Origin: Deltaproteobacteria bacterium
Lineage (GTDB): Bacteria > Myxococcota_A > Polyangia > Polyangiales > Polyangiaceae
Length of the DNA: 64,000 nucleotides
Direction of reading: 5' to 3'
Assembly: GCA_016875405.1 (NCBI GenBank)
Contig: VGRJ01000012.1
Coordinates: 1-64,000 of the forward strand
Shown: piece by piece, positions 1 to 64,000 of the stretch
Numbering within the stretch: position 1 is the first letter of the stretch
Layout: every line of letters starts with the position of its first letter
Notes under the pieces: generated by a model
Database searches by the model: none
What the model was told of the DNA's origin: nothing
Seen by the model: only the letters and a program-made list of their open reading frames with translations
Program-made: the position numbers and the translations under genes

Positions 1-162
1 CCGAGCGCCGCGGCTTCGCCGAGCCCATCGGCGTCGTCAGCCCCCGCAAAACTCCAGCCGACCAAGGGACAAGGCGGCACGACGGTGCGGCCTCCCTCCG
101 CTTCGAGCAACGGCACGAAGCCCGGCGCCGCGGCAGCCGGGGATGACCGCGTCGGCTTTTGA
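1..162 (+). CDS. C-terminal end of an unidentified protein (5' truncated by window edge)
   Basis: An open frame runs from the first base to a TGA at 160-162, giving the last 53 residues of a protein that begins outside the window. What can be seen is a low-complexity tail rich in Pro, Ser, Ala, Thr and Gly, ending in DDRVGF. Tails of this kind often follow a kinase or membrane domain in myxobacteria, but nothing here shows what the folded part is. The next gene starts 20 bp downstream on the same strand, so the two may be co-transcribed. Confidence 0.5.
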   Translation, partial: PSAAASPSPSASSAPAKLQPTKGQGGTTVRPPSASSNGTKPGAAAAGDDRVGF

Positions 163-182
163 AGCCTCGAAGAGAATCGACG

Positions 183-1313
183 ATGAAGACCGCAACGCCC
201 AACTTCAAGACACGCCCCTACGCGCACGCTCTCGTCGGATTGCTCTGTGGGATTGCGAGCGCCCTCCTTCCAACGACTGCACGAGCCGAGTCCCCGCCGG
301 TCGTCGACGACCAAACTCGCAGCGCCGCGCGGGCGCTGACCGAGCAAGGGCTCAAGTTGTACGACGCGAAGAACTACGCGGCCGCAGTCGACAAACTCGC
401 CCGCGCGGATGCGCTCGTCCGGCTTCCCACGACCGGACTGAACTTGGCTCGGGCCTACGTCAAGTTGCAGAAGCTCATCGAAGCGTCGGAGAAGTACCTC
501 GTGGTCACGATGACGACGCTCGATTCGACGGCTGCACCCGCGCAAAAGCGGGCCCAAGAAGTGGCTGCTACCGAGCGCGTCGAAGTCCAACGACGCATCG
601 GCTCGCTCGACATTTCGCTGGATCCTGCGGCGCCTGATGCTGTCGTGATGTTGGACGGGATCATCGTCCCTTCGGCGCTCGTCGGCGTCCCGCGGCCAGT
701 GAATCCCGGCTCGCATCAGGTCGAGGCGCGGCTGAAGGACGCGCGCGCCGCCAAGGAGGTCGTCGTCGGCGAGGGCGGCGCAGCACGCGTCGTCCTCACC
801 CTCGCTGCCGCGAGCGTCGCAACCAGTCAGGTCGCCGCACCCACGCCGGCCGCGGTCCAGACCGCCCCGCAGGCAGCCCCACCGAGCACCGACCCACCTG
901 CCGCGACAGCCCCTGCTCCTTCCATGATCGCGCAGCCGCAGGCCTCGCAGCCAGCATCGCCCGACCACGCGACAGGGACCTCGGGACTGACCATCGGTGG
1001 AGCGATTCTCACGGGCCTCGGCGGAGCAGGCCTCGCCGCCGGCGGAGTGCTGGCGTTGGTGACCCAGAGCACCGTCAACGATCTCGTCGCCTGCAGCGAC
1101 GATCCGGCCTGCACCCGCGCCGATCAGATCGCCCTTCACGATAGGGCCTTGCGGCAACAGCAGGGGACCCTGATCGCGCTTGGCGTTGGTGCGGCCGTCG
1201 CGACCGGCGGCGTCGTTCTGTTGGTCATGGGCCGGAAGCCGAAGGAACCGAGTCGCACCGAGGCTGCGTTGCTCGCGTCGCCCGGCGGCGCGGCCCTGCG
1301 CATCCGCTGGTGA
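183..1313 (+). CDS. Exported TPR/PEGA-type protein of unknown function
   Basis: A 376-aa protein. The start is taken at the ATG at 183, because a signal peptide follows at once (hydrophobic stretch HALVGLLCGIASALL, then an Ala-rich cleavage region TTARAES); a TTG at 159 would add eight residues. Residues about 35-130 are helical and TPR-like (RALTEQGLKLYDAKNYAAA). About 150-210 resemble a PEGA beta-domain (VMLDGIIVP, NPGSHQVEAR). A Pro/Ala/Thr/Gln linker follows. The C-terminal part has two hydrophobic segments (GGAGLAAGGVLALV and LIALGVGAAVATGGVVLLV) around a short loop with two Cys. This TPR-PEGA-TM architecture is common in Myxococcota, where its partner is usually unknown; a role in envelope scaffolding is only an inference. 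No frameshift is seen. Confidence 0.7.
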   Translation: MKTATPNFKTRPYAHALVGLLCGIASALLPTTARAESPPVVDDQTRSAARALTEQGLKLYDAKNYAAAVDKLARADALVRLPTTGLNLARAYVKLQKLIEASEKYLVVTMTTLDSTAAPAQKRAQEVAATERVEVQRRIGSLDISLDPAAPDAVVMLDGIIVPSALVGVPRPVNPGSHQVEARLKDARAAKEVVVGEGGAARVVLTLAAASVATSQVAAPTPAAVQTAPQAAPPSTDPPAATAPAPSMIAQPQASQPASPDHATGTSGLTIGGAILTGLGGAGLAAGGVLALVTQSTVNDLVACSDDPACTRADQIALHDRALRQQQGTLIALGVGAAVATGGVVLLVMGRKPKEPSRTEAALLASPGGAALRIRW

Positions 1314-1344
1314 CGCGGGCGCGGTGTGCGGCGCCCTTGGTTCC

Positions 1345-1370
1345 TCCTGATCGACGACGATTGACCAGGA
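1345..1370 (+). terminator. Imperfect hairpin downstream of the TPR/PEGA gene
   Basis: The arms TCCTG-A-TC (1345-1352) and GA-C-CAGGA (1363-1370) pair with one A/C mismatch around a 10-nt loop, 32 bp after the stop at 1313. No T-run follows, so it is at best a weak intrinsic terminator or an RNA-stability hairpin. Confidence 0.3.
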
Positions 1371-1379
1371 GCCACGTCT

Positions 1380-1651
1380 AGCTTCCCCGTCGCTCACTAT
1401 TTTCCCTAGCTCCGGCAGTCGCTGGAATTCGTCGACGACGACCCATGCGCCGCCCTTCACCGTCGCGAGCTCGCGGCGGAAGAGCTCCGGGGCCACGAGC
1501 AACCGTTGAAGGCGCGCCTCGTCGAGGAGAGCTCCGCGTCGCGTTCGTGAGCGCCAAGCGGAGCCAAGTCGTTTTTCCGATGCCGCGCGGGCTGAGCAAA
1601 AAAGGAGCCCTTGGGCGGGGTGAGTCGCCGCGGATACCTCGCCGTCACCAA
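1380..1651 (-). pseudogene. Remnant of an AAA ATPase of the DUF4143-associated type
   Basis: Read on the minus strand in three frames, this stretch gives consecutive parts of an ATPase N-terminus. First comes TARYPRRLTPPKGSFF. After a shift in a T-run near 1600 comes the P-loop LLSPRGIGKTTWLR. After a second shift near 1530 come LLDEARLQRLLVAPELF and the Walker B stretch AWVVVDEFQRLPEL. The order and spacing match the AAA ATPases that carry a C-terminal DUF4143 domain. Those are normally about 380 aa and are often mobile or toxin-antitoxin-like orphans. Here the reading frame is broken at least twice, and everything after the Walker B motif, including DUF4143, is missing. It occupies most of the gap between the PEGA gene and the asparaginase gene and explains it as decayed coding DNA. 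Confidence 0.75.
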
Positions 1652-1709
1652 CCGCCGTATTTTGACGGCGAGGTGGTCTAAGGGTCCGCCGGTGCCGCAG
1701 GCGAGGTCG

Positions 1710-2822
1710 CTACTCCCGTACGCGATGCGAATACCGGCGCTCGCCGCCGACGGTGAGCTCGCCGCGCAGATCCTCCTGCATCTGCGCGCGCACGTCTTCC
1801 GACCCGAGGCCCTTGCCGAGGAGGTAGCAGAGCTTCGTCAGCGCAGCCTCCGGCGTGAGGTCCGCGCCCGGCACCACCCCGACCTCGGCGAGCGCCTTGC
1901 CCGCAGCATAGGTGCTGCTCACGGTCCCCTTGTGGCACTGCGTGCAGTTGACAATGACGACCCCGCGCGCCGTCGCCTCGGCGAGCGCGTCGAGCAGATC
2001 GCGCCTCCGATCAGGCGCGTTGCCGCTGCCGTAGGTCTCGAGCACGACGCCCTCGAGCGGCGGCCTCAAGAAGTTCGAGAGCGTCTCGGCGGTGATCCCG
2101 GGAAAGAGGCGCAGCGCTGCGACGTTGGGGTTCATCGCTGTCTGGACCCGGAGCGGGCCCTCACCGGGCTTACGGATCCGAGCCCACTCGGCGTGGATGT
2201 CGATGCCCACCTCGACGAGCGGCGGGAAGTTCCCCGACCAGAACGCGTCGAAGCCCGAGGCGTCCTGCTTCTGCGCGCGGTTCCCACGCAGGAGTTTGTG
2301 CGCAAAGTACAAGCAGACCTCGGGGATCTCGAACTGCCCGGCGATCGTCAGCGCGCCCAGCAAATTGTCGAGCGCGTCGGTGCGGGCGGTGGTGAGCGGG
2401 ATCTGCGAGCCGGTGAGGATCACGGTCTTGGCGAGATCCTCGAGCATGAACGACAGCGCCGACGCCGAGTACGCCATCGTGTCGGTCCCGTGCAGGACGA
2501 CGAAGGCGTCGTAGGCATCGTAGGCGCGACCGATGTCCTCGGCGATCCGCGCCCAGTCGTCCATCCCCATGTTCGAGGAGTCGAGCAGCGGGTCGTACTC
2601 CTTCACCGTGAGCGCGACGCGGCGCCCCTCGCGTGACGGCGGCGTGACGAAGATCCGGCAGCCATTCTCGATCGAGACCGGCACGCGCGCATCGTGGAAC
2701 TGGGGCAGGGCCTCGAGCTGCTCGCCGAGGTACCCGGGGCTCGGCACGTAACCGCGGCCGCTCTGCTTCATGCCGATGGTGCCGCCGGCGTAGAGCACGA
2801 GGACGCGCGCAGGGTCGCTCAT
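1710..2822 (-). CDS. ansA: Type I (cytoplasmic) L-asparaginase
   Basis: A 370-aa protein that hydrolyses L-asparagine to aspartate and ammonia. Both active-site triads are visible: the first nucleophile Thr in YAGGTIGMK near the N-terminus, and the second motif HGTDTMAYSASALSF near residue 110, with the catalytic Lys region further on (TGSQIP). There is no signal peptide, which fits the cytoplasmic type I enzyme rather than the periplasmic type II. The length is a little above the usual 330-350 aa, with a C-terminal extension rich in Leu and Glu. It is divergently transcribed from the glutamate dehydrogenase gene with 156 bp between the starts. Both act in amino-acid nitrogen and carbon breakdown, so a shared regulatory region is plausible but not shown. 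Confidence 0.93.
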   Translation of the reverse strand: MSDPARVLVLYAGGTIGMKQSGRGYVPSPGYLGEQLEALPQFHDARVPVSIENGCRIFVTPPSREGRRVALTVKEYDPLLDSSNMGMDDWARIAEDIGRAYDAYDAFVVLHGTDTMAYSASALSFMLEDLAKTVILTGSQIPLTTARTDALDNLLGALTIAGQFEIPEVCLYFAHKLLRGNRAQKQDASGFDAFWSGNFPPLVEVGIDIHAEWARIRKPGEGPLRVQTAMNPNVAALRLFPGITAETLSNFLRPPLEGVVLETYGSGNAPDRRRDLLDALAEATARGVVIVNCTQCHKGTVSSTYAAGKALAEVGVVPGADLTPEAALTKLCYLLGKGLGSEDVRAQMQEDLRGELTVGGERRYSHRVRE

Positions 2823-2978
2823 GAGGAACTTGTAGAATGGCGGCGACGCGGACGAGACGCAAGGCCGCGCCCCTCTTGCCGCGGCGCGTCATCGACCACG
2901 AAAAAACCGGCGCGCGAGCCGCTTGCCGCGAACTCGAGTCTGGTAGTGTGCCGCAGCATTTTGGAGAAGGTGCCCGCG

Positions 2979-5900
2979 ATGCAAACCGACGTCGTTCGCA
3001 AAGTCCTGTCCCTCGCACAGCAAGCGGTGAAGGAGACCCACCGCGACCGGCTCGACGCCTACATTCACGCGTATTGCCGCGCGATCCCGCCCGAAGTCCT
3101 CGCCGAGGTCGACCCGAACCGGCTGCTCGCCTTCGCGATGGATCGCTTCGCGTTCCTCGAGGAAGACTTCGCGCGCACCGTGAAGGTCGCGATCCGGGAC
3201 CCGGAGTCGACGCTGCTCGGCGACGAGGCGCCCTGCACGGTGATCGAGACGCGACTGCCCGACTGCGCGTTCGTCGTGCGCACGATCAAGGCGTTCTTGC
3301 GCCAGCAGGGACTGCAGATCCAGTTCGTCCTCCACCCGATCCATGGCGTGGTCCACGACAACGGTCAGATCACCGCCATCGACCGCGAGCGCGGCCGCGG
3401 CATGCGCATCTCGCAGGTGTACATGCAGGTGAGCCCGATCCCGGCCGACCGCCGCGACGCGCTGCGGGCCGATCTCGAGGCCCGGCTCGAGTGCCTGCTC
3501 CACGTGAACCGCGAGTACGGCGCGGTGCGCGAGCGCTTCGAGCACGTGCGAGGGCTCCTCACCGCGCTGTCGACCGGCAGCAGCCCGCGCGCCTCCGAGG
3601 CGGCCGAGGCGCTCGAGCTCTCGGACTGGCTCGCCGATGACAACTTCGTGTTCAGCGGCTACGCCTTCTACCCGTACGACCCCGCCGGCGGCGTGCGCCC
3701 GAGCGAGCGGCGGCAGGGCCTCTTCTCGACGAAGGACCAGGCGCTCGAGGAGGTCATCGGCGAGATCGTCGCGACCCGACGGAGCCGCGAGGAGATCTAC
3801 TCGTTCTACCGAACCGACTACACGACCGTGGTCCGCTCTGTGGCGCAGGTCCGATACTTCGGCGTCGCGCAGTCCGGCCCCGACGGGAAGCCCGCGGGCG
3901 AGCACGTCTTCATCGGCCTCATCTCGACGCGCGGCCTGAAGCAGCCGAACCGACGCGTCCCCGTCGTCGCGCGGCGCATCAAGGAGGTGATGGCGAGCCT
4001 CGAGGACCAACCCGGCAGCTACGCCTACGGCAAGGTGCACGCGATCCTCGACTCAATCCCGCTCGAGGATCTCTTCTACTGGACGACCGACGAGATCCGC
4101 GAGATCGCCGACCAGTTCCGCCTCGTCGAGTCGAAGGACCAAGCGCGCGTCTTCGTGTGGCGGCGCAAGGGCGGGCGCCGCGTAAGCATCGTGTGCGTGG
4201 TGCCCCGAATCCGGTTCTCGGAGGCGATGCGCGCTCGCCTCTCGCAGGAGATCGGCCGAGAGCTCGGCGCGCCGAAGCTGCGCGAGTACCTCGCCGAGAC
4301 CGACGACGAGTCCCCGCTCCGCATGCACTTCACGGTCGGCCGCTACCGCCCTGGCGTCGGCGACGCGGACCTCGACGCGCTGAAGGACCGACTCGACCTG
4401 CTCCTCGAGAGCTGGGACGATCAGCTACGTCGGCTCGTGTTCAAGCGCTATCGCGGTCGCGCCGACTCGACTCCACAGTCGCGCTACCTCGCGACGGTGG
4501 CCTCCGCGCAGGAGATCTGGGCTCGCTACGGCGGGCGCTTCTCGGAGCCGTACAAGGGTCAGCAGTCGCCCGATGTCGCCCTCGCCGACATCGCTCTCAT
4601 GGAGAAGATCGAGGACGGCGACGGCGTGTCGGTCGTCCTCTCGGTGCTCGGAGAGGGCTCGGCGCGCCACACCTCGCTACGGCTCTTCTCGCGCTCGGAG
4701 CTGCTCTTGAACGACGTGGTGCCCGTGCTGCAGCAGATGGCCCTGCGCGCGACGAGCCGCCTCGCGGAGCGGATCGTCACCGGCAACGGGCCCGTCAGCA
4801 TCACCTGCTTCGAGATCCACGGCGTCGACGGCAAGTCGATCGACGACGACGCGACCCTCGAGCGACTCGGCACCATCGTGCGGCTCGTCCTGTCGGGCAA
4901 CCTCGCGAACGATCGCCTGCTCGGCCTTGGCTACCTCGCGGGACTCGACTGGCGGCAGATCGATCTGCTCGCCACCTATCGCAACTACTTCACCCAGGTC
5001 TTTCCTGGCTATGCCGCGCAGACCGTCGACGAGACGCTGCTCAAGCACCCTGAGGCCGCCTCGCTCGCGTCCGAGTACTTCCACGTGAAGTTCTCCACCG
5101 AGCGCGAGGAGCCGCCGGCCGAGCGCTTGGCGGCGCTGCTGCCACCGATCGCGACCCGCTACGACGAGCTCCTCCAGAAGGTCACCGTGATCCAGGAGGA
5201 CGCGATCCTGCGGCGGTTCTTCGATCTCGTCGAGGCGACGCGCCGCACCAACTACTTCCGAGGCGGACGCGGAGACGTGATCTCGATCAAGGTCGAGAGC
5301 GGGGCCATCGAGCACATGCCGCGCCCCTGCCCGCTCTTCGAAATCTACGTCCACGGCCCCGGCGTCGAGGGCATCCACCTCCGCGGCGGCAAGGTCGCGC
5401 GCGGCGGGATCCGGCACAGCGATCGCGTCGATGACTTCCGCACCGAGGTGCTCGGGCTGCAACGGACGCAGACGCTGAAGAACACCGTCATCGTCCCGGT
5501 CGGCTCGAAGGGCGGCTTCGTCACGAAGAAGCAGTTCACCGATCGGGCGCAGATGGGAGCCGAGGCGAAGCGCCAGTACGAGGCCTTCATCGCGGGCCTG
5601 CTCGACGTGACCGACAACTACCAGGTGAGCGGGATCGTCCCGCCGCCTGGCGTCGTGCGGTACGACCAGGACGATCCGTACCTCGTCGTCGCAGCCGACA
5701 AGGGCACGGCCCACCTTTCCGACACGGCCAACGCGATCTCGACGCGCTACAAGTTCTGGCTCGACGACGCCTTCGCGTCCGGAGGCTCCGCTGGCTACGA
5801 CCACAAGGCGATGGGCATCACCTCGCGCGGCGGCTGGACCAACGTCGAGCGCCACTTCCGCGAGATGGGCGTCGACATTCGCCAGACGTCGATCCGCGTC

Positions 5901-7823
5901 GCCGGCGTCGGCGACATGAGCGGCGATGTGTTCGGCAACGGCATGCTGCTGAACGACAAGCTGAAGCTCGTCGCGGCCTTCAACCACAAGCATGTGTTCC
6001 TCGATCCGACGCCGGAGCCGGCGAGCTCCTACGCCGAGCGCCAGCGGCTCTTCAAGCTGCCAGGCTCGCAGTGGAGCGACTACGAAAAGACCGCGATCTC
6101 GAAGGGCGGCGGCGTCTTCGAGCGGAGCGCGAAGGAGATCGCCCTCTCCCCCGAGGCGAAGGCGCTCCTCGGGATCGCGGCGAACGTGGTGTCGGGACCG
6201 GATCTCGTCCGCGCGATCCTGATGCTCGACGTCGATCTCGTCTGGTTCGGCGGGATCGGGACCTACGTCAAGGCGAGCGTCGAGAGCAACGCCGAGGTCG
6301 GCGACAAGGTGAACGACAACGTCCGCGTGAGCGCGAATGAGCTGCGCGCCCGCGTCATCGGCGAAGGCGCGAACCTGGCCGTCACGCAGCGCGCGCGCAC
6401 CGAGTACCTGCTGCTCGGGGGTCGCAGCAACACCGACGCCATCGACAACTCGGCCGGCGTCGACTGCAGCGACCACGAGGTCAACCTGAAGATCCTGTTC
6501 GCGCCGCTGATGGCGTCGGGAGCGTTGCCGCGCGCAGAGCGCGACGCATTCCTCCGCGAGCTCGAGCCGGACGTCGGCCTGGCGTGCGTGCAGGACAACT
6601 ACCTTCAGAGCGCGCTCCTCTCGATGGAGCAGATCCGGACGAAGAAGAGCGGCGAGCGCTTCCTCGACGTGCTCGCCTACCTCGACAAGAACGGGCTGAG
6701 CCGGGTCGCTGAGCACATCCCGAGCGATGAAGAGCTCCGCGGGTGGCTCACGACCGGCCGCGGCCTCCCGCGAAACCTGCTCGCCGTGTTGGTCGCGCAC
6801 ACGAAAAACGATCTCTTCCCGCGCGTGCTGGCCTCGAGCATCCCCGACCTGCCGTTCGTCGAGCCCTACCTCTTCGAGTACTTCCCGAAGAGGGTGACCG
6901 AGCAATACCGCGAGCACATCCTGAAGCATCACCTGCGGCGCGAGATCGTCGCGACGGTGGTCACCAACGCCGTCGTCAACCAGGGCGGCTGCACCCTGCT
7001 CGTCGAGCTCGCGAAGGAGACCTCGCTGCCGGTCGACCAGCTCGTGGTGCGGTACCTCATCTGCGACGAGCTTCTCGGTGGACGCGCGCTCCGAGCGGCG
7101 ATCCACGGCTGCGACCTCGTCGTGCCCTCCGCGGAGCAGTACGCGGCGCTCATCGCGATCGAGGACGCGCTCGTCGGTCTCCTTCGCTGGTGGCTGTGGA
7201 ACGAGTCGACCTGGCGCCTCATGAGCGACGGCGTCGCCGCACTCCAGAAGGAGTTCGACGGCGCGACCGACGCCTTGCTCGACGCGCTCGAGGGGCCACA
7301 CCGCGCGGCCTACGACGCGCGCGCGAGCGATCTCGCGCAGAAGGGCTTCGGCTCGGACCTCGCCGCAAAGCTCGCACGCACGAGCCTCACGCGTGACGCC
7401 TTCGCCGTGCTCGCGGCCGCAGGCGACGGGAACGTCCCGGTCACCAACGCGGCCGCGAACTACCTGCGCGCCGGCCAGTCGCTCGCGCTCGACACCTTCT
7501 ACGAGGTGCTCGGGACGCAGCAGCCCGCGAACCCATGGGAGCGCCGCTTCCTGCTCTCGCTCGAGCGCGAGGCGGCGAATGTGCGACAGGCAGCGACGAA
7601 GAAGCTCGCGACCGACGCGGCCCTCCCCGAGCGCAACGTCGAGCGCGTGGTCCGTATCGGCGACGCACTCCGCATGGTGCGCCAGCTCGGTGCCGGCGGG
7701 CTCGTGCCGCTCTTCCTGATCCTCGAGGATTACCGGGCGCTCCTCAACGAGGAGCCGATCCCGGCGACCGGCTCGCGAAGCGGAATCCCGGCGGCGAGAA
7801 TCTCGGCGCAAGGCGGCGAGTAG
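2979..7823 (+). CDS. NAD-specific glutamate dehydrogenase, large 180 kDa class
   Basis: A 1614-aa enzyme that oxidatively deaminates glutamate to 2-oxoglutarate and ammonia with NAD. The start is ATG 2979, preceded by GGAGAAGG at 2963-2970; an open frame continues upstream but lacks a convincing start. The N-terminal half is the long regulatory part typical of the Bac_GDH family. The catalytic half carries RGGIRHSDRVDDFRTEV, NTVIVPVGSKGGFV with the substrate-binding Lys region, DKGTAHLSDTANAIS, the nucleotide-binding part VDLVWFGGIGTYVKA, and VIGEGANLAVTQ. The length equals the usual 1600-1620 residues of the L-GDH180 class. It stands alone between the divergent asparaginase gene and the convergent cdsA. 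Very long antisense frames within it are codon-bias shadows. Confidence 0.96.
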   Translation: MQTDVVRKVLSLAQQAVKETHRDRLDAYIHAYCRAIPPEVLAEVDPNRLLAFAMDRFAFLEEDFARTVKVAIRDPESTLLGDEAPCTVIETRLPDCAFVVRTIKAFLRQQGLQIQFVLHPIHGVVHDNGQITAIDRERGRGMRISQVYMQVSPIPADRRDALRADLEARLECLLHVNREYGAVRERFEHVRGLLTALSTGSSPRASEAAEALELSDWLADDNFVFSGYAFYPYDPAGGVRPSERRQGLFSTKDQALEEVIGEIVATRRSREEIYSFYRTDYTTVVRSVAQVRYFGVAQSGPDGKPAGEHVFIGLISTRGLKQPNRRVPVVARRIKEVMASLEDQPGSYAYGKVHAILDSIPLEDLFYWTTDEIREIADQFRLVESKDQARVFVWRRKGGRRVSIVCVVPRIRFSEAMRARLSQEIGRELGAPKLREYLAETDDESPLRMHFTVGRYRPGVGDADLDALKDRLDLLLESWDDQLRRLVFKRYRGRADSTPQSRYLATVASAQEIWARYGGRFSEPYKGQQSPDVALADIALMEKIEDGDGVSVVLSVLGEGSARHTSLRLFSRSELLLNDVVPVLQQMALRATSRLAERIVTGNGPVSITCFEIHGVDGKSIDDDATLERLGTIVRLVLSGNLANDRLLGLGYLAGLDWRQIDLLATYRNYFTQVFPGYAAQTVDETLLKHPEAASLASEYFHVKFSTEREEPPAERLAALLPPIATRYDELLQKVTVIQEDAILRRFFDLVEATRRTNYFRGGRGDVISIKVESGAIEHMPRPCPLFEIYVHGPGVEGIHLRGGKVARGGIRHSDRVDDFRTEVLGLQRTQTLKNTVIVPVGSKGGFVTKKQFTDRAQMGAEAKRQYEAFIAGLLDVTDNYQVSGIVPPPGVVRYDQDDPYLVVAADKGTAHLSDTANAISTRYKFWLDDAFASGGSAGYDHKAMGITSRGGWTNVERHFREMGVDIRQTSIRVAGVGDMSGDVFGNGMLLNDKLKLVAAFNHKHVFLDPTPEPASSYAERQRLFKLPGSQWSDYEKTAISKGGGVFERSAKEIALSPEAKALLGIAANVVSGPDLVRAILMLDVDLVWFGGIGTYVKASVESNAEVGDKVNDNVRVSANELRARVIGEGANLAVTQRARTEYLLLGGRSNTDAIDNSAGVDCSDHEVNLKILFAPLMASGALPRAERDAFLRELEPDVGLACVQDNYLQSALLSMEQIRTKKSGERFLDVLAYLDKNGLSRVAEHIPSDEELRGWLTTGRGLPRNLLAVLVAHTKNDLFPRVLASSIPDLPFVEPYLFEYFPKRVTEQYREHILKHHLRREIVATVVTNAVVNQGGCTLLVELAKETSLPVDQLVVRYLICDELLGGRALRAAIHGCDLVVPSAEQYAALIAIEDALVGLLRWWLWNESTWRLMSDGVAALQKEFDGATDALLDALEGPHRAAYDARASDLAQKGFGSDLAAKLARTSLTRDAFAVLAAAGDGNVPVTNAAANYLRAGQSLALDTFYEVLGTQQPANPWERRFLLSLEREAANVRQAATKKLATDAALPERNVERVVRIGDALRMVRQLGAGGLVPLFLILEDYRALLNEEPIPATGSRSGIPAARISAQGGE

Positions 7824-7915
7824 CTCTCGAACGCTTGGGCACGGCGGCCCGAGGTCGCCGGCTCACGCGAACCGCGAACGTGCGTCCGACCACCCGCGGG
7901 GCGTCGAGGCGGCGC

Positions 7916-8737
7916 TCAGTGGGCGATCAGCCAGTACACGAGCGTGAGGGGCGCGGTCAGCAGCACGGCGTCGATCCGATCGAGCATGCCGCCGTGACCA
8001 GGGACGATGTCTCCCGAGTCCTTCACGCCGGTCGAACGCTTGATAAGCGACTCACCGAGATCGCCGAGGATGCCGAGGATGCCGCCGACGACGGCGAGGA
8101 CCACCACGTCGCGGATCGGGATCGACGGGACGACGAGCGCGCGCGCGCCCAGCGCGAAGCCCACCACCGAGGCGACGCCCCCGATCGCGCCCTCGACGGT
8201 CTTCTTGGGGCTCACCTTCTCGTAGAGCTTGTGCTTGCCGAAGGCGCGGCCCGCGAAGTACCCCCCCGTATCGCCCGCCCAGGCGAGCACGAGCGGGAGG
8301 AGCGAGAGCCCGGCTCCTTCGGCGCCGCCGAGCTTGCGGAGGACCGCGACCGAGCCGACGCCGACGCCGATCCAGAGCGGACCGAATACGCCGGTCATGA
8401 GCTGCAATGCGGCGGGGCCGAGTTCGCGCAGGCGCCAGAGCGAGAGCACGATCCCCGACATCGGGACGAGCGCGAGCGTCGCGAGCAGGCAGCGCGGGTG
8501 CTCGGGGAACACGTAGACCGCGAGCACCACGGCCGAGACCGTCACGACGCCGACGGCCTGCGCGACGCGATCACCGGGGTAGCTCATCCCGTAGAGCTCG
8601 AGCGCGCTCGTGACGCCGGCCGCGACAAGCAGGAACGCGAGCCACCACCATGGCTGTCCGAGGAAGAGGAGGGCGAAGAGGAACGGTAGCGTGACGACGG
8701 CGGTCGCCACGCGCAGGGTGAGGTTCGATGCGGCCAT
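7916..8737 (-). CDS. cdsA: Phosphatidate cytidylyltransferase
   Basis: A 273-aa integral membrane enzyme that makes CDP-diacylglycerol from phosphatidate and CTP for phospholipid synthesis. The start is the ATG at 8737 (MAASNLTLRVATAVVTL); the frame stays open upstream but that part overlaps uppS. Several hydrophobic segments follow one another, and the C-terminal family signature is present in KKTVEGAIGGV, GILGDLGESLIKR and DSGDIVPGHGGMLDRID. It lies 11 bp after uppS on the same strand, the usual uppS-cdsA order of isoprenoid-lipid and phospholipid genes, so the two form an operon. Confidence 0.95.
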   Translation of the reverse strand: MAASNLTLRVATAVVTLPFLFALLFLGQPWWWLAFLLVAAGVTSALELYGMSYPGDRVAQAVGVVTVSAVVLAVYVFPEHPRCLLATLALVPMSGIVLSLWRLRELGPAALQLMTGVFGPLWIGVGVGSVAVLRKLGGAEGAGLSLLPLVLAWAGDTGGYFAGRAFGKHKLYEKVSPKKTVEGAIGGVASVVGFALGARALVVPSIPIRDVVVLAVVGGILGILGDLGESLIKRSTGVKDSGDIVPGHGGMLDRIDAVLLTAPLTLVYWLIAH

Positions 8738-8748
8738 GCGTTCTCGCG

Positions 8749-9471
8749 TCAGGCGACGACCTGGCCGAAGCGCCGTTCCCGCCGCTGGTAGCTCTCGATC
8801 GCCGTGAAGAGGTCCTCTTCGGTAAACTCGGGCCACAAGCGGTCCGAGAAGAAAAGCTCGGCGTAGGCGCTGCCGAACAGGAGGAAGTTCGACAGGCGCG
8901 TCTCTCCGCCGGTGCGGATGATGAGGTCGGGCGAGCCGACGCGCTGGCTCGGGATGCGCGACGACAGCTCGTCGACCGTGATGTCCTCGAGCCGAAGGCG
9001 CCCTACGGCGTGGTCCTTCGCGATGGCGCGCGCCGCCGACGCGATCTCCTCCTGGCCACCGTACGAGAGCGCGAGGGTGAGCGTCATCTTCGCGTTCGCC
9101 GCGGACTCGGAGCACAGGGCATCGAGGACGTGGCGCACCTCCTGCGGCATCTGGTCGAGCTCACCGACCGCGGCGAGACGGATGCCGTTGCCGAGGATCT
9201 CGTCGCGCTCGCTGAAGAGGTACTCCTGGAGCAGCACCATGAGCGCGGAGACCTCGTCCTCGGGGCGCGCCCAGTTCTGAAAGCTAAAGGCGTACAGCGT
9301 GAGGGCCTCGATGCCGATGCGCCGCGCGAGCCGCACGATCCGTCGCACGGAGCGACTCCCGGCGCGGTGCCCTTCGCTCCTTGGCTCGGCTCGTCGCTCT
9401 GCCCATCGACCGTTTCCGTCCATGATGATGCCCACGTGGCGGGGCATGTTCCGAGCGTCGATGAGCGTCAT
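8749..9471 (-). CDS. uppS: Undecaprenyl diphosphate synthase (cis-prenyltransferase)
   Basis: A 240-aa enzyme that extends farnesyl diphosphate with isopentenyl diphosphate units to undecaprenyl diphosphate, the lipid carrier for peptidoglycan and surface polysaccharides. The catalytic Asp motif HVGIIMDGNGRWAERR is near residue 12, the FSFQNWARPEDEV region near 80, and the signature LIIRTGGETRLSNFLLF near 190. The length matches the family. It is the first gene of a uppS-cdsA pair, and its start faces the start of the 788-aa gene across 57 bp. Confidence 0.96.
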   Translation of the reverse strand: MTLIDARNMPRHVGIIMDGNGRWAERRAEPRSEGHRAGSRSVRRIVRLARRIGIEALTLYAFSFQNWARPEDEVSALMVLLQEYLFSERDEILGNGIRLAAVGELDQMPQEVRHVLDALCSESAANAKMTLTLALSYGGQEEIASAARAIAKDHAVGRLRLEDITVDELSSRIPSQRVGSPDLIIRTGGETRLSNFLLFGSAYAELFFSDRLWPEFTEEDLFTAIESYQRRERRFGQVVA

Positions 9472-9528
9472 GGCGAAGGGGCGATTTAGTCACGAGACCC
9501 GGGTCGGGATCAATGTAGGGTTCTCGTC

Positions 9529-11895
9529 GTGGACGAGAGCGCCGGAAACGCGGCAGAGCCCGCGCTCGACGCCGCAGTGACGGGGGCGGCAGCGCACGCG
9601 GAGGAGAACGCGCCCGAGGTCACCGGCTCGAAACTGATTTTAGTCAATCCACGTTCGCGCGCTCGCCTCCGCGCGGCGCTCGCCTTCGGGGTGGGCCTCG
9701 CCGCCGGGCTCTTCGGCGGACGGGCGACGGTGCGCGATGGCGACACGACGGACGGGATCGCCCTCGCGCTCGGAGCCGCCGTCGATGGGACCGTGGACCG
9801 CGAGGCCTTCGTGTGGGAGGCGTCGCAGGGCTTCCTCCACGACGCCGTGCGCGGACGCGGCGTGACGTTCCGCGCCGAGCTCACGACCGGCGAGGCGAAG
9901 CAGCACGACGTGTTTCATGCGCGGGTGCGCCTAGGACGCGAGGGCCGCGCGCTCTCGGTCGTCGAGGTGCGGAACCTCACCGAGACGCCAGACGCCGACG
10001 AGGGCGAGCTCGTCGGGCACGCCGGCGTCGTCGGCTTCCTGTCGTGGCACGAGGGCCGCGTGACCGGGCTCACGGCCATCGCGCTCGCGCGTTGGTGCGA
10101 CGGCGCGAGCGCACTTGATCGCATCCTCGCGGCGACGGCCGAGCGCCTCTCGACCCACAACGGCTCGCCCTGGCCGACCTGGCGTGTAACGCTCCCGGCG
10201 CTAGCCTCGGAGGCCGAGCTGCAAGGGTTCGACGGCGCGCTCGAGGCGCGTACGGACGCGGGGACCCTGCGCCTCGAGCTCGAGACGGGCGCACTCGCGA
10301 TGAGCCCGACCCTCGTCGGTCGGGCCGAGGCGGGCCCGATACCCGTGGTGGTTCCGAGCCTGGGAGGCGCGCTCGCGAGCGTCGGCGCGGCGGCATGGCG
10401 CCGACTCGGCATGAGCAAGGAGCACCCCTCGACGCACGCTCCCGAGGCCGCCGCCGCGCGGGAGCCTCCGAGCAGCAGCGCCGCACCGGGCGAGGCGGCA
10501 CGTGTGTGGCCTCCAGCGCTCGAGGGCGTCGGCGACTGGCGCGCGGTCGTCGACGGCGCGAGCGACGGAGCCCCCGCAGCGCTCCTGACAGCAGCTCTAC
10601 AATTCGCGAATGGCACGTCTGTCGAGCTCGCCGCGATCGACACACGGGCGCTCGTCGTGGAGCCCCACGCAGGGTGGAACAGCCCTCGCGCGACCACCGG
10701 GCCAGGGGGGCTCGGGCAAGTGCGCTCGCGCAGCGGGGGCGAGGTCGTCGCGCGGCTCGAGGCGCGCCCCTTCGGCTCGGGCGGCTTTGTCGAGGATGGG
10801 CGAACGCTCATCCCACCAATCGCGGCGCCTGCCCTCGTCGTCGACCGCGAGGGGATGTTGGGACTCGGGCCGTGGTCGAGTCGCGCCCCGACCACCCCCT
10901 TCTCCCTCGTGCAGGGCGCGCTCCCACCTGAAGAGCGAGGACGCCTCGGGCTCCTCTGTCGAACCGCGTCACGACACCTCGTGTTCGCGCACGGTGCGCG
11001 ACTCCTCCCCTCGGAGCTCGACGCGCTCGGTCGACGCGCAGGCTGCAACGAGGCGCTGTTCCTGGCGCCATCACGCGAGCCCCTGCTCACCGGCGAGCGC
11101 GCGACGAAGACGTCTGGGCCGCTCGCGGACGAATTCTTCGTCCTCGCGAGGCGCCTCGATGCGGCGACCTCGCTCGGGGTCGACGAGCCGGTCGAGGTTC
11201 GCGGCATCGACCGCTCGTCCCCCGCAGTGCATCGCCAGCGCATCGAGCGCCGCGACGGCGTCGTCGAGCTGAGCGCGATCGATACGACGCGCTTTACGTG
11301 GCGGCTTCTCCCCGGAGCCGACGGGCAACGTCACACCTGCGAGCGCGCGCTCGACGAGGGCGGCGACGCGACCGTGGCGCTGCGCCTCGGCCTCGGAGCG
11401 AGCGAGGTCAGCCGACCGCGCGGCCTCGCCCTCGACGGGACCGTCGTCACGCCCTTCACGGCAGACCGCGCCGTGCTCGAGGTGCGACGCGACGACACAC
11501 CGAAGCTTGGCGCGCAGCCGCTCGGCCTCGCACTCACGGTCGACGGCATGACGACGGACGGCGACGCTGGCGAGCTCGTGTTGCTCGCCGAAGCAGGCGT
11601 GGTGCGGCGCGAAGCCCGAGAGCTAGGCGCGAACCGGCGGCGAGCGGTCGTGTGCATGCGCGGGCGCGGCCTGCTCCTGCACGCCGCGGGGGTGTTCGAC
11701 AACTCGGCGCCGCTGGTCGAGGAGGTCCTCTCCCGGGGCTGTCGTCGCGTCGCCTCGGCCGACCGCGGTCGGCTCGCGAGCGGAGCGCTCGAGCGAAGCG
11801 GGGTCGAGGAGTCGCCGAGGGTCCGCGACAGCGAGGCGGTGCTCGTGGGTGTGCCGGCACCCCCGCGTGGACTCGCGCTCACGCTGTCGCGGTAG
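9529..11895 (+). CDS. Unknown 788-aa protein upstream of the PAAR/VgrG cassette
   Basis: I do not recognise this protein with confidence. The start is GTG 9529. Residues 1-45 are acidic and Ala-rich. A hydrophobic stretch with Gly (ALAFGVGLAAGLFGG) lies near residues 48-62, too small and Gly-rich to be a certain membrane anchor. The middle has a Ser/Ala/Pro linker near 300-330. The C-terminal 250 residues (for example LALTVDGMTTDGDAGELV and GRGLLLHAAGVFDNSAPLVEEVL) have a beta-rich look faintly like phosphodiester-glycosidase (DUF2233) proteins, but the catalytic residues cannot be checked by eye. It is co-directional with the PAAR, DUF2169 and VgrG genes that follow. That suggests a link to type VI secretion, as effector, chaperone or structural partner. 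Confidence 0.5.
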   Translation: MDESAGNAAEPALDAAVTGAAAHAEENAPEVTGSKLILVNPRSRARLRAALAFGVGLAAGLFGGRATVRDGDTTDGIALALGAAVDGTVDREAFVWEASQGFLHDAVRGRGVTFRAELTTGEAKQHDVFHARVRLGREGRALSVVEVRNLTETPDADEGELVGHAGVVGFLSWHEGRVTGLTAIALARWCDGASALDRILAATAERLSTHNGSPWPTWRVTLPALASEAELQGFDGALEARTDAGTLRLELETGALAMSPTLVGRAEAGPIPVVVPSLGGALASVGAAAWRRLGMSKEHPSTHAPEAAAAREPPSSSAAPGEAARVWPPALEGVGDWRAVVDGASDGAPAALLTAALQFANGTSVELAAIDTRALVVEPHAGWNSPRATTGPGGLGQVRSRSGGEVVARLEARPFGSGGFVEDGRTLIPPIAAPALVVDREGMLGLGPWSSRAPTTPFSLVQGALPPEERGRLGLLCRTASRHLVFAHGARLLPSELDALGRRAGCNEALFLAPSREPLLTGERATKTSGPLADEFFVLARRLDAATSLGVDEPVEVRGIDRSSPAVHRQRIERRDGVVELSAIDTTRFTWRLLPGADGQRHTCERALDEGGDATVALRLGLGASEVSRPRGLALDGTVVTPFTADRAVLEVRRDDTPKLGAQPLGLALTVDGMTTDGDAGELVLLAEAGVVRREARELGANRRRAVVCMRGRGLLLHAAGVFDNSAPLVEEVLSRGCRRVASADRGRLASGALERSGVEESPRVRDSEAVLVGVPAPPRGLALTLSR

Positions 11896-11984
11896 GCGTG
11901 CACGAAGTTCGCGCCCTGACATCCTGCCGCGCGGCGCGACGAGGCGCTGACGGGGCCAGGCGCCCCGTGTACTGTTCAGCTGCT

Positions 11985-12302
11985 TTGCCGTTGGTCTCCA
12001 CCATCGTCGATCTGTGCCGCGGCCATGACTCGTGCTCGCCTCGTCCGTTCACGAGCGCGAGCGCGAACGTGCACGCCGAGGGCTTCGAGGTCACTCGTGA
12101 GACCGACACCTTCGAGAGTCACGGCTGCCCGGAACACCCCTCGCACGACGCGGACGTGACGCGCGGCTACCCGAGCGTGCGCGTGAACGGCTTGCCCGTC
12201 GCCTACGTCGGAGCCCAGGTATCCTGCGACTCCGAAATCGTCGATACCGGTCGCCCGAGCGTGATGGTGGGCGAAGGCTCCCGGATCGCCTGGAGCCGCT
12301 GA
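11985..12302 (+). CDS. PAAR-domain spike-tip protein
   Basis: A roughly 105-aa small protein that would cap the VgrG spike of a type VI secretion system. The start is uncertain: TTG 11985 gives MPLVSTIVDLCRGHDSC, which begins like PAAR proteins, while GTG at 11967 or 11898 in the same frame would lengthen it. The PAAR repeats are clear: HGCPEHPSHDADVTRGYPSV, then RVNGLPVAYVGAQVSC and TGRPSVMVGEGSRI, with His and Cys residues in positions used to bind the tip metal. It ends 9 bp before the DUF2169 gene. PAAR-DUF2169-VgrG order is a known T6SS accessory arrangement in Myxococcota and other Proteobacteria-like lineages. Confidence 0.75.
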   Translation: MPLVSTIVDLCRGHDSCSPRPFTSASANVHAEGFEVTRETDTFESHGCPEHPSHDADVTRGYPSVRVNGLPVAYVGAQVSCDSEIVDTGRPSVMVGEGSRIAWSR

Positions 12303-12311
12303 GCGTCGCCG

Positions 12312-14336
12312 ATGCCTCTCTCGCAATTGCTGCCTCATCCGACCGCAGGCGCGGCCTTCTTCGAGCCGCTCCCGGGGGACCGTACGCGCTTCACGTTCTT
12401 CGCGAAGCTCACCTATCAGCTGCAAGCTGGAACGGCGACACTCGCGGCCTACCAGGAGCCGCTCTACGCCGAGGAGCAGCGCTGGGAGCCGCGTCGCCCT
12501 GAGCGCATCGATCGCGCCGCGGACCTCCGCCCCGCCCGACCTCGCGTCGACGTGGTGTTGATCGCGCCCGCGACGGGATTTCCCTCGTTGCCCGCGCGCT
12601 TCGTGCTCGGCGCGATCGACCGCAGCCATCCGGCCCGCAGCTCGAGCCCGAGAAGCGTCGCGACGTCGACCATCGGAGCAGCCTCCTCGGAGCCCGCGCC
12701 GTTCGGGCCTCTCGATGTGCGCGTCGACTCACTCGAGGCGGCAGCGCCGAGCGACCAGCAGCTCGACGCGCTCGCGCCGGGCGAAGCGCTGTACCTCGAG
12801 AACATCCTCGCGAGCGCCTCGACCTTCACGACCGCGCTCCCGGTGCACGACGTCAAGGCGCTCGTCTCCTCGAGCGGAGCCGCGGCCGGCACTGTCGCGC
12901 TGCGCCCGAGCCTCGTCACGATCGACGCCGATCGCGGCACCTGCGCCGTGACCTTCCGAGGTGAGCTCGAGCACGGCGCTTGGACGACATCTGTCTACCT
13001 CTCGCTCGCAGAGCGAGACGCGGCGCCACTCGCGCTCGAGCCCCGGCTGCTCGAGCGCTGGGACCTGCTCGTAGAGACGATGCCACCGGACAGCTCCACG
13101 GTCGCCTCGCGACGTGAAGGCGGAGGGGCCCGCGCGAGCGAGGAGGTGACGTCATCGATCGATCTCGACCGGCTTCGACCACTGACGCCGGCCGTACCGT
13201 TCGGGTCTCAAGGGCGGGGCGAGGAGGCCTCGAAGCGCTCGCCCTTCGTCGATCTCGCCTCGTTGCGCGCCGAGCTCGAGCGCTCCGGACGCACGTCGGG
13301 TACCCTCGCGCCGAACGCGGACACCGCACGCCTCGAGCGCTCGTCGCGGGACGCTCGACCGTCGCTCGACGACCGCCCTGACCCGGTGCGCGAGCTCGGG
13401 GCCGGGACCGTCGAGGGCCTCGGGCTCTCGCAGCGCCCGCTGTCCGCGCTCCTGCGACAGCGCGTGGGTCCGGGCACGGCATCGGCCTCCGACGTCCCCG
13501 TCGTGGGCGAGAGCGAGGACGCGGCGGACGATGAAGCCCGCGCCGAAGCGCCCGAGCCCGCCATCCCCCTCGAGCTCCTGTGGTTCGATCCGAGCTTGAA
13601 TTCGCGGCTCCGCAAGCACGAGGCGTGGTCTCGGCGGATGCCTCCGCCGCCAGAGCGTCCCGCGCCGAAGCGCGGCCAACCTCCTCCGCCCCCTCCGAGC
13701 CGCAACGAGACCGAGGCCGCCGAGCGCGCCGACGCGATGGCCGTCCTGAGCCGCGCCGAGGAGCGACCGCTCGTGCTCGAGCCGGAGGCAACGCGGACCG
13801 CCGCCGATGGAAGCGGCGCACTTCTTCAGCTCGTGTCCGGCAAGCTGGCGCTGCCCTTCGATGAAGTCGCGCTGCTCGAAGCGACCCACGCGGCGGCGAC
13901 CCCGCTGGCGAAGAACGACAAGGGCTTGCGCGATCTGCTCGAGGTCGCGTCGAGCTTGCTCGAGAACCCCCTCGCAGGCGCGCCCGAGCTCGCACTGTCG
14001 ATGGTCCAGCAAATCCGCGAGTCGTGGAGAGCCGCCAACCGCGCGCTCCCTCCCGACTACCTCGTCGCACACGTCGAGCGCGTGCTGCTCGGTGAGCGTC
14101 GTCACCAGCGACGGAAGCTCCTCGGCGACGAAATGCTCCGCGGCTGGTTCATGAGCCGCTCGCTCGAGGACGGCCTCCCCGCGTACCTGCCCGCGCATCT
14201 CGACAAGCGATTGCCGCTCTTTCCGGAGCTTCGCGTCCGCGCGATCGTCGAGGTGCTCCCGAAGCAAGACGTCTACGAGGGGCGCGCCCTCGCGATCCGT
14301 ATCGTCGCGCTCGGACGCGTACTCGATGATGCCTAG
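12312..14336 (+). CDS. DUF2169-type T6SS accessory protein
   Basis: A 674-aa protein. The first 270 residues look like DUF2169: an opening beta-strand region DRTRFTFFAKLTYQL, then PLYAEEQRWEPRRPERID, later VPVHDVKALVSS-like strands and EHGAWTTSVYLSLAERDA. The second half is a variable, Pro/Arg-rich region (RPAPKRGQPPPPPPSRNE, around residue 455) followed by a compact helical C-terminal domain (LPPDYLVAHVERVLLGERR, then KRLPLFPELRVRAIVEVLPK). DUF2169 proteins act as chaperone/adaptors linking effectors to VgrG-PAAR spikes. It sits between the PAAR gene (9 bp) and vgrG (51 bp). The fusion to the extra C-terminal domain may set cargo specificity, which is inference. Confidence 0.65.
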   Translation: MPLSQLLPHPTAGAAFFEPLPGDRTRFTFFAKLTYQLQAGTATLAAYQEPLYAEEQRWEPRRPERIDRAADLRPARPRVDVVLIAPATGFPSLPARFVLGAIDRSHPARSSSPRSVATSTIGAASSEPAPFGPLDVRVDSLEAAAPSDQQLDALAPGEALYLENILASASTFTTALPVHDVKALVSSSGAAAGTVALRPSLVTIDADRGTCAVTFRGELEHGAWTTSVYLSLAERDAAPLALEPRLLERWDLLVETMPPDSSTVASRREGGGARASEEVTSSIDLDRLRPLTPAVPFGSQGRGEEASKRSPFVDLASLRAELERSGRTSGTLAPNADTARLERSSRDARPSLDDRPDPVRELGAGTVEGLGLSQRPLSALLRQRVGPGTASASDVPVVGESEDAADDEARAEAPEPAIPLELLWFDPSLNSRLRKHEAWSRRMPPPPERPAPKRGQPPPPPPSRNETEAAERADAMAVLSRAEERPLVLEPEATRTAADGSGALLQLVSGKLALPFDEVALLEATHAAATPLAKNDKGLRDLLEVASSLLENPLAGAPELALSMVQQIRESWRAANRALPPDYLVAHVERVLLGERRHQRRKLLGDEMLRGWFMSRSLEDGLPAYLPAHLDKRLPLFPELRVRAIVEVLPKQDVYEGRALAIRIVALGRVLDDA

Positions 14337-14387
14337 CTCACGCGGAGCGACCATGAACGCAAGCCTGCACCTCACCCCCTCGACGCC

Positions 14388-17003
14388 ATGAGCCTCCTCG
14401 ACGCCCCGCTGACGCGCCTCACCCTCAGCACCTCGGACCATCTCCTCCAGGTGCGACGATTCCAGGTCGAAGAGTCGATGAACGGACTCTTTCGAGTGGT
14501 GCTCGAGGCCGTGAGTCCGCGCCCGGAGATCGATCTGTCCCCCATCGTCGGCGGGCGCGCAGAGTTCGCGTTCGTGGCATCCCGCGATCGCCGCTTCCGC
14601 GGGCTCGTCTCCGACATGACCTTCGTCCGCGTCGCCGACGACGCGCTCGGCCTCGCCACCTACGAACTCGTGATCGTCCCGACGCTCTGGCGACTCACGC
14701 AGCGCCGCGGGAACCGCCTCTTTCAACACGCCTCGATCCCCGACGTCGTGAAGCAAATCCTCGACGAGTGGAAGATCGTCCACGAATGGGAGGTCGACGG
14801 CGCCGCATACCCGAACCTCGAGCTGAGGACGCAGTACGGCGAGAGCGACTTCGACTTCGTGTCGCGCCTCCTCGAGGAGGCGGGGATCTCCCTCTGGATG
14901 CGCGACGGCGGCGACGACGACGCGACGGTGGTCCTCGGCGATGCGCCCCACACGAACCCGACCCGCGCGGGCCAGCCCCTCGCCTTCGTCGACGAGGTGG
15001 CGCAGGCCTTCGCCGGTCGCGCCGAGTTCGTGACCAGCGTGCGCCTACGCGAGGTCTCGAAGCCAGGCCGGCTGACGCTGCGCGATCACGATCCCTCCCG
15101 ACCGAGGGCCAGCCTCTTCGCGAGCGCCGAGTCCTTACGAGAAGCCGAGCGAGCACACGAGCAGTTCGGCTTCGTTCCCGGGGTAGGTCTTCATGAGACC
15201 CGGCAGAGCGCCGGGACCACGATGACGCCGGTCGCCGACGATCTCGGCGTCTCGCGGCACACCGATGTGCGCGTCAAAGACGAGGCTCGCCGACGCCTCG
15301 ACGCGCTGCACGTCGATCGACGCGTGGTGACCCTCGAGACGAGCGTCAATGACCTCTCGCCTGGCGTCGTCTTCCAGATCGCCGGACATCCACGCGAAGA
15401 CCTCTCGGGAGACAACCGGTTCCTCGTGGTCTGCGCGCGCTTCGAGGGCGAGATCGCGAAGGCCGCGGAGTGGCGGTTCTCGACCACGGCGGTGAACGGG
15501 AGAGACCCGTACCGACCGGCTCGGCGCACCGCGAAGCCCCGTATGTACGGGCTGCAGACCGCGGTGGTCGTCGGCGACGGCGCGTCGAGTGGGCCTCGCA
15601 CGAAACTCCAGGGCGCGGTCGGAGCGCTCTCGGCGACGGCGATGGACGAGGGGTTGACGGCGGCGAAGCTCGTCGACGAGGACATCTACGTCGACGAGCA
15701 CGGACGCGTTCGCGTGCAATTCCCCTGGGATCGCGAGCACGACTTCGGCTCGGACAGCTCGACCTGGATGCGCGTGAGCCAGGGGTGGGCGGGGGTCGGC
15801 TACGGCATGTTCGCGATCCCGCGAGTGGGTCACGAGGTGCTCGTCGCCTTCGTGGACGGCGATCCCGACTGCCCAATGGTGGTGGGCCGCGTCCACAACG
15901 TGCGCGAGCCGGTGCCCTTCTCGCTGCCCGAGAACAAGACGGTGAGCACCTGGAAGAGCGCAAGCTCCCCGGGCGGTGATGGCTTCAACGAGCTGCGCTT
16001 CGACGACGCCGCGGGCCGGGAGCACGTCTACCTCCAAGCGCAGCGCGACATGGATCGCCTCGTGAAGAATGACCTCAAGGAGGCGGTCGGCGGCAACGGC
16101 ATGCGCTTCGTCCAAGGCGCCGACTCGAGCGCGGTTGGCTCCGTGCGCACGCAGTTCACGAACCTCGACGACGTGGACGTGACCGGCCTGAACCGCACCT
16201 CGTACGTCGGCCTGAACCGCGTCGCGAGCGTCGGCGCCGAGGACAGCCTGATGGTGGGGAGCCGCTGGTCGGTCACGATCGCGCGTGGGCTCACGCGTCG
16301 CCTGCTCGCCGAGATCGAGACGGCCGCGCAATCGCTCGGCACGACGCTCCGAAGCGTCGCGACCTCGGCGATGGGCGGGATCCAGAAGGACCCGCTGGTC
16401 CCTGCGTCGTCGGCCGCGCTCGCATCGTTCGGCAACGCGGCCTTCGCGCGCCTACGAGACGTCGGCTCGCTGCTCAGCGCCTTCACCCTCGATCCAGGAC
16501 CGCCGCCGACGTCGCTCGAGGTCGTCGACCGACGCATCACCTTCACGACGGGTGAGGCGTCGATCGTGCTCGACGGCCCGAACGTCACGATCAGCGCGCA
16601 AGGCGTCGTCGCCGTTCACGCGCACGACAACATCTCCGTCCTTGGCGAGCGAGAAGTTGCGCTCGGCGCGCGCGGAAAGGCCGCGGTCGTATCCGCAACC
16701 GACGAGGTGATCCTGCAGGCGGCCAAGAACCTTCACTTGAACCCCTACGGCGGGGGTGGCCTGTCACCGATCCGAACGCCTCAGGGCGAGGTTGGAGGCG
16801 AGGCACCGGCATACGACCCAAACCCAGAGGACAGCACGCCGCGCGAGGAGGGAGCACCGAAGACCGATGCGCCGGCAGCGGATGCACCCGCAGTCGCGCC
16901 AACGGACACGAGGGGAGTGCTCGAGGACGCACTCTCGCGAGACGATCGAGCGCTCGTCGAGGCGCTCGCGAAGGCAGTGCTCGAGGACGGCGAGGGCCCC
17001 TGA
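14388..17003 (+). CDS. vgrG: Type VI secretion tip protein VgrG
   Basis: An 871-aa homologue of the phage gp27-gp5 spike. The N-terminal 370 residues are the gp27-like hub (LTLSTSDHLLQVRRFQVEES, then GESDFDFVSRLLEEAGISLW). The OB-fold/gp5 region has the family signature VDEHGRVRVQFPWDR, SSTWMRVSQGWAGVGYG and PRVGHEVLVAFVDGDPDCP near residues 440-500. A beta-helix tail follows with NELRFDDAAGREHVYLQAQ, and late strands VTISAQGVVAVHAHDNISVL resemble DUF2345. The end is a Pro/Ala/Asp linker and a short helical tail, with no recognisable toxin domain. It is the core of the cassette at 9.5-19.4 kb; other T6SS structural genes are not in the window. Confidence 0.93.
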   Translation: MSLLDAPLTRLTLSTSDHLLQVRRFQVEESMNGLFRVVLEAVSPRPEIDLSPIVGGRAEFAFVASRDRRFRGLVSDMTFVRVADDALGLATYELVIVPTLWRLTQRRGNRLFQHASIPDVVKQILDEWKIVHEWEVDGAAYPNLELRTQYGESDFDFVSRLLEEAGISLWMRDGGDDDATVVLGDAPHTNPTRAGQPLAFVDEVAQAFAGRAEFVTSVRLREVSKPGRLTLRDHDPSRPRASLFASAESLREAERAHEQFGFVPGVGLHETRQSAGTTMTPVADDLGVSRHTDVRVKDEARRRLDALHVDRRVVTLETSVNDLSPGVVFQIAGHPREDLSGDNRFLVVCARFEGEIAKAAEWRFSTTAVNGRDPYRPARRTAKPRMYGLQTAVVVGDGASSGPRTKLQGAVGALSATAMDEGLTAAKLVDEDIYVDEHGRVRVQFPWDREHDFGSDSSTWMRVSQGWAGVGYGMFAIPRVGHEVLVAFVDGDPDCPMVVGRVHNVREPVPFSLPENKTVSTWKSASSPGGDGFNELRFDDAAGREHVYLQAQRDMDRLVKNDLKEAVGGNGMRFVQGADSSAVGSVRTQFTNLDDVDVTGLNRTSYVGLNRVASVGAEDSLMVGSRWSVTIARGLTRRLLAEIETAAQSLGTTLRSVATSAMGGIQKDPLVPASSAALASFGNAAFARLRDVGSLLSAFTLDPGPPPTSLEVVDRRITFTTGEASIVLDGPNVTISAQGVVAVHAHDNISVLGEREVALGARGKAAVVSATDEVILQAAKNLHLNPYGGGGLSPIRTPQGEVGGEAPAYDPNPEDSTPREEGAPKTDAPAADAPAVAPTDTRGVLEDALSRDDRALVEALAKAVLEDGEGP

Positions 17004-17024
17004 ATCGAGGACGGCGAGGCGAAC

Positions 17025-17660
17025 TTGACGATTCGAATGAAGCTCTACAGGGGCGCGCCCTACCGCATCGTCGGCGTGAGCAAGGAGCTCGCGCAGGAGC
17101 GAGACCGCGAGCCATCGGCGGTTCACGCCGCAGAGGAGCCCGTCGCCGTGACGCTCGACCTTGCCTTGACCGAAGAGCCGGCGCGCGTGTTTCGATGCGG
17201 CGTCGCGCTCGCGGGATCGTGGGTCACCACGCGGACGCCCGACGGCGCCCCGACCTTCGATCATTACGGGGTGCTTTCGCCACGCGACACGCCCGCGCCG
17301 GACGAGTCGGGCGGCCCCGGGGCGGTGCTCTACACCGAAGACGCCATCGCCCCCGAGCCGGGCGCGGCCGCCGAGCCCCGTGAGCTGTTCGGCCCCTGCT
17401 TGCTGATCGTTCCGGCAGGGGCAGCGCGTCGACGGCTGCTCGGCGCGTACCTGATGCTCGGGGCCCCCGAGGGCACGCGTGACCTCGTGAACGCGGGCAA
17501 GCTGCCGACCCCGACGCGCTTTCGCTATGCGGCCTTCGTGGGGGCAGAGCATCGCTTCGCGTCGGCCGACACGGTCCCGCTGGTGCTACGCGCCGGAGCA
17601 GTGACGACGATCGTGGATCTGACCCAAGGGAGCCCGCTCATGAGGCCCACCCTGCTCTGA
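17025..17660 (+). CDS. Unknown protein in VgrG cassette
   Basis: A 211-aa protein with no recognised domain. The TTG start at 17025 is preferred because GAGG lies 5 nt upstream; an ATG at 17037 would shorten it by four residues. It looks like a soluble, beta-rich protein (VAVTLDLALTEEPARVF, FGPCLLIVPAGAARRRLLGA) with no signal peptide or membrane helix. It begins 21 bp after vgrG and 20 bp precedes the next gene, so it is almost certainly co-transcribed with vgrG. Position suggests an effector adaptor, immunity protein or spike-associated protein; the sequence itself does not choose between these. Confidence 0.6.
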   Translation: MTIRMKLYRGAPYRIVGVSKELAQERDREPSAVHAAEEPVAVTLDLALTEEPARVFRCGVALAGSWVTTRTPDGAPTFDHYGVLSPRDTPAPDESGGPGAVLYTEDAIAPEPGAAAEPRELFGPCLLIVPAGAARRRLLGAYLMLGAPEGTRDLVNAGKLPTPTRFRYAAFVGAEHRFASADTVPLVLRAGAVTTIVDLTQGSPLMRPTLL

Positions 17661-17680
17661 CCAACGGGAGGACGAGGACG

Positions 17681-18436
17681 ATGGCGAAAGGGATTCGTAC
17701 TAAGAGCGCAGGCTCGAAGGCACGGGCCGGGTCGATCTGGTACGCGACGAAGGCCGATCCGCTGCTCGCGCTGGAGCCGCTCCTGTGGCTCGAGTCCCCA
17801 GACGGAGAGGTCTCGGTGCTCGAGCCCGTGGGCCGTCCGGGGAGCACGCCGCCGTCGGCCGTCGAGGCGGTCCTCGGCGCAGCCGGGTTCCTCGCCCCAC
17901 CCGAGGCGACCGTCACCCTCAAGTCTCACGAGAAATACTCAGGCGTCGTGAAGCACCACGGCTTCGAGGTGCCCGCTTCGAGCTGGGGCGCGGCGTTCGC
18001 CGATCTCTCGAAGCTGAACGGCGCCCTCGGGGGTTGGACCACGGCGCTCACGGGACAGACCGCATTCCATGCGCCAACGCACCTCGCCGAGATCCTCGGG
18101 GTGATCTGGGAGAAGGCCGGGAAGCCTGCTTGGAGCGTCGCGCACGCGACCTCGTCGGTACCCGAGGTCGGACACGACAAGCCGCCGGTGCTCACGCCGT
18201 TCATGGGGCTCGACGTTCGCTCGCGCGCGAGCGAGGCGCGGTTCGGCGGTCTCGAGGTCGACGCCTCCGACGGGCTGACGCGGCAAAAGACGCACTACGA
18301 GGTGCAGGACGACGTGAAGCTCGCGCCCGAAAGGTGTCCTCATTGCGGCGGGCGCCTGTACGAGGAAGAGGGTCACTACTTCTGCGCGAACGCGGCCGAA
18401 GAGAGCGTCCAACCCGACGAGCTGGTCGTGGAATGA
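17681..18436 (+). CDS. Unknown VgrG-linked protein with C-terminal zinc-ribbon-like motif
   Basis: A 251-aa protein, start ATG 17681 with GGGAGGACGAGG upstream. The N-terminus is basic (MAKGIRTKSAGSKARAG) and is followed by SIWYATKADPLLALEPLLWL. Near the C-terminus is CPHCGGRLYEEEGHYFCAN, a Cys/His arrangement that looks like a single zinc ribbon. There is no signal peptide. I do not recognise the family. It is the second of three unknown genes after vgrG. Ribbon-bearing cargo and small hydrolases are known in such loci, but function here is unassigned. Confidence 0.6.
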   Translation: MAKGIRTKSAGSKARAGSIWYATKADPLLALEPLLWLESPDGEVSVLEPVGRPGSTPPSAVEAVLGAAGFLAPPEATVTLKSHEKYSGVVKHHGFEVPASSWGAAFADLSKLNGALGGWTTALTGQTAFHAPTHLAEILGVIWEKAGKPAWSVAHATSSVPEVGHDKPPVLTPFMGLDVRSRASEARFGGLEVDASDGLTRQKTHYEVQDDVKLAPERCPHCGGRLYEEEGHYFCANAAEESVQPDELVVE

Positions 18437-18473
18437 GCGGCGGAAGAAGGACGACGGAGCGGAGGGTCGAGCG

Positions 18474-19361
18474 ATGGGCATCAAGCTGAAGGTAGGGGGC
18501 GTCGTCCGCGACTTCGCGCTCCACTCGAACTGGGTGGTGGCAGAGACTACCAACGGGGCGGTCCCATCGGTCGAGGCCGGGTTGAAGGCTGCGGTGATCG
18601 GGAAGGTCAAGCTGACCGTCTCGTTGACCCCCCACTTCCAGATAGCGCTCGACAACTCGCGAAGCGGGACCGCGGGGCAAATCGCGTTCGAGGGGCAGTA
18701 CCTGCCGCGCTGGCCCCGCCGCTACCTCCTCGATTGCCACCAGCTCGAGCTGAACGGCGGCCTCGGCGTCGGTCTCTCGCTCGAACCCGGCGTGAGCATC
18801 AACTCCGAGTTCCAGCTGTGGAACGACACGAAGTTCTCGCCGATCTACCGGCTCAAGGGGGCCCCCGTCGCACAGGACGCGCAGCACAACTACGTCGCCG
18901 GCGACCCCACCGGCTTCCTCGGGCTCGCGCTGACCGCATCGGTCGGAGCGGCGGGGCAGCTCGGTCCGGGGACCGCGGGCGTCTCGACGCGCATCACGCT
19001 GATGAACTCGAACTATCAGCGCGCGCTCCAGGAGGCGGCTACTGGCAAGTACCAAGCCGCCGGAGCGCGCCTGCTCTCGACGTTGTTGCTCGGCAATCAC
19101 CTGCAGTTCGCATACGCGGGCCTGAGCTTCACGCGAGACATGAAGGCCACCGTGGGGACAGGCTCCGCCACGCTCGGGAGCGCCGCCGGAAGTCTGTCGT
19201 TCGGCTACGTCTTCATGCGCGCGCTTCACCTGCTCGTACGAAATCCGAAGACTCGCCGATGGCAGTACGTCTACACGCGCCACGTCAACCCGAACGCTAC
19301 CGTGAGTGCACCGTACCGACCGGCGAAGGCCGGCCCGTGGACGCAGCCGAAGGGCAAGTGA
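18474..19361 (+). CDS. Unknown protein at the end of the VgrG cassette (candidate effector or immunity)
   Basis: A 295-aa protein, start ATG 18474 with a strong GGAGGG ribosome site nearby. It is rich in Gly, Ala, Leu and aromatic residues in alternating, strand-like patterns (AAVIGKVKLTVSLTPHFQIA, GGLGVGLSLEPGVSINSEF, ATLGSAAGSLSFGYVFM) and lacks a signal peptide. A basic stretch RALHLLVRNPKTRRWQYVYT lies near the C-terminus. It resembles no family I can name. As the last gene of the cassette, before the convergent tmk, it occupies the place where T6SS effectors or immunity proteins are usually encoded. Confidence 0.55.
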   Translation: MGIKLKVGGVVRDFALHSNWVVAETTNGAVPSVEAGLKAAVIGKVKLTVSLTPHFQIALDNSRSGTAGQIAFEGQYLPRWPRRYLLDCHQLELNGGLGVGLSLEPGVSINSEFQLWNDTKFSPIYRLKGAPVAQDAQHNYVAGDPTGFLGLALTASVGAAGQLGPGTAGVSTRITLMNSNYQRALQEAATGKYQAAGARLLSTLLLGNHLQFAYAGLSFTRDMKATVGTGSATLGSAAGSLSFGYVFMRALHLLVRNPKTRRWQYVYTRHVNPNATVSAPYRPAKAGPWTQPKGK

Positions 19362-19401
19362 CGACCGCTGCGCGTGAGTCGCTGCGCCCACCCTCGAGGT
19401 G

Positions 19402-20046
19402 TCAGCCGAGCACGAGCGGATCGAGCGCCGCGCGAATGCGCCGAGTCACCTCGTCGAGCGAGGGATCGCCGTCGACGTGGAGGATCGCGTCACCGGGGGC
19501 GAGCCGCTCCGCCTCGCGATAGAGTGCGGCGAGTCGCGCCTGCAGCTCCTTGTACTCGTAAATGTCGGGCTTGCCGCTCCGCGTCGCGCGACGACGCTCA
19601 GCGACCTCGGGCGTGACGTCCACCACCAGCGTCACGTCTGGCCTCCGCGCGAAGCGATTCAAGGAGCGCACCCAGGCCTCGAACTCGCCGCTCGCGAGCA
19701 GCTCGCTCGGGGCGGTCGACGTCTGATAGGCGATGCTCGACAGATCGTAGCGATCGCACAACACCACGGCTCCCGCAGCGAGCCTCGGCTCGATCTCTGC
19801 GGCCAGGTGGGCGAGCCTGTCGGCCGCGAAGAGCAGCGCCATCAGCGGCGCGTGGAGTGCTCCTCCGAGCGACACCTCGCCGCCGAGCGCTTGGCGAACG
19901 AACGAGCCAACGGGGCCGCGGCTCGGCTGCCGCGTGGTGTGGACGGCGAGGCCGCGCGCGCGCAGGTGCTCCGCGTACCGCTCCGTCTGCGTCGTCGTGC
20001 CGGCGCCGTCGATCCCCTCGATCACGACGAGCTTCCCCGCGGTCAT
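19402..20046 (-). CDS. tmk: Thymidylate kinase
   Basis: A 214-aa kinase converting dTMP to dTDP with ATP. The P-loop is near the N-terminus ([18 protein letters not shown]), the DR(Y/H) motif is in [15 protein letters not shown] near residue 95, and the lid region is around [16 protein letters not shown]. The P-loop has Ala-Gly-Thr where many homologues have Ser-Gly-Lys, a variant seen in some family members. The length is normal. It overlaps the end of panC by 4 bp (ATGA at 20043-20046), so the two are translationally coupled. Confidence 0.92.
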
Positions 20047-20927
20047 GCGCGCGCTCCTTCATCGAGCGGCCCTCGCTCCTCGCCGAGGACCACGTTGTCG
20101 ATGAGGCGGGTCGCCCCGAGGCGCGCTGCGACAGCGACGACGGCGCGCTCCCCGATCTGAGCCTCATCGGCGAAGGGGACGACTCGCTCCGCGTCGGCGA
20201 CCGCGACGTAATCGATCGCGTCGGCGATGGCCTCGACCTCGGCGAGCACCACGGCACGGAGCTTCCCCGCAGAGCGCTCGCCGGCGTCGAACCGCTCGAC
20301 CGCGCGCGTGAGGCCCCGCGCGAGGCCGAGCGCCCTCGCGCGGTCGCGCTCGGAGAGGTAACGATTCCGCGACGACATCGCGAGCCCGTCGGGCTCACGA
20401 ACGGTCGCGAGACCGACCACCTCGACGGGCAGCATGAGGTCCTCGACCATGCGCGAGAGCACGCGAAATTGCTGGTAGTCCTTGCGTCCGAACACCGCGA
20501 CGGACGGCCCGACGAGGGCAAAGAGCTTCGCGACGACGGTGCACACGCCCTCGAAGTGACCAGGGCGCGTCGCCCCGCAGAGGTGCGCCGCGGTCTCCCC
20601 GACGTGCACCCGCGTCTCGTCTCCAGCGACGTACATCGCGGCGGGCGCCGGCGCGAACACCACGTCGACTCCGCTCGCCTCGCAGCGCGCCCGATCCGCC
20701 TCGAACGTCCTCGGGTAGCGCGAGAAGTCCTCCGACGGGCCGAACTGCGTCGGATTCACGAAGATCGAGACCACCACGAAATCGGCGCGGCGCCTCGCCT
20801 CGTCCACGAGCGCGAGGTGTCCGTCGTGAAGGGCGCCCATCGTCGGGACGAAGCCGACGCGCTTGCCAGCTCGCCGGGCGCGCTCACACGCGGCGCAGAG
20901 CTCGGCAGGAGAGTCGACGATGTCCAT
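20043..20927 (-). CDS. panC: Pantoate--beta-alanine ligase (pantothenate synthetase)
   Basis: A 294-aa enzyme joining pantoate and beta-alanine with ATP to form pantothenate, the precursor of coenzyme A and phosphopantetheine. Motifs: [20 protein letters not shown] with the HxGH nucleotide-binding site near residue 35, [12 protein letters not shown] near 155, and [11 protein letters not shown] near 190. It is upstream of and overlaps tmk by 4 bp. The start at 20927 faces the plus-strand membrane glycosyltransferase gene 69 bp away. Confidence 0.96.
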
Positions 20928-20996
20928 CCGTGTGCCTCAGGGTCGCGACGCTAGCTCCATCCGCGCACGGGGTTGCGGTAAAAGAGGCCCTCCTCG

Positions 20997-22619
20997 ATGA
21001 GCCGCGCGACGAGCCCCCCAATTCTTTCCTTCGAGCGCGCGCTGCGGCTCGCCTGCCTCGCGACCATCGCGAGCTCTGCGCTGCAGATCGTGCTCTTCGA
21101 TCACGGTCGCGATCAGGGCATCTACGCGCTCGTCGCACGCTCGATGCTCGAAGGCGGCATGCCCTACCGCGACGCGTTCGATTTCAAGCCGCCGGGGATC
21201 TTCGTCCTCTACGCGCTCGCGCGACTCGTCTCCGGCTCGGCCGAGTGGGGGATCCGAGCGCTCGAGGTCGCGGGGCTCGCGGGGATGGTCGCGGCAATGG
21301 TGAGCCTCGCCGGGCGCGCCTGGGGGGATCGCACGGCGGGGTGGCTCGCGGGAGCACTCACGGCGCTCGTGCACGCGCAGCTCGAGTTCTGGCACACGGC
21401 GCAGCCCGAGACCTTCGGCGGCATGTTGTCGATCTTCGGCGTGTGGCTCGTCTGCCCCGACGCCGCGCGCGAGGACGAGCGCCCCCAAGGCTTTCGCCTC
21501 GTCGCCGCGGGCGTCGCCTTCGGTGCGGCGGGCCTCCTCAAGCCGCCGCTCGCAGGCGGAGGAGCCGCGCTCGGGATCTGGGCCGCGGTCCGAGCCATGC
21601 GGGCCGAAGGAAGCCGCCGTGCGGGTCTGAGGCCGCTCGGGCTCGTCTTCCTTGGGGGCGTCTTGCCCATCGCCGCGTCCCTCGCGTGGTTCACAGCCCG
21701 CGGCGCGCTCCACGATCTCCACGAGACGCTCTTCGTCTTCACGCCTCACTACACCGAGCTCAGCTGGCGCGACCGCACGCTCCTCGGGATGCTCTATCAG
21801 TCACTCACCGAGTGGCTCGTCAACTACTCGAGCGTCGTCACGATCGGCCTCGCGCTCGGGCTCGCGACCTGGAAGAGCGCCTGGGAGCGACCCCTCGTCC
21901 CGCTGTTCGCGTCGATCGTGGCCGTGCATATCGTCGGCGTCGCGCTGCAGGGGAAGTTCTTCCCCTACCATTACGGCGCGACCTGGCCCTTCACGGCGCT
22001 GCTCGCAGGCCTCGGTTGGAACGAGCTGTGGCGCTGGGCTCGCGAGCGCGGCCCCGCGTTCGCCGTCGGGTTCGCGGTGACGATGGTCGCCGCCTCGACC
22101 TTGCGCACCGCGACGAAGGATCTCGCCGATAGCTTTTGGACGCGCGCGGGGCGGAGGCTCGGGCTGCTCGCCGGCGGCTGGAGGGACGACATCGCGATCG
22201 ACGGGCTCGCGACGGTGGCCGACGTGAACGCGAACGGAAATCGCAAGGTCGCGGAGTTCTTACGGAGCCACGTGCCGAGCGGCGGTTCCGCGTTCGTGTG
22301 GGGCTTCGAGCCGATCGTCTACGACCTCGCCGGCGTTCGATCCGCGAGCCGCTACATCTACAACGTGCCGCAGCGCGTGGCCTGGGCCGCCGAGCCGAGT
22401 CGCCGCGAGCTCATGTGCGAGCTCCGGTCTCATCGGCCGGAGGTGATCGTCGTCGCCTCGGGTGACGTCTTCCCGGTGGTGACGGACAACGTGTTCGGCT
22501 CCGACCACGTGCTCGCCCACGACTTCAAGGAGCTCCGCGAGCTGCTCGACTCGGCCTACCGCAAGCACACGCGGATCGACGACTTCGAGCTCTACGTCCG
22601 CAACGACGCCGGGCCTTGA
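20997..22619 (+). CDS. GT-C-fold membrane glycosyltransferase (family 39-like)
   Basis: A 540-aa integral membrane protein. After the first hydrophobic segment comes an acidic pair in a loop, FDHGRDQGIYALVARSMLEG, as in GT-C enzymes that use polyprenyl-phosphate sugars, followed by RDAFDFKPPGIFVLYALAR, typical of the PMT/GT39-like group. About ten hydrophobic segments follow, to residue 370. The last 150 residues are a soluble periplasmic-like domain (VPSGGSAFVWGFEPIVYDLA). It probably transfers a sugar from an undecaprenyl-phosphate donor to an envelope acceptor; donor and acceptor are unknown. The neighbours are housekeeping genes and give no further hint. Confidence 0.75.
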   Translation: MSRATSPPILSFERALRLACLATIASSALQIVLFDHGRDQGIYALVARSMLEGGMPYRDAFDFKPPGIFVLYALARLVSGSAEWGIRALEVAGLAGMVAAMVSLAGRAWGDRTAGWLAGALTALVHAQLEFWHTAQPETFGGMLSIFGVWLVCPDAAREDERPQGFRLVAAGVAFGAAGLLKPPLAGGGAALGIWAAVRAMRAEGSRRAGLRPLGLVFLGGVLPIAASLAWFTARGALHDLHETLFVFTPHYTELSWRDRTLLGMLYQSLTEWLVNYSSVVTIGLALGLATWKSAWERPLVPLFASIVAVHIVGVALQGKFFPYHYGATWPFTALLAGLGWNELWRWARERGPAFAVGFAVTMVAASTLRTATKDLADSFWTRAGRRLGLLAGGWRDDIAIDGLATVADVNANGNRKVAEFLRSHVPSGGSAFVWGFEPIVYDLAGVRSASRYIYNVPQRVAWAAEPSRRELMCELRSHRPEVIVVASGDVFPVVTDNVFGSDHVLAHDFKELRELLDSAYRKHTRIDDFELYVRNDAGP

Positions 22620-22677
22620 GTGCGGCCCTTCAGCGTGACGCTTCGGCCATCGTCGAGCGCGCCCACCCGCTCACGGG

Positions 22678-22707
22678 TTGACACGGTCGCTTGGCCCGTG
22701 CTTTAGT
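22678..22707 (+). promoter_or_regulatory. Sigma70-type promoter for rpmH
   Basis: A perfect -35 hexamer TTGACA (22678-22683) is followed by 18 bp and a -10-like TTTAGT (22702-22707), 34 bp upstream of the rpmH ATG. Position and strand fit the start of the rpmH-rnpA-yidD-yidC-jag transcription unit. Confidence 0.6.
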
Positions 22708-22740
22708 CCCCGGCCCCTCCCCTCCGGGATGGAGTCCACC

Positions 22741-22890
22741 ATGAAGCGCACGTATCAGCCCCACAACCTCAGCCGTGCTCGTACGCACGGTTACCGTAAG
22801 CGGATGAGCACGAGCGGCGGCCAGAAGGTCATCGCCAACCGCCGTCGCAAGGGCCGCAAGCGGCTCACCGTCTCGACCTGGAAGAAGTGA
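22741..22890 (+). CDS. rpmH: 50S ribosomal protein L34
   Basis: A 49-aa ribosomal protein, the smallest in the large subunit. The start is ATG 22741 with GGAG at 22731-22734; the sequence begins [18 protein letters not shown] and ends [16 protein letters not shown], the typical L34 pattern of dense Arg and Lys. It is first in the conserved rpmH-rnpA-yidD-yidC-jag order. Its stop overlaps a GTG that opens the frame later used by rnpA. Confidence 0.97.
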
Positions 22891-23030
22891 ACGGGCGCAG
22901 GTCTCTCGCCTGCGTCATGGCCCTCGGGCTCTGCGCTGACCGCGGGGCCTCTCTCCAGCTCACTCCTTCCTACGGCGTGTTCCGTGCCCGCGGTGCCCCA
23001 CCTCGGGCACGTGCTCGTCTCCATCGGTCG

Positions 23031-23459
23031 ATGAGCGCCGCGCGGCAGGCGCCTCGACGTCGAACGCGAGGGTTTGTCTTGTCCGGGTTTACGCGCGCTC
23101 AGCGGATTCGCAAGCGAGACGAGTTCGTCCTCGCGCAGCGACGGGGAGCGCCGGCCCGCGGGCGTTTCGCGGTGGTGCTCGTGAGCGTGCGGGGCGACGC
23201 TTCCCCCGCGAGGCTCGGCGTGGTGGCTTCGCGCAAGGTGGGGAGCGCGGTGCGACGCAACCGCAGCAAGCGACTCGTGCGCGAGTGGTTTCGTTCGACC
23301 GCGGTGCCCCCCGGCCTCGACGTGGTGGTGATCGCGGACGCCAAGCTGGCCGACGCGGCGGCCTCGGAGGTCGCACGAGACCTCGATGGGCTGCTCGCGC
23401 GGGCCCGCGGGAAGTCGAAGCATCGCCCCCCCCGACCCGAGGCGAGCGCCGGCTCGTAA
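23031..23459 (+). CDS. rnpA: Ribonuclease P protein component
   Basis: A 142-aa protein subunit of RNase P, which helps the catalytic RNA trim tRNA 5' leaders. The core FTRAQRIRKRDEFVLAQRRG is followed by GVVASRKVGSAVRRNRSKR, containing the RNR signature, then LVREWFR. The start is set at ATG 23031; the same frame is open back to a GTG overlapping the rpmH stop (22887), and a TTG at 23079 would begin nearest the conserved core, so the N-terminus is uncertain. It is 3 bp upstream of yidD. Confidence 0.93.
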   Translation: MSAARQAPRRRTRGFVLSGFTRAQRIRKRDEFVLAQRRGAPARGRFAVVLVSVRGDASPARLGVVASRKVGSAVRRNRSKRLVREWFRSTAVPPGLDVVVIADAKLADAAASEVARDLDGLLARARGKSKHRPPRPEASAGS

Positions 23460-23462
23460 GCC

Positions 23463-23702
23463 ATGCGCTGGATCCTGCTCGTCCTCATTCGCTGCTACCA
23501 GCTCAGCCTCTCGAAGCTGATTCGCCTGGTGCTCGGCAACGTGTGTCGGTTCGACCCCTCCTGCTCGGCCTACGCCTACGAGTGCGTGAGGGTCCACGGC
23601 GCGGTCCGCGGAGGCTTGCTTTCAGCAAAGCGACTGAGTAAGTGTCACCCGTTTCATCCGGGCGGTTACGACCCTCCGCCGCCCCTCCCGGACAAGGGCT
23701 GA
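23463..23702 (+). CDS. yidD: Membrane protein insertion efficiency factor YidD
   Basis: A 79-aa small membrane-associated protein that assists YidC. It has an N-terminal amphipathic/hydrophobic segment (MRWILLVLIRCYQLSLSKLI), the family signature CRFDPSCSAYAYECV near residue 28, and KCHPFHPGGYDPPP near the C-terminus. The length is normal for the family. It sits between rnpA and yidC as in most bacteria. Confidence 0.96.
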   Translation: MRWILLVLIRCYQLSLSKLIRLVLGNVCRFDPSCSAYAYECVRVHGAVRGGLLSAKRLSKCHPFHPGGYDPPPPLPDKG

Positions 23703-23790
23703 ACCTCCAACGTGACTGCAGCCCTCGGGAGACGCGGCACTCTCTTCTTCGCCGCGTGGAAGTCCACGCTTTTCTTCGGCTCCTCGCATC

Positions 23791-25494
23791 ATGGAAGAAC
23801 GCCCAAACTTGACGCGGTGGCTGCTTATCGGCCTCGCCGTCTTCCTGTTCGTGACCTACGGCTGGCCGGCGATCACGGGCAAGTCGGGGCAGTCCCTCGT
23901 GCAGCCGCTGGGCCGCGCCGACGACACCGTCGCGCCGACCGAGCGGCCTGTGGACGAGCAGCTCTGCGCGATCGCAGGCCCTCGCTTCCGCGCGACGTTG
24001 ACGACCAAGGGCGGTAGCCTCCGAAGCTTCACGCCCGACGACGCGAAGTATCAGACCCGCCAGGACGACCGGTCGAGCGACCTCGTCACGACGACGCTTC
24101 CCTCGCGGTTGCCGCTGCGCACCGACCTGCGATTGCCCGCCTCCGCGGGCGGCGCGGCCGAGCAGGTCGGCTTTGACGACCTCGAGTGGAGGCTCGAGTC
24201 GAGCACCGCGACGAGCTGCGTGTTCCGGTTCGAGACCGACACCACGACCGCCACCAAGACGGTCGCCTCGACCGAGCGCCCGTTCGAGCTCGAGCTGACG
24301 CTGGCGGTGACCAACAAGTCGAAGGAGGCGCGCTCGCATCGCCTCACGGTGGAGAACGCCGAGTGGTTCCGCGCGGCCGAGACCCAGAGCTCGTGGCAGC
24401 GCCAGAGCGAGTATCAGACGCAGGTCGAGGTCGCGATCGGAGATAAGGTCTCGCGCTTCGGGCTCGAGGACTTCGAGCCGAAGGACTTCGAAGACCAGGC
24501 CTTCACCGACGAGAAGTGGCGGCGCACCGCCGGAGACGCGAGCTTCGCCTCGGTGTCGACGTCGTACTTCTCGAAGGCGCTCGTGCCGCTCGACGACGCC
24601 AAGCCCGCAGGCGAGACGCGGGTCGAGGAGGTCTTCGACCGCGCGCAGTTCGCCGACAAGGGGAAGGACCCGCAGTTTGGCCACACCTACCGCGCGCGAC
24701 TCAACTACGGCGTTCGCGCGCTCGGGCCAGGCGAGACGGTGAGCTATCGCATCCTCGCCTTCAACGGGCCGAAGGAGCGAGAGCTGCTCGCGAACGTCGG
24801 CGGCGGCGGCCGACCGACGACCGAGATCCTGAACCTCGGGACCTTCGGCGCGATCGGCAAGCTCCTGATCCGCTACCTCTACCTCTTGAACAGCCTCGTC
24901 TCCTCGTGGGGCTGGGCCATCTGCCTGCTCACGATCACGGTGAAGCTGCTGCTGTTTCCGCTCAGCATCTCCCAAATCAAGAGCACCATCGCGATGCGTC
25001 GTCTCAAGCCCGAGATGGACGCGCTCAACGCGAAGTACAAAGACGACGCACAGCAGCGGGGCCTCGCGCTCCAGGAGCTGTGGCGCAAGAACAAGGTCGC
25101 GAACCCCATGCTGGGGTGCCTGCCCGTGCTCTTGCAGATGCCGGTCTGGTGGGCCCTCTACACCTCCCTCCAGACGGCGGTCGAGCTGTATCACACGCCG
25201 TTCGGTCCGTTCGTTCCCGACCTCTCGGCTCCCGGAAAGTACTTCATCATCCCCGCGTTGCTCGGCGCATCGAGCTTCCTGCAGCAGCACCTGATGCCCA
25301 TGCAGGGAGACCCGATGCAGCAGCGCATGATGAAGTGGATGATGCCCACCATTTTTACGGTCATGATGCTCTTCCTCCCCGCGGGGCTCGGCATCTACTT
25401 CCTGACCAACACGTGGCTGGGCATCGTTCAGCAGGTCGCCGTGGAGCGGTACTACAAGTCGCAAGAGAGCGCGGGCGAACCGACTCCGGCCTAG
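23791..25494 (+). CDS. yidC: Membrane protein insertase YidC
   Basis: A 567-aa insertase that places proteins into the inner membrane with or without SecYEG. There is an N-terminal membrane segment (WLLIGLAVFLFVTYGWP), then a large periplasmic domain to about residue 340. The conserved insertase core follows: YLLNSLVSSWGWAICLLTIT, the cytoplasmic hairpin MRRLKPEMDALNAKYKDD, MLGCLPVLLQMPVWWALYTS, and late helices TIFTVMMLFLPAGLGIYFLT. This is the Gram-negative architecture with the long periplasmic domain. It is followed 37 bp later by jag. Confidence 0.97.
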   Translation: MEERPNLTRWLLIGLAVFLFVTYGWPAITGKSGQSLVQPLGRADDTVAPTERPVDEQLCAIAGPRFRATLTTKGGSLRSFTPDDAKYQTRQDDRSSDLVTTTLPSRLPLRTDLRLPASAGGAAEQVGFDDLEWRLESSTATSCVFRFETDTTTATKTVASTERPFELELTLAVTNKSKEARSHRLTVENAEWFRAAETQSSWQRQSEYQTQVEVAIGDKVSRFGLEDFEPKDFEDQAFTDEKWRRTAGDASFASVSTSYFSKALVPLDDAKPAGETRVEEVFDRAQFADKGKDPQFGHTYRARLNYGVRALGPGETVSYRILAFNGPKERELLANVGGGGRPTTEILNLGTFGAIGKLLIRYLYLLNSLVSSWGWAICLLTITVKLLLFPLSISQIKSTIAMRRLKPEMDALNAKYKDDAQQRGLALQELWRKNKVANPMLGCLPVLLQMPVWWALYTSLQTAVELYHTPFGPFVPDLSAPGKYFIIPALLGASSFLQQHLMPMQGDPMQQRMMKWMMPTIFTVMMLFLPAGLGIYFLTNTWLGIVQQVAVERYYKSQESAGEPTPA

Positions 25495-25531
25495 AACCGC
25501 AGACGTACGAGCTTCGAAAGGGATACGCACC

Positions 25532-26116
25532 GTGTCGAGCAACGTGGAAGAGACCGACGACGAGAAGGAGACCCTCGCAGGTGGCGGGGGCAGCGACGAC
25601 GACGAGGGCGGCACCGAGTCGCAGGAGGCGTTCGTCGAGGACGGCCGTGCCGATCGCGCGCTCGACTTCGTGGTCGACGTGCTGACCCGCATGGGGATGG
25701 ACTGCACCGTCGACCTGATGGAGAACGAGCCTGAGGATCCGCCGAGCGACGTTCGCATCGAGATCAGCGGGCCCGACGCGTCGCGCCTCATCGGCAAGAA
25801 GGGCGAGACGCTCGCGGCGCTACAGTTCGTGTCGAACCGGGTCATCAACCGCCCGACCCTCTCGCGTCGGCACGTGCTGATCGACGCCGATGGCTACCGT
25901 CAGCGTCGTGAGGGCGCGCTCGCGACCATGGCGAAGCGCCTCGGCAAGCAAGCGGTCGACGAGGGGAAGATCATCACCTTCGAGCCGATGACCGCGCAGG
26001 ACAGGCGCATCGTGCACCTCGCGCTCGCGAAGTTCCCCGGGGTCGTCACGAAGAGCGAAGGCAAGGGCGCTGCTCGCCGCGTTCAGATCATTCCCGTTCG
26101 TGACGAGGCGACCTGA
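25532..26116 (+). CDS. jag: Jag/KhpB-type KH-R3H RNA-binding protein
   Basis: A 194-aa RNA-binding protein. The start is GTG 25532 with GAAAGGG upstream. The first 40 residues are acidic and low-complexity (Asp/Glu/Gly). A KH-II domain has the loop DASRLIGKKGETLAALQFV near residue 85, and an R3H domain follows with EPMTAQDRRIVHLALAKF near 150. The family has a Jag-N, KH and R3H order; here the Jag-N part is replaced by the acidic region. It ends the rpmH-rnpA-yidD-yidC-jag string; genes such as mnmE and rsmG that often follow are absent, and a minus-strand gene comes next. Confidence 0.93.
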   Translation: MSSNVEETDDEKETLAGGGGSDDDEGGTESQEAFVEDGRADRALDFVVDVLTRMGMDCTVDLMENEPEDPPSDVRIEISGPDASRLIGKKGETLAALQFVSNRVINRPTLSRRHVLIDADGYRQRREGALATMAKRLGKQAVDEGKIITFEPMTAQDRRIVHLALAKFPGVVTKSEGKGAARRVQIIPVRDEAT

Positions 26117-26120
26117 TCGA

Positions 26121-26134
26121 CGCCCGCGAGGGCG
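26121..26134 (+). terminator. GC-rich hairpin between convergent jag and CBM9-like genes
   Basis: CGCCC (26121-26125), loop GCGA, then GGGCG (26130-26134), 4 bp after the jag stop and 18 bp before the end of the minus-strand gene. The GNRA-like loop makes it stable, but no T-run follows on either strand, so it is only a possible bidirectional terminator. Confidence 0.35.
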
Positions 26135-26152
26135 GGCAGCGCGCGCGACTCG

Positions 26153-27607
26153 TCACTCGATCGGCGTGAGCTGCCCGCCGCGTACGCGGTACGTCGCGGT
26201 GACGGTTCGTCCATCGCGCCGCAGCACCACGACGACGTCGACCTTGCCGTCGGCGTCGACGTCGCGCAGGGCGACGGACTCGAGGTCGCCGGACTCACCC
26301 GGCAAGGACAAGGCCGCGAAGCTTCGACCGTCCCGAAAGCCCGGGCCGAAGACCACGAGGTCGGTGCCGTGCACCACGAGCCGTTCGGCTCGCGCGTCCT
26401 CGGCGAGATCGCCCGACAAGTCGAAGCGCGGCGGGCCATCGACGCCGCGGCGCTTTCGGTAGAGCGCGTACACGCGGTCGGGGTCCGCGCCGCCCGCGTC
26501 GCGGGTGACGACGACGACACGATTCTTCGTATCGGACACGCTCGGGTCGCCACGAGGCACCGAGCGCGGGGGCGACCCAGCCGGATCGGGCGGAGGGCCC
26601 TCGGGCGACGGCGCACTCGTCACGGGGGCGGGCGCTCCTCCGCCCAGCGCCTGCGACGAGACGAGCGTCGGCACATCGGAGGTCCCCTCAAAGGCAAAGA
26701 TCTCCACGACCTCACCCGAGGGCGTCCCCCGATGCACGCGCAGGTCGTCGCGTCGGTCGCCGTTCGTGTCGGACGCCGTGACGCTCACGACGACGCCCGA
26801 GCCGAGATCACGGTAGAAATACTCGGCGCCCGCGCGATAGGTCGGACCGAGCACGACGAGGTAGCGATCGTAGACGAGCACGCGCTCGAGCATCGCGTCA
26901 CCGACGACGTTCGCCAGGAAGTTCACGCGCGGCGCCATCGTCAGCCCCTTCTGCCGGAGGAGGTTCGCCCCGAGCGAGAGCTCCGCCTCGGTCGAGAGCG
27001 GCGGCAGCGCGTCATAGCTTTGCGCAGCCGACGACCCGAGCACGCTGCGGCCGCCCGGGCCATCCCCATCGTGAACGCGTACGGCCCCTCGGAAGCCGAT
27101 CCTGACGCGGTCGCTTCGCGGCAAGCGCGCCCACGGGATCGCGGCCTCGAGGGTGTATCCGGTCGGACTCGGAGCCTCGACGATGCGGGCGCCCTCGACC
27201 ACGCGACCGGCCGCGGTCTTCACGACCGCGCGCGATTTTCCTGCCTCTCCTGGGTAGAGGCGCAGCGACTCGAGGACGCCTCCAGGCACGCCTACGAGCA
27301 GCTCAACGTGGTCCTGCCCCGCGACGAGCACGTCGTCCTCGACGATGGCCGCGACGTAGAGGTGCCTCTCGTCGTGCGCGAGCGCCACCTTGCACGAGAG
27401 GTCGCGCGCCTTCGGACGGGGCCCCTCGAGCGCCTCGGTGAGCTCACGGAACTCTCCGCTCCACTCGCCGGGGACGCCGTCGAGCTCCGGCGGGCGCTCG
27501 AGCTTGCTGGCGCGCAAACCACCCCTCGCCACCGCGAGGGATGGGGCCGAGAGGAGCGTGAGCGCAAACAGCGCTGCCGCCTGGCGAGCGAAGGTGAGGC
27601 CGCGCAA
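26153..27607 (-). CDS. Exported CBM9-like protein with repeat (VCBS-like) C-terminus
   Basis: A 484-aa protein with a signal peptide (LTFARQAAALFALTLLSAPS, Ala-rich end). The start is TTG at 27607, preceded by a G-rich ribosome site. Residues about 35-190 resemble the CBM9-like domain of exported proteins: PPELDGVPGEWSG, LAHDERHLYVAAIVEDD and YTLEAAIPWARL. After a Pro/Ser/Ala linker near 330-360, the rest has Asp-rich strands like VCBS or FG-GAP repeats (SDTNGDRRDDLRVHRG, DVDADGKVDVVVVLRRDG). It lies 14 bp downstream of the P-type ATPase gene. Substrate and role are unknown; surface or periplasmic binding is inferred from the signal peptide and folds. Confidence 0.7.
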   Translation of the reverse strand: MRGLTFARQAAALFALTLLSAPSLAVARGGLRASKLERPPELDGVPGEWSGEFRELTEALEGPRPKARDLSCKVALAHDERHLYVAAIVEDDVLVAGQDHVELLVGVPGGVLESLRLYPGEAGKSRAVVKTAAGRVVEGARIVEAPSPTGYTLEAAIPWARLPRSDRVRIGFRGAVRVHDGDGPGGRSVLGSSAAQSYDALPPLSTEAELSLGANLLRQKGLTMAPRVNFLANVVGDAMLERVLVYDRYLVVLGPTYRAGAEYFYRDLGSGVVVSVTASDTNGDRRDDLRVHRGTPSGEVVEIFAFEGTSDVPTLVSSQALGGGAPAPVTSAPSPEGPPPDPAGSPPRSVPRGDPSVSDTKNRVVVVTRDAGGADPDRVYALYRKRRGVDGPPRFDLSGDLAEDARAERLVVHGTDLVVFGPGFRDGRSFAALSLPGESGDLESVALRDVDADGKVDVVVVLRRDGRTVTATYRVRGGQLTPIE

Positions 27608-27621
27608 CGCCGTTCACCCCC

Positions 27622-30450
27622 TCAATCTTCTCGAGCGAGCGAGCGCGGGACCTCGTCGCGGCCGCGGAACCACAGCCGATTGAAGAGCTTCGCGAGCTCG
27701 ACCGCGGGCAAGACGATGGCGGCGAGACCGAGGACGAAGACCCACTCGCTCGGGCTCACGGAGAAGGTCCGGAACACCGGCTGCAAGCTCGGCACGAGGA
27801 CCGCGACGAGGTGGATGCCGAGGCTGAAGAGGACGGCGAAGAAGAGGGGCCAGCTCATCCTCGGGCGACACTGCAGCACCGAGCGGATTGGGCTTCGGCA
27901 GCTCCACGCGTGAATGAGCGGGGAGACGGCGAGCAGCGTGAAGGCGAGCGCGCGCGCAGCCTCGAGGCTCTGCGGATCCTGCGGAGCGAGCGCGTAGGTC
28001 GCGACGGCGGCTCCGCCCATCACCGTACCGACGAACAGCATCCCCAGGTAATCGCGGAACACCATGAGGCGCTCGGTCGGATCGCGCGGTGGCTCCTCCA
28101 TCAGGCGCTGATCGGGGGGGTCGATGCCGAGCGCGAGCGCCGGCAAGCCGTTCGTGACGAGGTTGATCCAGAGGACCATGAGCGGCGTGAGCGGCGGCCA
28201 CTCGCCGAAGAACGAGACCGTGAACACGGCGACGACGAGCCCCATGTTCGCACTCAGGAGGAAGAAGATGAACTTCTGGATGTTGCGGTAGATCGCTCGG
28301 CCTTCGCGGACCGCGTCGACGATGGTGGCGAAGTTGTCGTCCGCGAGGACGAGGTCCGCGGCCTGCCGCGCGACATCCGTGCCCATCTTACCCATCGCGA
28401 CGCCGATGTTCGCCTCGCGGAGCGCGGGAGCGTCGTTGACCCCGTCGCCCGTCATCGCGACGACGTGCCCGGCGCGCTTGAACGCCCTCACGATCCGCAG
28501 CTTTTGTTCGGGCGTCGTGCGCGCGAAGACCTTGAGCCGCGGCGCATGCCGGTCGAGCTCGGCCTCGCTCATGGCCTCGAGCTCGGTCCCGGTGAGCGCC
28601 TCGTCCCCTGGCTGCCACATGCCGATCTCCTCGGCGATCGCGCGTGCGGTCGTCTTGTCATCACCGGTGATCATCACCGGACGGATGCCCGCAGCGAGAC
28701 AGGTCGCGATGGCCTCCGCCACGCCGACGCGCGGCGGGTCCATCATCCCGACGAGGCCCAGGAAGGTGAGCTCGCGCTCGAGGTGCTCGACGTCATTCGA
28801 CGCCCCGGCGCCCGAGTGCCGCTCGCGCCGACAGATCGCGAGCACACGTAGCGCGTCGCGGCTCATCGCCTGCGCAGCCTCGAGGATCGCGGTCCTCCGC
28901 GCGTCGTCGAGCGTCACCGGCCCGTCGTCGGTCGCGCAGTGCTCGCAGCGCGGCAGAAGCACATCGACGCTGCCCTTCACGTGGGCGATCTCAAGGCCCC
29001 GCTCGTCGCGGGCGACGATCGTCATGCGCTTGCGGTCGCTGTCGAACGGCAGCTCGGTGACGACCACCGACGTGGCGCGCACCGACGCAGGCGGAACGCC
29101 TCCCTTCTCGGCGAGCGCGAGCAGCGCGCCCTCGGTCGGATCGCCGACGACGCGAAAGCACCCTTCGATGAGGCGGAGCTCGGCGTTGTTGCAGAGTGAG
29201 GCCGTCGCGAGCAGCTGCTCGAGCGCCTCGGGGACTGCGCCACCCGACGCGACCTTCCCCTGCTCGTCGCGAATCTCACCCGCCGGCTCGTAGCCCTGAC
29301 CGGTCACGCGGAAGCTGCGTCCGACGGTGTAGACGGCACGCACCGTCATCTCGTTCTGCGTGAGCGTGCCGGTCTTGTCCGAGCAGATCACGGTCGCGGC
29401 GCCGAGCGTCTCGACCGCGGGGAGCTTACGGACGATCGCGCCGCGGCGGGCCATTCGCTGCATGCCGAGCGCTAGTGTGATCGTCGTGATGGCGGGCAAG
29501 CCCTCGGGGATCGCGGCGACGGCGAGCGCGACCGCCTCGAGCAGCAACACCGGCCAGGCCCGCGGCTCGCCGCCGAAGAGCTTCGGGCGCAGGAGGCCCC
29601 ACGCGAGGAGCGCGGTCGAGAGCGCGATGCAGCCCCAGAGGATGACCTGACCGAAGGCGTCGAGACGCTCCTCGAGCGGTGTCTTCTGGTCCCCGATCTC
29701 GGCGATCATCTTTCCGATGCGGCCGAGCTCGGTGTCGACGCCTGTCTGCGTCACAACCGCGCGCCCACGGCCGCGGACGACGGTCGTGCCGGTGAACACC
29801 ATCGTGTCTCGCTCGGCGAGCGGCGCGTCGCGCTCGATCGTGGCGAGCGCATCCTTCACACGCGGTACCGCCTCACCGGTGAGCGCCGACTCCTCGGTGG
29901 CGAAGCCGAAGGTCTGCACGAGTCGCGCGTCTGCGGGGATCGCGTCCCCAGCCTCGAGCTCGACGAGATCGCCGGGCACCACCTCGGACGCTGGGCACTC
30001 GAGCACGGCGCCGTCGCGACGCACGCGGGCGTTGGGAGCCGCGAGCTCTCGGAGAGCGTCGAGCGCGGCCTCGGCGCGCCGCTCCTGATAGAAGCCGATG
30101 AGCGCGTTGATAACGACGATGAGCAGGATCGCGATCGCGTCCGCGAAGCGCGAGAGGAAGCTCCCCGTCGCCTCGCGCGCACCGACGAACACCGCGATCG
30201 CGGCGGCGGCGAGGAGCGTGAGCACAATCGGGTTCAGAAACTGCGAGAGCAGCCGCTTCCACGCGGGATCCCCGGGCTGCTCCGGCAAGGCGTTGGGACC
30301 TTGCCGCTCGAGACGAGCGCGCGCTTCGATCGCCGTGAGCCCCTCCGCAGAGCTCGCGCCGAGTCGATCGAGCAGCGCGTCGAGCGGCTCGGCGTGGACG
30401 GCAGCGTCCGACGGCGAGCGCGCGGCTTCAGGGCGCGACGACGCGCTCAA
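27622..30450 (-). CDS. Cation-transporting P-type ATPase, P2A (calcium pump-like)
   Basis: A 942-aa membrane pump. The N-terminal cation-ATPase region has [20 protein letters not shown]. The actuator motif is ALTGEAVPR near residue 180. The membrane ligand motif [20 protein letters not shown] is near 310, the phosphorylation site [14 protein letters not shown] near 350, and the hinge [20 protein letters not shown] near 650, followed by six C-terminal helices. The membrane motif and overall arrangement match SERCA/PMR1-like pumps (Ca or Mn export) rather than heavy-metal pumps; there is no CPx motif. The start is TTG at 30450, overlapping the pspA stop by 4 bp, so translation is coupled. Confidence 0.93.
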
Positions 30451-31283
30451 CGCTTCATGCGGGCCTGAGCGGCCGCCTCCTGGGCCTCGAGCTCGGCGAG
30501 CGCCTGAGACAGCTGCTCTTGCTCGTCCTGAGAGAGCTGCGAGAAGTCCTCGGCGGCGGTCTGCTCGACGCGTACCGCGGCGGGCGCCTCGGCGGGCGGC
30601 GGGGCAGACGGCGCGACCCCCATCTTGCGCTTCAAATCGAGGAGCTCCTCATCCGATCCGCTCGTCTGCTCGAGGGTCTTGAACTTTTGGGCCAGCGTGT
30701 CGCCGCTGTACTCCTCGGCGAGCTCACCCGCCGCGTCCGCCTCGCCCTCCATCTGCAGGATGCGGTCTTCCATGCGCTGGAACGTCTCGAACGCCGAGGC
30801 GTTCTGCAGACCCGCCATCGTCTCCTGGATCTTCTTGCGGGCCTCCGCTTGGCGCTTGCGCGCGATGAGCACCTGCTTCTTGCGCTTGGCCTCCTCGATC
30901 TTGCCGTTGAGCGCGCGCAGCGCGAGCTTGATCTGGTCGACCTGGGCCTTCTGCTTCGCCCACTGCGCCTTCAGCGTCTCGGCGTGGCTCTGGTGCTCCT
31001 TCTTGCGGTTCAGCGCCTCCTTCGCGAGGGCGTCGTCGCCCGCGCGTACGGCCATCATCGCGCGGCGCTCCCACTCGGTGACCTTCGCCGCTTCCTCCTC
31101 GGCCTGCTTGAGGAGCTTCTTCTCCATCGCGATCGCCTCGGCGACGCCCTTCTTCGCCTCGATCAGCTGGTTGGCCATCTCGATGATGACCTGGTTCAGC
31201 ATCTTCTCCGGGTCCTCGGCCCGGCTGATCATGTCGTTCAGGTTGCTTTTGATGAGGTCGGCGAGTCGCGCGAAAATTCCCAT
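30447..31283 (-). CDS. pspA: PspA/IM30 family phage-shock protein
   Basis: A 278-aa helical protein that coats stressed inner membrane. The start is ATG 31283 (MGIFARLADLIKSNLNDM), giving the family's amphipathic N-terminal helix. The following part is nearly all heptad-like coiled coil (EDPEKMLNQVIIEMANQL, then KKLLKQAEEEAAKVTEWERR) to about residue 200. It ends in a Pro/Ala linker and a short helix (SQLSQDEQEQLSQALAELE), a C-terminal extension longer than in E. coli PspA. It shares a stop-start overlap with the cation ATPase, suggesting the pump and the membrane protector are made together, perhaps in response to envelope or ion stress. Confidence 0.92.
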   Translation of the reverse strand: MGIFARLADLIKSNLNDMISRAEDPEKMLNQVIIEMANQLIEAKKGVAEAIAMEKKLLKQAEEEAAKVTEWERRAMMAVRAGDDALAKEALNRKKEHQSHAETLKAQWAKQKAQVDQIKLALRALNGKIEEAKRKKQVLIARKRQAEARKKIQETMAGLQNASAFETFQRMEDRILQMEGEADAAGELAEEYSGDTLAQKFKTLEQTSGSDEELLDLKRKMGVAPSAPPPAEAPAAVRVEQTAAEDFSQLSQDEQEQLSQALAELEAQEAAAQARMKR

Positions 31284-31332
31284 AGGTTTACCGTGCCCCG
31301 AGGTGCTTTGGACTGCGTGCGGGAGAGCCTTG

Positions 31333-31722
31333 TCAGCTGCGAGACAGCTCGCGGAGTGGCTTGACGTGGCGAGCGAGCGCGAGGTCGACGTCGGCGAGCA
31401 CCGACGCGAACTCGTTGAGGTCGAGGTTCTCGAGCGGCAGCGCGGCGCCGAGGACGATCTCGTCCCCCTCAAGACCGTAAGACCCATGGACGAGGTCCGA
31501 GCCGTTGAGCTCGAGCAGCCGACGAAAGACCGCGAGCCTCTGCGCGTCGTGCTCGGGGGCACGACCGATGTCGACGCGCACGAGCACGAGCGGGTCGTTC
31601 ACGTGGAGGGCGACGGGGGTCCCGGCCTCACCGCTCACGACGAGGAAGGTGTCGTCGTCTCGCTCGAAGGTTCGCTCGAGGCTCTTCAGGTAGAGTTCGA
31701 TGTCGTCAACGGTCCTCGCCAT
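31333..31722 (-). CDS. Small YbjN-like / secretion-chaperone-fold protein
   Basis: A 129-aa soluble protein starting MARTVDDIELYLKSLER. The pattern of an N-terminal helix, a beta-sheet block (DTFLVVSGEAGTPVALHVND) and a C-terminal helix (LDLNEFASVLADVDLALA) resembles the YbjN/CesT-like fold shared by type III secretion chaperones and YbjN proteins. No catalytic residue is evident. It is on the same strand as pspA, 49 bp upstream of the pspA start, so it may be first in that operon. Its start faces the Ser/Thr kinase gene. Confidence 0.6.
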   Translation of the reverse strand: MARTVDDIELYLKSLERTFERDDDTFLVVSGEAGTPVALHVNDPLVLVRVDIGRAPEHDAQRLAVFRRLLELNGSDLVHGSYGLEGDEIVLGAALPLENLDLNEFASVLADVDLALARHVKPLRELSRS

Positions 31723-31822
31723 GGCGCTGACACGCTACCAAGTTGCCCGCGAAGTTGCGACTCATGGTGCATTCCGCTTCCTCCGTGGAGCGGCCTTCCG
31801 GTACTGTCCCGATCCAGGTTTT

Positions 31823-32854
31823 TTGGCGATCCACCCAGGCGACACCCTAGCCGGCTATCAGGTCACGCAGCTGCTCGGCCGCGGTGGCATGGGCGAGGTG
31901 TGGGCGGCGCGCGCGCCCGACGGGACACACGAGGTCGCCATCAAGGTGCTGCTCGCCAAGGCCGCCATGAAGCCGGACCTCGTCGCGCGCTTCGAGCGCG
32001 AGGCGATGGTGTGCGCCTCGATCGACAGCGAGTACGTCTGCAAGCTGCTCGGGCACCAACGCGACGCGAACGGGACGCACGTCCTCGTGTTCGAGAAGCT
32101 CCTCGGCGAGTCGCTGTCGGACCGGCTGAAGCGTGAGCTCTACCTGCCCTTCGCCGAGGTCGGGCCGATCATCGACGACACGCTGCTCGGCCTCGCCGCC
32201 GCGCACCGGGCGGGCGTGATTCACCGCGATCTCAAGCCGGGCAACGTCTTCCTCGAGCGCACCGCGGACCCGGCGCGTCCCGAGCGCGCCAAGGTGCTCG
32301 ACTTCGGAATCTCGAAGCTGATGCGAAATCGCGACGGGCACCGAGACGAGCCGAGCCTGACCGACTTCGACGCAACGCTCGGCTCGTTCGCCTATATGGC
32401 GCCCGAGCAAGTCCGAGGCGCGGCGCGCGTCGACCATCGTTGCGATCTCTACGCCGTCGGAACGGTCGCGTTCCGAGCGCTCGCGGGACGGCTCCCTTAC
32501 GAGGGGCCGAGCGCTGGCACCGTGATCGCCTTGAAGCTCGATCGCACTGCGCCGAGCCTCTCCGAAGCGACGCGCGACCGCTGGCCCGCCGCGCTCGAGC
32601 GCTTCCTCGCGCGAGCCCTGCAGCGCGACCCCGAGCAGCGCTTCGCGACGGCAGAGGAGGCGCTCGTGGAGTGGCGCGCCTGCCTACCGAGCGCCGTGTC
32701 GCGTCGCTCGGCGCCGACCACGGTGCCTCACGGTCAGGGTCCATCGGGCAGCACGCTGGCCGACCAGCCCGTCACGATGACCGAGGCCGAGGACGACTGG
32801 GACAGCGGCTCGACGCAGACCGAGGCGGGCAACAGCTGGAGACCGGGGAGCTGA
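31823..32854 (+). CDS. Cytoplasmic Ser/Thr protein kinase
   Basis: A 343-aa Hanks-type kinase. The start is most likely TTG 31823 (MAIHPGDTLAGYQVTQLLG); an in-frame ATG at 31721 would add 34 residues unlike a kinase N-terminus. Motifs: glycine loop GRGGMGEVWAARAP, VAIKVLL with the catalytic Lys, HRDLKPGNVFL, DFGISKL, FAYMAPEQVRG and DLYAVGTVAFRAL. The C-terminal tail of about 60 residues is Thr/Ser/Asp-rich and has no membrane segment, so the kinase is soluble. The next gene, 37 bp on, is an FHA-sigma54 activator. FHA domains bind phospho-Thr, so the kinase likely controls that activator or its promoters. Confidence 0.93.
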   Translation: MAIHPGDTLAGYQVTQLLGRGGMGEVWAARAPDGTHEVAIKVLLAKAAMKPDLVARFEREAMVCASIDSEYVCKLLGHQRDANGTHVLVFEKLLGESLSDRLKRELYLPFAEVGPIIDDTLLGLAAAHRAGVIHRDLKPGNVFLERTADPARPERAKVLDFGISKLMRNRDGHRDEPSLTDFDATLGSFAYMAPEQVRGAARVDHRCDLYAVGTVAFRALAGRLPYEGPSAGTVIALKLDRTAPSLSEATRDRWPAALERFLARALQRDPEQRFATAEEALVEWRACLPSAVSRRSAPTTVPHGQGPSGSTLADQPVTMTEAEDDWDSGSTQTEAGNSWRPGS

Positions 32855-32891
32855 CGGAGCGCGACGACGCTCCGAGAACGAGGGTGCGACG

Positions 32892-34244
32892 ATGGGACGA
32901 CTGGACGTCACGGTAGGGCATCGAAACCGCGTGCACGTGCGCGGAGGGCGGATCCGCATCGGCGCGAGCGAGCCCTGGTTCGAGGTGGGGCAAGACCCGG
33001 TGATCGTTGGGCGCAACCCCGCGTGTCAGCTCGTGGTCGAGGACGCGAAGGTGAGCGCGGTGCACGTCGAGTTCGTCGCGACCGAGGAGGGCGTGCGCGT
33101 ACGCGACCTCGGCAGCCGCAACGGGACCTACGTCGGAGACGTCAGGCTCGGCGAGGTCGTGCTCGCCAACGCCTGCTCGCTGCGCGTCGGAGGCACCACC
33201 GTTCAGTTCGAGCCGGCCGGCCTCGAGAAGGTCTCCGTCTCGAGCATCCCTGCGTTCGGCCCGCTCGTCGGTCAGAGCGAGGCGATGCGTCACATCTTCG
33301 AGCGCCTCGGCAAGATCGCGCCGACCGATCTCACGCTGCTCATCGGTGGCGAGACGGGCTGCGGCAAAGAGCTCGCCGCGAAGGCCGTCCACGATCACTC
33401 GAAGCGCGCCGAGAAGCCTTTTGTCGTCGTCGACTGCGGCTCGATCCCACCGACCCTCGCCGAGGCGACGCTCTTCGGGCACGAGCGCGGCGCCTTCACC
33501 GGCGCGATCGACCGGCACATCTCGCCGTTCCACGAGGCCGAGGGTGGAACGATCTTCCTCGACGAGCTCGGAGAGCTCCCGCTCGACGTTCAGCCGAAGC
33601 TCCTGCGCGCGCTCGCCGAGCGGCGCGTCAAGTCGGTGGGCGGCTCGACCTACAAGCCGTTCGACGTGCGCGTCATCGCCGCGACCCGTCGCGACCTCGT
33701 GCGCCAGGTGAACCAGGGAGCGTTCCGCAGCGACCTCTACTTCCGCGTCGCGCAGGTGAAGGTCGAGCTCCCTCCGATGCGCTCTCGCATCGAGGACGTG
33801 CCGATCCTCGTGCGCAGCATGCTGAAGGATCTCGGCGGGGAGGCGATCTACGACCGCGTCTCGACGACCCAGATCGAGCGGCTCATGCGCTACGACTGGC
33901 CCGGCAACGTGCGCGAACTCCGCAACGCGGTGCAGGTCGCCTACGCGCTGCACGACGGCGGGGAGCTCGACATCGCGTCGCACCTCGGCGCGCTCGCGGA
34001 GGGTGGCGTCCCGAGCGAGGGCGGGCTCGTCGGAGGTGGCAGCCTCGCCGCGGCCTTCGTCGGCTCGCCGTTCCAGGATGCAAAGCGCGACGTCCTCGCG
34101 CGCTTCGCGAAGGACTACTTTACCCACCTCGCCGAAGTGTCGAGTGGCAACGTGTCGGAGATGGCGCGGCGCGCCGGGATGGAGCGCGCGCACGTCCGCA
34201 CCTACCTGAAGCGCCACAAGCTCGACGTGAAGCGGTTCCGCTGA
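32892..34244 (+). CDS. FHA-domain sigma54-dependent transcriptional activator
   Basis: A 450-aa enhancer-binding protein. The FHA domain is at about residues 20-115 (PVIVGRNPACQLVVED, VRVRDLGSRNGTYVGDV). The AAA+ domain is at about 125-350: Walker A LIGGETGCGKELAA, the sigma54-contact loop GHERGAFTGAIDRH, Walker B GGTIFLDELGELPLD, and FRSDLYFRVAQVKVELPP. A Fis-like HTH is at the end (GNVSEMARRAGMERAHVRTY). The GAFTGA loop is intact, so it should activate RNA polymerase-sigma54. There is no receiver domain; the phospho-Thr-binding FHA domain takes that role, presumably fed by the adjacent kinase. Such FHA-EBPs are characteristic of myxobacteria. Confidence 0.95.
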   Translation: MGRLDVTVGHRNRVHVRGGRIRIGASEPWFEVGQDPVIVGRNPACQLVVEDAKVSAVHVEFVATEEGVRVRDLGSRNGTYVGDVRLGEVVLANACSLRVGGTTVQFEPAGLEKVSVSSIPAFGPLVGQSEAMRHIFERLGKIAPTDLTLLIGGETGCGKELAAKAVHDHSKRAEKPFVVVDCGSIPPTLAEATLFGHERGAFTGAIDRHISPFHEAEGGTIFLDELGELPLDVQPKLLRALAERRVKSVGGSTYKPFDVRVIAATRRDLVRQVNQGAFRSDLYFRVAQVKVELPPMRSRIEDVPILVRSMLKDLGGEAIYDRVSTTQIERLMRYDWPGNVRELRNAVQVAYALHDGGELDIASHLGALAEGGVPSEGGLVGGGSLAAAFVGSPFQDAKRDVLARFAKDYFTHLAEVSSGNVSEMARRAGMERAHVRTYLKRHKLDVKRFR

Positions 34245-34266
34245 CGTGAATCGAGCGCGCCCGGAC

Positions 34267-35523
34267 ATGCGAACAATCAAGCGACCACGGTTTGTCCCAG
34301 CTCCTCGCGAGATCGCGACGATGCTCCTCGTCGGCAGCGGCCTCGCAGGTTTAGGCGTCGCGTCGGGCTGCGCGGAGGCCGTGATCGCCGTGAACGACGA
34401 GAGCACGGGGGGCGCCGGCGGAGCAGGTGGCGCGGCCGAGTCCTCGTCGAGCGAGGTCGCCTCGAGCTCGAGCGGTTCGCTGATGGTGACGCCGCAGGCG
34501 TGCGATCCGGGGACGTTCGCGCTCGGCTTCGACGCCGAGGGCCGCATCGAGTGCGGGCCGATCGACGGCGCGGTCGTCGGCGCGGTGCACTCGAGCTGCT
34601 CGCTCTACTACGGGTGGCGCGACAGCTGCGACAACTGCATGGAGGGCCCCGCGAAGTGGGGCCGCGTCGGCGGGGAGCTCTGCGAGAACGGCAGCGGCGC
34701 CGATGGCTCGTGCCTCTCGCTGACGGTCGCGAGCGAGCCGCTACCCCTTTACGGCGTCAGCACGGAGGGCGACGTCGACGGCAACGACAAATTCTACGTC
34801 GGCCTCCACTGCCCAGCCCTTGGCGACAGCGCGGCCCCGGGTCCGTGCGAGCCTGGCGAAGTGGCGGTGAGCTGGGATCCGAGCGGCTACTTCACCTGCT
34901 ACCCGATCGCGCGGCTCGTCGGTCGGTACGTCGCCGAGAGCTGCTCGGCCTACCTCGGCTGGCGCGACAGCTGCAACGGGTGCACCGAGCCTCCCACGAA
35001 ATGGGGGCACACCGAGATGCTCTCGTGCGCGAACGGCGCGGGGGACGACGGGACCTGCACGACGCCGCTCCTCGGCGGGCGTTGGGTCACGACCTTCGGC
35101 ATCAACACCGACGGCAACGTCAACAACGACGACAAGTTCTACGCCGGGATCCACTGCAAGCAGCGCGACGACGCGACCGTGGACGCGCTCGGAGCGTGCC
35201 CGCCCGGCACGGCCCTCGTCGGGATCGAGGCGGACGCCTCGCTCGTCTGCGCGTCGCTCGCGCCGGCCGTCTCATCGATCGTTCGCAAGCGGTGCTTCGT
35301 CTACGCAGGGTGGCGCGATAGCTGCAACGGCTGCAACGACGCACCGTCGAAGTGGGGCCGCGCGAGCAGCGAGGCCTGCGAGCTCTTCGAGGGCGCCGAC
35401 TCGAGCTGCATCACGGCAACGCTTGACGGCGTCGCGGTGCCGCTCGTGGCGCTGAACACCGACGGCGACGTCAACGGCGACGACAAGTTCTACGCCGGCT
35501 TTCGCTGCGTCGCGACGCCGTGA
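34267..35523 (+). CDS. Predicted lipoprotein with three GWRDSC modules
   Basis: A 418-aa protein. The start is ATG 34267 (a GTG at 34246 is also in frame). A hydrophobic segment ends in LGVASGC, a lipobox-like site, followed by a Gly/Ala/Ser linker to about residue 80. Three modules of about 110-130 residues follow. Each has a CDPGTFALGF- or CPPGTALVGI-type opening, then Y(Y/L/A)GWRDSC(D/N)xC, PxKWG, a Cys-rich stretch, and GD(V/N)(D/N)xxDKFY(V/A)G with a final Cys. The Cys pattern suggests disulphides and the Asp clusters suggest calcium binding. I do not know the family. It lies 22 bp after the FHA-sigma54 activator and is probably co-transcribed with it. Confidence 0.7.
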   Translation: MRTIKRPRFVPAPREIATMLLVGSGLAGLGVASGCAEAVIAVNDESTGGAGGAGGAAESSSSEVASSSSGSLMVTPQACDPGTFALGFDAEGRIECGPIDGAVVGAVHSSCSLYYGWRDSCDNCMEGPAKWGRVGGELCENGSGADGSCLSLTVASEPLPLYGVSTEGDVDGNDKFYVGLHCPALGDSAAPGPCEPGEVAVSWDPSGYFTCYPIARLVGRYVAESCSAYLGWRDSCNGCTEPPTKWGHTEMLSCANGAGDDGTCTTPLLGGRWVTTFGINTDGNVNNDDKFYAGIHCKQRDDATVDALGACPPGTALVGIEADASLVCASLAPAVSSIVRKRCFVYAGWRDSCNGCNDAPSKWGRASSEACELFEGADSSCITATLDGVAVPLVALNTDGDVNGDDKFYAGFRCVATP

Positions 35524-35570
35524 TGCACCGCGTGGCCCCGCGCGGCGAGCGCGCGCGGCACAGTGAGCCC

Positions 35571-35630
35571 GTGAGTCGGCAGTCCGTGAGGCGGCAGTCC
35601 GTGAGGCGGCAGCCCGTGAGGCGGCTCAGC
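35571..35630. repeat. Four tandem 15-bp repeats at the 3' end of the DEAD-box helicase gene
   Basis: GTGAGKCGGCAGTCC-like units lie at 35571-35585, 35586-35600, 35601-35615 and 35616-35630; units 2 and 3 differ by one base and the last diverges at its 3' half. They fall between the lipoprotein stop and the helicase stop (minus strand), in an otherwise short intergenic gap. They may have arisen by slippage and extend the low-complexity Arg/Pro tail seen inside the helicase. Confidence 0.7.
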
Positions 35631-37674
35631 GTCCCCGTCGAGGCTTCGCGGGGGGCGTGCCGCGAGACGGGGCGGCGCCTCCACCGCGAACCGGAGGGGC
35701 CGCGCCCTTCCTCGAGGGGCGAGGCGCACGCGCCGGAGCGTCGTCATCCTGGCGAGGCCGTGGGGCTCGCGCTGGGGCGCCCTCGTCCTGACGAGGCCGT
35801 TGAGCACGTACCGGGGGGCCCTCGTCCTGACGAGCACGCGGCCCGTCGAATCTCGGGGCGCGCGGTGCGCGAGGCGCCGACGGGACCCCGTCACCGCCGT
35901 GATTGCGCTCGATGCGGACCCGCGCATCGCGGGGGTCGGGCTGACGCGCCGCGGCCTCGAAGCTCGAGGCGGCCTCGCTCGCGACCTCTATCTCCGAGGC
36001 GTAACGTCCGACGTGGATGCGCCCGACGTCACCTGAGGTGATCCCGCCGCGGCGACACACCATCGCGAGCAAGCGACGAACGTCGGCGCCGTGTGCCGCG
36101 CCCCAGGTCACTCGGAACCCGACCCAGCCCGAAGGCGGCAGCGTCCGCGGCGGACGCCCCTCATCCTCGCGCGCGAAGGGCGCTTGATTTCGCTCAACCT
36201 GTCGAGGGGCGCGAGGCGAGTCGTCATACCCGCCTGGCGCGCGACGTGGCTCGCGCGGGCGGGTCGGACGCTCGTTCGGCAGCGGGAGCGCGACGACGTC
36301 GCGCGGCACCGGGCCGCGGGCGATGCCCGACTCACCGACGAGCCTGGCGAGCGTGCGCTCGAGATCACCGGCCGCGATCAAGCGCTCCACGAGGGCGCGG
36401 GTGCGCGGCTCGAGCGGGGCTTCGTGGACCTCGCCCTCGGGACGCGCGGTGAGCCGCGCGACGACGCGGTCGGCCTGCGCGGCGTGCAAGGCCTCGACAG
36501 CGGGCAGCGGCGCGAAGCGAGCCGGCACGCGCGTCTGGCGGACCACGCGCTGCGCGCGGTACATGTCGCCGGGGGTGACGAGCATCACGCTCCGGCCCTT
36601 GTTGCCGGCGCGCCCGGTACGCCCGCTGCGATGCGTGTACGTGTCGGCGTCGGTCGGCGGCTCGAGGTGGATGACCTGGGCGACGTTCTGCACGTCGATG
36701 CCGCGCGCCGCGACGTCGGTCGCGACGAGGATGGTGACGCGCCCGAGCTTGAAGCCTTCGATCGCGCGGTTTCGCTCGCGCTGCTCCATCTCGCCTGAGA
36801 GCGCAGCGACGTGAAAGCCCGAGCCCGCGAGCGCGTCGGTGACGTCGGAGACATCGGCGCGGGTCTTGGCGAAGACAAGGGTGCGCTCCTCTGGGATCGA
36901 CAGGAGCAGGTTCACGAGGGCGTCGAGCCGGCGGTCGGGCGCGACGAAGTGCGCGACGTGCTCGATGTCGGCGTTCGCGACGCCAAGCGGCGTCGCCTCG
37001 ACCCGGACCGGCGCGCGCTGGACGCGATCGGCGAGGTGCAGGACCTCACGCGGGAAGGTCGCCGAGACGAGGTGCGTGCGCCGCTCGCTCGGGGCGAAGC
37101 CGAAGATCGACTCGAGATCCTCCTGAAATCCCATGTCGAACATGCGGTCCGCCTCGTCGAGCACGACGGCGCCGAGCCGCGACGCGTCGATCGAGCCGCG
37201 CTGCAGGTGATCGAGCAGGCGCCCGGGGGTACCGACGACGACGGCCGGATTCTTCGAGAGCGCGCGGTGCTCGTGGCTGTAGTTGGCGCCGCCGGCGACC
37301 GAGGTCACGCCGACCCGAAGCCCCGCGAAGAGCCAGGCGAGCTCGAGCTCGACCTGCTTGGCGAGCTCTCGCGTGGGGACGATCACGAGGACGCGCGGGG
37401 TGGGCGTGGCGTTCGGGGCCGACTTGGGCTGCGGCTCACCCGACGCGACGACGTCGCGCACCGCGAAGCCGATCGCGACGGTCTTACCGGAGCCGGTCTG
37501 CGACGAGACGCGCAGGTCGCGCCCGGCGAGCGACGGCTCGAGGACGGCCTCCTGTACCGGGGTCAGGGTCGTGTATCCGCGCTCCTCGAGCGCCGCAGCG
37601 AGCTCGGGCGCGATCGGCAGGTCGGCCAGAGCCGAATCCGCCTCGAAGGTCTGCGAAGGGTCGACGTCGTTCAC
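35626..37674 (-). CDS. DEAD-box ATP-dependent RNA helicase, DbpA/CsdA-like
   Basis: A 682-aa RNA helicase. Motifs in order: Q motif RGYTTLTPVQEAVLEP, motif I SSQTGSGKTVAI, Ia VPTRELAKQVEL, DEAD in VVLDEADRMFDMGF, SAT in LVSATFPREV, then FAKTRADV, ATDVAARGIDVQ and HRSGRTGRAG. After residue 470 there is an RNA-binding DbpA-type domain (WVGFRVTWGAAHGADVRRLL, IHVGRYASEIEV). The last 90 residues are a basic Arg/Pro/Ala tail with repeated PRQDEG-like units. It likely acts in ribosome assembly, RNA decay or cold growth; it stands alone in the window, so no partner is indicated. Confidence 0.95.
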   Translation of the reverse strand: MNDVDPSQTFEADSALADLPIAPELAAALEERGYTTLTPVQEAVLEPSLAGRDLRVSSQTGSGKTVAIGFAVRDVVASGEPQPKSAPNATPTPRVLVIVPTRELAKQVELELAWLFAGLRVGVTSVAGGANYSHEHRALSKNPAVVVGTPGRLLDHLQRGSIDASRLGAVVLDEADRMFDMGFQEDLESIFGFAPSERRTHLVSATFPREVLHLADRVQRAPVRVEATPLGVANADIEHVAHFVAPDRRLDALVNLLLSIPEERTLVFAKTRADVSDVTDALAGSGFHVAALSGEMEQRERNRAIEGFKLGRVTILVATDVAARGIDVQNVAQVIHLEPPTDADTYTHRSGRTGRAGNKGRSVMLVTPGDMYRAQRVVRQTRVPARFAPLPAVEALHAAQADRVVARLTARPEGEVHEAPLEPRTRALVERLIAAGDLERTLARLVGESGIARGPVPRDVVALPLPNERPTRPREPRRAPGGYDDSPRAPRQVERNQAPFAREDEGRPPRTLPPSGWVGFRVTWGAAHGADVRRLLAMVCRRGGITSGDVGRIHVGRYASEIEVASEAASSFEAAARQPDPRDARVRIERNHGGDGVPSAPRAPRAPRFDGPRARQDEGPPVRAQRPRQDEGAPARAPRPRQDDDAPARAPRPSRKGAAPPVRGGGAAPSRGTPPAKPRRGR

Positions 37675-37737
37675 GCGAGCGGCAGTAGCAGCGCGCCTCT
37701 CCGCCTGCGAGGAGAATCGCGGGCACCGAGAGCGGCG

Positions 37738-38991
37738 TCACATCTTGCGATCGAGGCTCTTGCCGGTGTCGCGATGCACGAGCTCGGGGACGACCGCCGC
37801 GAGGCTCGCGACGAGGTCGGCCTTGCTCACATCACGCCCTCGTTCGCAGGCGTCCTCCACGAGCTCGAGGAGGGCTCGTAGCTCCGCGGGGACGAGCGCG
37901 GGCGCGGGGACGACGAGCGCGGCCTCGAGCCCACACTCCTCGGCGGACTCGCCTCGCGCGACGAACACCTCCTCTTCTTTTTCGCCCGACGTGTCCGACT
38001 GCGTGACGAGGAGCGGATAGCGCCCGCGTGCGCGATCGCGCGAGACCGCGGCGCGCGCCTCGTCCTCGGTGTCGTAGAAGGCCGGCTCGAGCCCTCGATC
38101 GCGAAGGGTGAGCTCCGCGACGCGGACGAAGTCGGTCTGATCGTGCTCGGGCGCGAGCCTCGGCACGAGCACGCAGCGATCCGGCGCGAGCACGCTAGCG
38201 ACGAGGCAGAGCTGCCCGGCCTCACGCGGCGAGACGAGATAGCGCCGCACGTCCCCGGGCGCCGCGAGCGGCTGCTCCTTGGCGAGTCGCTGCAAGAAGG
38301 CCCAGGGCAGGCTCCCGTCCGAGAACGCGACGTTCGCGAAGCGGGCAGTCGTCGCGCGAAGGAAACCCCCGGCGTCGACATCCCGCGCGCTCGGCGCGCC
38401 ATGAGACCAAAGCAGCAGCTCGAGCGCCCGCTTCGAGGCGCCCATCAGGCTGACCGGGTTCGCCGCTTTGTCCGTCGAGACCGTAAACACGCCACGACGA
38501 CCGTGACCATGCTCGCGGAGCGCGCGGAAGAAGCGCTCGGCACCGAGCAAGTTGACCTCGAGCATGCGGAGCGCCGAGAGCACGTCGCGCTCCGAGCGAA
38601 CGTGCTTCAGGGCCGCGAACGAGAGGACCCAGTCGAACGAGGCTTCGCCGCCGAGAAAGCGGCGAGCGAGCGGAGAGCCGTAATCGAGCGGGGCCACCGC
38701 GAAGTCGCCTCGAAACGCGCGGTCCCTCGAGCGCACGGTGCGAAGCAGCTCTGCGAGGTTGTTTTCGCTTGGATCGAGGACGGCGACCGCGGCCGGCTCG
38801 AAGTCGAGCAGCTCGAGCAAGGTCGCCGAGCCAATCGAGCCTGCGCCGCCCGCGACGAGGATGCGGCTCCCCGCGACCGCGGCGCGGAGCGCCTCCTGGT
38901 GCCGCTCGAGGTCCGCCGCGAAGAGCGAACGCGAGCGCCCCGTCACGGCGGCGGAGATCCGCTCGATCGCGGGCGTAAGGCAGAGGCTCAT
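37738..38991 (-). CDS. SDR nucleotide-sugar 4,6-dehydratase, CapD/PseB/LegB-like
   Basis: A 417-aa enzyme of the polysaccharide biosynthesis SDR group. The start is ATG 38991 (a TTG at 39015 is in frame). NAD-binding GSRILVAGGAGSIGSATL is near residue 55, and the region VLSFAALKHVRSERDV holds the FlaA1/CapD pattern. The active-site stretch VFTVSTDKAANPVSLMGASK has Asp-Lys and a Met where most SDRs have Tyr, as in the membrane-free PseB/CapD dehydratases. The last 130 residues are an extension (Glu/Ala/Leu). It faces the CBS-nucleotidyltransferase gene across 120 bp. In legionaminic or pseudaminic acid pathways such an enzyme makes the 4-keto-6-deoxy sugar; here it is the best candidate for that step. 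Confidence 0.8.
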   Translation of the reverse strand: MSLCLTPAIERISAAVTGRSRSLFAADLERHQEALRAAVAGSRILVAGGAGSIGSATLLELLDFEPAAVAVLDPSENNLAELLRTVRSRDRAFRGDFAVAPLDYGSPLARRFLGGEASFDWVLSFAALKHVRSERDVLSALRMLEVNLLGAERFFRALREHGHGRRGVFTVSTDKAANPVSLMGASKRALELLLWSHGAPSARDVDAGGFLRATTARFANVAFSDGSLPWAFLQRLAKEQPLAAPGDVRRYLVSPREAGQLCLVASVLAPDRCVLVPRLAPEHDQTDFVRVAELTLRDRGLEPAFYDTEDEARAAVSRDRARGRYPLLVTQSDTSGEKEEEVFVARGESAEECGLEAALVVPAPALVPAELRALLELVEDACERGRDVSKADLVASLAAVVPELVHRDTGKSLDRKM

Positions 38992-39111
38992 GGTGAAGGA
39001 GCGCGTCGCGCTCAAACATTCTTCGTACTCGATGTGGCCTGAGTGCTGAAGCTATAGTTGAGCTCCCATGGAGAGGCGGTTGCTCGACAGCCTAGGCGGA
39101 GGCCCTGCGGC

Positions 39112-40167
39112 GTGACGGCTTCGTCGCAGCCCGCTCCGCTGGAGGCGCTCATCGTCTCACCCGAGGCTTCGATTCGCGAGGCGATGCTTACGATCGATCG
39201 CTCGGGGCTCGAGGTCGCGCTCGTCTGCGATGCCCGCCGGCGCCTCGTCGCGATGGCGACGGACGGAGACATCCGGCGCGCGCTCTTGCGGGACGCCACG
39301 CTCGACGACACCATCATGGTCGCGGCGAACTCGAGCTTCACGACCGTCGGCCCCGAGGTTGACCAGAGCGAGGCGATGCGGCTCATGCTGCAGCGGGGCT
39401 ATCACTGCATCCCGGTGCTCGACGCGCAGGGCGCGCTGCTGCACCTCCACACGCTGAAGAGCGCGCTCTTGGGGCACGACACTGGGAGCGTCGCGGTGGT
39501 GATGGCCGGCGGAAAAGGCGAGCGGCTCGGCGCGCTCACCTACGCCATCCCGAAGCCGATGCTCCCGGTCGGGGATCGGCCCATCTTGGAGCGCATCGTC
39601 CAGCTCCTCGTGAGCCACGGCATCCGGCGCGTCTACCTGTCGGTCAACCACATGGCGAGCATGGTCGAAGATCACTTCGGCGACGGCTCGAAGTTCCACT
39701 GTCGGATCGAGTACCTGCGCGAGCGCACCGCGCTCGGGACCGGCGGGGCGCTGCGGCTCCTGCCCGAGGTGCCGACGCACCCGCTCCTCGTGATGAACGG
39801 CGACCTCCTCACCAACGTCAACCTGACGCGGCTCTTCGCGCTCCACCGCGCAGGCAACCATGCCGCGACCGTCGCGCTTCGTCGGCACGTGGTCAAAGTG
39901 CCTTACGGCGTTTGCAAGGTCGACGCCGGCCACGTCATCGCGCTCGAGGAGAAGCCGGAGCTCCACTACGACATCAACGCCGGCATTTACGTGCTCGCGC
40001 CGAGCACCCTCGCGCTTGTCCCGGCCGACGGACCGTTCACGATGACCGGCCTCCTCGAGGCGTGCCTCGCCGAAGGACTAGTCGTCGGCGCGTATCCCAT
40101 GCAGGAATCCTGGCAGGACATTGGTCTCCCCGCGGAGTTCGAGACCGCGCAACGGAGGATGGAGTGA
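39112..40167 (+). CDS. CBS-domain nucleotidyltransferase, PtmE-like
   Basis: A 351-aa protein. The start is GTG 39112 with GGAGG at 39098-39102; the open frame continues upstream. Residues about 10-120 are two CBS units (VSPEASIREAMLTIDRSG, then QSEAMRLMLQRGYHCIPVLD). A nucleotidyltransferase follows: VAVVMAGGKGERLGALTYA with the signature GGKGxRL, IPKPMLPVGDRPILERI, LLVMNGDLLTNVN. The same CBS-NTase layout is seen in PtmE of Campylobacter, a GlcN-1-phosphate guanylyltransferase that starts the GDP-sugar route to legionaminic acid. With nonulosonate genes downstream, this job is plausible here, but the nucleotide (GTP or other) cannot be read from sequence. Its stop overlaps the ribosome-site region of the next gene. 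Confidence 0.82.
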   Translation: MTASSQPAPLEALIVSPEASIREAMLTIDRSGLEVALVCDARRRLVAMATDGDIRRALLRDATLDDTIMVAANSSFTTVGPEVDQSEAMRLMLQRGYHCIPVLDAQGALLHLHTLKSALLGHDTGSVAVVMAGGKGERLGALTYAIPKPMLPVGDRPILERIVQLLVSHGIRRVYLSVNHMASMVEDHFGDGSKFHCRIEYLRERTALGTGGALRLLPEVPTHPLLVMNGDLLTNVNLTRLFALHRAGNHAATVALRRHVVKVPYGVCKVDAGHVIALEEKPELHYDINAGIYVLAPSTLALVPADGPFTMTGLLEACLAEGLVVGAYPMQESWQDIGLPAEFETAQRRME

Positions 40168-40172
40168 GTGGC

Positions 40173-41171
40173 ATGCAACCACCTTGGATGAACGGCCTCG
40201 CCCCCGGGCGACAGTCAAACCACCGGCGACTGACATGGTTGTGGCTCGCGTGTGGCCTCACGTCGTGCCACCTCATCTCCGGCATCGACGCCGTCACCTA
40301 TGGGAGCGCGACCTCAAGCTCGAGCGCCAACGGGGGAGGTGGCGCGGGCGGCAGCGGCGGGGCGGCGGGAGCCGGCGGGTCAGGCGGTGCAGGTGGGGCG
40401 GGAGAGAGCGCCTCGATGACCACCGGCAGCGGCTCGGGTGGAGCCGTCGGCGCAGGCGGGGCAGGCGGCAGTGGCGAGGCTTCGGGAGCCGGCGGGTCAG
40501 GCGGTGCACCACCGATGCCGTCGTGCCCTCTCGGCATGGCCTACGTCCCCGCGGACACCTTCACGATGGGCGACGAAAAGAACAAGGACAAGGCCGGCAA
40601 GGTCACCGTGGCGGCGTTCTGCATGGACAAGACCGAGGTCACGGTCGAAGCCTACGCGGCGTGCGTGAACTCGAACGGCTGCATCGAGTCCGCCGAGGGT
40701 GGGTTCTGCAACCGCGGCGTCGCAGGGCGCGAGAAACACCCGGTCAATTGCGTCACCTGGCCCAACGCGGAGGCGTACTGCAAAGCCTACGGCAAGCGCC
40801 TGCCGACCGAAGAGGAGTGGGAGTACGCGGCGCGAGGAACGGATGGACGCCTGTTCCCTTGGGGCGATAAGGACCCCTCCGACCAGCTGCTCTGCTGGAA
40901 TCGTCATGGCGCCGGCAAGCCCAACTCGACTTGTCCGGCGGGCTCCTTTTCTGAGGGAGAGTCCCCTTTCGGGATCCAAGACCTCGCCGGCAACGTGTAC
41001 GAATTCACCTCCTCTTTGCTCAGTCAAAACGGCACCCAGAGAGTCGGGCGGGGCGGTGCATGGGGCTCATCGATGCCGCCGCTCGTCCGGTCGGCCCATC
41101 GTACTGGCTACGCCGACAATGCATCTCATGGCGATCTAGGGTTCCGCTGCGCCGCGCAACCCACGCCCTGA
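40173..41171 (+). CDS. SUMF1/FGE-fold lipoprotein with Gly/Ala/Ser linker
   Basis: A 332-aa protein. The start is ATG 40173, with GGAG at 40161-40164. A signal segment RRLTWLWLACGLTSCHLISG contains a lipobox-like site (LTSC). Residues about 45-110 are a Gly/Ala/Ser linker. The C-terminal 220 residues are the formylglycine-generating-enzyme-like fold (CPLGMAYVPADTFTMGD, AAFCMDKTEVTVEAYAACV, KRLPTEEEWEYAARGTDG, FGIQDLAGNVYEF and GDLGFRCA). The linker makes it look surface-displayed; whether it retains FGE activity is unknown because the paired catalytic Cys of true FGE are not clearly present. It is 5 bp downstream of the nucleotidyltransferase, an odd neighbour for a sugar-nucleotide gene. Confidence 0.85.
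   Translation: MQPPWMNGLAPGRQSNHRRLTWLWLACGLTSCHLISGIDAVTYGSATSSSSANGGGGAGGSGGAAGAGGSGGAGGAGESASMTTGSGSGGAVGAGGAGGSGEASGAGGSGGAPPMPSCPLGMAYVPADTFTMGDEKNKDKAGKVTVAAFCMDKTEVTVEAYAACVNSNGCIESAEGGFCNRGVAGREKHPVNCVTWPNAEAYCKAYGKRLPTEEEWEYAARGTDGRLFPWGDKDPSDQLLCWNRHGAGKPNSTCPAGSFSEGESPFGIQDLAGNVYEFTSSLLSQNGTQRVGRGGAWGSSMPPLVRSAHRTGYADNASHGDLGFRCAAQPTP
40367..40508 (+). repeat. Pair of identical 25-bp direct repeats inside the linker of the SUMF lipoprotein
   Basis: The 25-bp copies at 40367-40391 and 40484-40508 are identical and encode the same Gly/Ala/Ser residues (GAGGSGGA) in the same frame. They probably arose by duplication and allow slippage that would change linker length in frame. Confidence 0.7.
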
Positions 41172-41276
41172 CGCGCAAGCTGCGGAACCGTTACCGCGCT
41201 CCGACCTTGTCAAGGCGACACGCGTCGATCGATCATCTCTGCAACGTGCGACGGCTTCGCTCCTGACGGGTCCCTG

Positions 41277-42632
41277 TTGAAGCTCTCCAGCATTCTCGAA
41301 AGAAACCGCGATCTACGTGGACGGCACGCCGGGCAGCGTGCGTTCGTTGTCGGCAATGGGCCATCGCTCAAGAAGCAGCGGCTCGAGTGGCTCCGACACG
41401 AGATCACCTTCACGGTCAACTCGTTTCATCGCGACCCGATCGCGGTCGACATCGCCTCTCCGTACCACGTGCTCGCAGACCCAGCCTTCTGGCAAGAGCC
41501 CGCGAAGCATCTCTTGCCGGTGCTGCAAAGCCTGCACGATCTGAACCTCCCGAAGACCATCTTTCTCCCCTCCGCGTCGATCCCTGTCGTCGGAAAACTC
41601 GCCGTTGGGCCGGGCATCGACGTCCGCTACTTCCACTACGACCTCGCCGCCGACACTCCTGGCTTGTTGCCCGACCTGGACTTTACCTCGGGCATTCCGC
41701 AGTTCGGCCAAACCGTCACCATCTGCGCGCTTATGTGCGCGCTCTACCTTGGCTGCAATCCGATCTACCTCCTCGGATGCGATCACGATTGGTTCGGATG
41801 GACGGAAGAAAACTACTCGACGGCTGAATTCGACCATAGCTACGAGCGACGTGCCGAGGAGACGAGCAAGCACGCCGATCTCTGGAACTTCGAACAGATG
41901 ACCCGCATCGTGAAGGTGATGCGCTACCAATACTCGCGGCTTCGAGAGTACGCCGAGGCACGCGGCATCGCGGTTCGGAACGCGACGGCGGGCGGGCACC
42001 TCGATGTGTTTCCGCGGGTCGACTTCGGCACGCTGACCCCGAGTGCGCGGGGGAGGATTGCGCCGGACGAGCTCCTCCAGGATGCCTTGCCCGACGCGGC
42101 GCGCCTCGCTCGAGTCGTGGAGACACTGCTCGAATCGGACGAGGCGGCGGCGGCGCTCTTGCTCGCACGCGAGTCGATTCGGCGAACAAGCGGCAAGTTC
42201 GTCGCCTCAGGCAGGTTGATGGAACTCGAGGCGAGAGCCCTTGAGGCGCTGGGGCTCGACCAGCTGGCGCAAGCCCGCCGAAGCGACTCTTTCACGCTTG
42301 CTCAGCCGGCTGATGGCGAGCTCCCTGCCCTCGCCGCTGCGGCTCGAGACCAAATTCGCGCTCTGCTCGTGGCCCGCGGCGAGGCCCTGGCCGACGACGA
42401 TCGGCACGAGCGCGCGCGCGCCCTCTTCCGTGACGCGATCCGACTCGACCCCAAGCACGCCCCTAGCTGGAACAACCTGGGAGTTCTCTACGTCGCGGGC
42501 GATGAACCCCAGCATGCCCGAAGGCTCTTGGAACACGCCGTCGCGCTGGATCCAGCCGACAGCTCTGCGCGGGACAATCTTCGGGCCGTGAACGAGCTGT
42601 TGGTCGGGGGTGACGAGCCTGGTCGAGCATGA
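41277..42632 (+). CDS. DUF115 (MptE/Maf-like) protein with C-terminal TPR
   Basis: A 451-aa protein; the start TTG 41277 lacks a strong ribosome site. Residues about 1-230 match DUF115: GQRAFVVGNGPSLKKQRLEW, DIASPYHVLADPAFW, and FGQTVTICALMCALYLG followed by NPIYLLGCDHDWFGW. The same family includes MptE-like and Maf motility-associated glycosyltransferases that transfer nonulosonates to flagellin. Residues about 350-440 form TPR helices (ARALFRDAIRLDPKHAPSWN, NNLGVLYVAGDEPQHARRLL). It begins the tight operon of the locus. A role as the transferase that uses the made sugar is a reasonable guess, but it is not tested here. Confidence 0.78.
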   Translation: MKLSSILERNRDLRGRHAGQRAFVVGNGPSLKKQRLEWLRHEITFTVNSFHRDPIAVDIASPYHVLADPAFWQEPAKHLLPVLQSLHDLNLPKTIFLPSASIPVVGKLAVGPGIDVRYFHYDLAADTPGLLPDLDFTSGIPQFGQTVTICALMCALYLGCNPIYLLGCDHDWFGWTEENYSTAEFDHSYERRAEETSKHADLWNFEQMTRIVKVMRYQYSRLREYAEARGIAVRNATAGGHLDVFPRVDFGTLTPSARGRIAPDELLQDALPDAARLARVVETLLESDEAAAALLLARESIRRTSGKFVASGRLMELEARALEALGLDQLAQARRSDSFTLAQPADGELPALAAAARDQIRALLVARGEALADDDRHERARALFRDAIRLDPKHAPSWNNLGVLYVAGDEPQHARRLLEHAVALDPADSSARDNLRAVNELLVGGDEPGRA

Positions 42633-44173
42633 TGGCATCGCCTCTCTTCCCCCACGACACGGTCGACGGCTGCATCGAAGTCCACGCCCATCGAGCCCCC
42701 GATGCGGTGGCACTGAGACTCCGCGAGAACGGCCAATGGCGGACGTATCGCCGAGCCGAATGCTTTGACCTGATCGAGCGCTACGCCGCGCTGTTTGCCG
42801 AGCGCTTCGACGCAGGAACCCTGCTCCTCTTCATCAAGCGCCTCGACGGCGACCTCCTCGCCGCGTACCTCGGCGCGATGCGTGCCGGTCTCGTACCCGC
42901 ACAGCTGAGCCCGCCTACGGCGAAGACGAGCGCCGGGGAGTACGCTCGAAAGATTGCGCACGTGCTCGCGATGACCGCCGCGGGAGGTGTCTTCACCGAC
43001 CACGACATGGCGTCGCGGGTCCCGGAGGACGTGACGAAGGTCACCCCGGCCGACGCGCCGGCTCGGAGCCGCGGCGCGAGGCGAGCCCATTCGACGGCGC
43101 TCGTTCAGTTCAGCTCCGGCTCGACGGGGCTCCAGAAGGGCGTCGCGCTGACACACGACGCAATCCTCGCGCACATGCGGAGCTACGCGGATGCGCTTCG
43201 GCTGTCCTCGGATGACCGCCTCGCGACCTGGCTGCCGCTCTACCACGACATGGGCCTCATCGCGTGCTTCCTCATGCCGCTGATGGCGGGGGTCGTCTTC
43301 GACCAGATGGATCCGTTCGACTGGTTGCTTCGCCCCGACCTCCTGCTCGAGACGATCGAGTCGAACCGCAGTACCCTTTGTTTCTTGCCGAATTTCGCGT
43401 TTCACGTGCTCGCCAAGAAGGGAAAGCCGCGAGATCTCGGTTCGATGAGGGCCTTCGTCAATTGTTCGGAGCCCGCTCGCTTCGACACCCACGCGGTGTT
43501 TCGGCAGGCGTTTCCATCCGTCGCCAACGGCTCCCTCACGGTCTGCTACGCGCTGGCTGAGAACACCTTCGCGGTGTCGCAAACACCTCCAGGCGCCGAG
43601 CCACGACGAATCACGGTCGGAGGCAAAGAGCTCCTGTCTTGCGGCTCGATCGTCGCCGAGACCGAATGCCGGATCCTCGAGCCCGATGCCGACGGGATAG
43701 GCGAGATCGGCATCCGCGGAGCCGCGCTCTTCGCCGGTTACCTCGGGGGAGATGCGCCGATGGAGGGCGAGTACTACCGCACGGGTGACCTCGGCTGCAT
43801 CACGCCGGAAGGCGAGCTCTTCGTCACGGGTCGCAAGAAAGATCTTGTGATCTGCAACGGCAAGAACCTCTACCCGCAAGACGTCGAACACGTCGCATCG
43901 CAGGTCGCCGGCGTCTACGCGGGCCGGGTCGTCGCGTTCGGTGTCGACAACGTCGAGGTGGGGAGCGAGGAGCTGATCGTCATCGTCGAGCGCGACGGCT
44001 CCGTTGGGGACGTGCCCCTCAAGCTAGCCGTGCAGCGGGCGGTCGAAGCAGAAGTCGGAGTCCTCCCGCGGCGTGTCGAGGTCGTCGAGCACATGCGCCT
44101 CGTGAAGACGAGCAGCGGCAAAATCAGTCGCTCGCGAAACCGCGAACTCTACTTGGCAGCTCGAGGGGAATGA
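42629..44173 (+). CDS. Fatty-acyl-AMP ligase-like adenylating enzyme
   Basis: A 514-aa adenylate-forming enzyme. The adenylation core shows ALVQFSSGSTGLQKGVAL (P-loop-like A3 motif), ATWLPLYHDMGLIACFLMP as in fatty-acyl-AMP ligases, and EYYRTGDLGCITPEGELFV with the TGD motif, followed by KKDLVICNGKNLYPQDVE. Near the end the catalytic-Lys region reads KTSSGKISRSRNRELYL. There is no carrier domain in this protein; a carrier-like domain is in the very next gene, overlapping by 4 bp (ATGA at 44170-44173). That pairing suggests it activates a fatty or other acid and loads it onto that carrier. Substrate unknown. Confidence 0.88.
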   Translation: MMASPLFPHDTVDGCIEVHAHRAPDAVALRLRENGQWRTYRRAECFDLIERYAALFAERFDAGTLLLFIKRLDGDLLAAYLGAMRAGLVPAQLSPPTAKTSAGEYARKIAHVLAMTAAGGVFTDHDMASRVPEDVTKVTPADAPARSRGARRAHSTALVQFSSGSTGLQKGVALTHDAILAHMRSYADALRLSSDDRLATWLPLYHDMGLIACFLMPLMAGVVFDQMDPFDWLLRPDLLLETIESNRSTLCFLPNFAFHVLAKKGKPRDLGSMRAFVNCSEPARFDTHAVFRQAFPSVANGSLTVCYALAENTFAVSQTPPGAEPRRITVGGKELLSCGSIVAETECRILEPDADGIGEIGIRGAALFAGYLGGDAPMEGEYYRTGDLGCITPEGELFVTGRKKDLVICNGKNLYPQDVEHVASQVAGVYAGRVVAFGVDNVEVGSEELIVIVERDGSVGDVPLKLAVQRAVEAEVGVLPRRVEVVEHMRLVKTSSGKISRSRNRELYLAARGE

Positions 44174-45852
44174 CGATGCAGATCGTCGGCAACAGCCATG
44201 TGTCCGTCTTCTCACGCGGATGCGTCCGTCCCGACGCCCGCGACGAAGTCGTGGAAGTTCATTGGGTAGGCGCCCTCGAGATCGAGCATTTCTTCATCGA
44301 CCACCCCGCCGCGAGAAAGGTCCGATCGGTGTTCCGGGACGAGCCGGGCTGGAAATTCCTGATGGTGGGGAACCACGACACCTTTCAGCTGCTTCGGCGA
44401 GCGACGCGCGACGGACTCGAGGACGCGATGCATCACTACCTCGGTCGCTATCGAGCGGTCTTCGAGGAGTTCGCGAGCCTCGGTCGCTTTGGCTGGCTCG
44501 TCGGCGTGCAGCAAGCCGACAACGTCCACTTCCCAGGGCTGACGTCCGAGGGGATCCTGCGCGTCGCCCGTGAGTTTTCGACCCGGCTCGCGGTTTGGTG
44601 TGGCGAACGTGGCATCCCCGTGATCGATCCACTCCCTGCGATCAGCGGGCCCGACGGGCGCCCCGAGTTACGGTGGTTGCAGGCGGACCGCCTTCACCTG
44701 AAGCCAGACGCCGCAGGGCTCTACTTTGACGCCATCGAAGCGGCGACCGGAGTGCGCCTCGAAGCTCGGCACGCGAAGGGAGAAACTTTCGAGCCGCGCT
44801 CCGAGCACGAGTCTTACTGCTCGCTCGTCCTCGGTGAGCTGGCGCTTCCCCTGCATCGACGCGCCCCCGTCGACCTCGAGCCGCTCGTTCTCACGTTTGC
44901 CAGGGAACGGCTCGTCGAGCGTGGCTTGGAGCTCGAGCTCGGACTTGACGAGGACTTCGTCAGCTCGGGGCTTTTTGATTCACTCGACTTGGTCGAAATT
45001 TACACGTTCGCGACGAGGTCCCTCGACCGAGAGCTCGATTTCGAGATCTCGCTTCGCAACCTCGACACCATCCGAAAGCTTTGTGCGCATCTTCGTGAGC
45101 GGTTCTCCGAACCGGAGAACGTTCCTCTGGTCTTCGATGACTTCGTGACGGCCATGCGCGGTGCCGTCGACGAGGCCGCCACCATCGAGGCGGAGTCCCG
45201 CATTCAATCAATGAGCGCGGATCAGCTTCGACAACTGCGCGAGGCCATCGAAACCTCTGGCGGCGGAGCGAGCTATGGGCTCCCACTCTACTGGATGGCG
45301 CTCGGGCAGTTCGGTCTTGGGGACGCAGCGGAGGCTGCTCGACTCCTAGAAGCCGCGACCGACAAGCGCAGGCCATTCGCCATCTCTCCCATGCGCGCCG
45401 AGGCCGCTCGGCGGAGATGGGCAGCCGCGCTCGAGAGGCCGAGCGCCCTGCCCAACGCACGAGGGATGAACTGGCTCACCGACGACACGGATCCGCTCCT
45501 GCTTCGAGCGTCCATCCGTGCGTACGTCGTCTGCTACCGCCACAGTGACGATGTCGCGCTCCACGTCTTTGCCCGCCACTCGGTGAGCGCGGCGACCGCG
45601 CTTGTGCTCGATGCCGTGACCTCGGTTGGCCTCTCGGCCGAGCCGTTCGCCGACATCTGCGTCCACGACCTCGTGCTCACCACCGCACAGGCTGAACGGG
45701 CGGACTTGCTATTCGGGGCTGGCGAACCCGAGCGCCTCGCGCGTGCGACGCATCGCCCATGGTTTCGGGAGGTCGCCGCGTTCTTTCGCTCGTGCTCTTC
45801 GATGCCGGGAGCCCCGAGCGGCGACACCGCCACTTCGGCACCGCGACCATGA
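44170..45852 (+). CDS. SGNH-like hydrolase/acyltransferase fused to an acyl-carrier domain
   Basis: A 560-aa protein that I read as three parts. Residues about 1-200 look like an SGNH/GDSL fold: IVGNSHVSVFSRG at block I, FLMVGNHDTFQLL, and block V with Asp and His in ADRLHLKPDAAGLYFD. Residues about 240-310 look like an acyl/peptidyl carrier domain with the attachment Ser in SSGLFDSLDLVEIY (Ser271). The rest is helical (APSP/Ala-rich) and unknown. It overlaps the ligase by 4 bp and the aminotransferase by 4 bp. The likely route is ligase, phosphopantetheinylated carrier domain, then transfer of the acyl group to a sugar by the SGNH domain. All of this is inference from motif order. Confidence 0.65.
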   Translation: MTMQIVGNSHVSVFSRGCVRPDARDEVVEVHWVGALEIEHFFIDHPAARKVRSVFRDEPGWKFLMVGNHDTFQLLRRATRDGLEDAMHHYLGRYRAVFEEFASLGRFGWLVGVQQADNVHFPGLTSEGILRVAREFSTRLAVWCGERGIPVIDPLPAISGPDGRPELRWLQADRLHLKPDAAGLYFDAIEAATGVRLEARHAKGETFEPRSEHESYCSLVLGELALPLHRRAPVDLEPLVLTFARERLVERGLELELGLDEDFVSSGLFDSLDLVEIYTFATRSLDRELDFEISLRNLDTIRKLCAHLRERFSEPENVPLVFDDFVTAMRGAVDEAATIEAESRIQSMSADQLRQLREAIETSGGGASYGLPLYWMALGQFGLGDAAEAARLLEAATDKRRPFAISPMRAEAARRRWAAALERPSALPNARGMNWLTDDTDPLLLRASIRAYVVCYRHSDDVALHVFARHSVSAATALVLDAVTSVGLSAEPFADICVHDLVLTTAQAERADLLFGAGEPERLARATHRPWFREVAAFFRSCSSMPGAPSGDTATSAPRP

Positions 45853-47006
45853 CGACTGGGCGCATTCCACTCGCGGAGCCACACCTCACGGGGAACGCGT
45901 CGCGCTACCTCGCGGAGTGCCTACGCACGAACTTTGTCTCCTCGGTCGGGCCGTTCGTGGAACGCTTCGAGAGTGAGTTTGCGGCCAGGCTTGGAGCCAC
46001 GCACGCGATCGCCTGCGCGAGCGGCACGGCGGCGTTGCACGTCGCGCTCCGTCTACTCGACGTCGGGCCGGGGGATGACGTGTTCGTGTCGACGTTCACG
46101 TTCGTCGCCTCGGGGAATCCGATTCTTTACCAGGGCGCAACGCCGGTGCTCGTGGACTCTGACGAGGCGACCTGGAACCTCGACGCGACGCTCGTCCTCG
46201 ACGAGCTTGCGCGCCGACACCGGCTGGGTGCTCGGATGCCGAAGGTGATCGAGGCGGTGCATGTACTCGGTCAGGCCGCGGATCTCGAAGCGCTCGCAGT
46301 CGAGTGCGATCGGCACGGCATCACACTCCTGGAGGACGCGGCGGAAGCGCTAGGCGCGACCTACTCGAATGGTCCGCTCGCGGGTCGAGAGGTCGGGACG
46401 GTAGGACGCCTCGGCTGTTTCTCGTTCAATGGAAACAAGATCGTCACCTCAGGCGGTGGCGGCATGATCGTGACTGATGACCCATCGCTGGCTCGACGCG
46501 CGAAACACCTGACGACGCAGGCGCGCGTGCCTGGACGTGCCTACTTTCACGACGAAGTCGGCTACAACTACCGCCTCACCAACGTCGCGGCGGCGCTGGG
46601 TGTCGCTCAACTCGAGCTCCTCGACGAGTTCCTCGTCGCCAAGAGACGCATTGCCGCGCGGTACGACGCTGGCCTGCTCGGCGTCCCCGGCGTCGCGCCC
46701 TCACCACGACCTCGTTGGAGCAACCCGACCCACTGGCTCTACTCGGTGCTGCTCGACACGGAAGAAGCGCGGGACGCAGCGCTCGATCGACTCCAGCACG
46801 CAGGGATCGAGGCGAGGCCGCTGTGGACGCCCTTGCATCGGATGCCCGCATTCCAGGGTGCTCCTCGCATTGGCACCGGAGCCGTTGCGGAAGTCATCGC
46901 CCAGCGTGGGCTCAGCCTGCCCTCGTCGGTGACGCTGACCGAGAACGACCAGGACCGCGTCCTTGCCACGCTGCGGGAATTTCTGACGACAACGTCAAGT
47001 CGTTGA
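45849..47006 (+). CDS. PLP-dependent sugar aminotransferase, LegC-like (DegT/DnrJ/EryC1)
   Basis: A 385-aa enzyme. It starts MTTGRIPLAEPHLTGN (ATG 45849, overlapping the previous stop by 4 bp). Typical DegT features follow: ACASGTAALHVALRLLDVGP, VFVSTFTFVASGNPILYQGA, LLEDAAEALGATYSNG, and the PLP Lys in FSFNGNKIVTSGGGGM (Lys197). The N-terminal style (LAEPHLTGNASRYL) matches LegC, which aminates the 4-keto-sugar in legionaminic acid synthesis. It should act after the dehydratase. A 97-bp gap to the next gene may hold a weaker secondary start. Confidence 0.9.
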   Translation: MTTGRIPLAEPHLTGNASRYLAECLRTNFVSSVGPFVERFESEFAARLGATHAIACASGTAALHVALRLLDVGPGDDVFVSTFTFVASGNPILYQGATPVLVDSDEATWNLDATLVLDELARRHRLGARMPKVIEAVHVLGQAADLEALAVECDRHGITLLEDAAEALGATYSNGPLAGREVGTVGRLGCFSFNGNKIVTSGGGGMIVTDDPSLARRAKHLTTQARVPGRAYFHDEVGYNYRLTNVAAALGVAQLELLDEFLVAKRRIAARYDAGLLGVPGVAPSPRPRWSNPTHWLYSVLLDTEEARDAALDRLQHAGIEARPLWTPLHRMPAFQGAPRIGTGAVAEVIAQRGLSLPSSVTLTENDQDRVLATLREFLTTTSSR

Positions 47007-47103
47007 CGGCTCGGCGTACGCACAACCAGCACGGTGCCGCGTAAACGGCCCTCGTTCGCCGTCGGCCGCATCAGGCACGAGCCTTGCAGCCAGAGGCTCG
47101 CGC

Positions 47104-48540
47104 ATGAGCGCTGCATCCAGGCCAGTCATTGTCGGAGGCGGCATCGCGGGACTCGTCGCGGCGCTTCGACTGGCTCGTTCCGGGGCCTCCGTCGTGTTGC
47201 TTGAGCGCGAGATGGCACTCGGAGGGTTGTTGCGCTCACGCCGGCTTCCAACGGGCCAATACGTCGACCAAGGGACGCACTTTCTGGCCGACACTGGCAT
47301 CGAGGACCTCGATGTTCTGGTTCGGTCGATGCTCCCTGCGAGCGAGCTTCGTCGACTGGCACCGCTCCAGGCTGGCACGTTTGCGTTTGGTCGACTCAAT
47401 GTCAGCTCCGCCTCTCTCGACATTCGCGGGCTCGGCAGGGACCTCGAGGCACAGATCGTCGCCGAAGCCCTTTGCACCGAAGAGAATGGGCAGGAGGCTT
47501 CTGACCTCGCAACCCACGTGATGCAGCTGTTCGGCTCGACCGCGCTCCGCACCGTGTTCGACCCAATCTTCAAAAAGCTCTGCGGCGTCGGTTGCGCCGA
47601 GCTCGCGCCGGATGCCATGCGATTGTTCTCGCTCGCGAGGCTCGTCGCTCTAAACCCAGCCGCGACAAGACGCTTGAAGTCGACCCCTCACGGCGACGCG
47701 CGCTTCAGCTTTCACTCCAACGACGAGGGAAAGAACCCCGCGAGCGCCTACTACCCCACGCATGGCGGGATTGGGCGCTGGACGGAGGCTCTGGCGCGCG
47801 CCGTCCAGGACGAAGGGGTCGAAGTCCGGCTCGGGACATCCGTCCAACGGGTGACGCGGCACCGCGACTCCACCGTGAGTCTCTCGCTCTCGAACGGCGA
47901 CCACCTCGCGAGCGACCTTCTCGTTTGGTCCGTGCCCTCCGGCATGCTTCTTCGGGCGCTCGGCGAGCCGCCCGAGAGCATGCCCCAAGTCCGCGCTTCG
48001 ATCATCGAACACTTCGTATTCGATCGACCGTTCCTCGTCGGAGCTCACTACGTCCACACTTACGGACCGGACGTCGGACCCTTCCGAGTGACCCTCTATC
48101 CCAATTTCACGGACGTACCGTCCGAAGGCTTTGCCTGTACGGTCGAGACTTTCGCGGAAGCGACGGCGTCGGTGCCGCTCGATCAACACGCTGACCAAAG
48201 CCACGCCGACCTCGTCCGAATGGGCCTCGTCGACCCACGCGCGACGCGCCTTTGGAGCGATGCTCCACCCGATCGTGCCGCGTTCCCTGTCTGGACGAAA
48301 AACCATCGCCTTGCGCTCCTGCGGCAGCGAGAACGCGTCGAGCAGTTGTTGCCTGAGTGCATCCTGATAGGGCGCGCGACCGGCAAGGACTTCTTCATGA
48401 CGGACGTCCTGCGAGACACCTGGCGGCGCTGCGATGCCGTCCTGCAACAGCAGAATTCACTCAGGGCGTCAGACCCCTCCCGGGGCGGCCCCCCAAACGA
48501 CCATGCGGTCCTCGATGGGTCCGTGCGCGACGTCGCATGA
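47104..48540 (+). CDS. FAD-dependent amine oxidase/desaturase-like oxidoreductase
   Basis: A 478-aa flavoprotein. The Rossmann motif is VIVGGGIAGLVAALRLARSG with GxGxxG at residues 9-14, followed by LLEREMALGGLLRSRRLPTG. The middle has VFDPIFKKLCGVGC and the substrate-lid region AYYPTHGGIGRWTEAL; near the C-terminus IGRATGKDFFMTDVL contributes the FAD contact. This layout is that of protoporphyrinogen oxidase and UDP-galactopyranose mutase-like relatives; homologues are annotated simply as NAD(P)/FAD-dependent oxidoreductases in O-antigen loci. Its substrate here is unknown. It overlaps wbqC by 4 bp. Confidence 0.8.
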   Translation: MSAASRPVIVGGGIAGLVAALRLARSGASVVLLEREMALGGLLRSRRLPTGQYVDQGTHFLADTGIEDLDVLVRSMLPASELRRLAPLQAGTFAFGRLNVSSASLDIRGLGRDLEAQIVAEALCTEENGQEASDLATHVMQLFGSTALRTVFDPIFKKLCGVGCAELAPDAMRLFSLARLVALNPAATRRLKSTPHGDARFSFHSNDEGKNPASAYYPTHGGIGRWTEALARAVQDEGVEVRLGTSVQRVTRHRDSTVSLSLSNGDHLASDLLVWSVPSGMLLRALGEPPESMPQVRASIIEHFVFDRPFLVGAHYVHTYGPDVGPFRVTLYPNFTDVPSEGFACTVETFAEATASVPLDQHADQSHADLVRMGLVDPRATRLWSDAPPDRAAFPVWTKNHRLALLRQRERVEQLLPECILIGRATGKDFFMTDVLRDTWRRCDAVLQQQNSLRASDPSRGGPPNDHAVLDGSVRDVA

Positions 48541-49262
48541 CCGTGGTCGCGATTCACCAGCCGCAGTACTTACCCTGGCAGCCTTACCTCGCGAAGGCCA
48601 TGGCCTGCGATGTCTTCGTGTACCTCGACACCGTTCAATTCCAAAAGGACGGGGTACAAAACCGCAACATGGTCAAGACTGCGAATGGGCCTCGGTGGCT
48701 TACCGTGCCCGTGCACGCCAGCCTGAAGTACACGATTGCGGAGACGCAGCTTGCCGACGCACGGTGGGTGCGCAAGCACCTTGCCACCATCCGCCAAAGC
48801 TATCGTGGCGCCCCAAGCCTTGACTGGTTTGACGAGGTGCTCGCACCTTGCCTTTCGCTGGCCCATGCGAGCCTGGCAGAGCTTACGATTCGAGTGACGG
48901 ATCACCTGCTCGACCGGCTCGGTGCGCGATGTCGACGCATCCGAGCGTCCGAGCTCTCCGGCGTCGGAACACGCGAGGAGCTGGTCATCGACTTGGCGCG
49001 CAAGGTCGGAGCGACGAGGTATCTTTCCGGCCTTGGCGCAATGAGCTACCAGTCCCCTGCCACATTCGCGCGCGAAGGCATCGCCTTGACCTACATCCGT
49101 CATCGGTCGCGTCCCTATCTGCAGCGGCATGCCTCGCTCGGCTTTGTCGACGAACTCTCGGCCCTCGATCTGCTCTTGAACTTGTCGCAGACGGAGGCGC
49201 GCGCGCACGTCGAAGACGGAACCATCTTCGAGGATACGACGACCAGGGAGCTCGGAACGTGA
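48537..49262 (+). CDS. WbqC-family protein
   Basis: A 241-aa protein starting MTVVAIHQPQYLPWQPYLAK, the hallmark N-terminus of the WbqC family, with VYLDTVQFQKDGVQNRNMVK and KTANGPRWLTVPV following. WbqC-like proteins occur in polysaccharide gene clusters; some are thought to act in transfer of amino acids or other groups to amino sugars, but the activity is poorly established. It overlaps the FAD gene (ATGA) and the PIG-L gene (GTGA), so it belongs to the same operon. In this setting it is a candidate N-acyl or N-aminoacyl transferase. Confidence 0.85.
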   Translation: MTVVAIHQPQYLPWQPYLAKAMACDVFVYLDTVQFQKDGVQNRNMVKTANGPRWLTVPVHASLKYTIAETQLADARWVRKHLATIRQSYRGAPSLDWFDEVLAPCLSLAHASLAELTIRVTDHLLDRLGARCRRIRASELSGVGTREELVIDLARKVGATRYLSGLGAMSYQSPATFAREGIALTYIRHRSRPYLQRHASLGFVDELSALDLLLNLSQTEARAHVEDGTIFEDTTTRELGT

Positions 49263-49945
49263 GGGGAGGAATCCTCGTCGTAGCCCCGCACCCCGACGAC
49301 GAGACGCTGGGCGCTGGTGGGACCCTGCTCGCCGAGGGGCGCCGCGGAACGCCGCTTCACTGGGTCATGGTCACATCGATGACGGCGGACCAGGGCTTTG
49401 CCCCGGATCGGATCGAAGCGCGTCGCGCCGAGATTGACGCGGTTGCCGCCTCCTACGGCTTTGCGAGCGTGCACTCACTCAACCTCCCACCCGCGAGGCT
49501 CGACGTCCTGCCCCGTGCCGACGTGATCGGCGCGCTCGCCCGCGTCGTTGCCGACTGTGAGCCGGAGACCGTTCTTCTTCCGCACGGCTTCGATGCCCAC
49601 TCGGACCACGCGGTGATCTTCGAATGCGGGCTCGCGGCCACCAAGGCGTTTCGATCCCCGTCCGTTCAAAAGGTCCTGACGATGGAAATCCTCTCCGAGA
49701 CGAACTTCGGGCGACCGGGGACCTTCGTTCCGCGACATTACGTCGACGTGAGCGACGTCTTCGAACGAAAGCTCGAGATCATGCGCCTCTATCAAACCGA
49801 ACTCGGACTCCATCCGTTTCCGCGAAGCCTCGAGGCCCTCACTGCGCTCGGCACGTTGCGCGGGAGCGAATGCGGCGTGCACCGGGCGGAATCGTTCGAC
49901 GTGGTGCGCTCGTTCGGCAGGCTCGGAACGCGATTCGACCCATGA
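49259..49945 (+). CDS. PIG-L family zinc-dependent deacetylase
   Basis: A 228-aa enzyme with the metal-binding motif VVAPHPDDETLGAGGTL near the N-terminus (H-x-DD) and the third ligand in GFDAHSDHAVIFECG near residue 115. PIG-L/LmbE enzymes remove N-acetyl groups from amino sugars. The start GTG 49259 overlaps the wbqC stop (GTGA). In a nonulosonate locus it could free an amino group that another enzyme (WbqC, the SGNH-ACP pair or the ATP-grasp enzyme) then decorates. Confidence 0.9.
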   Translation: MRGGILVVAPHPDDETLGAGGTLLAEGRRGTPLHWVMVTSMTADQGFAPDRIEARRAEIDAVAASYGFASVHSLNLPPARLDVLPRADVIGALARVVADCEPETVLLPHGFDAHSDHAVIFECGLAATKAFRSPSVQKVLTMEILSETNFGRPGTFVPRHYVDVSDVFERKLEIMRLYQTELGLHPFPRSLEALTALGTLRGSECGVHRAESFDVVRSFGRLGTRFDP

Positions 49946-51366
49946 CGCCCCTCTTCATCATCCCCGTTCGCGGCGGGTCGAAGGGCATTCCTGGCAAGAA
50001 TCTGAAGACCGTTGCCGGGATCAGCCTCGTTGGGCGCGCCGTGCGGTCTTCGCTGGCGGCCAGCCGCATCCTCGGGCGAGGTCGGGTCGTCGTCGACTCG
50101 GACGACGAGGCACTCCTTGCCGAAGCGCGTCGCTGGGGGGCCGAGACGCCCTTCGTTCGCCCCGCCGCGCTCGCAACCGACGAGGCCTCTTACCTCGACG
50201 GCCTCCGCCATGCTCTCCAGGTCCTCGACCTCCACGAGACCACGACGGCCGTCGCGGTGGTGCAGGCGACATCGCCTCTGACCCCACCACGCCATCTCGC
50301 CGATGCGGTTCTTCGGTACGAGGCCACGGCGAAGCCGGTGGTCAGCGTCGCGGCCAGCAGCCACCCGATCGAGTGGGGAATGCGGGTCGAGTCGGGGAAG
50401 CTTGTGCCAGCACTCGCGACGTTCCGACGTGCACGTCGCCAGGAGTTTCCTGCGGCGTACGAGCTGACCGGCGCGGTGAGCGTCGCGGGCGCGAGCTACC
50501 TCGTGGGAGGCGGGGATTTTTTCGTGCCTGGTGAGACCGAGGCTCTCGAGCTCGAGCCACGTTACGCCATCGACATCGACCACCTCGAGGATCTCGAGTT
50601 CGCCCGTGCCATCGCCACCGCGGAGCCGATTCCCGCCTTTTCACTCGCGGACGAGAACGAGAGTCGTCGGTGCATCGTCATCGCCGACCTCGCGCGGACC
50701 GCTGCTCCACGGAACACGCTGCGCGCGCGAATCGACGCGGCTGCGGACGGGGGCGCGAATGCTGTCGTATTGCCTTCGCTTGCGTCTCCAGCGCTGAAGA
50801 CTCATGTCGTGCACGCGCTCGACCGGGGCCTCTCGACGCTGGTCAGCCCCGAGACGAGCGAGACCGTCTCGCGGCTCGAGGCCGCTGGGGTCGCGGGGTT
50901 GGTGCTGTCGCCCAAGGCGACCGCCAACGACGCGTTGCTCGTCGCCGCCGCAGCGACGAGGATGCCTCTCCTCGTAGGGGCCGATGGCTTGGATCTGCCA
51001 CACCTCGACCGCATCCTCATGCGCTTGCGGGAAGGCGGCTGCGGCGCGATCGCGCTCGTGCAGACCGTCGACCCTCATCAGGCGGGACGCCTCGGTGGTT
51101 CGTTGAGGCCGCTCGGAGCGCTTCGCGAGACGTTTCGCGTGCCCGTAGGATTGAACGATCGCTCCGGCTCGAGCACCGCGCTCCTCGCCGCACTTGGGCT
51201 CGAGTGTGCACTCTGGCAGCGCCCGCTGGTCGCAGACGATTACGACCCGCTCTCGAACGCCGACGTACGACACGCAGCGACGGAGTTTGCGTCGTGCGTC
51301 GCAACGCTGCGCGAGGCAGAGGCTCTTCTCTCGAGCGAGGCACCAGCATCTGGAGCAGACCGTTGA
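49942..51366 (+). CDS. neuA: CMP-nonulosonate cytidylyltransferase (NeuA/LegF-like) fused to a decayed NeuB-like domain
   Basis: A 474-aa protein. Residues 1-228 match NeuA-type cytidylyltransferases: FIIPVRGGSKGIPGKNLKTV, VVVDSDDEALLAEARRWG, AVVQATSPLTPPRHLADAV. Such enzymes activate a nonulosonic acid with CTP and are usually 225-240 aa. Residues about 235-470 form an extra domain with strand-helix spacing like the NeuB TIM barrel (for example LSTLVSPETSETVSRLEAAG, then LLVGADGLDLPHLDRILMR and FRVPVGLNDRSGSSTALLAAL); each stretch corresponds to a NeuB element but the NeuB catalytic residues are absent. The start overlaps the deacetylase stop (ATGA at 49942); the stop overlaps the epimerase TTG. 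Confidence 0.85.
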   Translation: MTPLFIIPVRGGSKGIPGKNLKTVAGISLVGRAVRSSLAASRILGRGRVVVDSDDEALLAEARRWGAETPFVRPAALATDEASYLDGLRHALQVLDLHETTTAVAVVQATSPLTPPRHLADAVLRYEATAKPVVSVAASSHPIEWGMRVESGKLVPALATFRRARRQEFPAAYELTGAVSVAGASYLVGGGDFFVPGETEALELEPRYAIDIDHLEDLEFARAIATAEPIPAFSLADENESRRCIVIADLARTAAPRNTLRARIDAAADGGANAVVLPSLASPALKTHVVHALDRGLSTLVSPETSETVSRLEAAGVAGLVLSPKATANDALLVAAAATRMPLLVGADGLDLPHLDRILMRLREGGCGAIALVQTVDPHQAGRLGGSLRPLGALRETFRVPVGLNDRSGSSTALLAALGLECALWQRPLVADDYDPLSNADVRHAATEFASCVATLREAEALLSSEAPASGADR

Positions 51367-52517
51367 AACGGATCGTATTCATCACCGGCACACGCGCCGA
51401 GTACGATTGTGTCGTACCCGTGCTGCGCGAACTCGAGCGGCAGCCGGGACTGCGTGGCGAAGTGCTGCCATGTGCGGCTCACCTCTCACCGTTCCTTGGC
51501 TACAACGTCCGCCAGATCGAGGCGGATGGATTTCACATCGTAGGGCGAGTCGAGTCGCTCCTCAGCTCTGAGAGCCTCGTCGGGCGCAGCCTGTCGTTTG
51601 CACACCTTGTCCAAGGGCTCACTTACGCGCTCGCGCAGGATCGGCCAGACGTCCTCTTCGTCACAGGCGATCGCGAAGAGGCGCTCGCGGGCGCCCTCGT
51701 TGGCGTCTTTCTCCAGCTTCCGGTGGCTCACCTCTTCGGGGGCGACCGCTGCATCGCATCGGATCCGGACGAGCTCTTTCGGCCGGCCGTGAGCAAGCTC
51801 GCGACAGTTCACCTGACCGCGAGCGAGTCTCATCGGGCGCGACTCATCAGGATGGGAGAGCAGCCTGAGTATGTCTTCACGACGGGAACTCCTGCGCTGG
51901 ATCGACTGCGCGACGACCCGATGAACGACGAGGCCCTCTCGAGCGCGGTGGGAATCGATACCCGACGACCGTTCTTCCTCGTCATCCACCACCCGTCACC
52001 GCAGCTCGACCTAGAGGCGGGTGAGCGAGAGCTCGAGCAGCTCCTTGCCGGGGTCCTGTCGTTCGGTCACCCAGTGCTATGCGGCTATCCAAACTTCGAC
52101 CCGGGCAACGTCGGCATGCGAAGGGTCATCGACGAAGCTCGAACGCAACATCCGAACCTACGCGTTCATCACAACCTTGAGCGGTCCGTCTTCGGAGGCC
52201 TCTACCGTCGCGCGACGGCCATCGTCGGAAACTCCTCGTCGATCGTGATTGAGGCGCCTTTCCTTCGAGTTGCAGGGATTCTCGTCGGTCACCGGCAGGA
52301 TCTGCGAGAGACGTCGTCGAACGTGCTTCGGGTCGAAGGAGACACCGAGGCCGTACGGGACGCCTGCCGCCGTGCGCTCATGGACGACGACTTTCGCGCC
52401 ACGGTGGCGAGCTGCCCAAGCCCCTATGGCGACGGGCACTCGGCTCCCCGCATCGCCGAGATTCTGGGGACGCTCGATCTCGATCGACGTGCCATGCAAA
52501 AGACGATGGCCTACTGA
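51363..52517 (+). CDS. Hydrolysing UDP-/GDP-HexNAc 2-epimerase, NeuC/LegG-like
   Basis: A 384-aa enzyme that removes the nucleotide while inverting C2, giving the free mannosamine-type sugar that NeuB uses. Motifs: IVFITGTRAEYDCVVPVLRE at the N-terminus, DVLFVTGDREEALAGAL, QLPVAHLFGGDRC near residue 120, LVIHHPSP, and GNSSSIVIEAPFLRVAG near 295. GDRxE in place of the HGDT of non-hydrolysing WecB enzymes marks the hydrolysing group. The TTG start at 51363 overlaps the neuA-fusion stop (TTGA), so translation is coupled. It is followed 6 bp on by a second aminotransferase. Confidence 0.93.
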   Translation: MKRIVFITGTRAEYDCVVPVLRELERQPGLRGEVLPCAAHLSPFLGYNVRQIEADGFHIVGRVESLLSSESLVGRSLSFAHLVQGLTYALAQDRPDVLFVTGDREEALAGALVGVFLQLPVAHLFGGDRCIASDPDELFRPAVSKLATVHLTASESHRARLIRMGEQPEYVFTTGTPALDRLRDDPMNDEALSSAVGIDTRRPFFLVIHHPSPQLDLEAGERELEQLLAGVLSFGHPVLCGYPNFDPGNVGMRRVIDEARTQHPNLRVHHNLERSVFGGLYRRATAIVGNSSSIVIEAPFLRVAGILVGHRQDLRETSSNVLRVEGDTEAVRDACRRALMDDDFRATVASCPSPYGDGHSAPRIAEILGTLDLDRRAMQKTMAY

Positions 52518-52523
52518 GGCGTC

Positions 52524-53582
52524 ATGCGGATTCCGCACTCTGCGAGCGACGTCGGCGATGCCGAAGCGAGAGCGATCGCTGAGGCTGTCGCCAGGAACCG
52601 CCTTGGATATGGCGACGCCTCGCTGGCGCTCGAGAGGGCGCTCCTGCAACGGACCTGCCGGTCCTTCGGATACGCGGTGCTCTCAGGGAGCCATGCGCTG
52701 GCCCTCGCGATCGCTGCAGCCGATCTCGCGCCGGGGAGCCTCATCGCACTGCCCGTCCTGACATGCACCAGCGTTCTTCAGTCGGTTCTGAACGCAGGGC
52801 ATGTTCCCGTCCTGGTCGATATTCGTGAGGACGATTTGACGCTCGACGTGGCCTGTGTCCCGTCGAACGTTGCGCTCGTCATCGCACCACACGCGTACGG
52901 CGCACCCGTGGAGGTCGAGGCGCTGGCGAGAAGAGGTCTCCCGTGGATCGAGGATTGCGCGACCTCACCGGCGACGCGCGCCGCGGGGCGTCCGGCGGGG
53001 AGCTTCGGGTCGCTCGCCGTCTTTTCGTTCGGCGCGACGAAGTACATCACGGGCGGAAGTGGTGGGCTCGTGGCCACTGACGACCCCCAGATGGCGGAGC
53101 GTCTACGGGTCGTGCTGGATGAGCGCCCACGAGGCGGAGCCTTTCGACATCCTGCGCGTGGCGCGATGGCCGGACGCTTGGCGAGCTTGAATGCGGCGGT
53201 CGCCCTCTCACAACTGCGCCGCATCGACGAGCTACGAAGACGTCGACACGCGATCGCTCGGCGATACCTCGAAGCGTTCCCGACGCTGGCGCCACGTCCG
53301 TTCGACGACGCCCATGGCTACTACCGCGTGATTCTACGAGTGGATGAGCCGGCGCCAGTCATCGCGGACAACCTTCAGCGACACGGCATCGACGCACGAT
53401 GTTCGGTCAATCCCTGGCTTGATGACCACCTTGGCGAGCCGCACCCCGAGTTCAAGGGCGCGCAATCCTGGAGGGAGCGGCTGTTATCGCTTCCCATTCA
53501 TCCAGCGATGGCGGAGAGCGACGTGGACTTTGTGATCGACGTCGTCTCAGAGTCGGTGGCGGGCGCCTCGCGCTCCCGCTAA
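52524..53582 (+). CDS. Second DegT/DnrJ/EryC1-family sugar aminotransferase
   Basis: A 352-aa PLP enzyme. AVLSGSHALALAIAAADLAP, LIALPVLTCTSVLQSVLNAG and WIEDCATSPATRA are DegT features, and FSFGATKYITGGSGG carries the PLP Lys (Lys173). It is distinct from the LegC-like enzyme upstream. Two aminotransferases in one cluster suggest two amination steps, or one more sugar branch such as an aminated residue carried on the nonulosonate. The 6-bp gap from the epimerase and 13 bp to the methyltransferase gene keep it in the operon. Confidence 0.88.
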   Translation: MRIPHSASDVGDAEARAIAEAVARNRLGYGDASLALERALLQRTCRSFGYAVLSGSHALALAIAAADLAPGSLIALPVLTCTSVLQSVLNAGHVPVLVDIREDDLTLDVACVPSNVALVIAPHAYGAPVEVEALARRGLPWIEDCATSPATRAAGRPAGSFGSLAVFSFGATKYITGGSGGLVATDDPQMAERLRVVLDERPRGGAFRHPARGAMAGRLASLNAAVALSQLRRIDELRRRRHAIARRYLEAFPTLAPRPFDDAHGYYRVILRVDEPAPVIADNLQRHGIDARCSVNPWLDDHLGEPHPEFKGAQSWRERLLSLPIHPAMAESDVDFVIDVVSESVAGASRSR

Positions 53583-53595
53583 GGTCGCGCGAGCC

Positions 53596-54258
53596 ATGGC
53601 GACGTCCAAGGAAACCGAGGCGCTGGCCGAGCTGCGCGAGCACTGGGACCAGATGGCGCGGACACTCGCTTCCGACAGGGAGCGCGTCGACGCGAGTCCG
53701 CGCGCCCAGCGCATGCGATTCGCGGCGTTCGCGACGCAGGAGCTGGGGTCGGCACTCGAGGGGACCTCGATTCTCGACGTTGGATGCGGCGTGGGCGACC
53801 TTTGGGGCTACCTCGAGGAGCTCGGGGTACACTGCGACTATCTGGGGGTCGATGTCTCGAGCGCGATGGTCGAGCGAGCACGCGCGAAGTTCCCAAAGGC
53901 TCGCTTCGAGGTCGCGGACATCCTCGGCTGGGGCAGAGAGCAGAGCTTCGACTACGTCGTGGCGTTCGGGATTCACAACGTTCGGGTCGCCGGCGCCGAA
54001 CCGATGCTCGAGGCGACGACGCGCCGTCAGTTCGCCCTCTGTCGACGAGCGGCGCACGTGAGCTTGCTGACGGACAGGTTCGGCGGATTCGGTCCGCACG
54101 CCCTCGCCTGGCGGGCCGAGGAGGTCCTCGGGATGGCCCTCCTCGTCACGCCGAACGTAACGCTGCGCCACGACTACCTCCCGAACGACTTCAGCGTGAC
54201 CCTGTATCGGGAGCCGCTCATCGACCGACGCCGCGACCTGCTTGGAGACTTGCCCTGA
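53596..54258 (+). CDS. Class I SAM-dependent methyltransferase
   Basis: A 220-aa enzyme. The SAM-binding motif I is ILDVGCGVGDLWGYLEELG near residue 60, and motif II has YLGVDVSSAMVERARAKFP. The C-terminal half is strand-rich (FDYVVAFGIHNVRVAG) without a substrate domain I can identify. Position in the operon suggests it methylates a sugar hydroxyl or amine in the product, but no evidence selects the target. Homologues are widespread in surface polysaccharide clusters. Confidence 0.85.
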   Translation: MATSKETEALAELREHWDQMARTLASDRERVDASPRAQRMRFAAFATQELGSALEGTSILDVGCGVGDLWGYLEELGVHCDYLGVDVSSAMVERARAKFPKARFEVADILGWGREQSFDYVVAFGIHNVRVAGAEPMLEATTRRQFALCRRAAHVSLLTDRFGGFGPHALAWRAEEVLGMALLVTPNVTLRHDYLPNDFSVTLYREPLIDRRRDLLGDLP

Positions 54259-54373
54259 AGGTCGCGAAGGACGAAAGCGCGGAGCGCGCCCTGGCTTCGA
54301 TCCTCCCGCGCGCGTCGGTCGGATGCGGTACGCTAATGGCCCGATGGGCCGGCGAGAAGTCGATCAAATCGGC

Positions 54374-55357
54374 ATGAAAGCAGGGGATGAGGGCGCGCCT
54401 CGGGGCGTGGCGGTCCGTGGCTCGAAGGAGCTCAACGTGCTGTTCCTTGGCGGAGGAAAGAGAGTGTCCGTCGCCGAGCACCTCATGGCACGAGGCCAGC
54501 TCGCTGGCACTCGGGTGAACGTCTTTGCGTACGAGCTCGACGATGCCGTCCCGATCCGCGAGATCGCGACGGTTCTGCCGGGAAAAAGGTGGAGTGAATG
54601 TCTCGTGCATCTCCAGGGACTTATCGAGGAGCTCGCGATCGAGCTGGTGCTTCCGTTCGTCGACCCGGCCATCGGCGTCGCTGCCGCCCTGCAGAGTGTC
54701 AACCCTCGTCTCTTTTCGCCCGTGTCGAGTGCAGCAGCGTGCGAGACGTTCTTTAGCAAGGTGGCGACGCAGCGATGGTGTCTCAGGCATGGCGTCCCGG
54801 TGCCCGCGAGTGAAGCAGGACGCTTCCCAAAGATCGCCAAGCCTGACCGAGGCTCGGCGAGCAAAGGAATCGTGATCCTAAGACATGAAGCCGAGCTCGC
54901 AAGCTACACTGAGGATCCAACGTATCTTGTCCAGCAATTCGTCCAGGCGAAGGAATACACCGTCGACGCCTACCGAAGTGTCCGGCACGGCAACATCAAC
55001 TATCTCGTGCCGCGCCAGCGGCTCGAGACGCAAGGAGGCGAAGTCATCAAGTCTCGGACGATTCGCCACGGCACGATCGAGTCGCTCAGCCGCTTCATCC
55101 TCGAGGAGGCCGATCTACGCGGTGCGGTCACTCTTCAGTTTCTCGAAGAGGAGAACACCGGAGGCATCTTCTTCATGGAGGCGAACCCGAGGTTCGGAGG
55201 CGGCGTCGTCACGTCGGTCGGCGCAGGTGTCGACTTGTTCGAGGTCCTCACGGCAGACTCTTCCGGAACTCACCTCGAGGAGAACGACCGCTGGGAGGTC
55301 GGCCTGCTCATGCTGCGGCGCTTCAGCGAGATCTATATCCATGCAGATCATCATTGA
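54374..55357 (+). CDS. ATP-grasp domain carboxylate-amine ligase
   Basis: A 327-aa protein. The start is taken as ATG 54374; ATG 54344 in the same frame is also possible, and neither has a good ribosome site. The N-terminal Rossmann-like part begins KELNVLFLGGGKRVSVAEHL. ATP-grasp motifs follow: PKIAKPDRGSASKGIVIL, TYLVQQFVQAKEYTVDAY, and the metal-binding stretch GGIFFMEANPRFGGGVVTS. It resembles the CarB-like group used to join amino acids or other carboxylates to amines. In this locus it may attach an amino acid to an amino sugar. Its 3' end overlaps the HAD gene by 17 bp. Confidence 0.85.
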   Translation: MKAGDEGAPRGVAVRGSKELNVLFLGGGKRVSVAEHLMARGQLAGTRVNVFAYELDDAVPIREIATVLPGKRWSECLVHLQGLIEELAIELVLPFVDPAIGVAAALQSVNPRLFSPVSSAAACETFFSKVATQRWCLRHGVPVPASEAGRFPKIAKPDRGSASKGIVILRHEAELASYTEDPTYLVQQFVQAKEYTVDAYRSVRHGNINYLVPRQRLETQGGEVIKSRTIRHGTIESLSRFILEEADLRGAVTLQFLEEENTGGIFFMEANPRFGGGVVTSVGAGVDLFEVLTADSSGTHLEENDRWEVGLLMLRRFSEIYIHADHH

Positions 55358-55670
55358 TATTGATGGAACCATTTGCAGCGAGGAGCGACAGTACAGCCGC
55401 CCCCTCGCCAAGCCGCTTTCGGGGGCCATCGAGAGCATCAACAGCCTCTTCGAGGAGGGCAACACGATCATCCTCTACACGGCGCGCACCTGGTCTGAAT
55501 GGGAGGTGACGACGCATTGGCTGCAGGCCAATGGCGTGAAGTACCATCAGCTTTTCATGGGCAAGCCGGTCGGGGACGTATGGATCGACGATCGCGCGAT
55601 CGCGCATACGACCTGGGAGGAGACGATGGCGGCGCTGGCGCGGCGAGCAAACCGGGGGGCGCCTCGATGA
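55341..55670 (+). CDS. Very small HAD-fold phosphatase-like protein
   Basis: A 109-aa protein, MQIIIDIDGTICSEERQYSR, with the HAD nucleophile motif DxDGT at residues 6-10, and ILYTARTWSEWEVT carrying the Thr/Ser of motif II. The third motif is reduced to KPVGDVWIDDRAIAH near residue 80. It is far below the usual 170-220 aa and lacks a cap domain, like the small sugar-locus HADs. A phosphatase acting on a sugar phosphate is plausible. It overlaps the ATP-grasp gene upstream and neuB by 4 bp downstream (ATGA at 55667), so it is not a false ORF. Confidence 0.8.
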   Translation: MQIIIDIDGTICSEERQYSRPLAKPLSGAIESINSLFEEGNTIILYTARTWSEWEVTTHWLQANGVKYHQLFMGKPVGDVWIDDRAIAHTTWEETMAALARRANRGAPR

Positions 55671-56683
55671 CCCTCATCATCGCCGAGGCGGGGGTCAACC
55701 ACAACGGGGACCTAGGCCTCGCAAAGCGGCTGGCCGAGATCGCCAAAGAGGCCGGCGCAGACGTGGTGAAGTACCAAACCGCGGTGCCCGAGCTCGTCAT
55801 GAGCCGCCGCGCCCCCAAGGCTCGCTATCAGGCCGAGAACACTGGAGCCGCCGAGAGCCAGCTCGAGATGTCTCGAAAGCTCCACCTGCCGCTGGCGGCG
55901 TACGGCGAGCTCATGGAGTACTGTGAGCGAACCGTTGGGATCCGTTTTCTGAGCACGCCGTTCGACGATCCGAGCATCGACCTCCTGCGGCAGCTCGGGA
56001 TGACGACGTGGAAGGTCCCCTCAGGGGAAGTCACCAACAAGCCTTACCTGGAGCGCATCGGCGGATTCGGTCAGGAGGTGATCCTAAGCACGGGAATGAG
56101 CGAACTGTGGGAGGTCGTTCGTGCCGTTGACACGCTCATCGCGGCGGGCACGCAGCGAGACCAAATCACGGTCCTTCACTGCAGCTCGGACTATCCGGCG
56201 AAGATGAGCGATCTGAATCTTCGGGCGATGCATACCCTTGCAGAGGCGACCGGCTGCCGCATCGGGTATAGCGACCACTCACGCGGGATCGAGGTATCCA
56301 TCGCCGCGGTAGCGCTGGGTGCTGTGGTCATCGAGAAGCATTTCACCCTCGATCACGGCCTGAGTGGACCCGACCACCTGGCATCGCTCGAGCCGGACGA
56401 GCTGCGGGCGCTCGTCGCGGCGATCCGTAACGTGGAGCGCGCTCTGGGGGATGGCGTCAAGACAGCTCGGGGCGCCGAGATTCCCAACCAACGCATCGGG
56501 CGGAGGAGTGTTCACGCCTTGCGCACGATTGAGGGGGGAAGCCTCATCACCCGAGCGGACCTCATTATGAAGCGACCTTCCGATGGGATTTCACCCTTTG
56601 ATGTCGATCGCATCATCGGAAAGCGCGCGCGACGACGAATCGACGAAGACGAGTGCATCGAGCCGACCGACGTCGACGTGTGA
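55667..56683 (+). CDS. neuB: N-acetylneuraminate/legionaminate synthase (NeuB/LegI)
   Basis: A 338-aa enzyme that condenses a mannosamine-type sugar with phosphoenolpyruvate to a nine-carbon nonulosonic acid. Motifs: IIAEAGVNHNGDLGLAKRLA, AGADVVKYQTAVPELV, FLSTPFDDPSIDLLRQLG, KVPSGEVTNKPYLER, ITVLHCSSDYPAKMSD, and AVVIEKHFTLDHGLSGPDH. A C-terminal SAF/antifreeze-like domain follows (RRSVHALRTIEGGSLITRAD). Catalytic Glu, Lys and His positions look intact, unlike the NeuB-like tail of the NeuA fusion. It is the last gene of the operon. Confidence 0.95.
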   Translation: MTLIIAEAGVNHNGDLGLAKRLAEIAKEAGADVVKYQTAVPELVMSRRAPKARYQAENTGAAESQLEMSRKLHLPLAAYGELMEYCERTVGIRFLSTPFDDPSIDLLRQLGMTTWKVPSGEVTNKPYLERIGGFGQEVILSTGMSELWEVVRAVDTLIAAGTQRDQITVLHCSSDYPAKMSDLNLRAMHTLAEATGCRIGYSDHSRGIEVSIAAVALGAVVIEKHFTLDHGLSGPDHLASLEPDELRALVAAIRNVERALGDGVKTARGAEIPNQRIGRRSVHALRTIEGGSLITRADLIMKRPSDGISPFDVDRIIGKRARRRIDEDECIEPTDVDV

Positions 56684-56732
56684 CGTGCACCTCCCGAATC
56701 GCCGCGGGTGACAAGCCCGCCCGCGCCCGCTC

Positions 56733-56754
56733 CTAGCCGACGACTAGCCGACGA
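56733..56754. repeat. 11-bp tandem duplication at the end of the FHA gene
   Basis: CTAGCCGACGA occurs twice in tandem, at 56733-56743 and 56744-56754. The second copy contains the stop codon (TAG on the minus strand at 56744-56746) of the FHA protein and repeats its last codons; 11 bp is not a codon multiple, so the first copy lies outside the reading frame. Confidence 0.6.
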
Positions 56755-57631
56755 CGAAGCGGAAGCGGTTCGAGCCAACCTCGAGCACGTCGCCGCTCCG
56801 CAAGTTGGCGAGGTCTCGCCGCTCGCCGTTCACGCGCAAGGACGACGGGAACGACAGCTCGCTCTCGGCGACGTAGCGGTCCTTCTGCCAGCTGACGCGC
56901 ACCGATCCAAACACGAACAGGCCGTACAATCGGAAGGCCGCGTCCGCGGTCTTGCCGAGGACGATCTTCTTGTCGATCGACATCGGCAGCACCGCCTGAC
57001 CGATCTCCTTGCCGTCGATGCGCTCGAGGCGGCTCTTCTGCGCCACCTTCACGCGACCTGCGAGGCCCATCATCGTCTCGGGATCGATCATGTGCGTTGC
57101 GGTGTCGCCGGTCGCGAGGCCGGGGTTCATCCCGCCGAGGCCCCTCTCGTTGTCGGGCAGGCTGCGGACCGAGGAGTCGATCGCGCGCGAGCAGCGCGGG
57201 CAGAGCGTGATGCGACGCGACGTGCTGACGAGCCCGTTCCAGCCGCAGTTCGCGCAGTTGGTCTTCTCGAAGGCTCGCTTCGCGCCCATGTAGGCGCTCG
57301 CGGTGAACGCGTTCTCGGTGACGATGATCATCGCGTCGGTTCCGATGATCACCTCGGTCCCCTCCCCGACCGGTGCGCCGGTCGTCACCAGCGCACCGTT
57401 CACGACGATGGGGTTCGTGTCGGACACGCAGCTCACGTGCCAGCGACCGGTCTCGTCGGGCACGAACATCACGTGCTCGCGCGACACCGCGCGGCCGGTG
57501 AGGATGATCTCGTTTGAAGCGTCGCGACCGACGCGGACGGGCGGCGCGTCGCACACCACCTTGCGCGGCGGCTCGCTCAGCGTGCAGATGACGAAGGCTG
57601 GCATCGCGGCGTACGAGGGACGATACCACAC
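56744..57631 (-). CDS. FHA-domain protein with central zinc ribbon and second FHA-like region
   Basis: A 295-aa protein. The start may be the GTG at 57631 (GGAGGGG 3-6 nt upstream) or the ATG at 57604 (MPAFVICTLSEPPRKVVC). Residues about 20-100 form an FHA domain (RVGRDASNEIILTGRAVSRE, then VNGALVTTGAPVGEGTEVII). A zinc-ribbon-like centre follows (NCANCGWNGLVSTSRR, TLCPRCSRAID). The C-terminal part has an inverted repeat of the same type (SFPSSLRVNGERRD, then LANLRSGDVLEVGSNRF), an FHA-like tail. Its partner is probably a phospho-Thr protein made elsewhere, because no kinase is adjacent. It is convergent with the neuB operon. Confidence 0.75.
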   Translation of the reverse strand: MWYRPSYAAMPAFVICTLSEPPRKVVCDAPPVRVGRDASNEIILTGRAVSREHVMFVPDETGRWHVSCVSDTNPIVVNGALVTTGAPVGEGTEVIIGTDAMIIVTENAFTASAYMGAKRAFEKTNCANCGWNGLVSTSRRITLCPRCSRAIDSSVRSLPDNERGLGGMNPGLATGDTATHMIDPETMMGLAGRVKVAQKSRLERIDGKEIGQAVLPMSIDKKIVLGKTADAAFRLYGLFVFGSVRVSWQKDRYVAESELSFPSSLRVNGERRDLANLRSGDVLEVGSNRFRFVVG

Positions 57632-57730
57632 CAGCCCCTCCAGCCGCGCCTTGACATTGAGGCCAGCGAGGCTCGTGGGTGCACGCTAGCGTGACCGAGG
57701 ACGAGCACGTAAGCCGACCCGAGTGGACAG

Positions 57731-58684
57731 GTGAGGTTTCAAAGGCGAGGCCATTCGCTGCTCGTCGGCCGCGAGCGCGCCGCTGGTCGCGCTCGCGGCG
57801 CTGGTCCTCGCGTGCGGCGGCGAGCCGTCGAAGGGCGGGCCGTCGACAGGGACCTCCGTCGCATCGGGCGGGGGAAGCGGGGGCTCGTCCAACACCGGCG
57901 CCGGGGGCGATGCGAGCGGCGATGCGCTCACCGTCACCTTCCCCAAGGTGAACGTACCGGCTGGGACCGAACAGCAGGGCATCGTGTCCGTGAAGCTCCC
58001 GAACCCGGAGACCGTGTGGGTGTACGAGCTCGAGTGGTGCTCGACTCACGTGCTGCACCACGGGCGACTCGACGCGCCCCCGACGGGCTTCGAGCCGTTC
58101 TTCCCGATTGACGGCCTGCCCGTCGGCGCGAAGGCCGGCAGCGAGCGACTCCCCGACGGCTATGCGCTCGGGCTCGTCCCGAACCAGGACTGCGGGTCGC
58201 CTACCACTTCGTGAACACGACCCCGAGCGACTTCGACGCCGAGGTCACGGTGACGCTCGACGTCTTGCCTAAGAGGACGACCCCGCCGACTCCAGCGTCG
58301 CTGCTCGCGCTGATGAACATGGCGTTCTCGATCCCGCCGCAGTCGACGTTCGAGCTCGAGACCACCTGCTCACTCCCTATTGATACGAAGCTCCTCTCGC
58401 TAAAGCCGCATCAGCACGACTTCGGCAAGGGCATCGACGCCTGGGTCGTCGGCGGAGCACACGACGGCAAGCTCATCTACACGACGGACGAGTGGGAGGA
58501 TCCGCCGGTCGCGACCTTCGACCCGCCGCTCGAGCTCAAGGCCGGCGACCAGCTGCGCTGGGTGTGTCGCTGGCAGAATTAGAACAGCTTCCCCGTCCCA
58601 GCGGGCCAGTTCAACGGCACCGAGATGTGCAGCATCGCCGGGCTCTACGCGCCGAGTGTCGGACCCGTCGGTGGAGGGCCGTAG
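57731..58684 (+). pseudogene. Broken PHM-like copper type II monooxygenase lipoprotein
   Basis: A gene interrupted three times. A GTG at 57731 opens RFQRRGHSLL; a frameshift near 57762 leads to APLVALAALVLACGG, a lipoprotein signal. The frame then runs through VTFPKVNVPAGTEQQGIVSV and LEWCSTHVLHHGRLDA. A second shift near 58190 leads to GLRVAYHFVNTTPSDFDAEV. The frame continues with LSLKPHQHDFGKGIDAWVVG, whose His-X-His matches a copper site of peptidylglycine monooxygenase-like C-domains, and LKAGDQLRWVCRWQN. A TAG at 58580-58582 then stops it, but the same frame continues with NGTEMCSIAGLYAPS, the Met ligand region, up to 58684. Neighbours are intact, so this is more likely real decay than poor sequence, though sequencing error is not excluded. 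Confidence 0.75.
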
Positions 58685-58774
58685 TTCGAGGGCGGGCCAT
58701 GCATGACGCAGGTCTTCAAGCTGCCCTGACACAAGGGCATACGCGCGCAGGTGAGCGCGCACATCGGACAAGGG

Positions 58775-58869
58775 CGGAGGCGCACAGGAATCGAACCTGC
58801 CCGAGACAGCTTAACTGCCCCACAGCGATTTTGAAGACCGTGGGCGGCACCAGCCAGCCAAGCGCCTCC
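58775..58869 (-). tRNA. selC: Selenocysteine tRNA (UCA anticodon)
   Basis: Read on the minus strand, it begins GGAGGCGC, pairing over 8 bp with GCGCCTCC at the 3' end, the extended acceptor stem of tRNA-Sec. The anticodon UCA is read from TGA at 58832-58834. There is a long variable arm with a TTAA loop, and a T-arm GGTTCGATTCC. Total length is 95 nt with discriminator G at 58775; the CCA tail is not encoded. It shows that the organism decodes UGA as selenocysteine. No selA, selB or selD is in the window. The broken lipoprotein gene nearby is not explained by UGA decoding. Confidence 0.95.
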
Positions 58870-58986
58870 ACCGCGGAGACTAGCGCAACCCGCCGCGGAA
58901 CGCCCCCGCTCGTCTCGTGACAAGCGAGGGCGCGGGAGGTGGCAGCCGCAGCGAGGTCCGTGCCCCGAGCGGCGGCGGGCCCGGCG

Positions 58987-59472
58987 TCAGAGCTTCTTCA
59001 GCACGGCCTCGCAGCTCGAGACCTCGAACTTTCCGCCCGCGTCGACATCGAGCGCCTTCAGGACGCCGTCCTCGACGATCATCGCGTAGCGCTGGCTGCG
59101 GACGCCGAGGCCGAAGGCGGTGAGGTCGACCTCGAGGCCGACCGCCTTCGTGAACTCGCCGTTGCCGTCCGCGATCATCGCGACCTTGCCAAAGGCGCCC
59201 TGGTCCGCGCCCCAGGCGGCCATGACGAACGAGTCGTTCACCGACAGGCAGGCAACCACATCGACGCCCTTGCCCGCGAGCTCGGCCGCGCGCGCGACGA
59301 AGCCGGGCAGGTGCTGCTTCGAGCAGGTGGGCGTGTAGGCGCCCGGGAGCGCGAAGAGGACCACCTTCTTGCCCGCGCAGAACGCGTCGGCCGCGACCGA
59401 TTCACCGCCGCCCCCCTCGTTCACGACCTGAAACTTCGCCGACGGGACCTTATCTCCAACCTTGATCGTCAT
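58987..59472 (-). CDS. Peroxiredoxin, Prx5-type
   Basis: A 161-aa thiol peroxidase that reduces hydroperoxides. The start is ATG 59472 (MTIKVGDKVPSAKF). The peroxidatic Cys is in LFALPGAYTPTCSKQHLPGF near residue 45, in the PGxxTPxC pattern of the Prx5 group; KVAMIADGNGEFTKAVG and YAMIVEDGVLKAL follow, with a second Cys in EVSSCEAVLKKL near the C-terminus. It is a Cys protein, not a selenoprotein, although it is next to selC. It is divergent from the dienelactone hydrolase gene with 138 bp between them. Confidence 0.93.
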   Translation of the reverse strand: MTIKVGDKVPSAKFQVVNEGGGGESVAADAFCAGKKVVLFALPGAYTPTCSKQHLPGFVARAAELAGKGVDVVACLSVNDSFVMAAWGADQGAFGKVAMIADGNGEFTKAVGLEVDLTAFGLGVRSQRYAMIVEDGVLKALDVDAGGKFEVSSCEAVLKKL

Positions 59473-59610
59473 CTGGTTACCCTTTCGTGCAGCCCAGGGG
59501 GTACGCCACGAAGCGGCCACGCGCAAGCGCGAGCGACCTTGCGCGCCTACCTCGTTCGAGTAGCGTGACCGAGGCTCGCAGGGGCCGACCGATGCCACGA
59601 GGAGAAGCCC

Positions 59611-60300
59611 ATGACCCACCCGAAGCACGTCGAGTTCTCTGCCGCTCAGGGCCCCGCGAGGGGGCTCCTCTTCGCGCCGAGCGCGCCAAAGCTCGGGATG
59701 ATCGTGATCCAGGAGTGGTGGGGCCTCGTGCCGCATATCGAGGAGGTCGCGCGGCGCTTTGCGGTGCTCGGGTACACGACGCTCGCGCCTGATCTCTACC
59801 GCGGAAAGAAGACGGTGGATGCCGAGGAGGCCTCGCACTTGATGCAAGGCCTCGACTTTGGCCGCGCAGCGCAGGAAATCGCAGGGGCCGCGCGCTACCT
59901 GCGCGACGAAGCAGGCTGCGAGCGGGTCGGGGTGGTCGGCTTCTGCATGGGCGGCGCGCTCACGGTGCTCGCCGCAGCGACCGGCGCCGCCGACGCCTAC
60001 GTCGCGTTCTACGGCTTCCCGCCAAAGGACGCAGCGAAGCTCGACGCGATTCGTGCTCCCGGCCTCCTTCACTTTGGCGAGTCCGAAGGCTTCTTCTCGG
60101 TCGACGACGCGCGCGCCTTCGCGACCGCTCAGTCGAAGCGCGGCATCGCGACCGAGGTACGCGTGCACGCGGGCGCCGGCCACGGCTTCTTCAACGACGC
60201 GCGGCCGGAGGTCTACCACCCGACCGCCGCGAAGGTCGCCTGGGGCGAGACGCTCGGCCACTTCGCGACGCACCTCGGGCACGTCGGGCCGCGGCAGTAG
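59611..60300 (+). CDS. Dienelactone hydrolase family protein
   Basis: A 229-aa alpha/beta hydrolase. The family opening MIVIQEWWGLVPHIEEVARR is present, the nucleophile elbow has Cys in GVVGFCMGGALTVLAA near residue 110, and the catalytic His is in GAGHGFFNDARPEVYH near residue 195. These are the Cys-Asp-His residues of carboxymethylenebutenolidase relatives. Substrate unknown; many myxobacterial copies act on diverse esters. No degradation pathway genes accompany it. Confidence 0.92.
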   Translation: MTHPKHVEFSAAQGPARGLLFAPSAPKLGMIVIQEWWGLVPHIEEVARRFAVLGYTTLAPDLYRGKKTVDAEEASHLMQGLDFGRAAQEIAGAARYLRDEAGCERVGVVGFCMGGALTVLAAATGAADAYVAFYGFPPKDAAKLDAIRAPGLLHFGESEGFFSVDDARAFATAQSKRGIATEVRVHAGAGHGFFNDARPEVYHPTAAKVAWGETLGHFATHLGHVGPRQ

Positions 60301-60400
60301 GCGAGCGCGACCCTGGATGCGTGCCGGCGCCCCGCCGTTCGTGGTAGGGCGACCATGGAGTGCGTCGCGGTTCTGGGCGGCGCCCCCCCCGAGGATCCCC

Positions 60401-61837
60401 ATGTCGAACCATACCCACTCGGTCGCTCGCCTCGCTCGCCTCGCCCTCCTCGTCTCGCCGCTTGCGCTCGCTGCGTGCGGCAGCGACACCGGCGCCAGCA
60501 CGGACGACGTGACGGACATCAAGAACACTGGGGTCAAGAACCAGAGCATCGGCAACTGCTGGGTGTACGCGAGCGTCGGCTGGGCCGAATCGCTCCACCT
60601 CACGCACACCGGCGCGACGCTCGACCTCAGCGAGTCGTGGATCTCGTACTGGCACTGGTACGAGGAGCTCGCCGGACCGCCGCCGGGGCTTCCGCTCATC
60701 GCCCGCCTTGACAAGGACCAGCTCTCGACCGGCGGGTGGTACGGCCTCGCCGGTGAGCTCATGCGCCGCTATGGCGTCATCGCCGAGGGGAAGTTCATCG
60801 CCGAGGAGGCAGAGGCGGCGCGCTCGAGCCGTCAATCGCAGGCGCTCTCGGCGATCAACGCCTCGCTGAAGAGCGGTGCCCTCAAGGATGCGGCCGCGCG
60901 CAAGGATCGCAAGCTCGTGCGCGCCGAGCTCGATCGCGCGTGGGGGCTCTCGGCCGAGGTCTCGGCCCACCTCGACACGGTGTACGGCGTCGACGTCTCG
61001 CGCACGTTGCTGAGCTCGGGCCTCAGCGTGCCGAACGCCTCGGGGATCCAGTTCACCCGCGACATCCCTGTCGCGCACGACGTCTCGCTCGCCGACGCGA
61101 TCGGCGAGCCCGCGTCGAGCTACAACGTCCTGCAGCGCAAGGGGAAGTTCGCCTGGAACGAGGTGTCGTACCCGTCGCTGCCGATGGGCCGCCGCAACCT
61201 GCTCGCGCGCATGCAGCAGGCGATGCACGACGGCATGCCCGTCATCATGACCTGGTACGTCGACTTCGCGGCCCTGTCGGGCTCGGCCTTCAAGGCCCCG
61301 CCCGCGACCCCGGGCCGTCAGGGCGGTCACATGACGGTGGTCGAGGATTACCAGGTGAGCGGAGTGCCGGGGTACGGAACGCTCGCGGCGGGTGACCCCG
61401 TCACCGATCCGAAGATCCTCGCGGCGGCCCTCGATCCGCGCGCGACGATCGACTTCGTCCGCATCAAGAACTCGTGGGGCCTTGGCCTCGCACCGGAAGG
61501 CGCGAGCGAGGACCTGCGCGGATATTACGACCTCTACGCGGCGTACCTCGACGGGCCGCTCACGAAGTGCACCGAGGCGAACGGTGAGGCGTGCGGCGCC
61601 AAGTCGCAGGTGCCCGGTCTGACGAGCTTCGTGTTGCCGTCGGATGCGTTCGTGGCGCAGACGAAGATCACCAAGGATTCGTGCGGCGACATCTGCGTCC
61701 CCGGGGCCGCGCGGCCGCCGGCCTGCGACCCCTGCAGCGATCTCATCTGCACCGAGGACTCCTACTGCTGCGAGTCCAAGTGGGATCAGGCCTGCGTCGA
61801 CAAGGCGGTCGACATCTGCGAGCTCACCTGCAAGTGA
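60401..61837 (+). CDS. Papain-like (C1-type) cysteine peptidase lipoprotein
   Basis: A 478-aa protein. The start is ATG 60401 with GAGG at 60391-60394. The signal RLALLVSPLALAACGSD has a lipobox-like LAAC. The peptidase fold shows the catalytic Cys in NQSIGNCWVYASVGWAESL near residue 55, the His in GGHMTVVEDYQVSG near residue 310, and the Asn in FVRIKNSWGLGL near residue 350. The last 70 residues are Cys-rich with repeated CDPCSDLICTEDSYCCES-like spacing, common in secreted myxobacterial proteins and possibly disulphide-bonded. It is likely anchored in the outer membrane or secreted; target unknown. It is separate from the upstream hydrolase gene by 100 bp. Confidence 0.88.
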   Translation: MSNHTHSVARLARLALLVSPLALAACGSDTGASTDDVTDIKNTGVKNQSIGNCWVYASVGWAESLHLTHTGATLDLSESWISYWHWYEELAGPPPGLPLIARLDKDQLSTGGWYGLAGELMRRYGVIAEGKFIAEEAEAARSSRQSQALSAINASLKSGALKDAAARKDRKLVRAELDRAWGLSAEVSAHLDTVYGVDVSRTLLSSGLSVPNASGIQFTRDIPVAHDVSLADAIGEPASSYNVLQRKGKFAWNEVSYPSLPMGRRNLLARMQQAMHDGMPVIMTWYVDFAALSGSAFKAPPATPGRQGGHMTVVEDYQVSGVPGYGTLAAGDPVTDPKILAAALDPRATIDFVRIKNSWGLGLAPEGASEDLRGYYDLYAAYLDGPLTKCTEANGEACGAKSQVPGLTSFVLPSDAFVAQTKITKDSCGDICVPGAARPPACDPCSDLICTEDSYCCESKWDQACVDKAVDICELTCK

Positions 61838-61906
61838 GCGCCGCCGCAGGAGGCGGGCGCGGCTCGATGAACGAGGCGCGGCCGCGAGCTCCCTCGCGCG
61901 TGCCCA

Positions 61907-63928
61907 TCACGGCCGAGTGAAATCGTACACGTACTGCTGATAGTCGAGGTGCAGATGCGGCTTGCCCGCGTCCTCTCGCACCTCGAAGGCGAGTCCGGCC
62001 AGCGGCGGATCGAGGAGGACAAGGTCCTTCTTTCCGTCGGCGCGCGCCTTCCAGCCGAAGCGACTCGACCAGACCCCGACGTCGAAGACGAGCTCGGAGC
62101 CGATGCGACGGAGCTGCACGCGACCGAGGCGCGGCTCGAGGTAGGTCCCGAACAAGCGCTCGACGACCTCGGCGGGCTCGGGCGGCGCGAGGGTCGAGGC
62201 GAGCTTCGCGCGCGCGCGCTTCTCGGCGGCGAGCTTGTAGTCGCGACCCGCAAGGACGTCGGCCTCGGATCCATCGAACACGAGCGCGAGGAGCCGCTCC
62301 ATCACGAGCTCGAAGGTGGGCGAAGGCGCGTTCGCGAGCACGACGAGGCCGAGCTCGATGCCTGGAAAGACGACGATGTTCGCGTACTGCCCGAGCGTCG
62401 CGCCGCTGTGCGAGACGTCGTCGAGGCCGAGCGTCTTGCCGACCGACAAGCCGAGGCCGTAGGCGCGCTCTTCGGTGATGACGATCTGCGGCGCGCGTCG
62501 GAGCAGCACGTTCGCCTCGGTCGCGACCTGCGCGCCGGTGACCGAGCGACCGCGCGCGAGCTCGGCGAGCAGATACTTCGCCATGTCGTTGGCGGTGGAG
62601 GCGAGGCCGCCCGATGGCGAGGTCGGCAGGAGGACGTTCTCGGCCATGGTGGGGAGCGCGCGCAGCTCGCCGATGAGGTCGCGCGCGTGCGAGCCCGCGA
62701 GCCCGCGTGCCCGCGCGGAGGAGAGATCGGGGGTGGTCACGCGCATGCCGAGGGGCGCGAGCACCTTCTCGCGAATCGCCCTCGTCCACGCGTCTCGGAG
62801 CGGTAGCCCTGGGTAGTACGCGCGCGCGGCGAGGAAGCCGCCAGCCGCGACGAGCTGGTTGTTGTACTGGAACGTCTCCCCGAGCGCCGTCGTCGGCTTG
62901 AGCTCTCCGAGACTCGCGAGCATCGCCTCGGGCGTGACGCTCTCGCCGCGGAAAATGAGCTCGAGGTCGCTCCTCGGGATGCCGCTGCAGGCGCACACGA
63001 GGTGCCGCATCGTGAGCTGCTCGGTGAGCGCCGCGTCGCCGACGGCGAAGGTCGGCGCGACCTTCTTCACCGGCGTGTCCCAGCCGAAGTGGCCGTCGTC
63101 GACCGCCTTCGCCATGAGCAGCGTGGCGAGGCCCTTGGTCGTCGAGCCGATGAGGAACGGCGTGTCCGCCGAGGTCTCGTCGCGAGAGCCGAGGCGCGAC
63201 ACCCCGAACCCGTCTGCGAACACCACCTTGCCGCCCTGCACCACCGCGACCGCGACGCCAGGGACCTCGAAGGCCTTGCGCGTCTCGTCGATGAAGCTCT
63301 TCAGCGTCGCGATGCGCGCCGGCTCGAGGGCCAGAGGCGCCTTGCCCGCGTAGCTCGGTGGCTCGACCCCGGGCGCGCGGAGGCCCATGATCGCGCGCTG
63401 GAGCTGCGCCCCGCGACGCGATACCGCCGCCGCCTCGCCGTCGACGAGCGCGACCCACACGCGCGTGCCCTTTCGTCGGGCGAGCGCAACCCGCGCGTTC
63501 TTCGAGCCGCTCGGAGCCTCGTAGTCGATCTGCACCACCTCGTCCCACTCGCGCGGGGGTGGGCTGTCGGTGTCCTTCGCGACGAGCGCCACGCCAGGCT
63601 CGCGTCGCTGCCAGGCCGCAGCGAGCGCCTCCGCCGCGGTCTTCGACTCGAGCTCGTACACTTCGAGCTCCAGCCCGCGTTCGGGCGGGCTCGCCGAGAA
63701 GCCGTCGGCGCGCCGCACGACGTGCCAGCCCTTCGCGAGCGGGTACGAGCTACCCGATGCCGTCGTCACCCGAGCGTCGCCATCGAGCGTCTCCTCGACG
63801 GGGGTCGTCGGGGCGGGCCGCACCGAGACAGTCGGTGCCACGGTCGGCGCAGGCGCGACGACGGGGGTGGGGGCGGGCGCGCCGCAGGCGAGGAGACCAA
63901 GGGCTGCGCCGAGGAGAGGTCGCTTCAT
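61907..63928 (-). CDS. Class C beta-lactamase-fold serine hydrolase lipoprotein
   Basis: A 673-aa protein. The start at 63928 gives MKRPLLGAALGLLACGAP with a lipobox-like LLAC. Residues about 60-210 are a beta-rich domain of no recognised family (ALARRKGTRVWVALVDGE). The beta-lactamase domain spans about 215-530: catalytic SxxK in FLIGSTTKGLATLLMA, the YxN motif in GETFQYNNQLVAAGG, and the third motif as HSG in DVSHSGATLGQYANIV. A C-terminal extension of about 130 residues resembles the lipocalin-like tail often linked to these enzymes. It probably acts as an esterase or peptidase on envelope substrates rather than as an antibiotic-resistance enzyme, which is inference. It is convergent with the peptidase gene. 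Confidence 0.9.
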   Translation of the reverse strand: MKRPLLGAALGLLACGAPAPTPVVAPAPTVAPTVSVRPAPTTPVEETLDGDARVTTASGSSYPLAKGWHVVRRADGFSASPPERGLELEVYELESKTAAEALAAAWQRREPGVALVAKDTDSPPPREWDEVVQIDYEAPSGSKNARVALARRKGTRVWVALVDGEAAAVSRRGAQLQRAIMGLRAPGVEPPSYAGKAPLALEPARIATLKSFIDETRKAFEVPGVAVAVVQGGKVVFADGFGVSRLGSRDETSADTPFLIGSTTKGLATLLMAKAVDDGHFGWDTPVKKVAPTFAVGDAALTEQLTMRHLVCACSGIPRSDLELIFRGESVTPEAMLASLGELKPTTALGETFQYNNQLVAAGGFLAARAYYPGLPLRDAWTRAIREKVLAPLGMRVTTPDLSSARARGLAGSHARDLIGELRALPTMAENVLLPTSPSGGLASTANDMAKYLLAELARGRSVTGAQVATEANVLLRRAPQIVITEERAYGLGLSVGKTLGLDDVSHSGATLGQYANIVVFPGIELGLVVLANAPSPTFELVMERLLALVFDGSEADVLAGRDYKLAAEKRARAKLASTLAPPEPAEVVERLFGTYLEPRLGRVQLRRIGSELVFDVGVWSSRFGWKARADGKKDLVLLDPPLAGLAFEVREDAGKPHLHLDYQQYVYDFTRP

Positions 63929-64000
63929 GGCCCAGACAAAAACCGCGCAGCGCGCGCGTCGTCAAGCACTGGCTCGCGCGGCGAAGCGGGCTAGGATCCC

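Follow-up and report, generated by a model that had tools for sequence, protein, structure and literature searches.

A candidate cytosolic acyl-carrier relay encoded in a legionaminate-type nonulosonate operon of a Polyangiaceae bacterium

Introduction

In the textbook legionaminate pathway, the amine made by LegC is acetylated by LegH (PMC6137143). The LegH of Plesiomonas is a NeuD-family protein, and legH mutants of this organism lack flagella, indicating that acetylation by LegH is of consequence in a pathway that has been studied (PMC4481668). How, then, might an amino sugar be acylated by a legionaminate-type operon in which no LegH-type acetyltransferase is evident, and in which genes for a predicted acyl-AMP ligase and for a protein with SGNH-like and carrier-like parts lie directly upstream of the gene for LegC? 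This question is raised by a stretch of 64,000 nucleotides (hereafter the window; contig VGRJ01000012.1, positions 1 to 64,000 of the forward strand) from a Deltaproteobacteria bacterium of the family Polyangiaceae (assembly GCA_016875405.1), whose genome of 5.0 Mb is 99% complete and is distributed over 218 contigs. A first-pass annotation, made from the nucleotide sequence by itself, had proposed that the two proteins form a relay that delivers an unusual acyl group to the amino sugar. Our answer, held at slightly less than even confidence, is that the pair constitutes a cytosolic acyl-carrier relay that serves the legionaminate-type pathway by acylating the nonulosonate or one of its precursors.

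Results

The locus encodes a set of LegB-, PtmE-, LegC-, LegG-, LegI- and LegF-like proteins, and by these family assignments it is a nonulosonate operon of the legionaminate type. The LegB-like sugar-nucleotide dehydratase (37738..39015; Pfam Polysacc_synt_2, 3.7e-28) lies on the reverse strand and shares 74-75% identity with LegC-adjoining genes in G160 and G159, two genomes of the same genus. The PtmE-like gene, the other core genes, the chain of four described below and the further genes of the operon from 47104 to 55670 lie on the forward strand. The PtmE-like protein, which carries CBS and nucleotidyltransferase domains (39058..40167, start codon approximate; Pfam NTP_transferase 2.4e-33 plus CBS), is 69-72% identical to its relatives. 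Among the remaining core enzymes, the NeuC/LegG hydrolysing 2-epimerase (51363..52517; TIGR03568, 313 bits, cut-off 236) and the NeuB/LegI nonulosonate synthase (55667..56683; TIGR03569, 437.5 bits, cut-off 400) exceed their NCBIfam cut-offs. The LegC-type aminotransferase, annotated as LegC-like from the outset (45849..47006; TIGR04181, 4e-119), falls slightly below (397.7 bits, cut-off 420), and the PseF/LegF-type CMP-transferase, which is fused to a NeuB-like barrel (49942..51366; TIGR03584 1.5e-29, NeuB 4.1e-6), falls well below. This fusion is kept in two sister species (L101 2286-3734 and L102 8049-9521), and the operon encodes a separate full NeuB besides the fused barrel.

Further genes of the operon encode an FAD-dependent amine-oxidase-type protein (47104..48540; Pfam 1.8e-17), a WbqC-family protein (48537..49262; 1.9e-56), a PIG-L family deacetylase (49259..49945; 4.5e-20), a second DegT-type aminotransferase (52524..53582; 4.9e-51), a methyltransferase (53596..54258; 2.7e-14), an ATP-grasp protein (54323..55357; 3e-13) and a small HAD-type phosphatase-like protein (55341..55670; weak HAD-superfamily matches). 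The ATP-grasp protein, whose closest PDB entry is 2PN1, might introduce an amide into the sugar. An FGE-sulfatase-type (formylglycine-enzyme-like) gene confirmed by Pfam is also present in the locus (40242-41171), and a gene judged by eye to be of the same type occurs in the nonulosonate locus of G160 (L120 2795-4057).

The genes of greatest interest form a chain of four, joined by exact 4-base ATGA overlaps at 42629/42632, 44170/44173 and 45849/45852. The first (41277..42632) encodes an MptE/Maf-like protein with TPR repeats (Pfam MptE-like 4.6e-10, TPR), a putative glycosyltransferase whose substrate would be the nonulosonate. It is followed by the ligase (42629..44173), the SGNH-carrier fusion protein (44170..45852) and LegC. 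The reading frames of the reported genes show a coding-type GC pattern, and the coordinates, frames and overlaps first assigned to the ligase, SGNH-carrier and LegC genes are exact.

The lack of a LegH-type acetyltransferase, initially noted for the window, extends to the entire genome, in which no NeuD/LegH-type protein (TIGR03570) and no PseH-type enzyme scores over its cut-off. We use the term 'legionaminate-type' and go no further because NeuD/LegH is missing at this threshold. NeuD does exceed the cut-off in three related genomes (G147, G148 and G159), each time within a nonulosonate locus. The locus in G159 is especially informative, as it occupies the same chromosomal site, flanked by the same two genes (DEAD-helicase and FHA), and resembles the window in its LegB (75% identity), PtmE (72%), LegC (68%) and CMP-transferase fusion (39%). 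It also carries LegG, LegI and NeuD, and there the FAAL-like ligase and SGNH-carrier genes are absent. This arrangement, judged from gene content and sequence identity, fits a replacement of the acetyltransferase by the pair and is the best evidence for it. However, G160, whose nonulosonate locus is split over contigs, has neither NeuD nor the pair, so the absence of NeuD need not imply replacement by the pair. Contrary to the notion that NeuD is the usual neighbour of LegC-like genes, it lies no more than 1.5 kb away in 6 of 30 cases, and therefore close adjacency provides no argument; the case rests on the comparison of loci and genomes.

The 514-residue ligase had been described as a fatty-acyl-AMP ligase (FAAL) without a carrier domain, and this description holds with one adjustment to the name. 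The protein matches Pfam AMP-binding (2e-43), and no carrier domain was found in it by Pfam scan. Its best NCBIfam match is the 'fatty acyl-AMP ligase' model PRK09192 (232 bits, under the cut-off of 600), and its closest PDB chain is the E. coli FAAL 3PBK (4e-42). By these best matches the ligase is nearer to FAALs than to CoA ligases. With 3PBK and FadD32 it has in common the sequence family, the WLPLYHDMG region and a C-terminal SSGK motif, and it differs from this family in the FAAL-specific insertion region. Alignment with ten relatives gives this region 62 residues in the window ligase and 58 in the ortholog from genome G115, against 78-86 in the other nine, such that neither FAAL found with an SGNH-carrier partner has a full-length insertion. 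Loss of the insertion alone confers only weak CoA activity, as the main rejection of CoA is due to the canonical pocket (PMC8460268). Given the shortened insertion and this precedent, we call the enzyme 'FAAL-like' and treat a preference for the carrier over CoA as putative.

The 560-residue fusion protein is more difficult to classify by profile search, which on the window protein alone yields a weak Pfam Lipase_GDSL_2 match (E 0.089) and no PP-binding match. Its ortholog in the same-family genome G115, which is 33% identical, matches Lipase_GDSL_2 at 2.4e-5 and PP-binding (PF00550) at E 0.0023 (18.6 bits, just under the cut-off of 20.8). The SGNH-like part is also apparent from structure prediction. 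An AlphaFold model of residues 1-217, built from three sequences (pLDDT 82, pTM 0.83), has an SGNH fold, and a Foldseek search with this model returned 29 matches at E<=0.001, mostly GDSL acylhydrolases or esterases (best 7e-6). VIA-align superimposes the model on SGNH hydrolases with Z values of 13-15 over about 170 residues (171-174 at Z values of about 15) at an rmsd of about 3 A. Thus, residues 1-200 (44170..44769) are predicted to adopt an SGNH fold. The catalytic residues Ser9 (44194-44196), Asp173 (44686-44688) and His176 (44695-44697) are invariant between the two orthologs. Block III reads GNHD in the window protein and GTHD in the ortholog instead of the usual GxND, with His replacing Asn, and we therefore claim SGNH membership for the fold and the triad only.

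The structural matches to this domain bear on what it might do. They include TesA, an SGNH thioesterase of E. coli (Z 13), which would be in line with a domain that works as a thioesterase or in editing or deacylation, freeing or trimming acyl groups rather than transferring them. We regard this as very unlikely, given that coupling a loading enzyme to its own unloading enzyme would probably be futile without another acceptor, and a separate transferase partner does not appear to be encoded. Two O-acetyltransferases, PatB and OatA, are also among the matches, as are sialate O-acetylesterases, and together with the usual chemistry of SGNH transferases, which are known to form esters, they make O-acylation of the nonulosonate or glycan the main rival to the reading that we prefer. 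The amine would then be acylated by a different enzyme, for example the WbqC-family or ATP-grasp protein or a GNAT encoded elsewhere, and the operon indeed holds several further candidate acylating or ligating genes. However, these structural matches act outside the cytoplasm whereas in the fusion protein neither an export signal nor an anchor is evident, the pair directly precedes LegC, and similar structure is no proof of function. On balance we consider O-acylation unlikely.

The carrier-like site proposed at Ser271 (codon 44980-44982) has withstood closer inspection. A profile made from the two orthologs, searched against 379 genomes of the phylum, retrieves small stand-alone carrier proteins over residues 234-320, including this serine, and three of these are Pfam-confirmed PP-binding proteins. 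The G..DS phosphopantetheine site is invariant in an alignment of 10 proteins, and Ser271 is conserved. Judged by profile and alignment, the region (residues 233-314; 44866..45111) is an acyl carrier-type (PP-binding) domain. The genome also encodes a member of the phosphopantetheinyl transferase family. Sequence searches of the PDB with the SGNH and carrier parts returned nothing meaningful.

Structure prediction had been suggested for the protein as two domains. With two input sequences the full-length protein was modelled poorly (pLDDT 43), and the model of the SGNH domain was used instead. The C-terminal region past residue 320 (45130..45849) is helical in the poor model and has faint TPR similarity (TPR_4, E 0.071); the G115 ortholog lacks the final ~140 residues. 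Profile matches over this region seem to be due to chance or to repeats.

It had also been suggested that other genomes be searched for the pair next to neuB. Among 318 genomes of the class, the SGNH-carrier protein occurs in one other, G115, where a FAAL gene lies directly upstream and overlaps it, and where the pair is flanked by unrelated genes outside any sugar locus. A plasmid search did not find the protein, and a contig scan of the genomes revealed no further case beyond the G115 contig. The rarity of the pair and the location of its sole other copy away from sugar genes would suit an acyl-activation module that serves something else (a lipid, a secondary metabolite or a protein) and resides in the operon by chance. 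We judge this to be quite improbable, since three consecutive ATGA overlaps tie the pair to the putative glycosyltransferase and to LegC, and since a second LegC-like gene, in G170, likewise adjoins FAAL and carrier genes. That gene run (G170:C165, L058 3424-9679) comprises an SGNH protein, an MBOAT, a FAAL, a carrier, the LegC-like aminotransferase and a PglD-type acetyltransferase. Another SGNH-like copy in G115 (G115:C138, L070 810-1430), in which GDQH replaces the catalytic Ser motif, adjoins genes for an SpsF-type nucleotidyltransferase and a radical SAM protein, and it probably represents a pseudoenzyme belonging to a different sugar-related locus.

Among the nearest FAALs that have no SGNH-carrier partner, several are encoded in sets together with a small carrier, an MBOAT and an SGNH protein. 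A complete Dlt-like set of this kind (carrier, FAAL, MBOAT, SGNH) is present in the same genome as the window (G000:C80, L015 4059-8574). The genes between 37738 and 56683 that were scanned with Pfam include no MBOAT, and neither a strong membrane segment nor an evident export signal or anchor was found in the SGNH-carrier protein, every stretch of which is less hydrophobic by hydropathy than the region near the N-terminus of the SGNH protein belonging to that Dlt-like set. Given that both the MBOAT and the membrane anchor are missing, the pair looks cytosolic.

Discussion

According to the cytosolic relay that we favour, the FAAL-like ligase would adenylate a carboxylic acid and load the activated acyl group, in trans, onto the phosphopantetheine of Ser271 in its partner protein. 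The fused SGNH domain, with its Ser9-Asp173-His176 triad, would act as a transferase, unloading the carrier and passing the acyl group to the sugar. The acceptor would most likely be the NDP-sugar that LegC produces, acylated on its 4-amino group in the step that LegH/NeuD performs with acetyl-CoA; alternatively, it would be a hydroxyl, either on this sugar or on the finished nonulosonate.

Several lines of evidence support this relay. A ligase, an SGNH fold and a carrier are encoded in a chain of four overlapping genes, and the catalytic residues are kept in the ortholog. The Leg-like set is present in a genome with no NeuD over cut-off, in contrast to the NeuD-bearing loci of G159, G147 and G148, the first of which occupies the same chromosomal site. 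The lack of a PseH-type enzyme and the presence of a phosphopantetheinyl transferase family member are also consistent with the proposal, as is the placement of the catalytic serine at residue 9 of a protein with no strong membrane segment, unlike the anchored Dlt-like SGNH partner. Other observations argue against it. The G115 pair lies outside sugar genes, G160 has neither NeuD nor the pair, LegC is slightly under its family cut-off, and acylation of the amine could be due to an unlinked GNAT, to the WbqC-family protein or to the ATP-grasp protein. Furthermore, the known transferases of the SGNH type form esters rather than amides. Delivery to the amino sugar, as first proposed, is partly supported: the parts and the G159 locus fit it, and G115 and G160 speak against it.

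A bolder version of the relay would have the carrier-bound acyl group replace acetyl-CoA-dependent LegH altogether, with the carrier-fused SGNH domain serving as a cytosolic sugar N-acyltransferase that generates a nonulosonate whose acyl group is other than acetyl and may be long or hydroxylated. We consider this version doubtful. If true, however, carrier-bound acids rather than acetyl-CoA could diversify sialic-acid-like sugars, an SGNH enzyme would draw acyl groups from its own fused carrier in the cytosol, and bacterial surface sugars could be expected to show a wider range of chemistry. An SGNH-carrier fusion encoded behind an acyl-AMP ligase offers a simple genomic marker.

Comparison with known systems

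Relative to the legionaminate pathway LegB-LegC-LegH-LegG-LegI-LegF of C. jejuni, Plesiomonas and Halorubrum (PMC6137143, PMC4481668), the window operon has a counterpart for every step but LegH, and adds the FAAL-like ligase and the SGNH-carrier protein. In the literature covered by a partial search, we found no description of such a fusion and ligase in a LegH-less legionaminate-type operon, and no paper linking legionaminate with an acyl carrier and an AMP ligase.

The 'new twist' initially seen in this locus is nonetheless narrower than proposed, because an acyl ligase and carrier beside pseudaminate genes have already been described. Available excerpts on the flagellar glycosylation islands of Aeromonas group II and of enterobacteria list an acyl carrier protein, a 3-oxoacyl-ACP reductase, an AMP-dependent synthetase or CoA ligase, LuxE and LuxC; in Aeromonas, the ligase and carrier genes adjoin pseudaminate genes, and a lipid-like sugar part is suggested (PMC7874193, PMC4875605). 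As far as these excerpts extend, the islands resemble the window operon in placing an acyl-activating ligase and a carrier within glycosylation genes, and differ in having a separate small carrier, LuxC/LuxE and pseudaminate rather than legionaminate-type genes, with no SGNH-carrier fusion mentioned.

Dlt-like FAAL/carrier/MBOAT/SGNH sets, which follow the DltABCD logic and include G000:C80, contain a FAAL that is homologous to the window ligase (44% identity over residues 57-508). The window pair departs from them in having no MBOAT, an SGNH domain fused to the carrier, no membrane anchor and a shortened insertion region. Common to both is that a FAAL, a carrier and an SGNH-family protein are encoded together, and the Dlt-like context of the nearest FAALs suggests that the pair may be such a set, shrunk to two genes and relocated to the cytosol.
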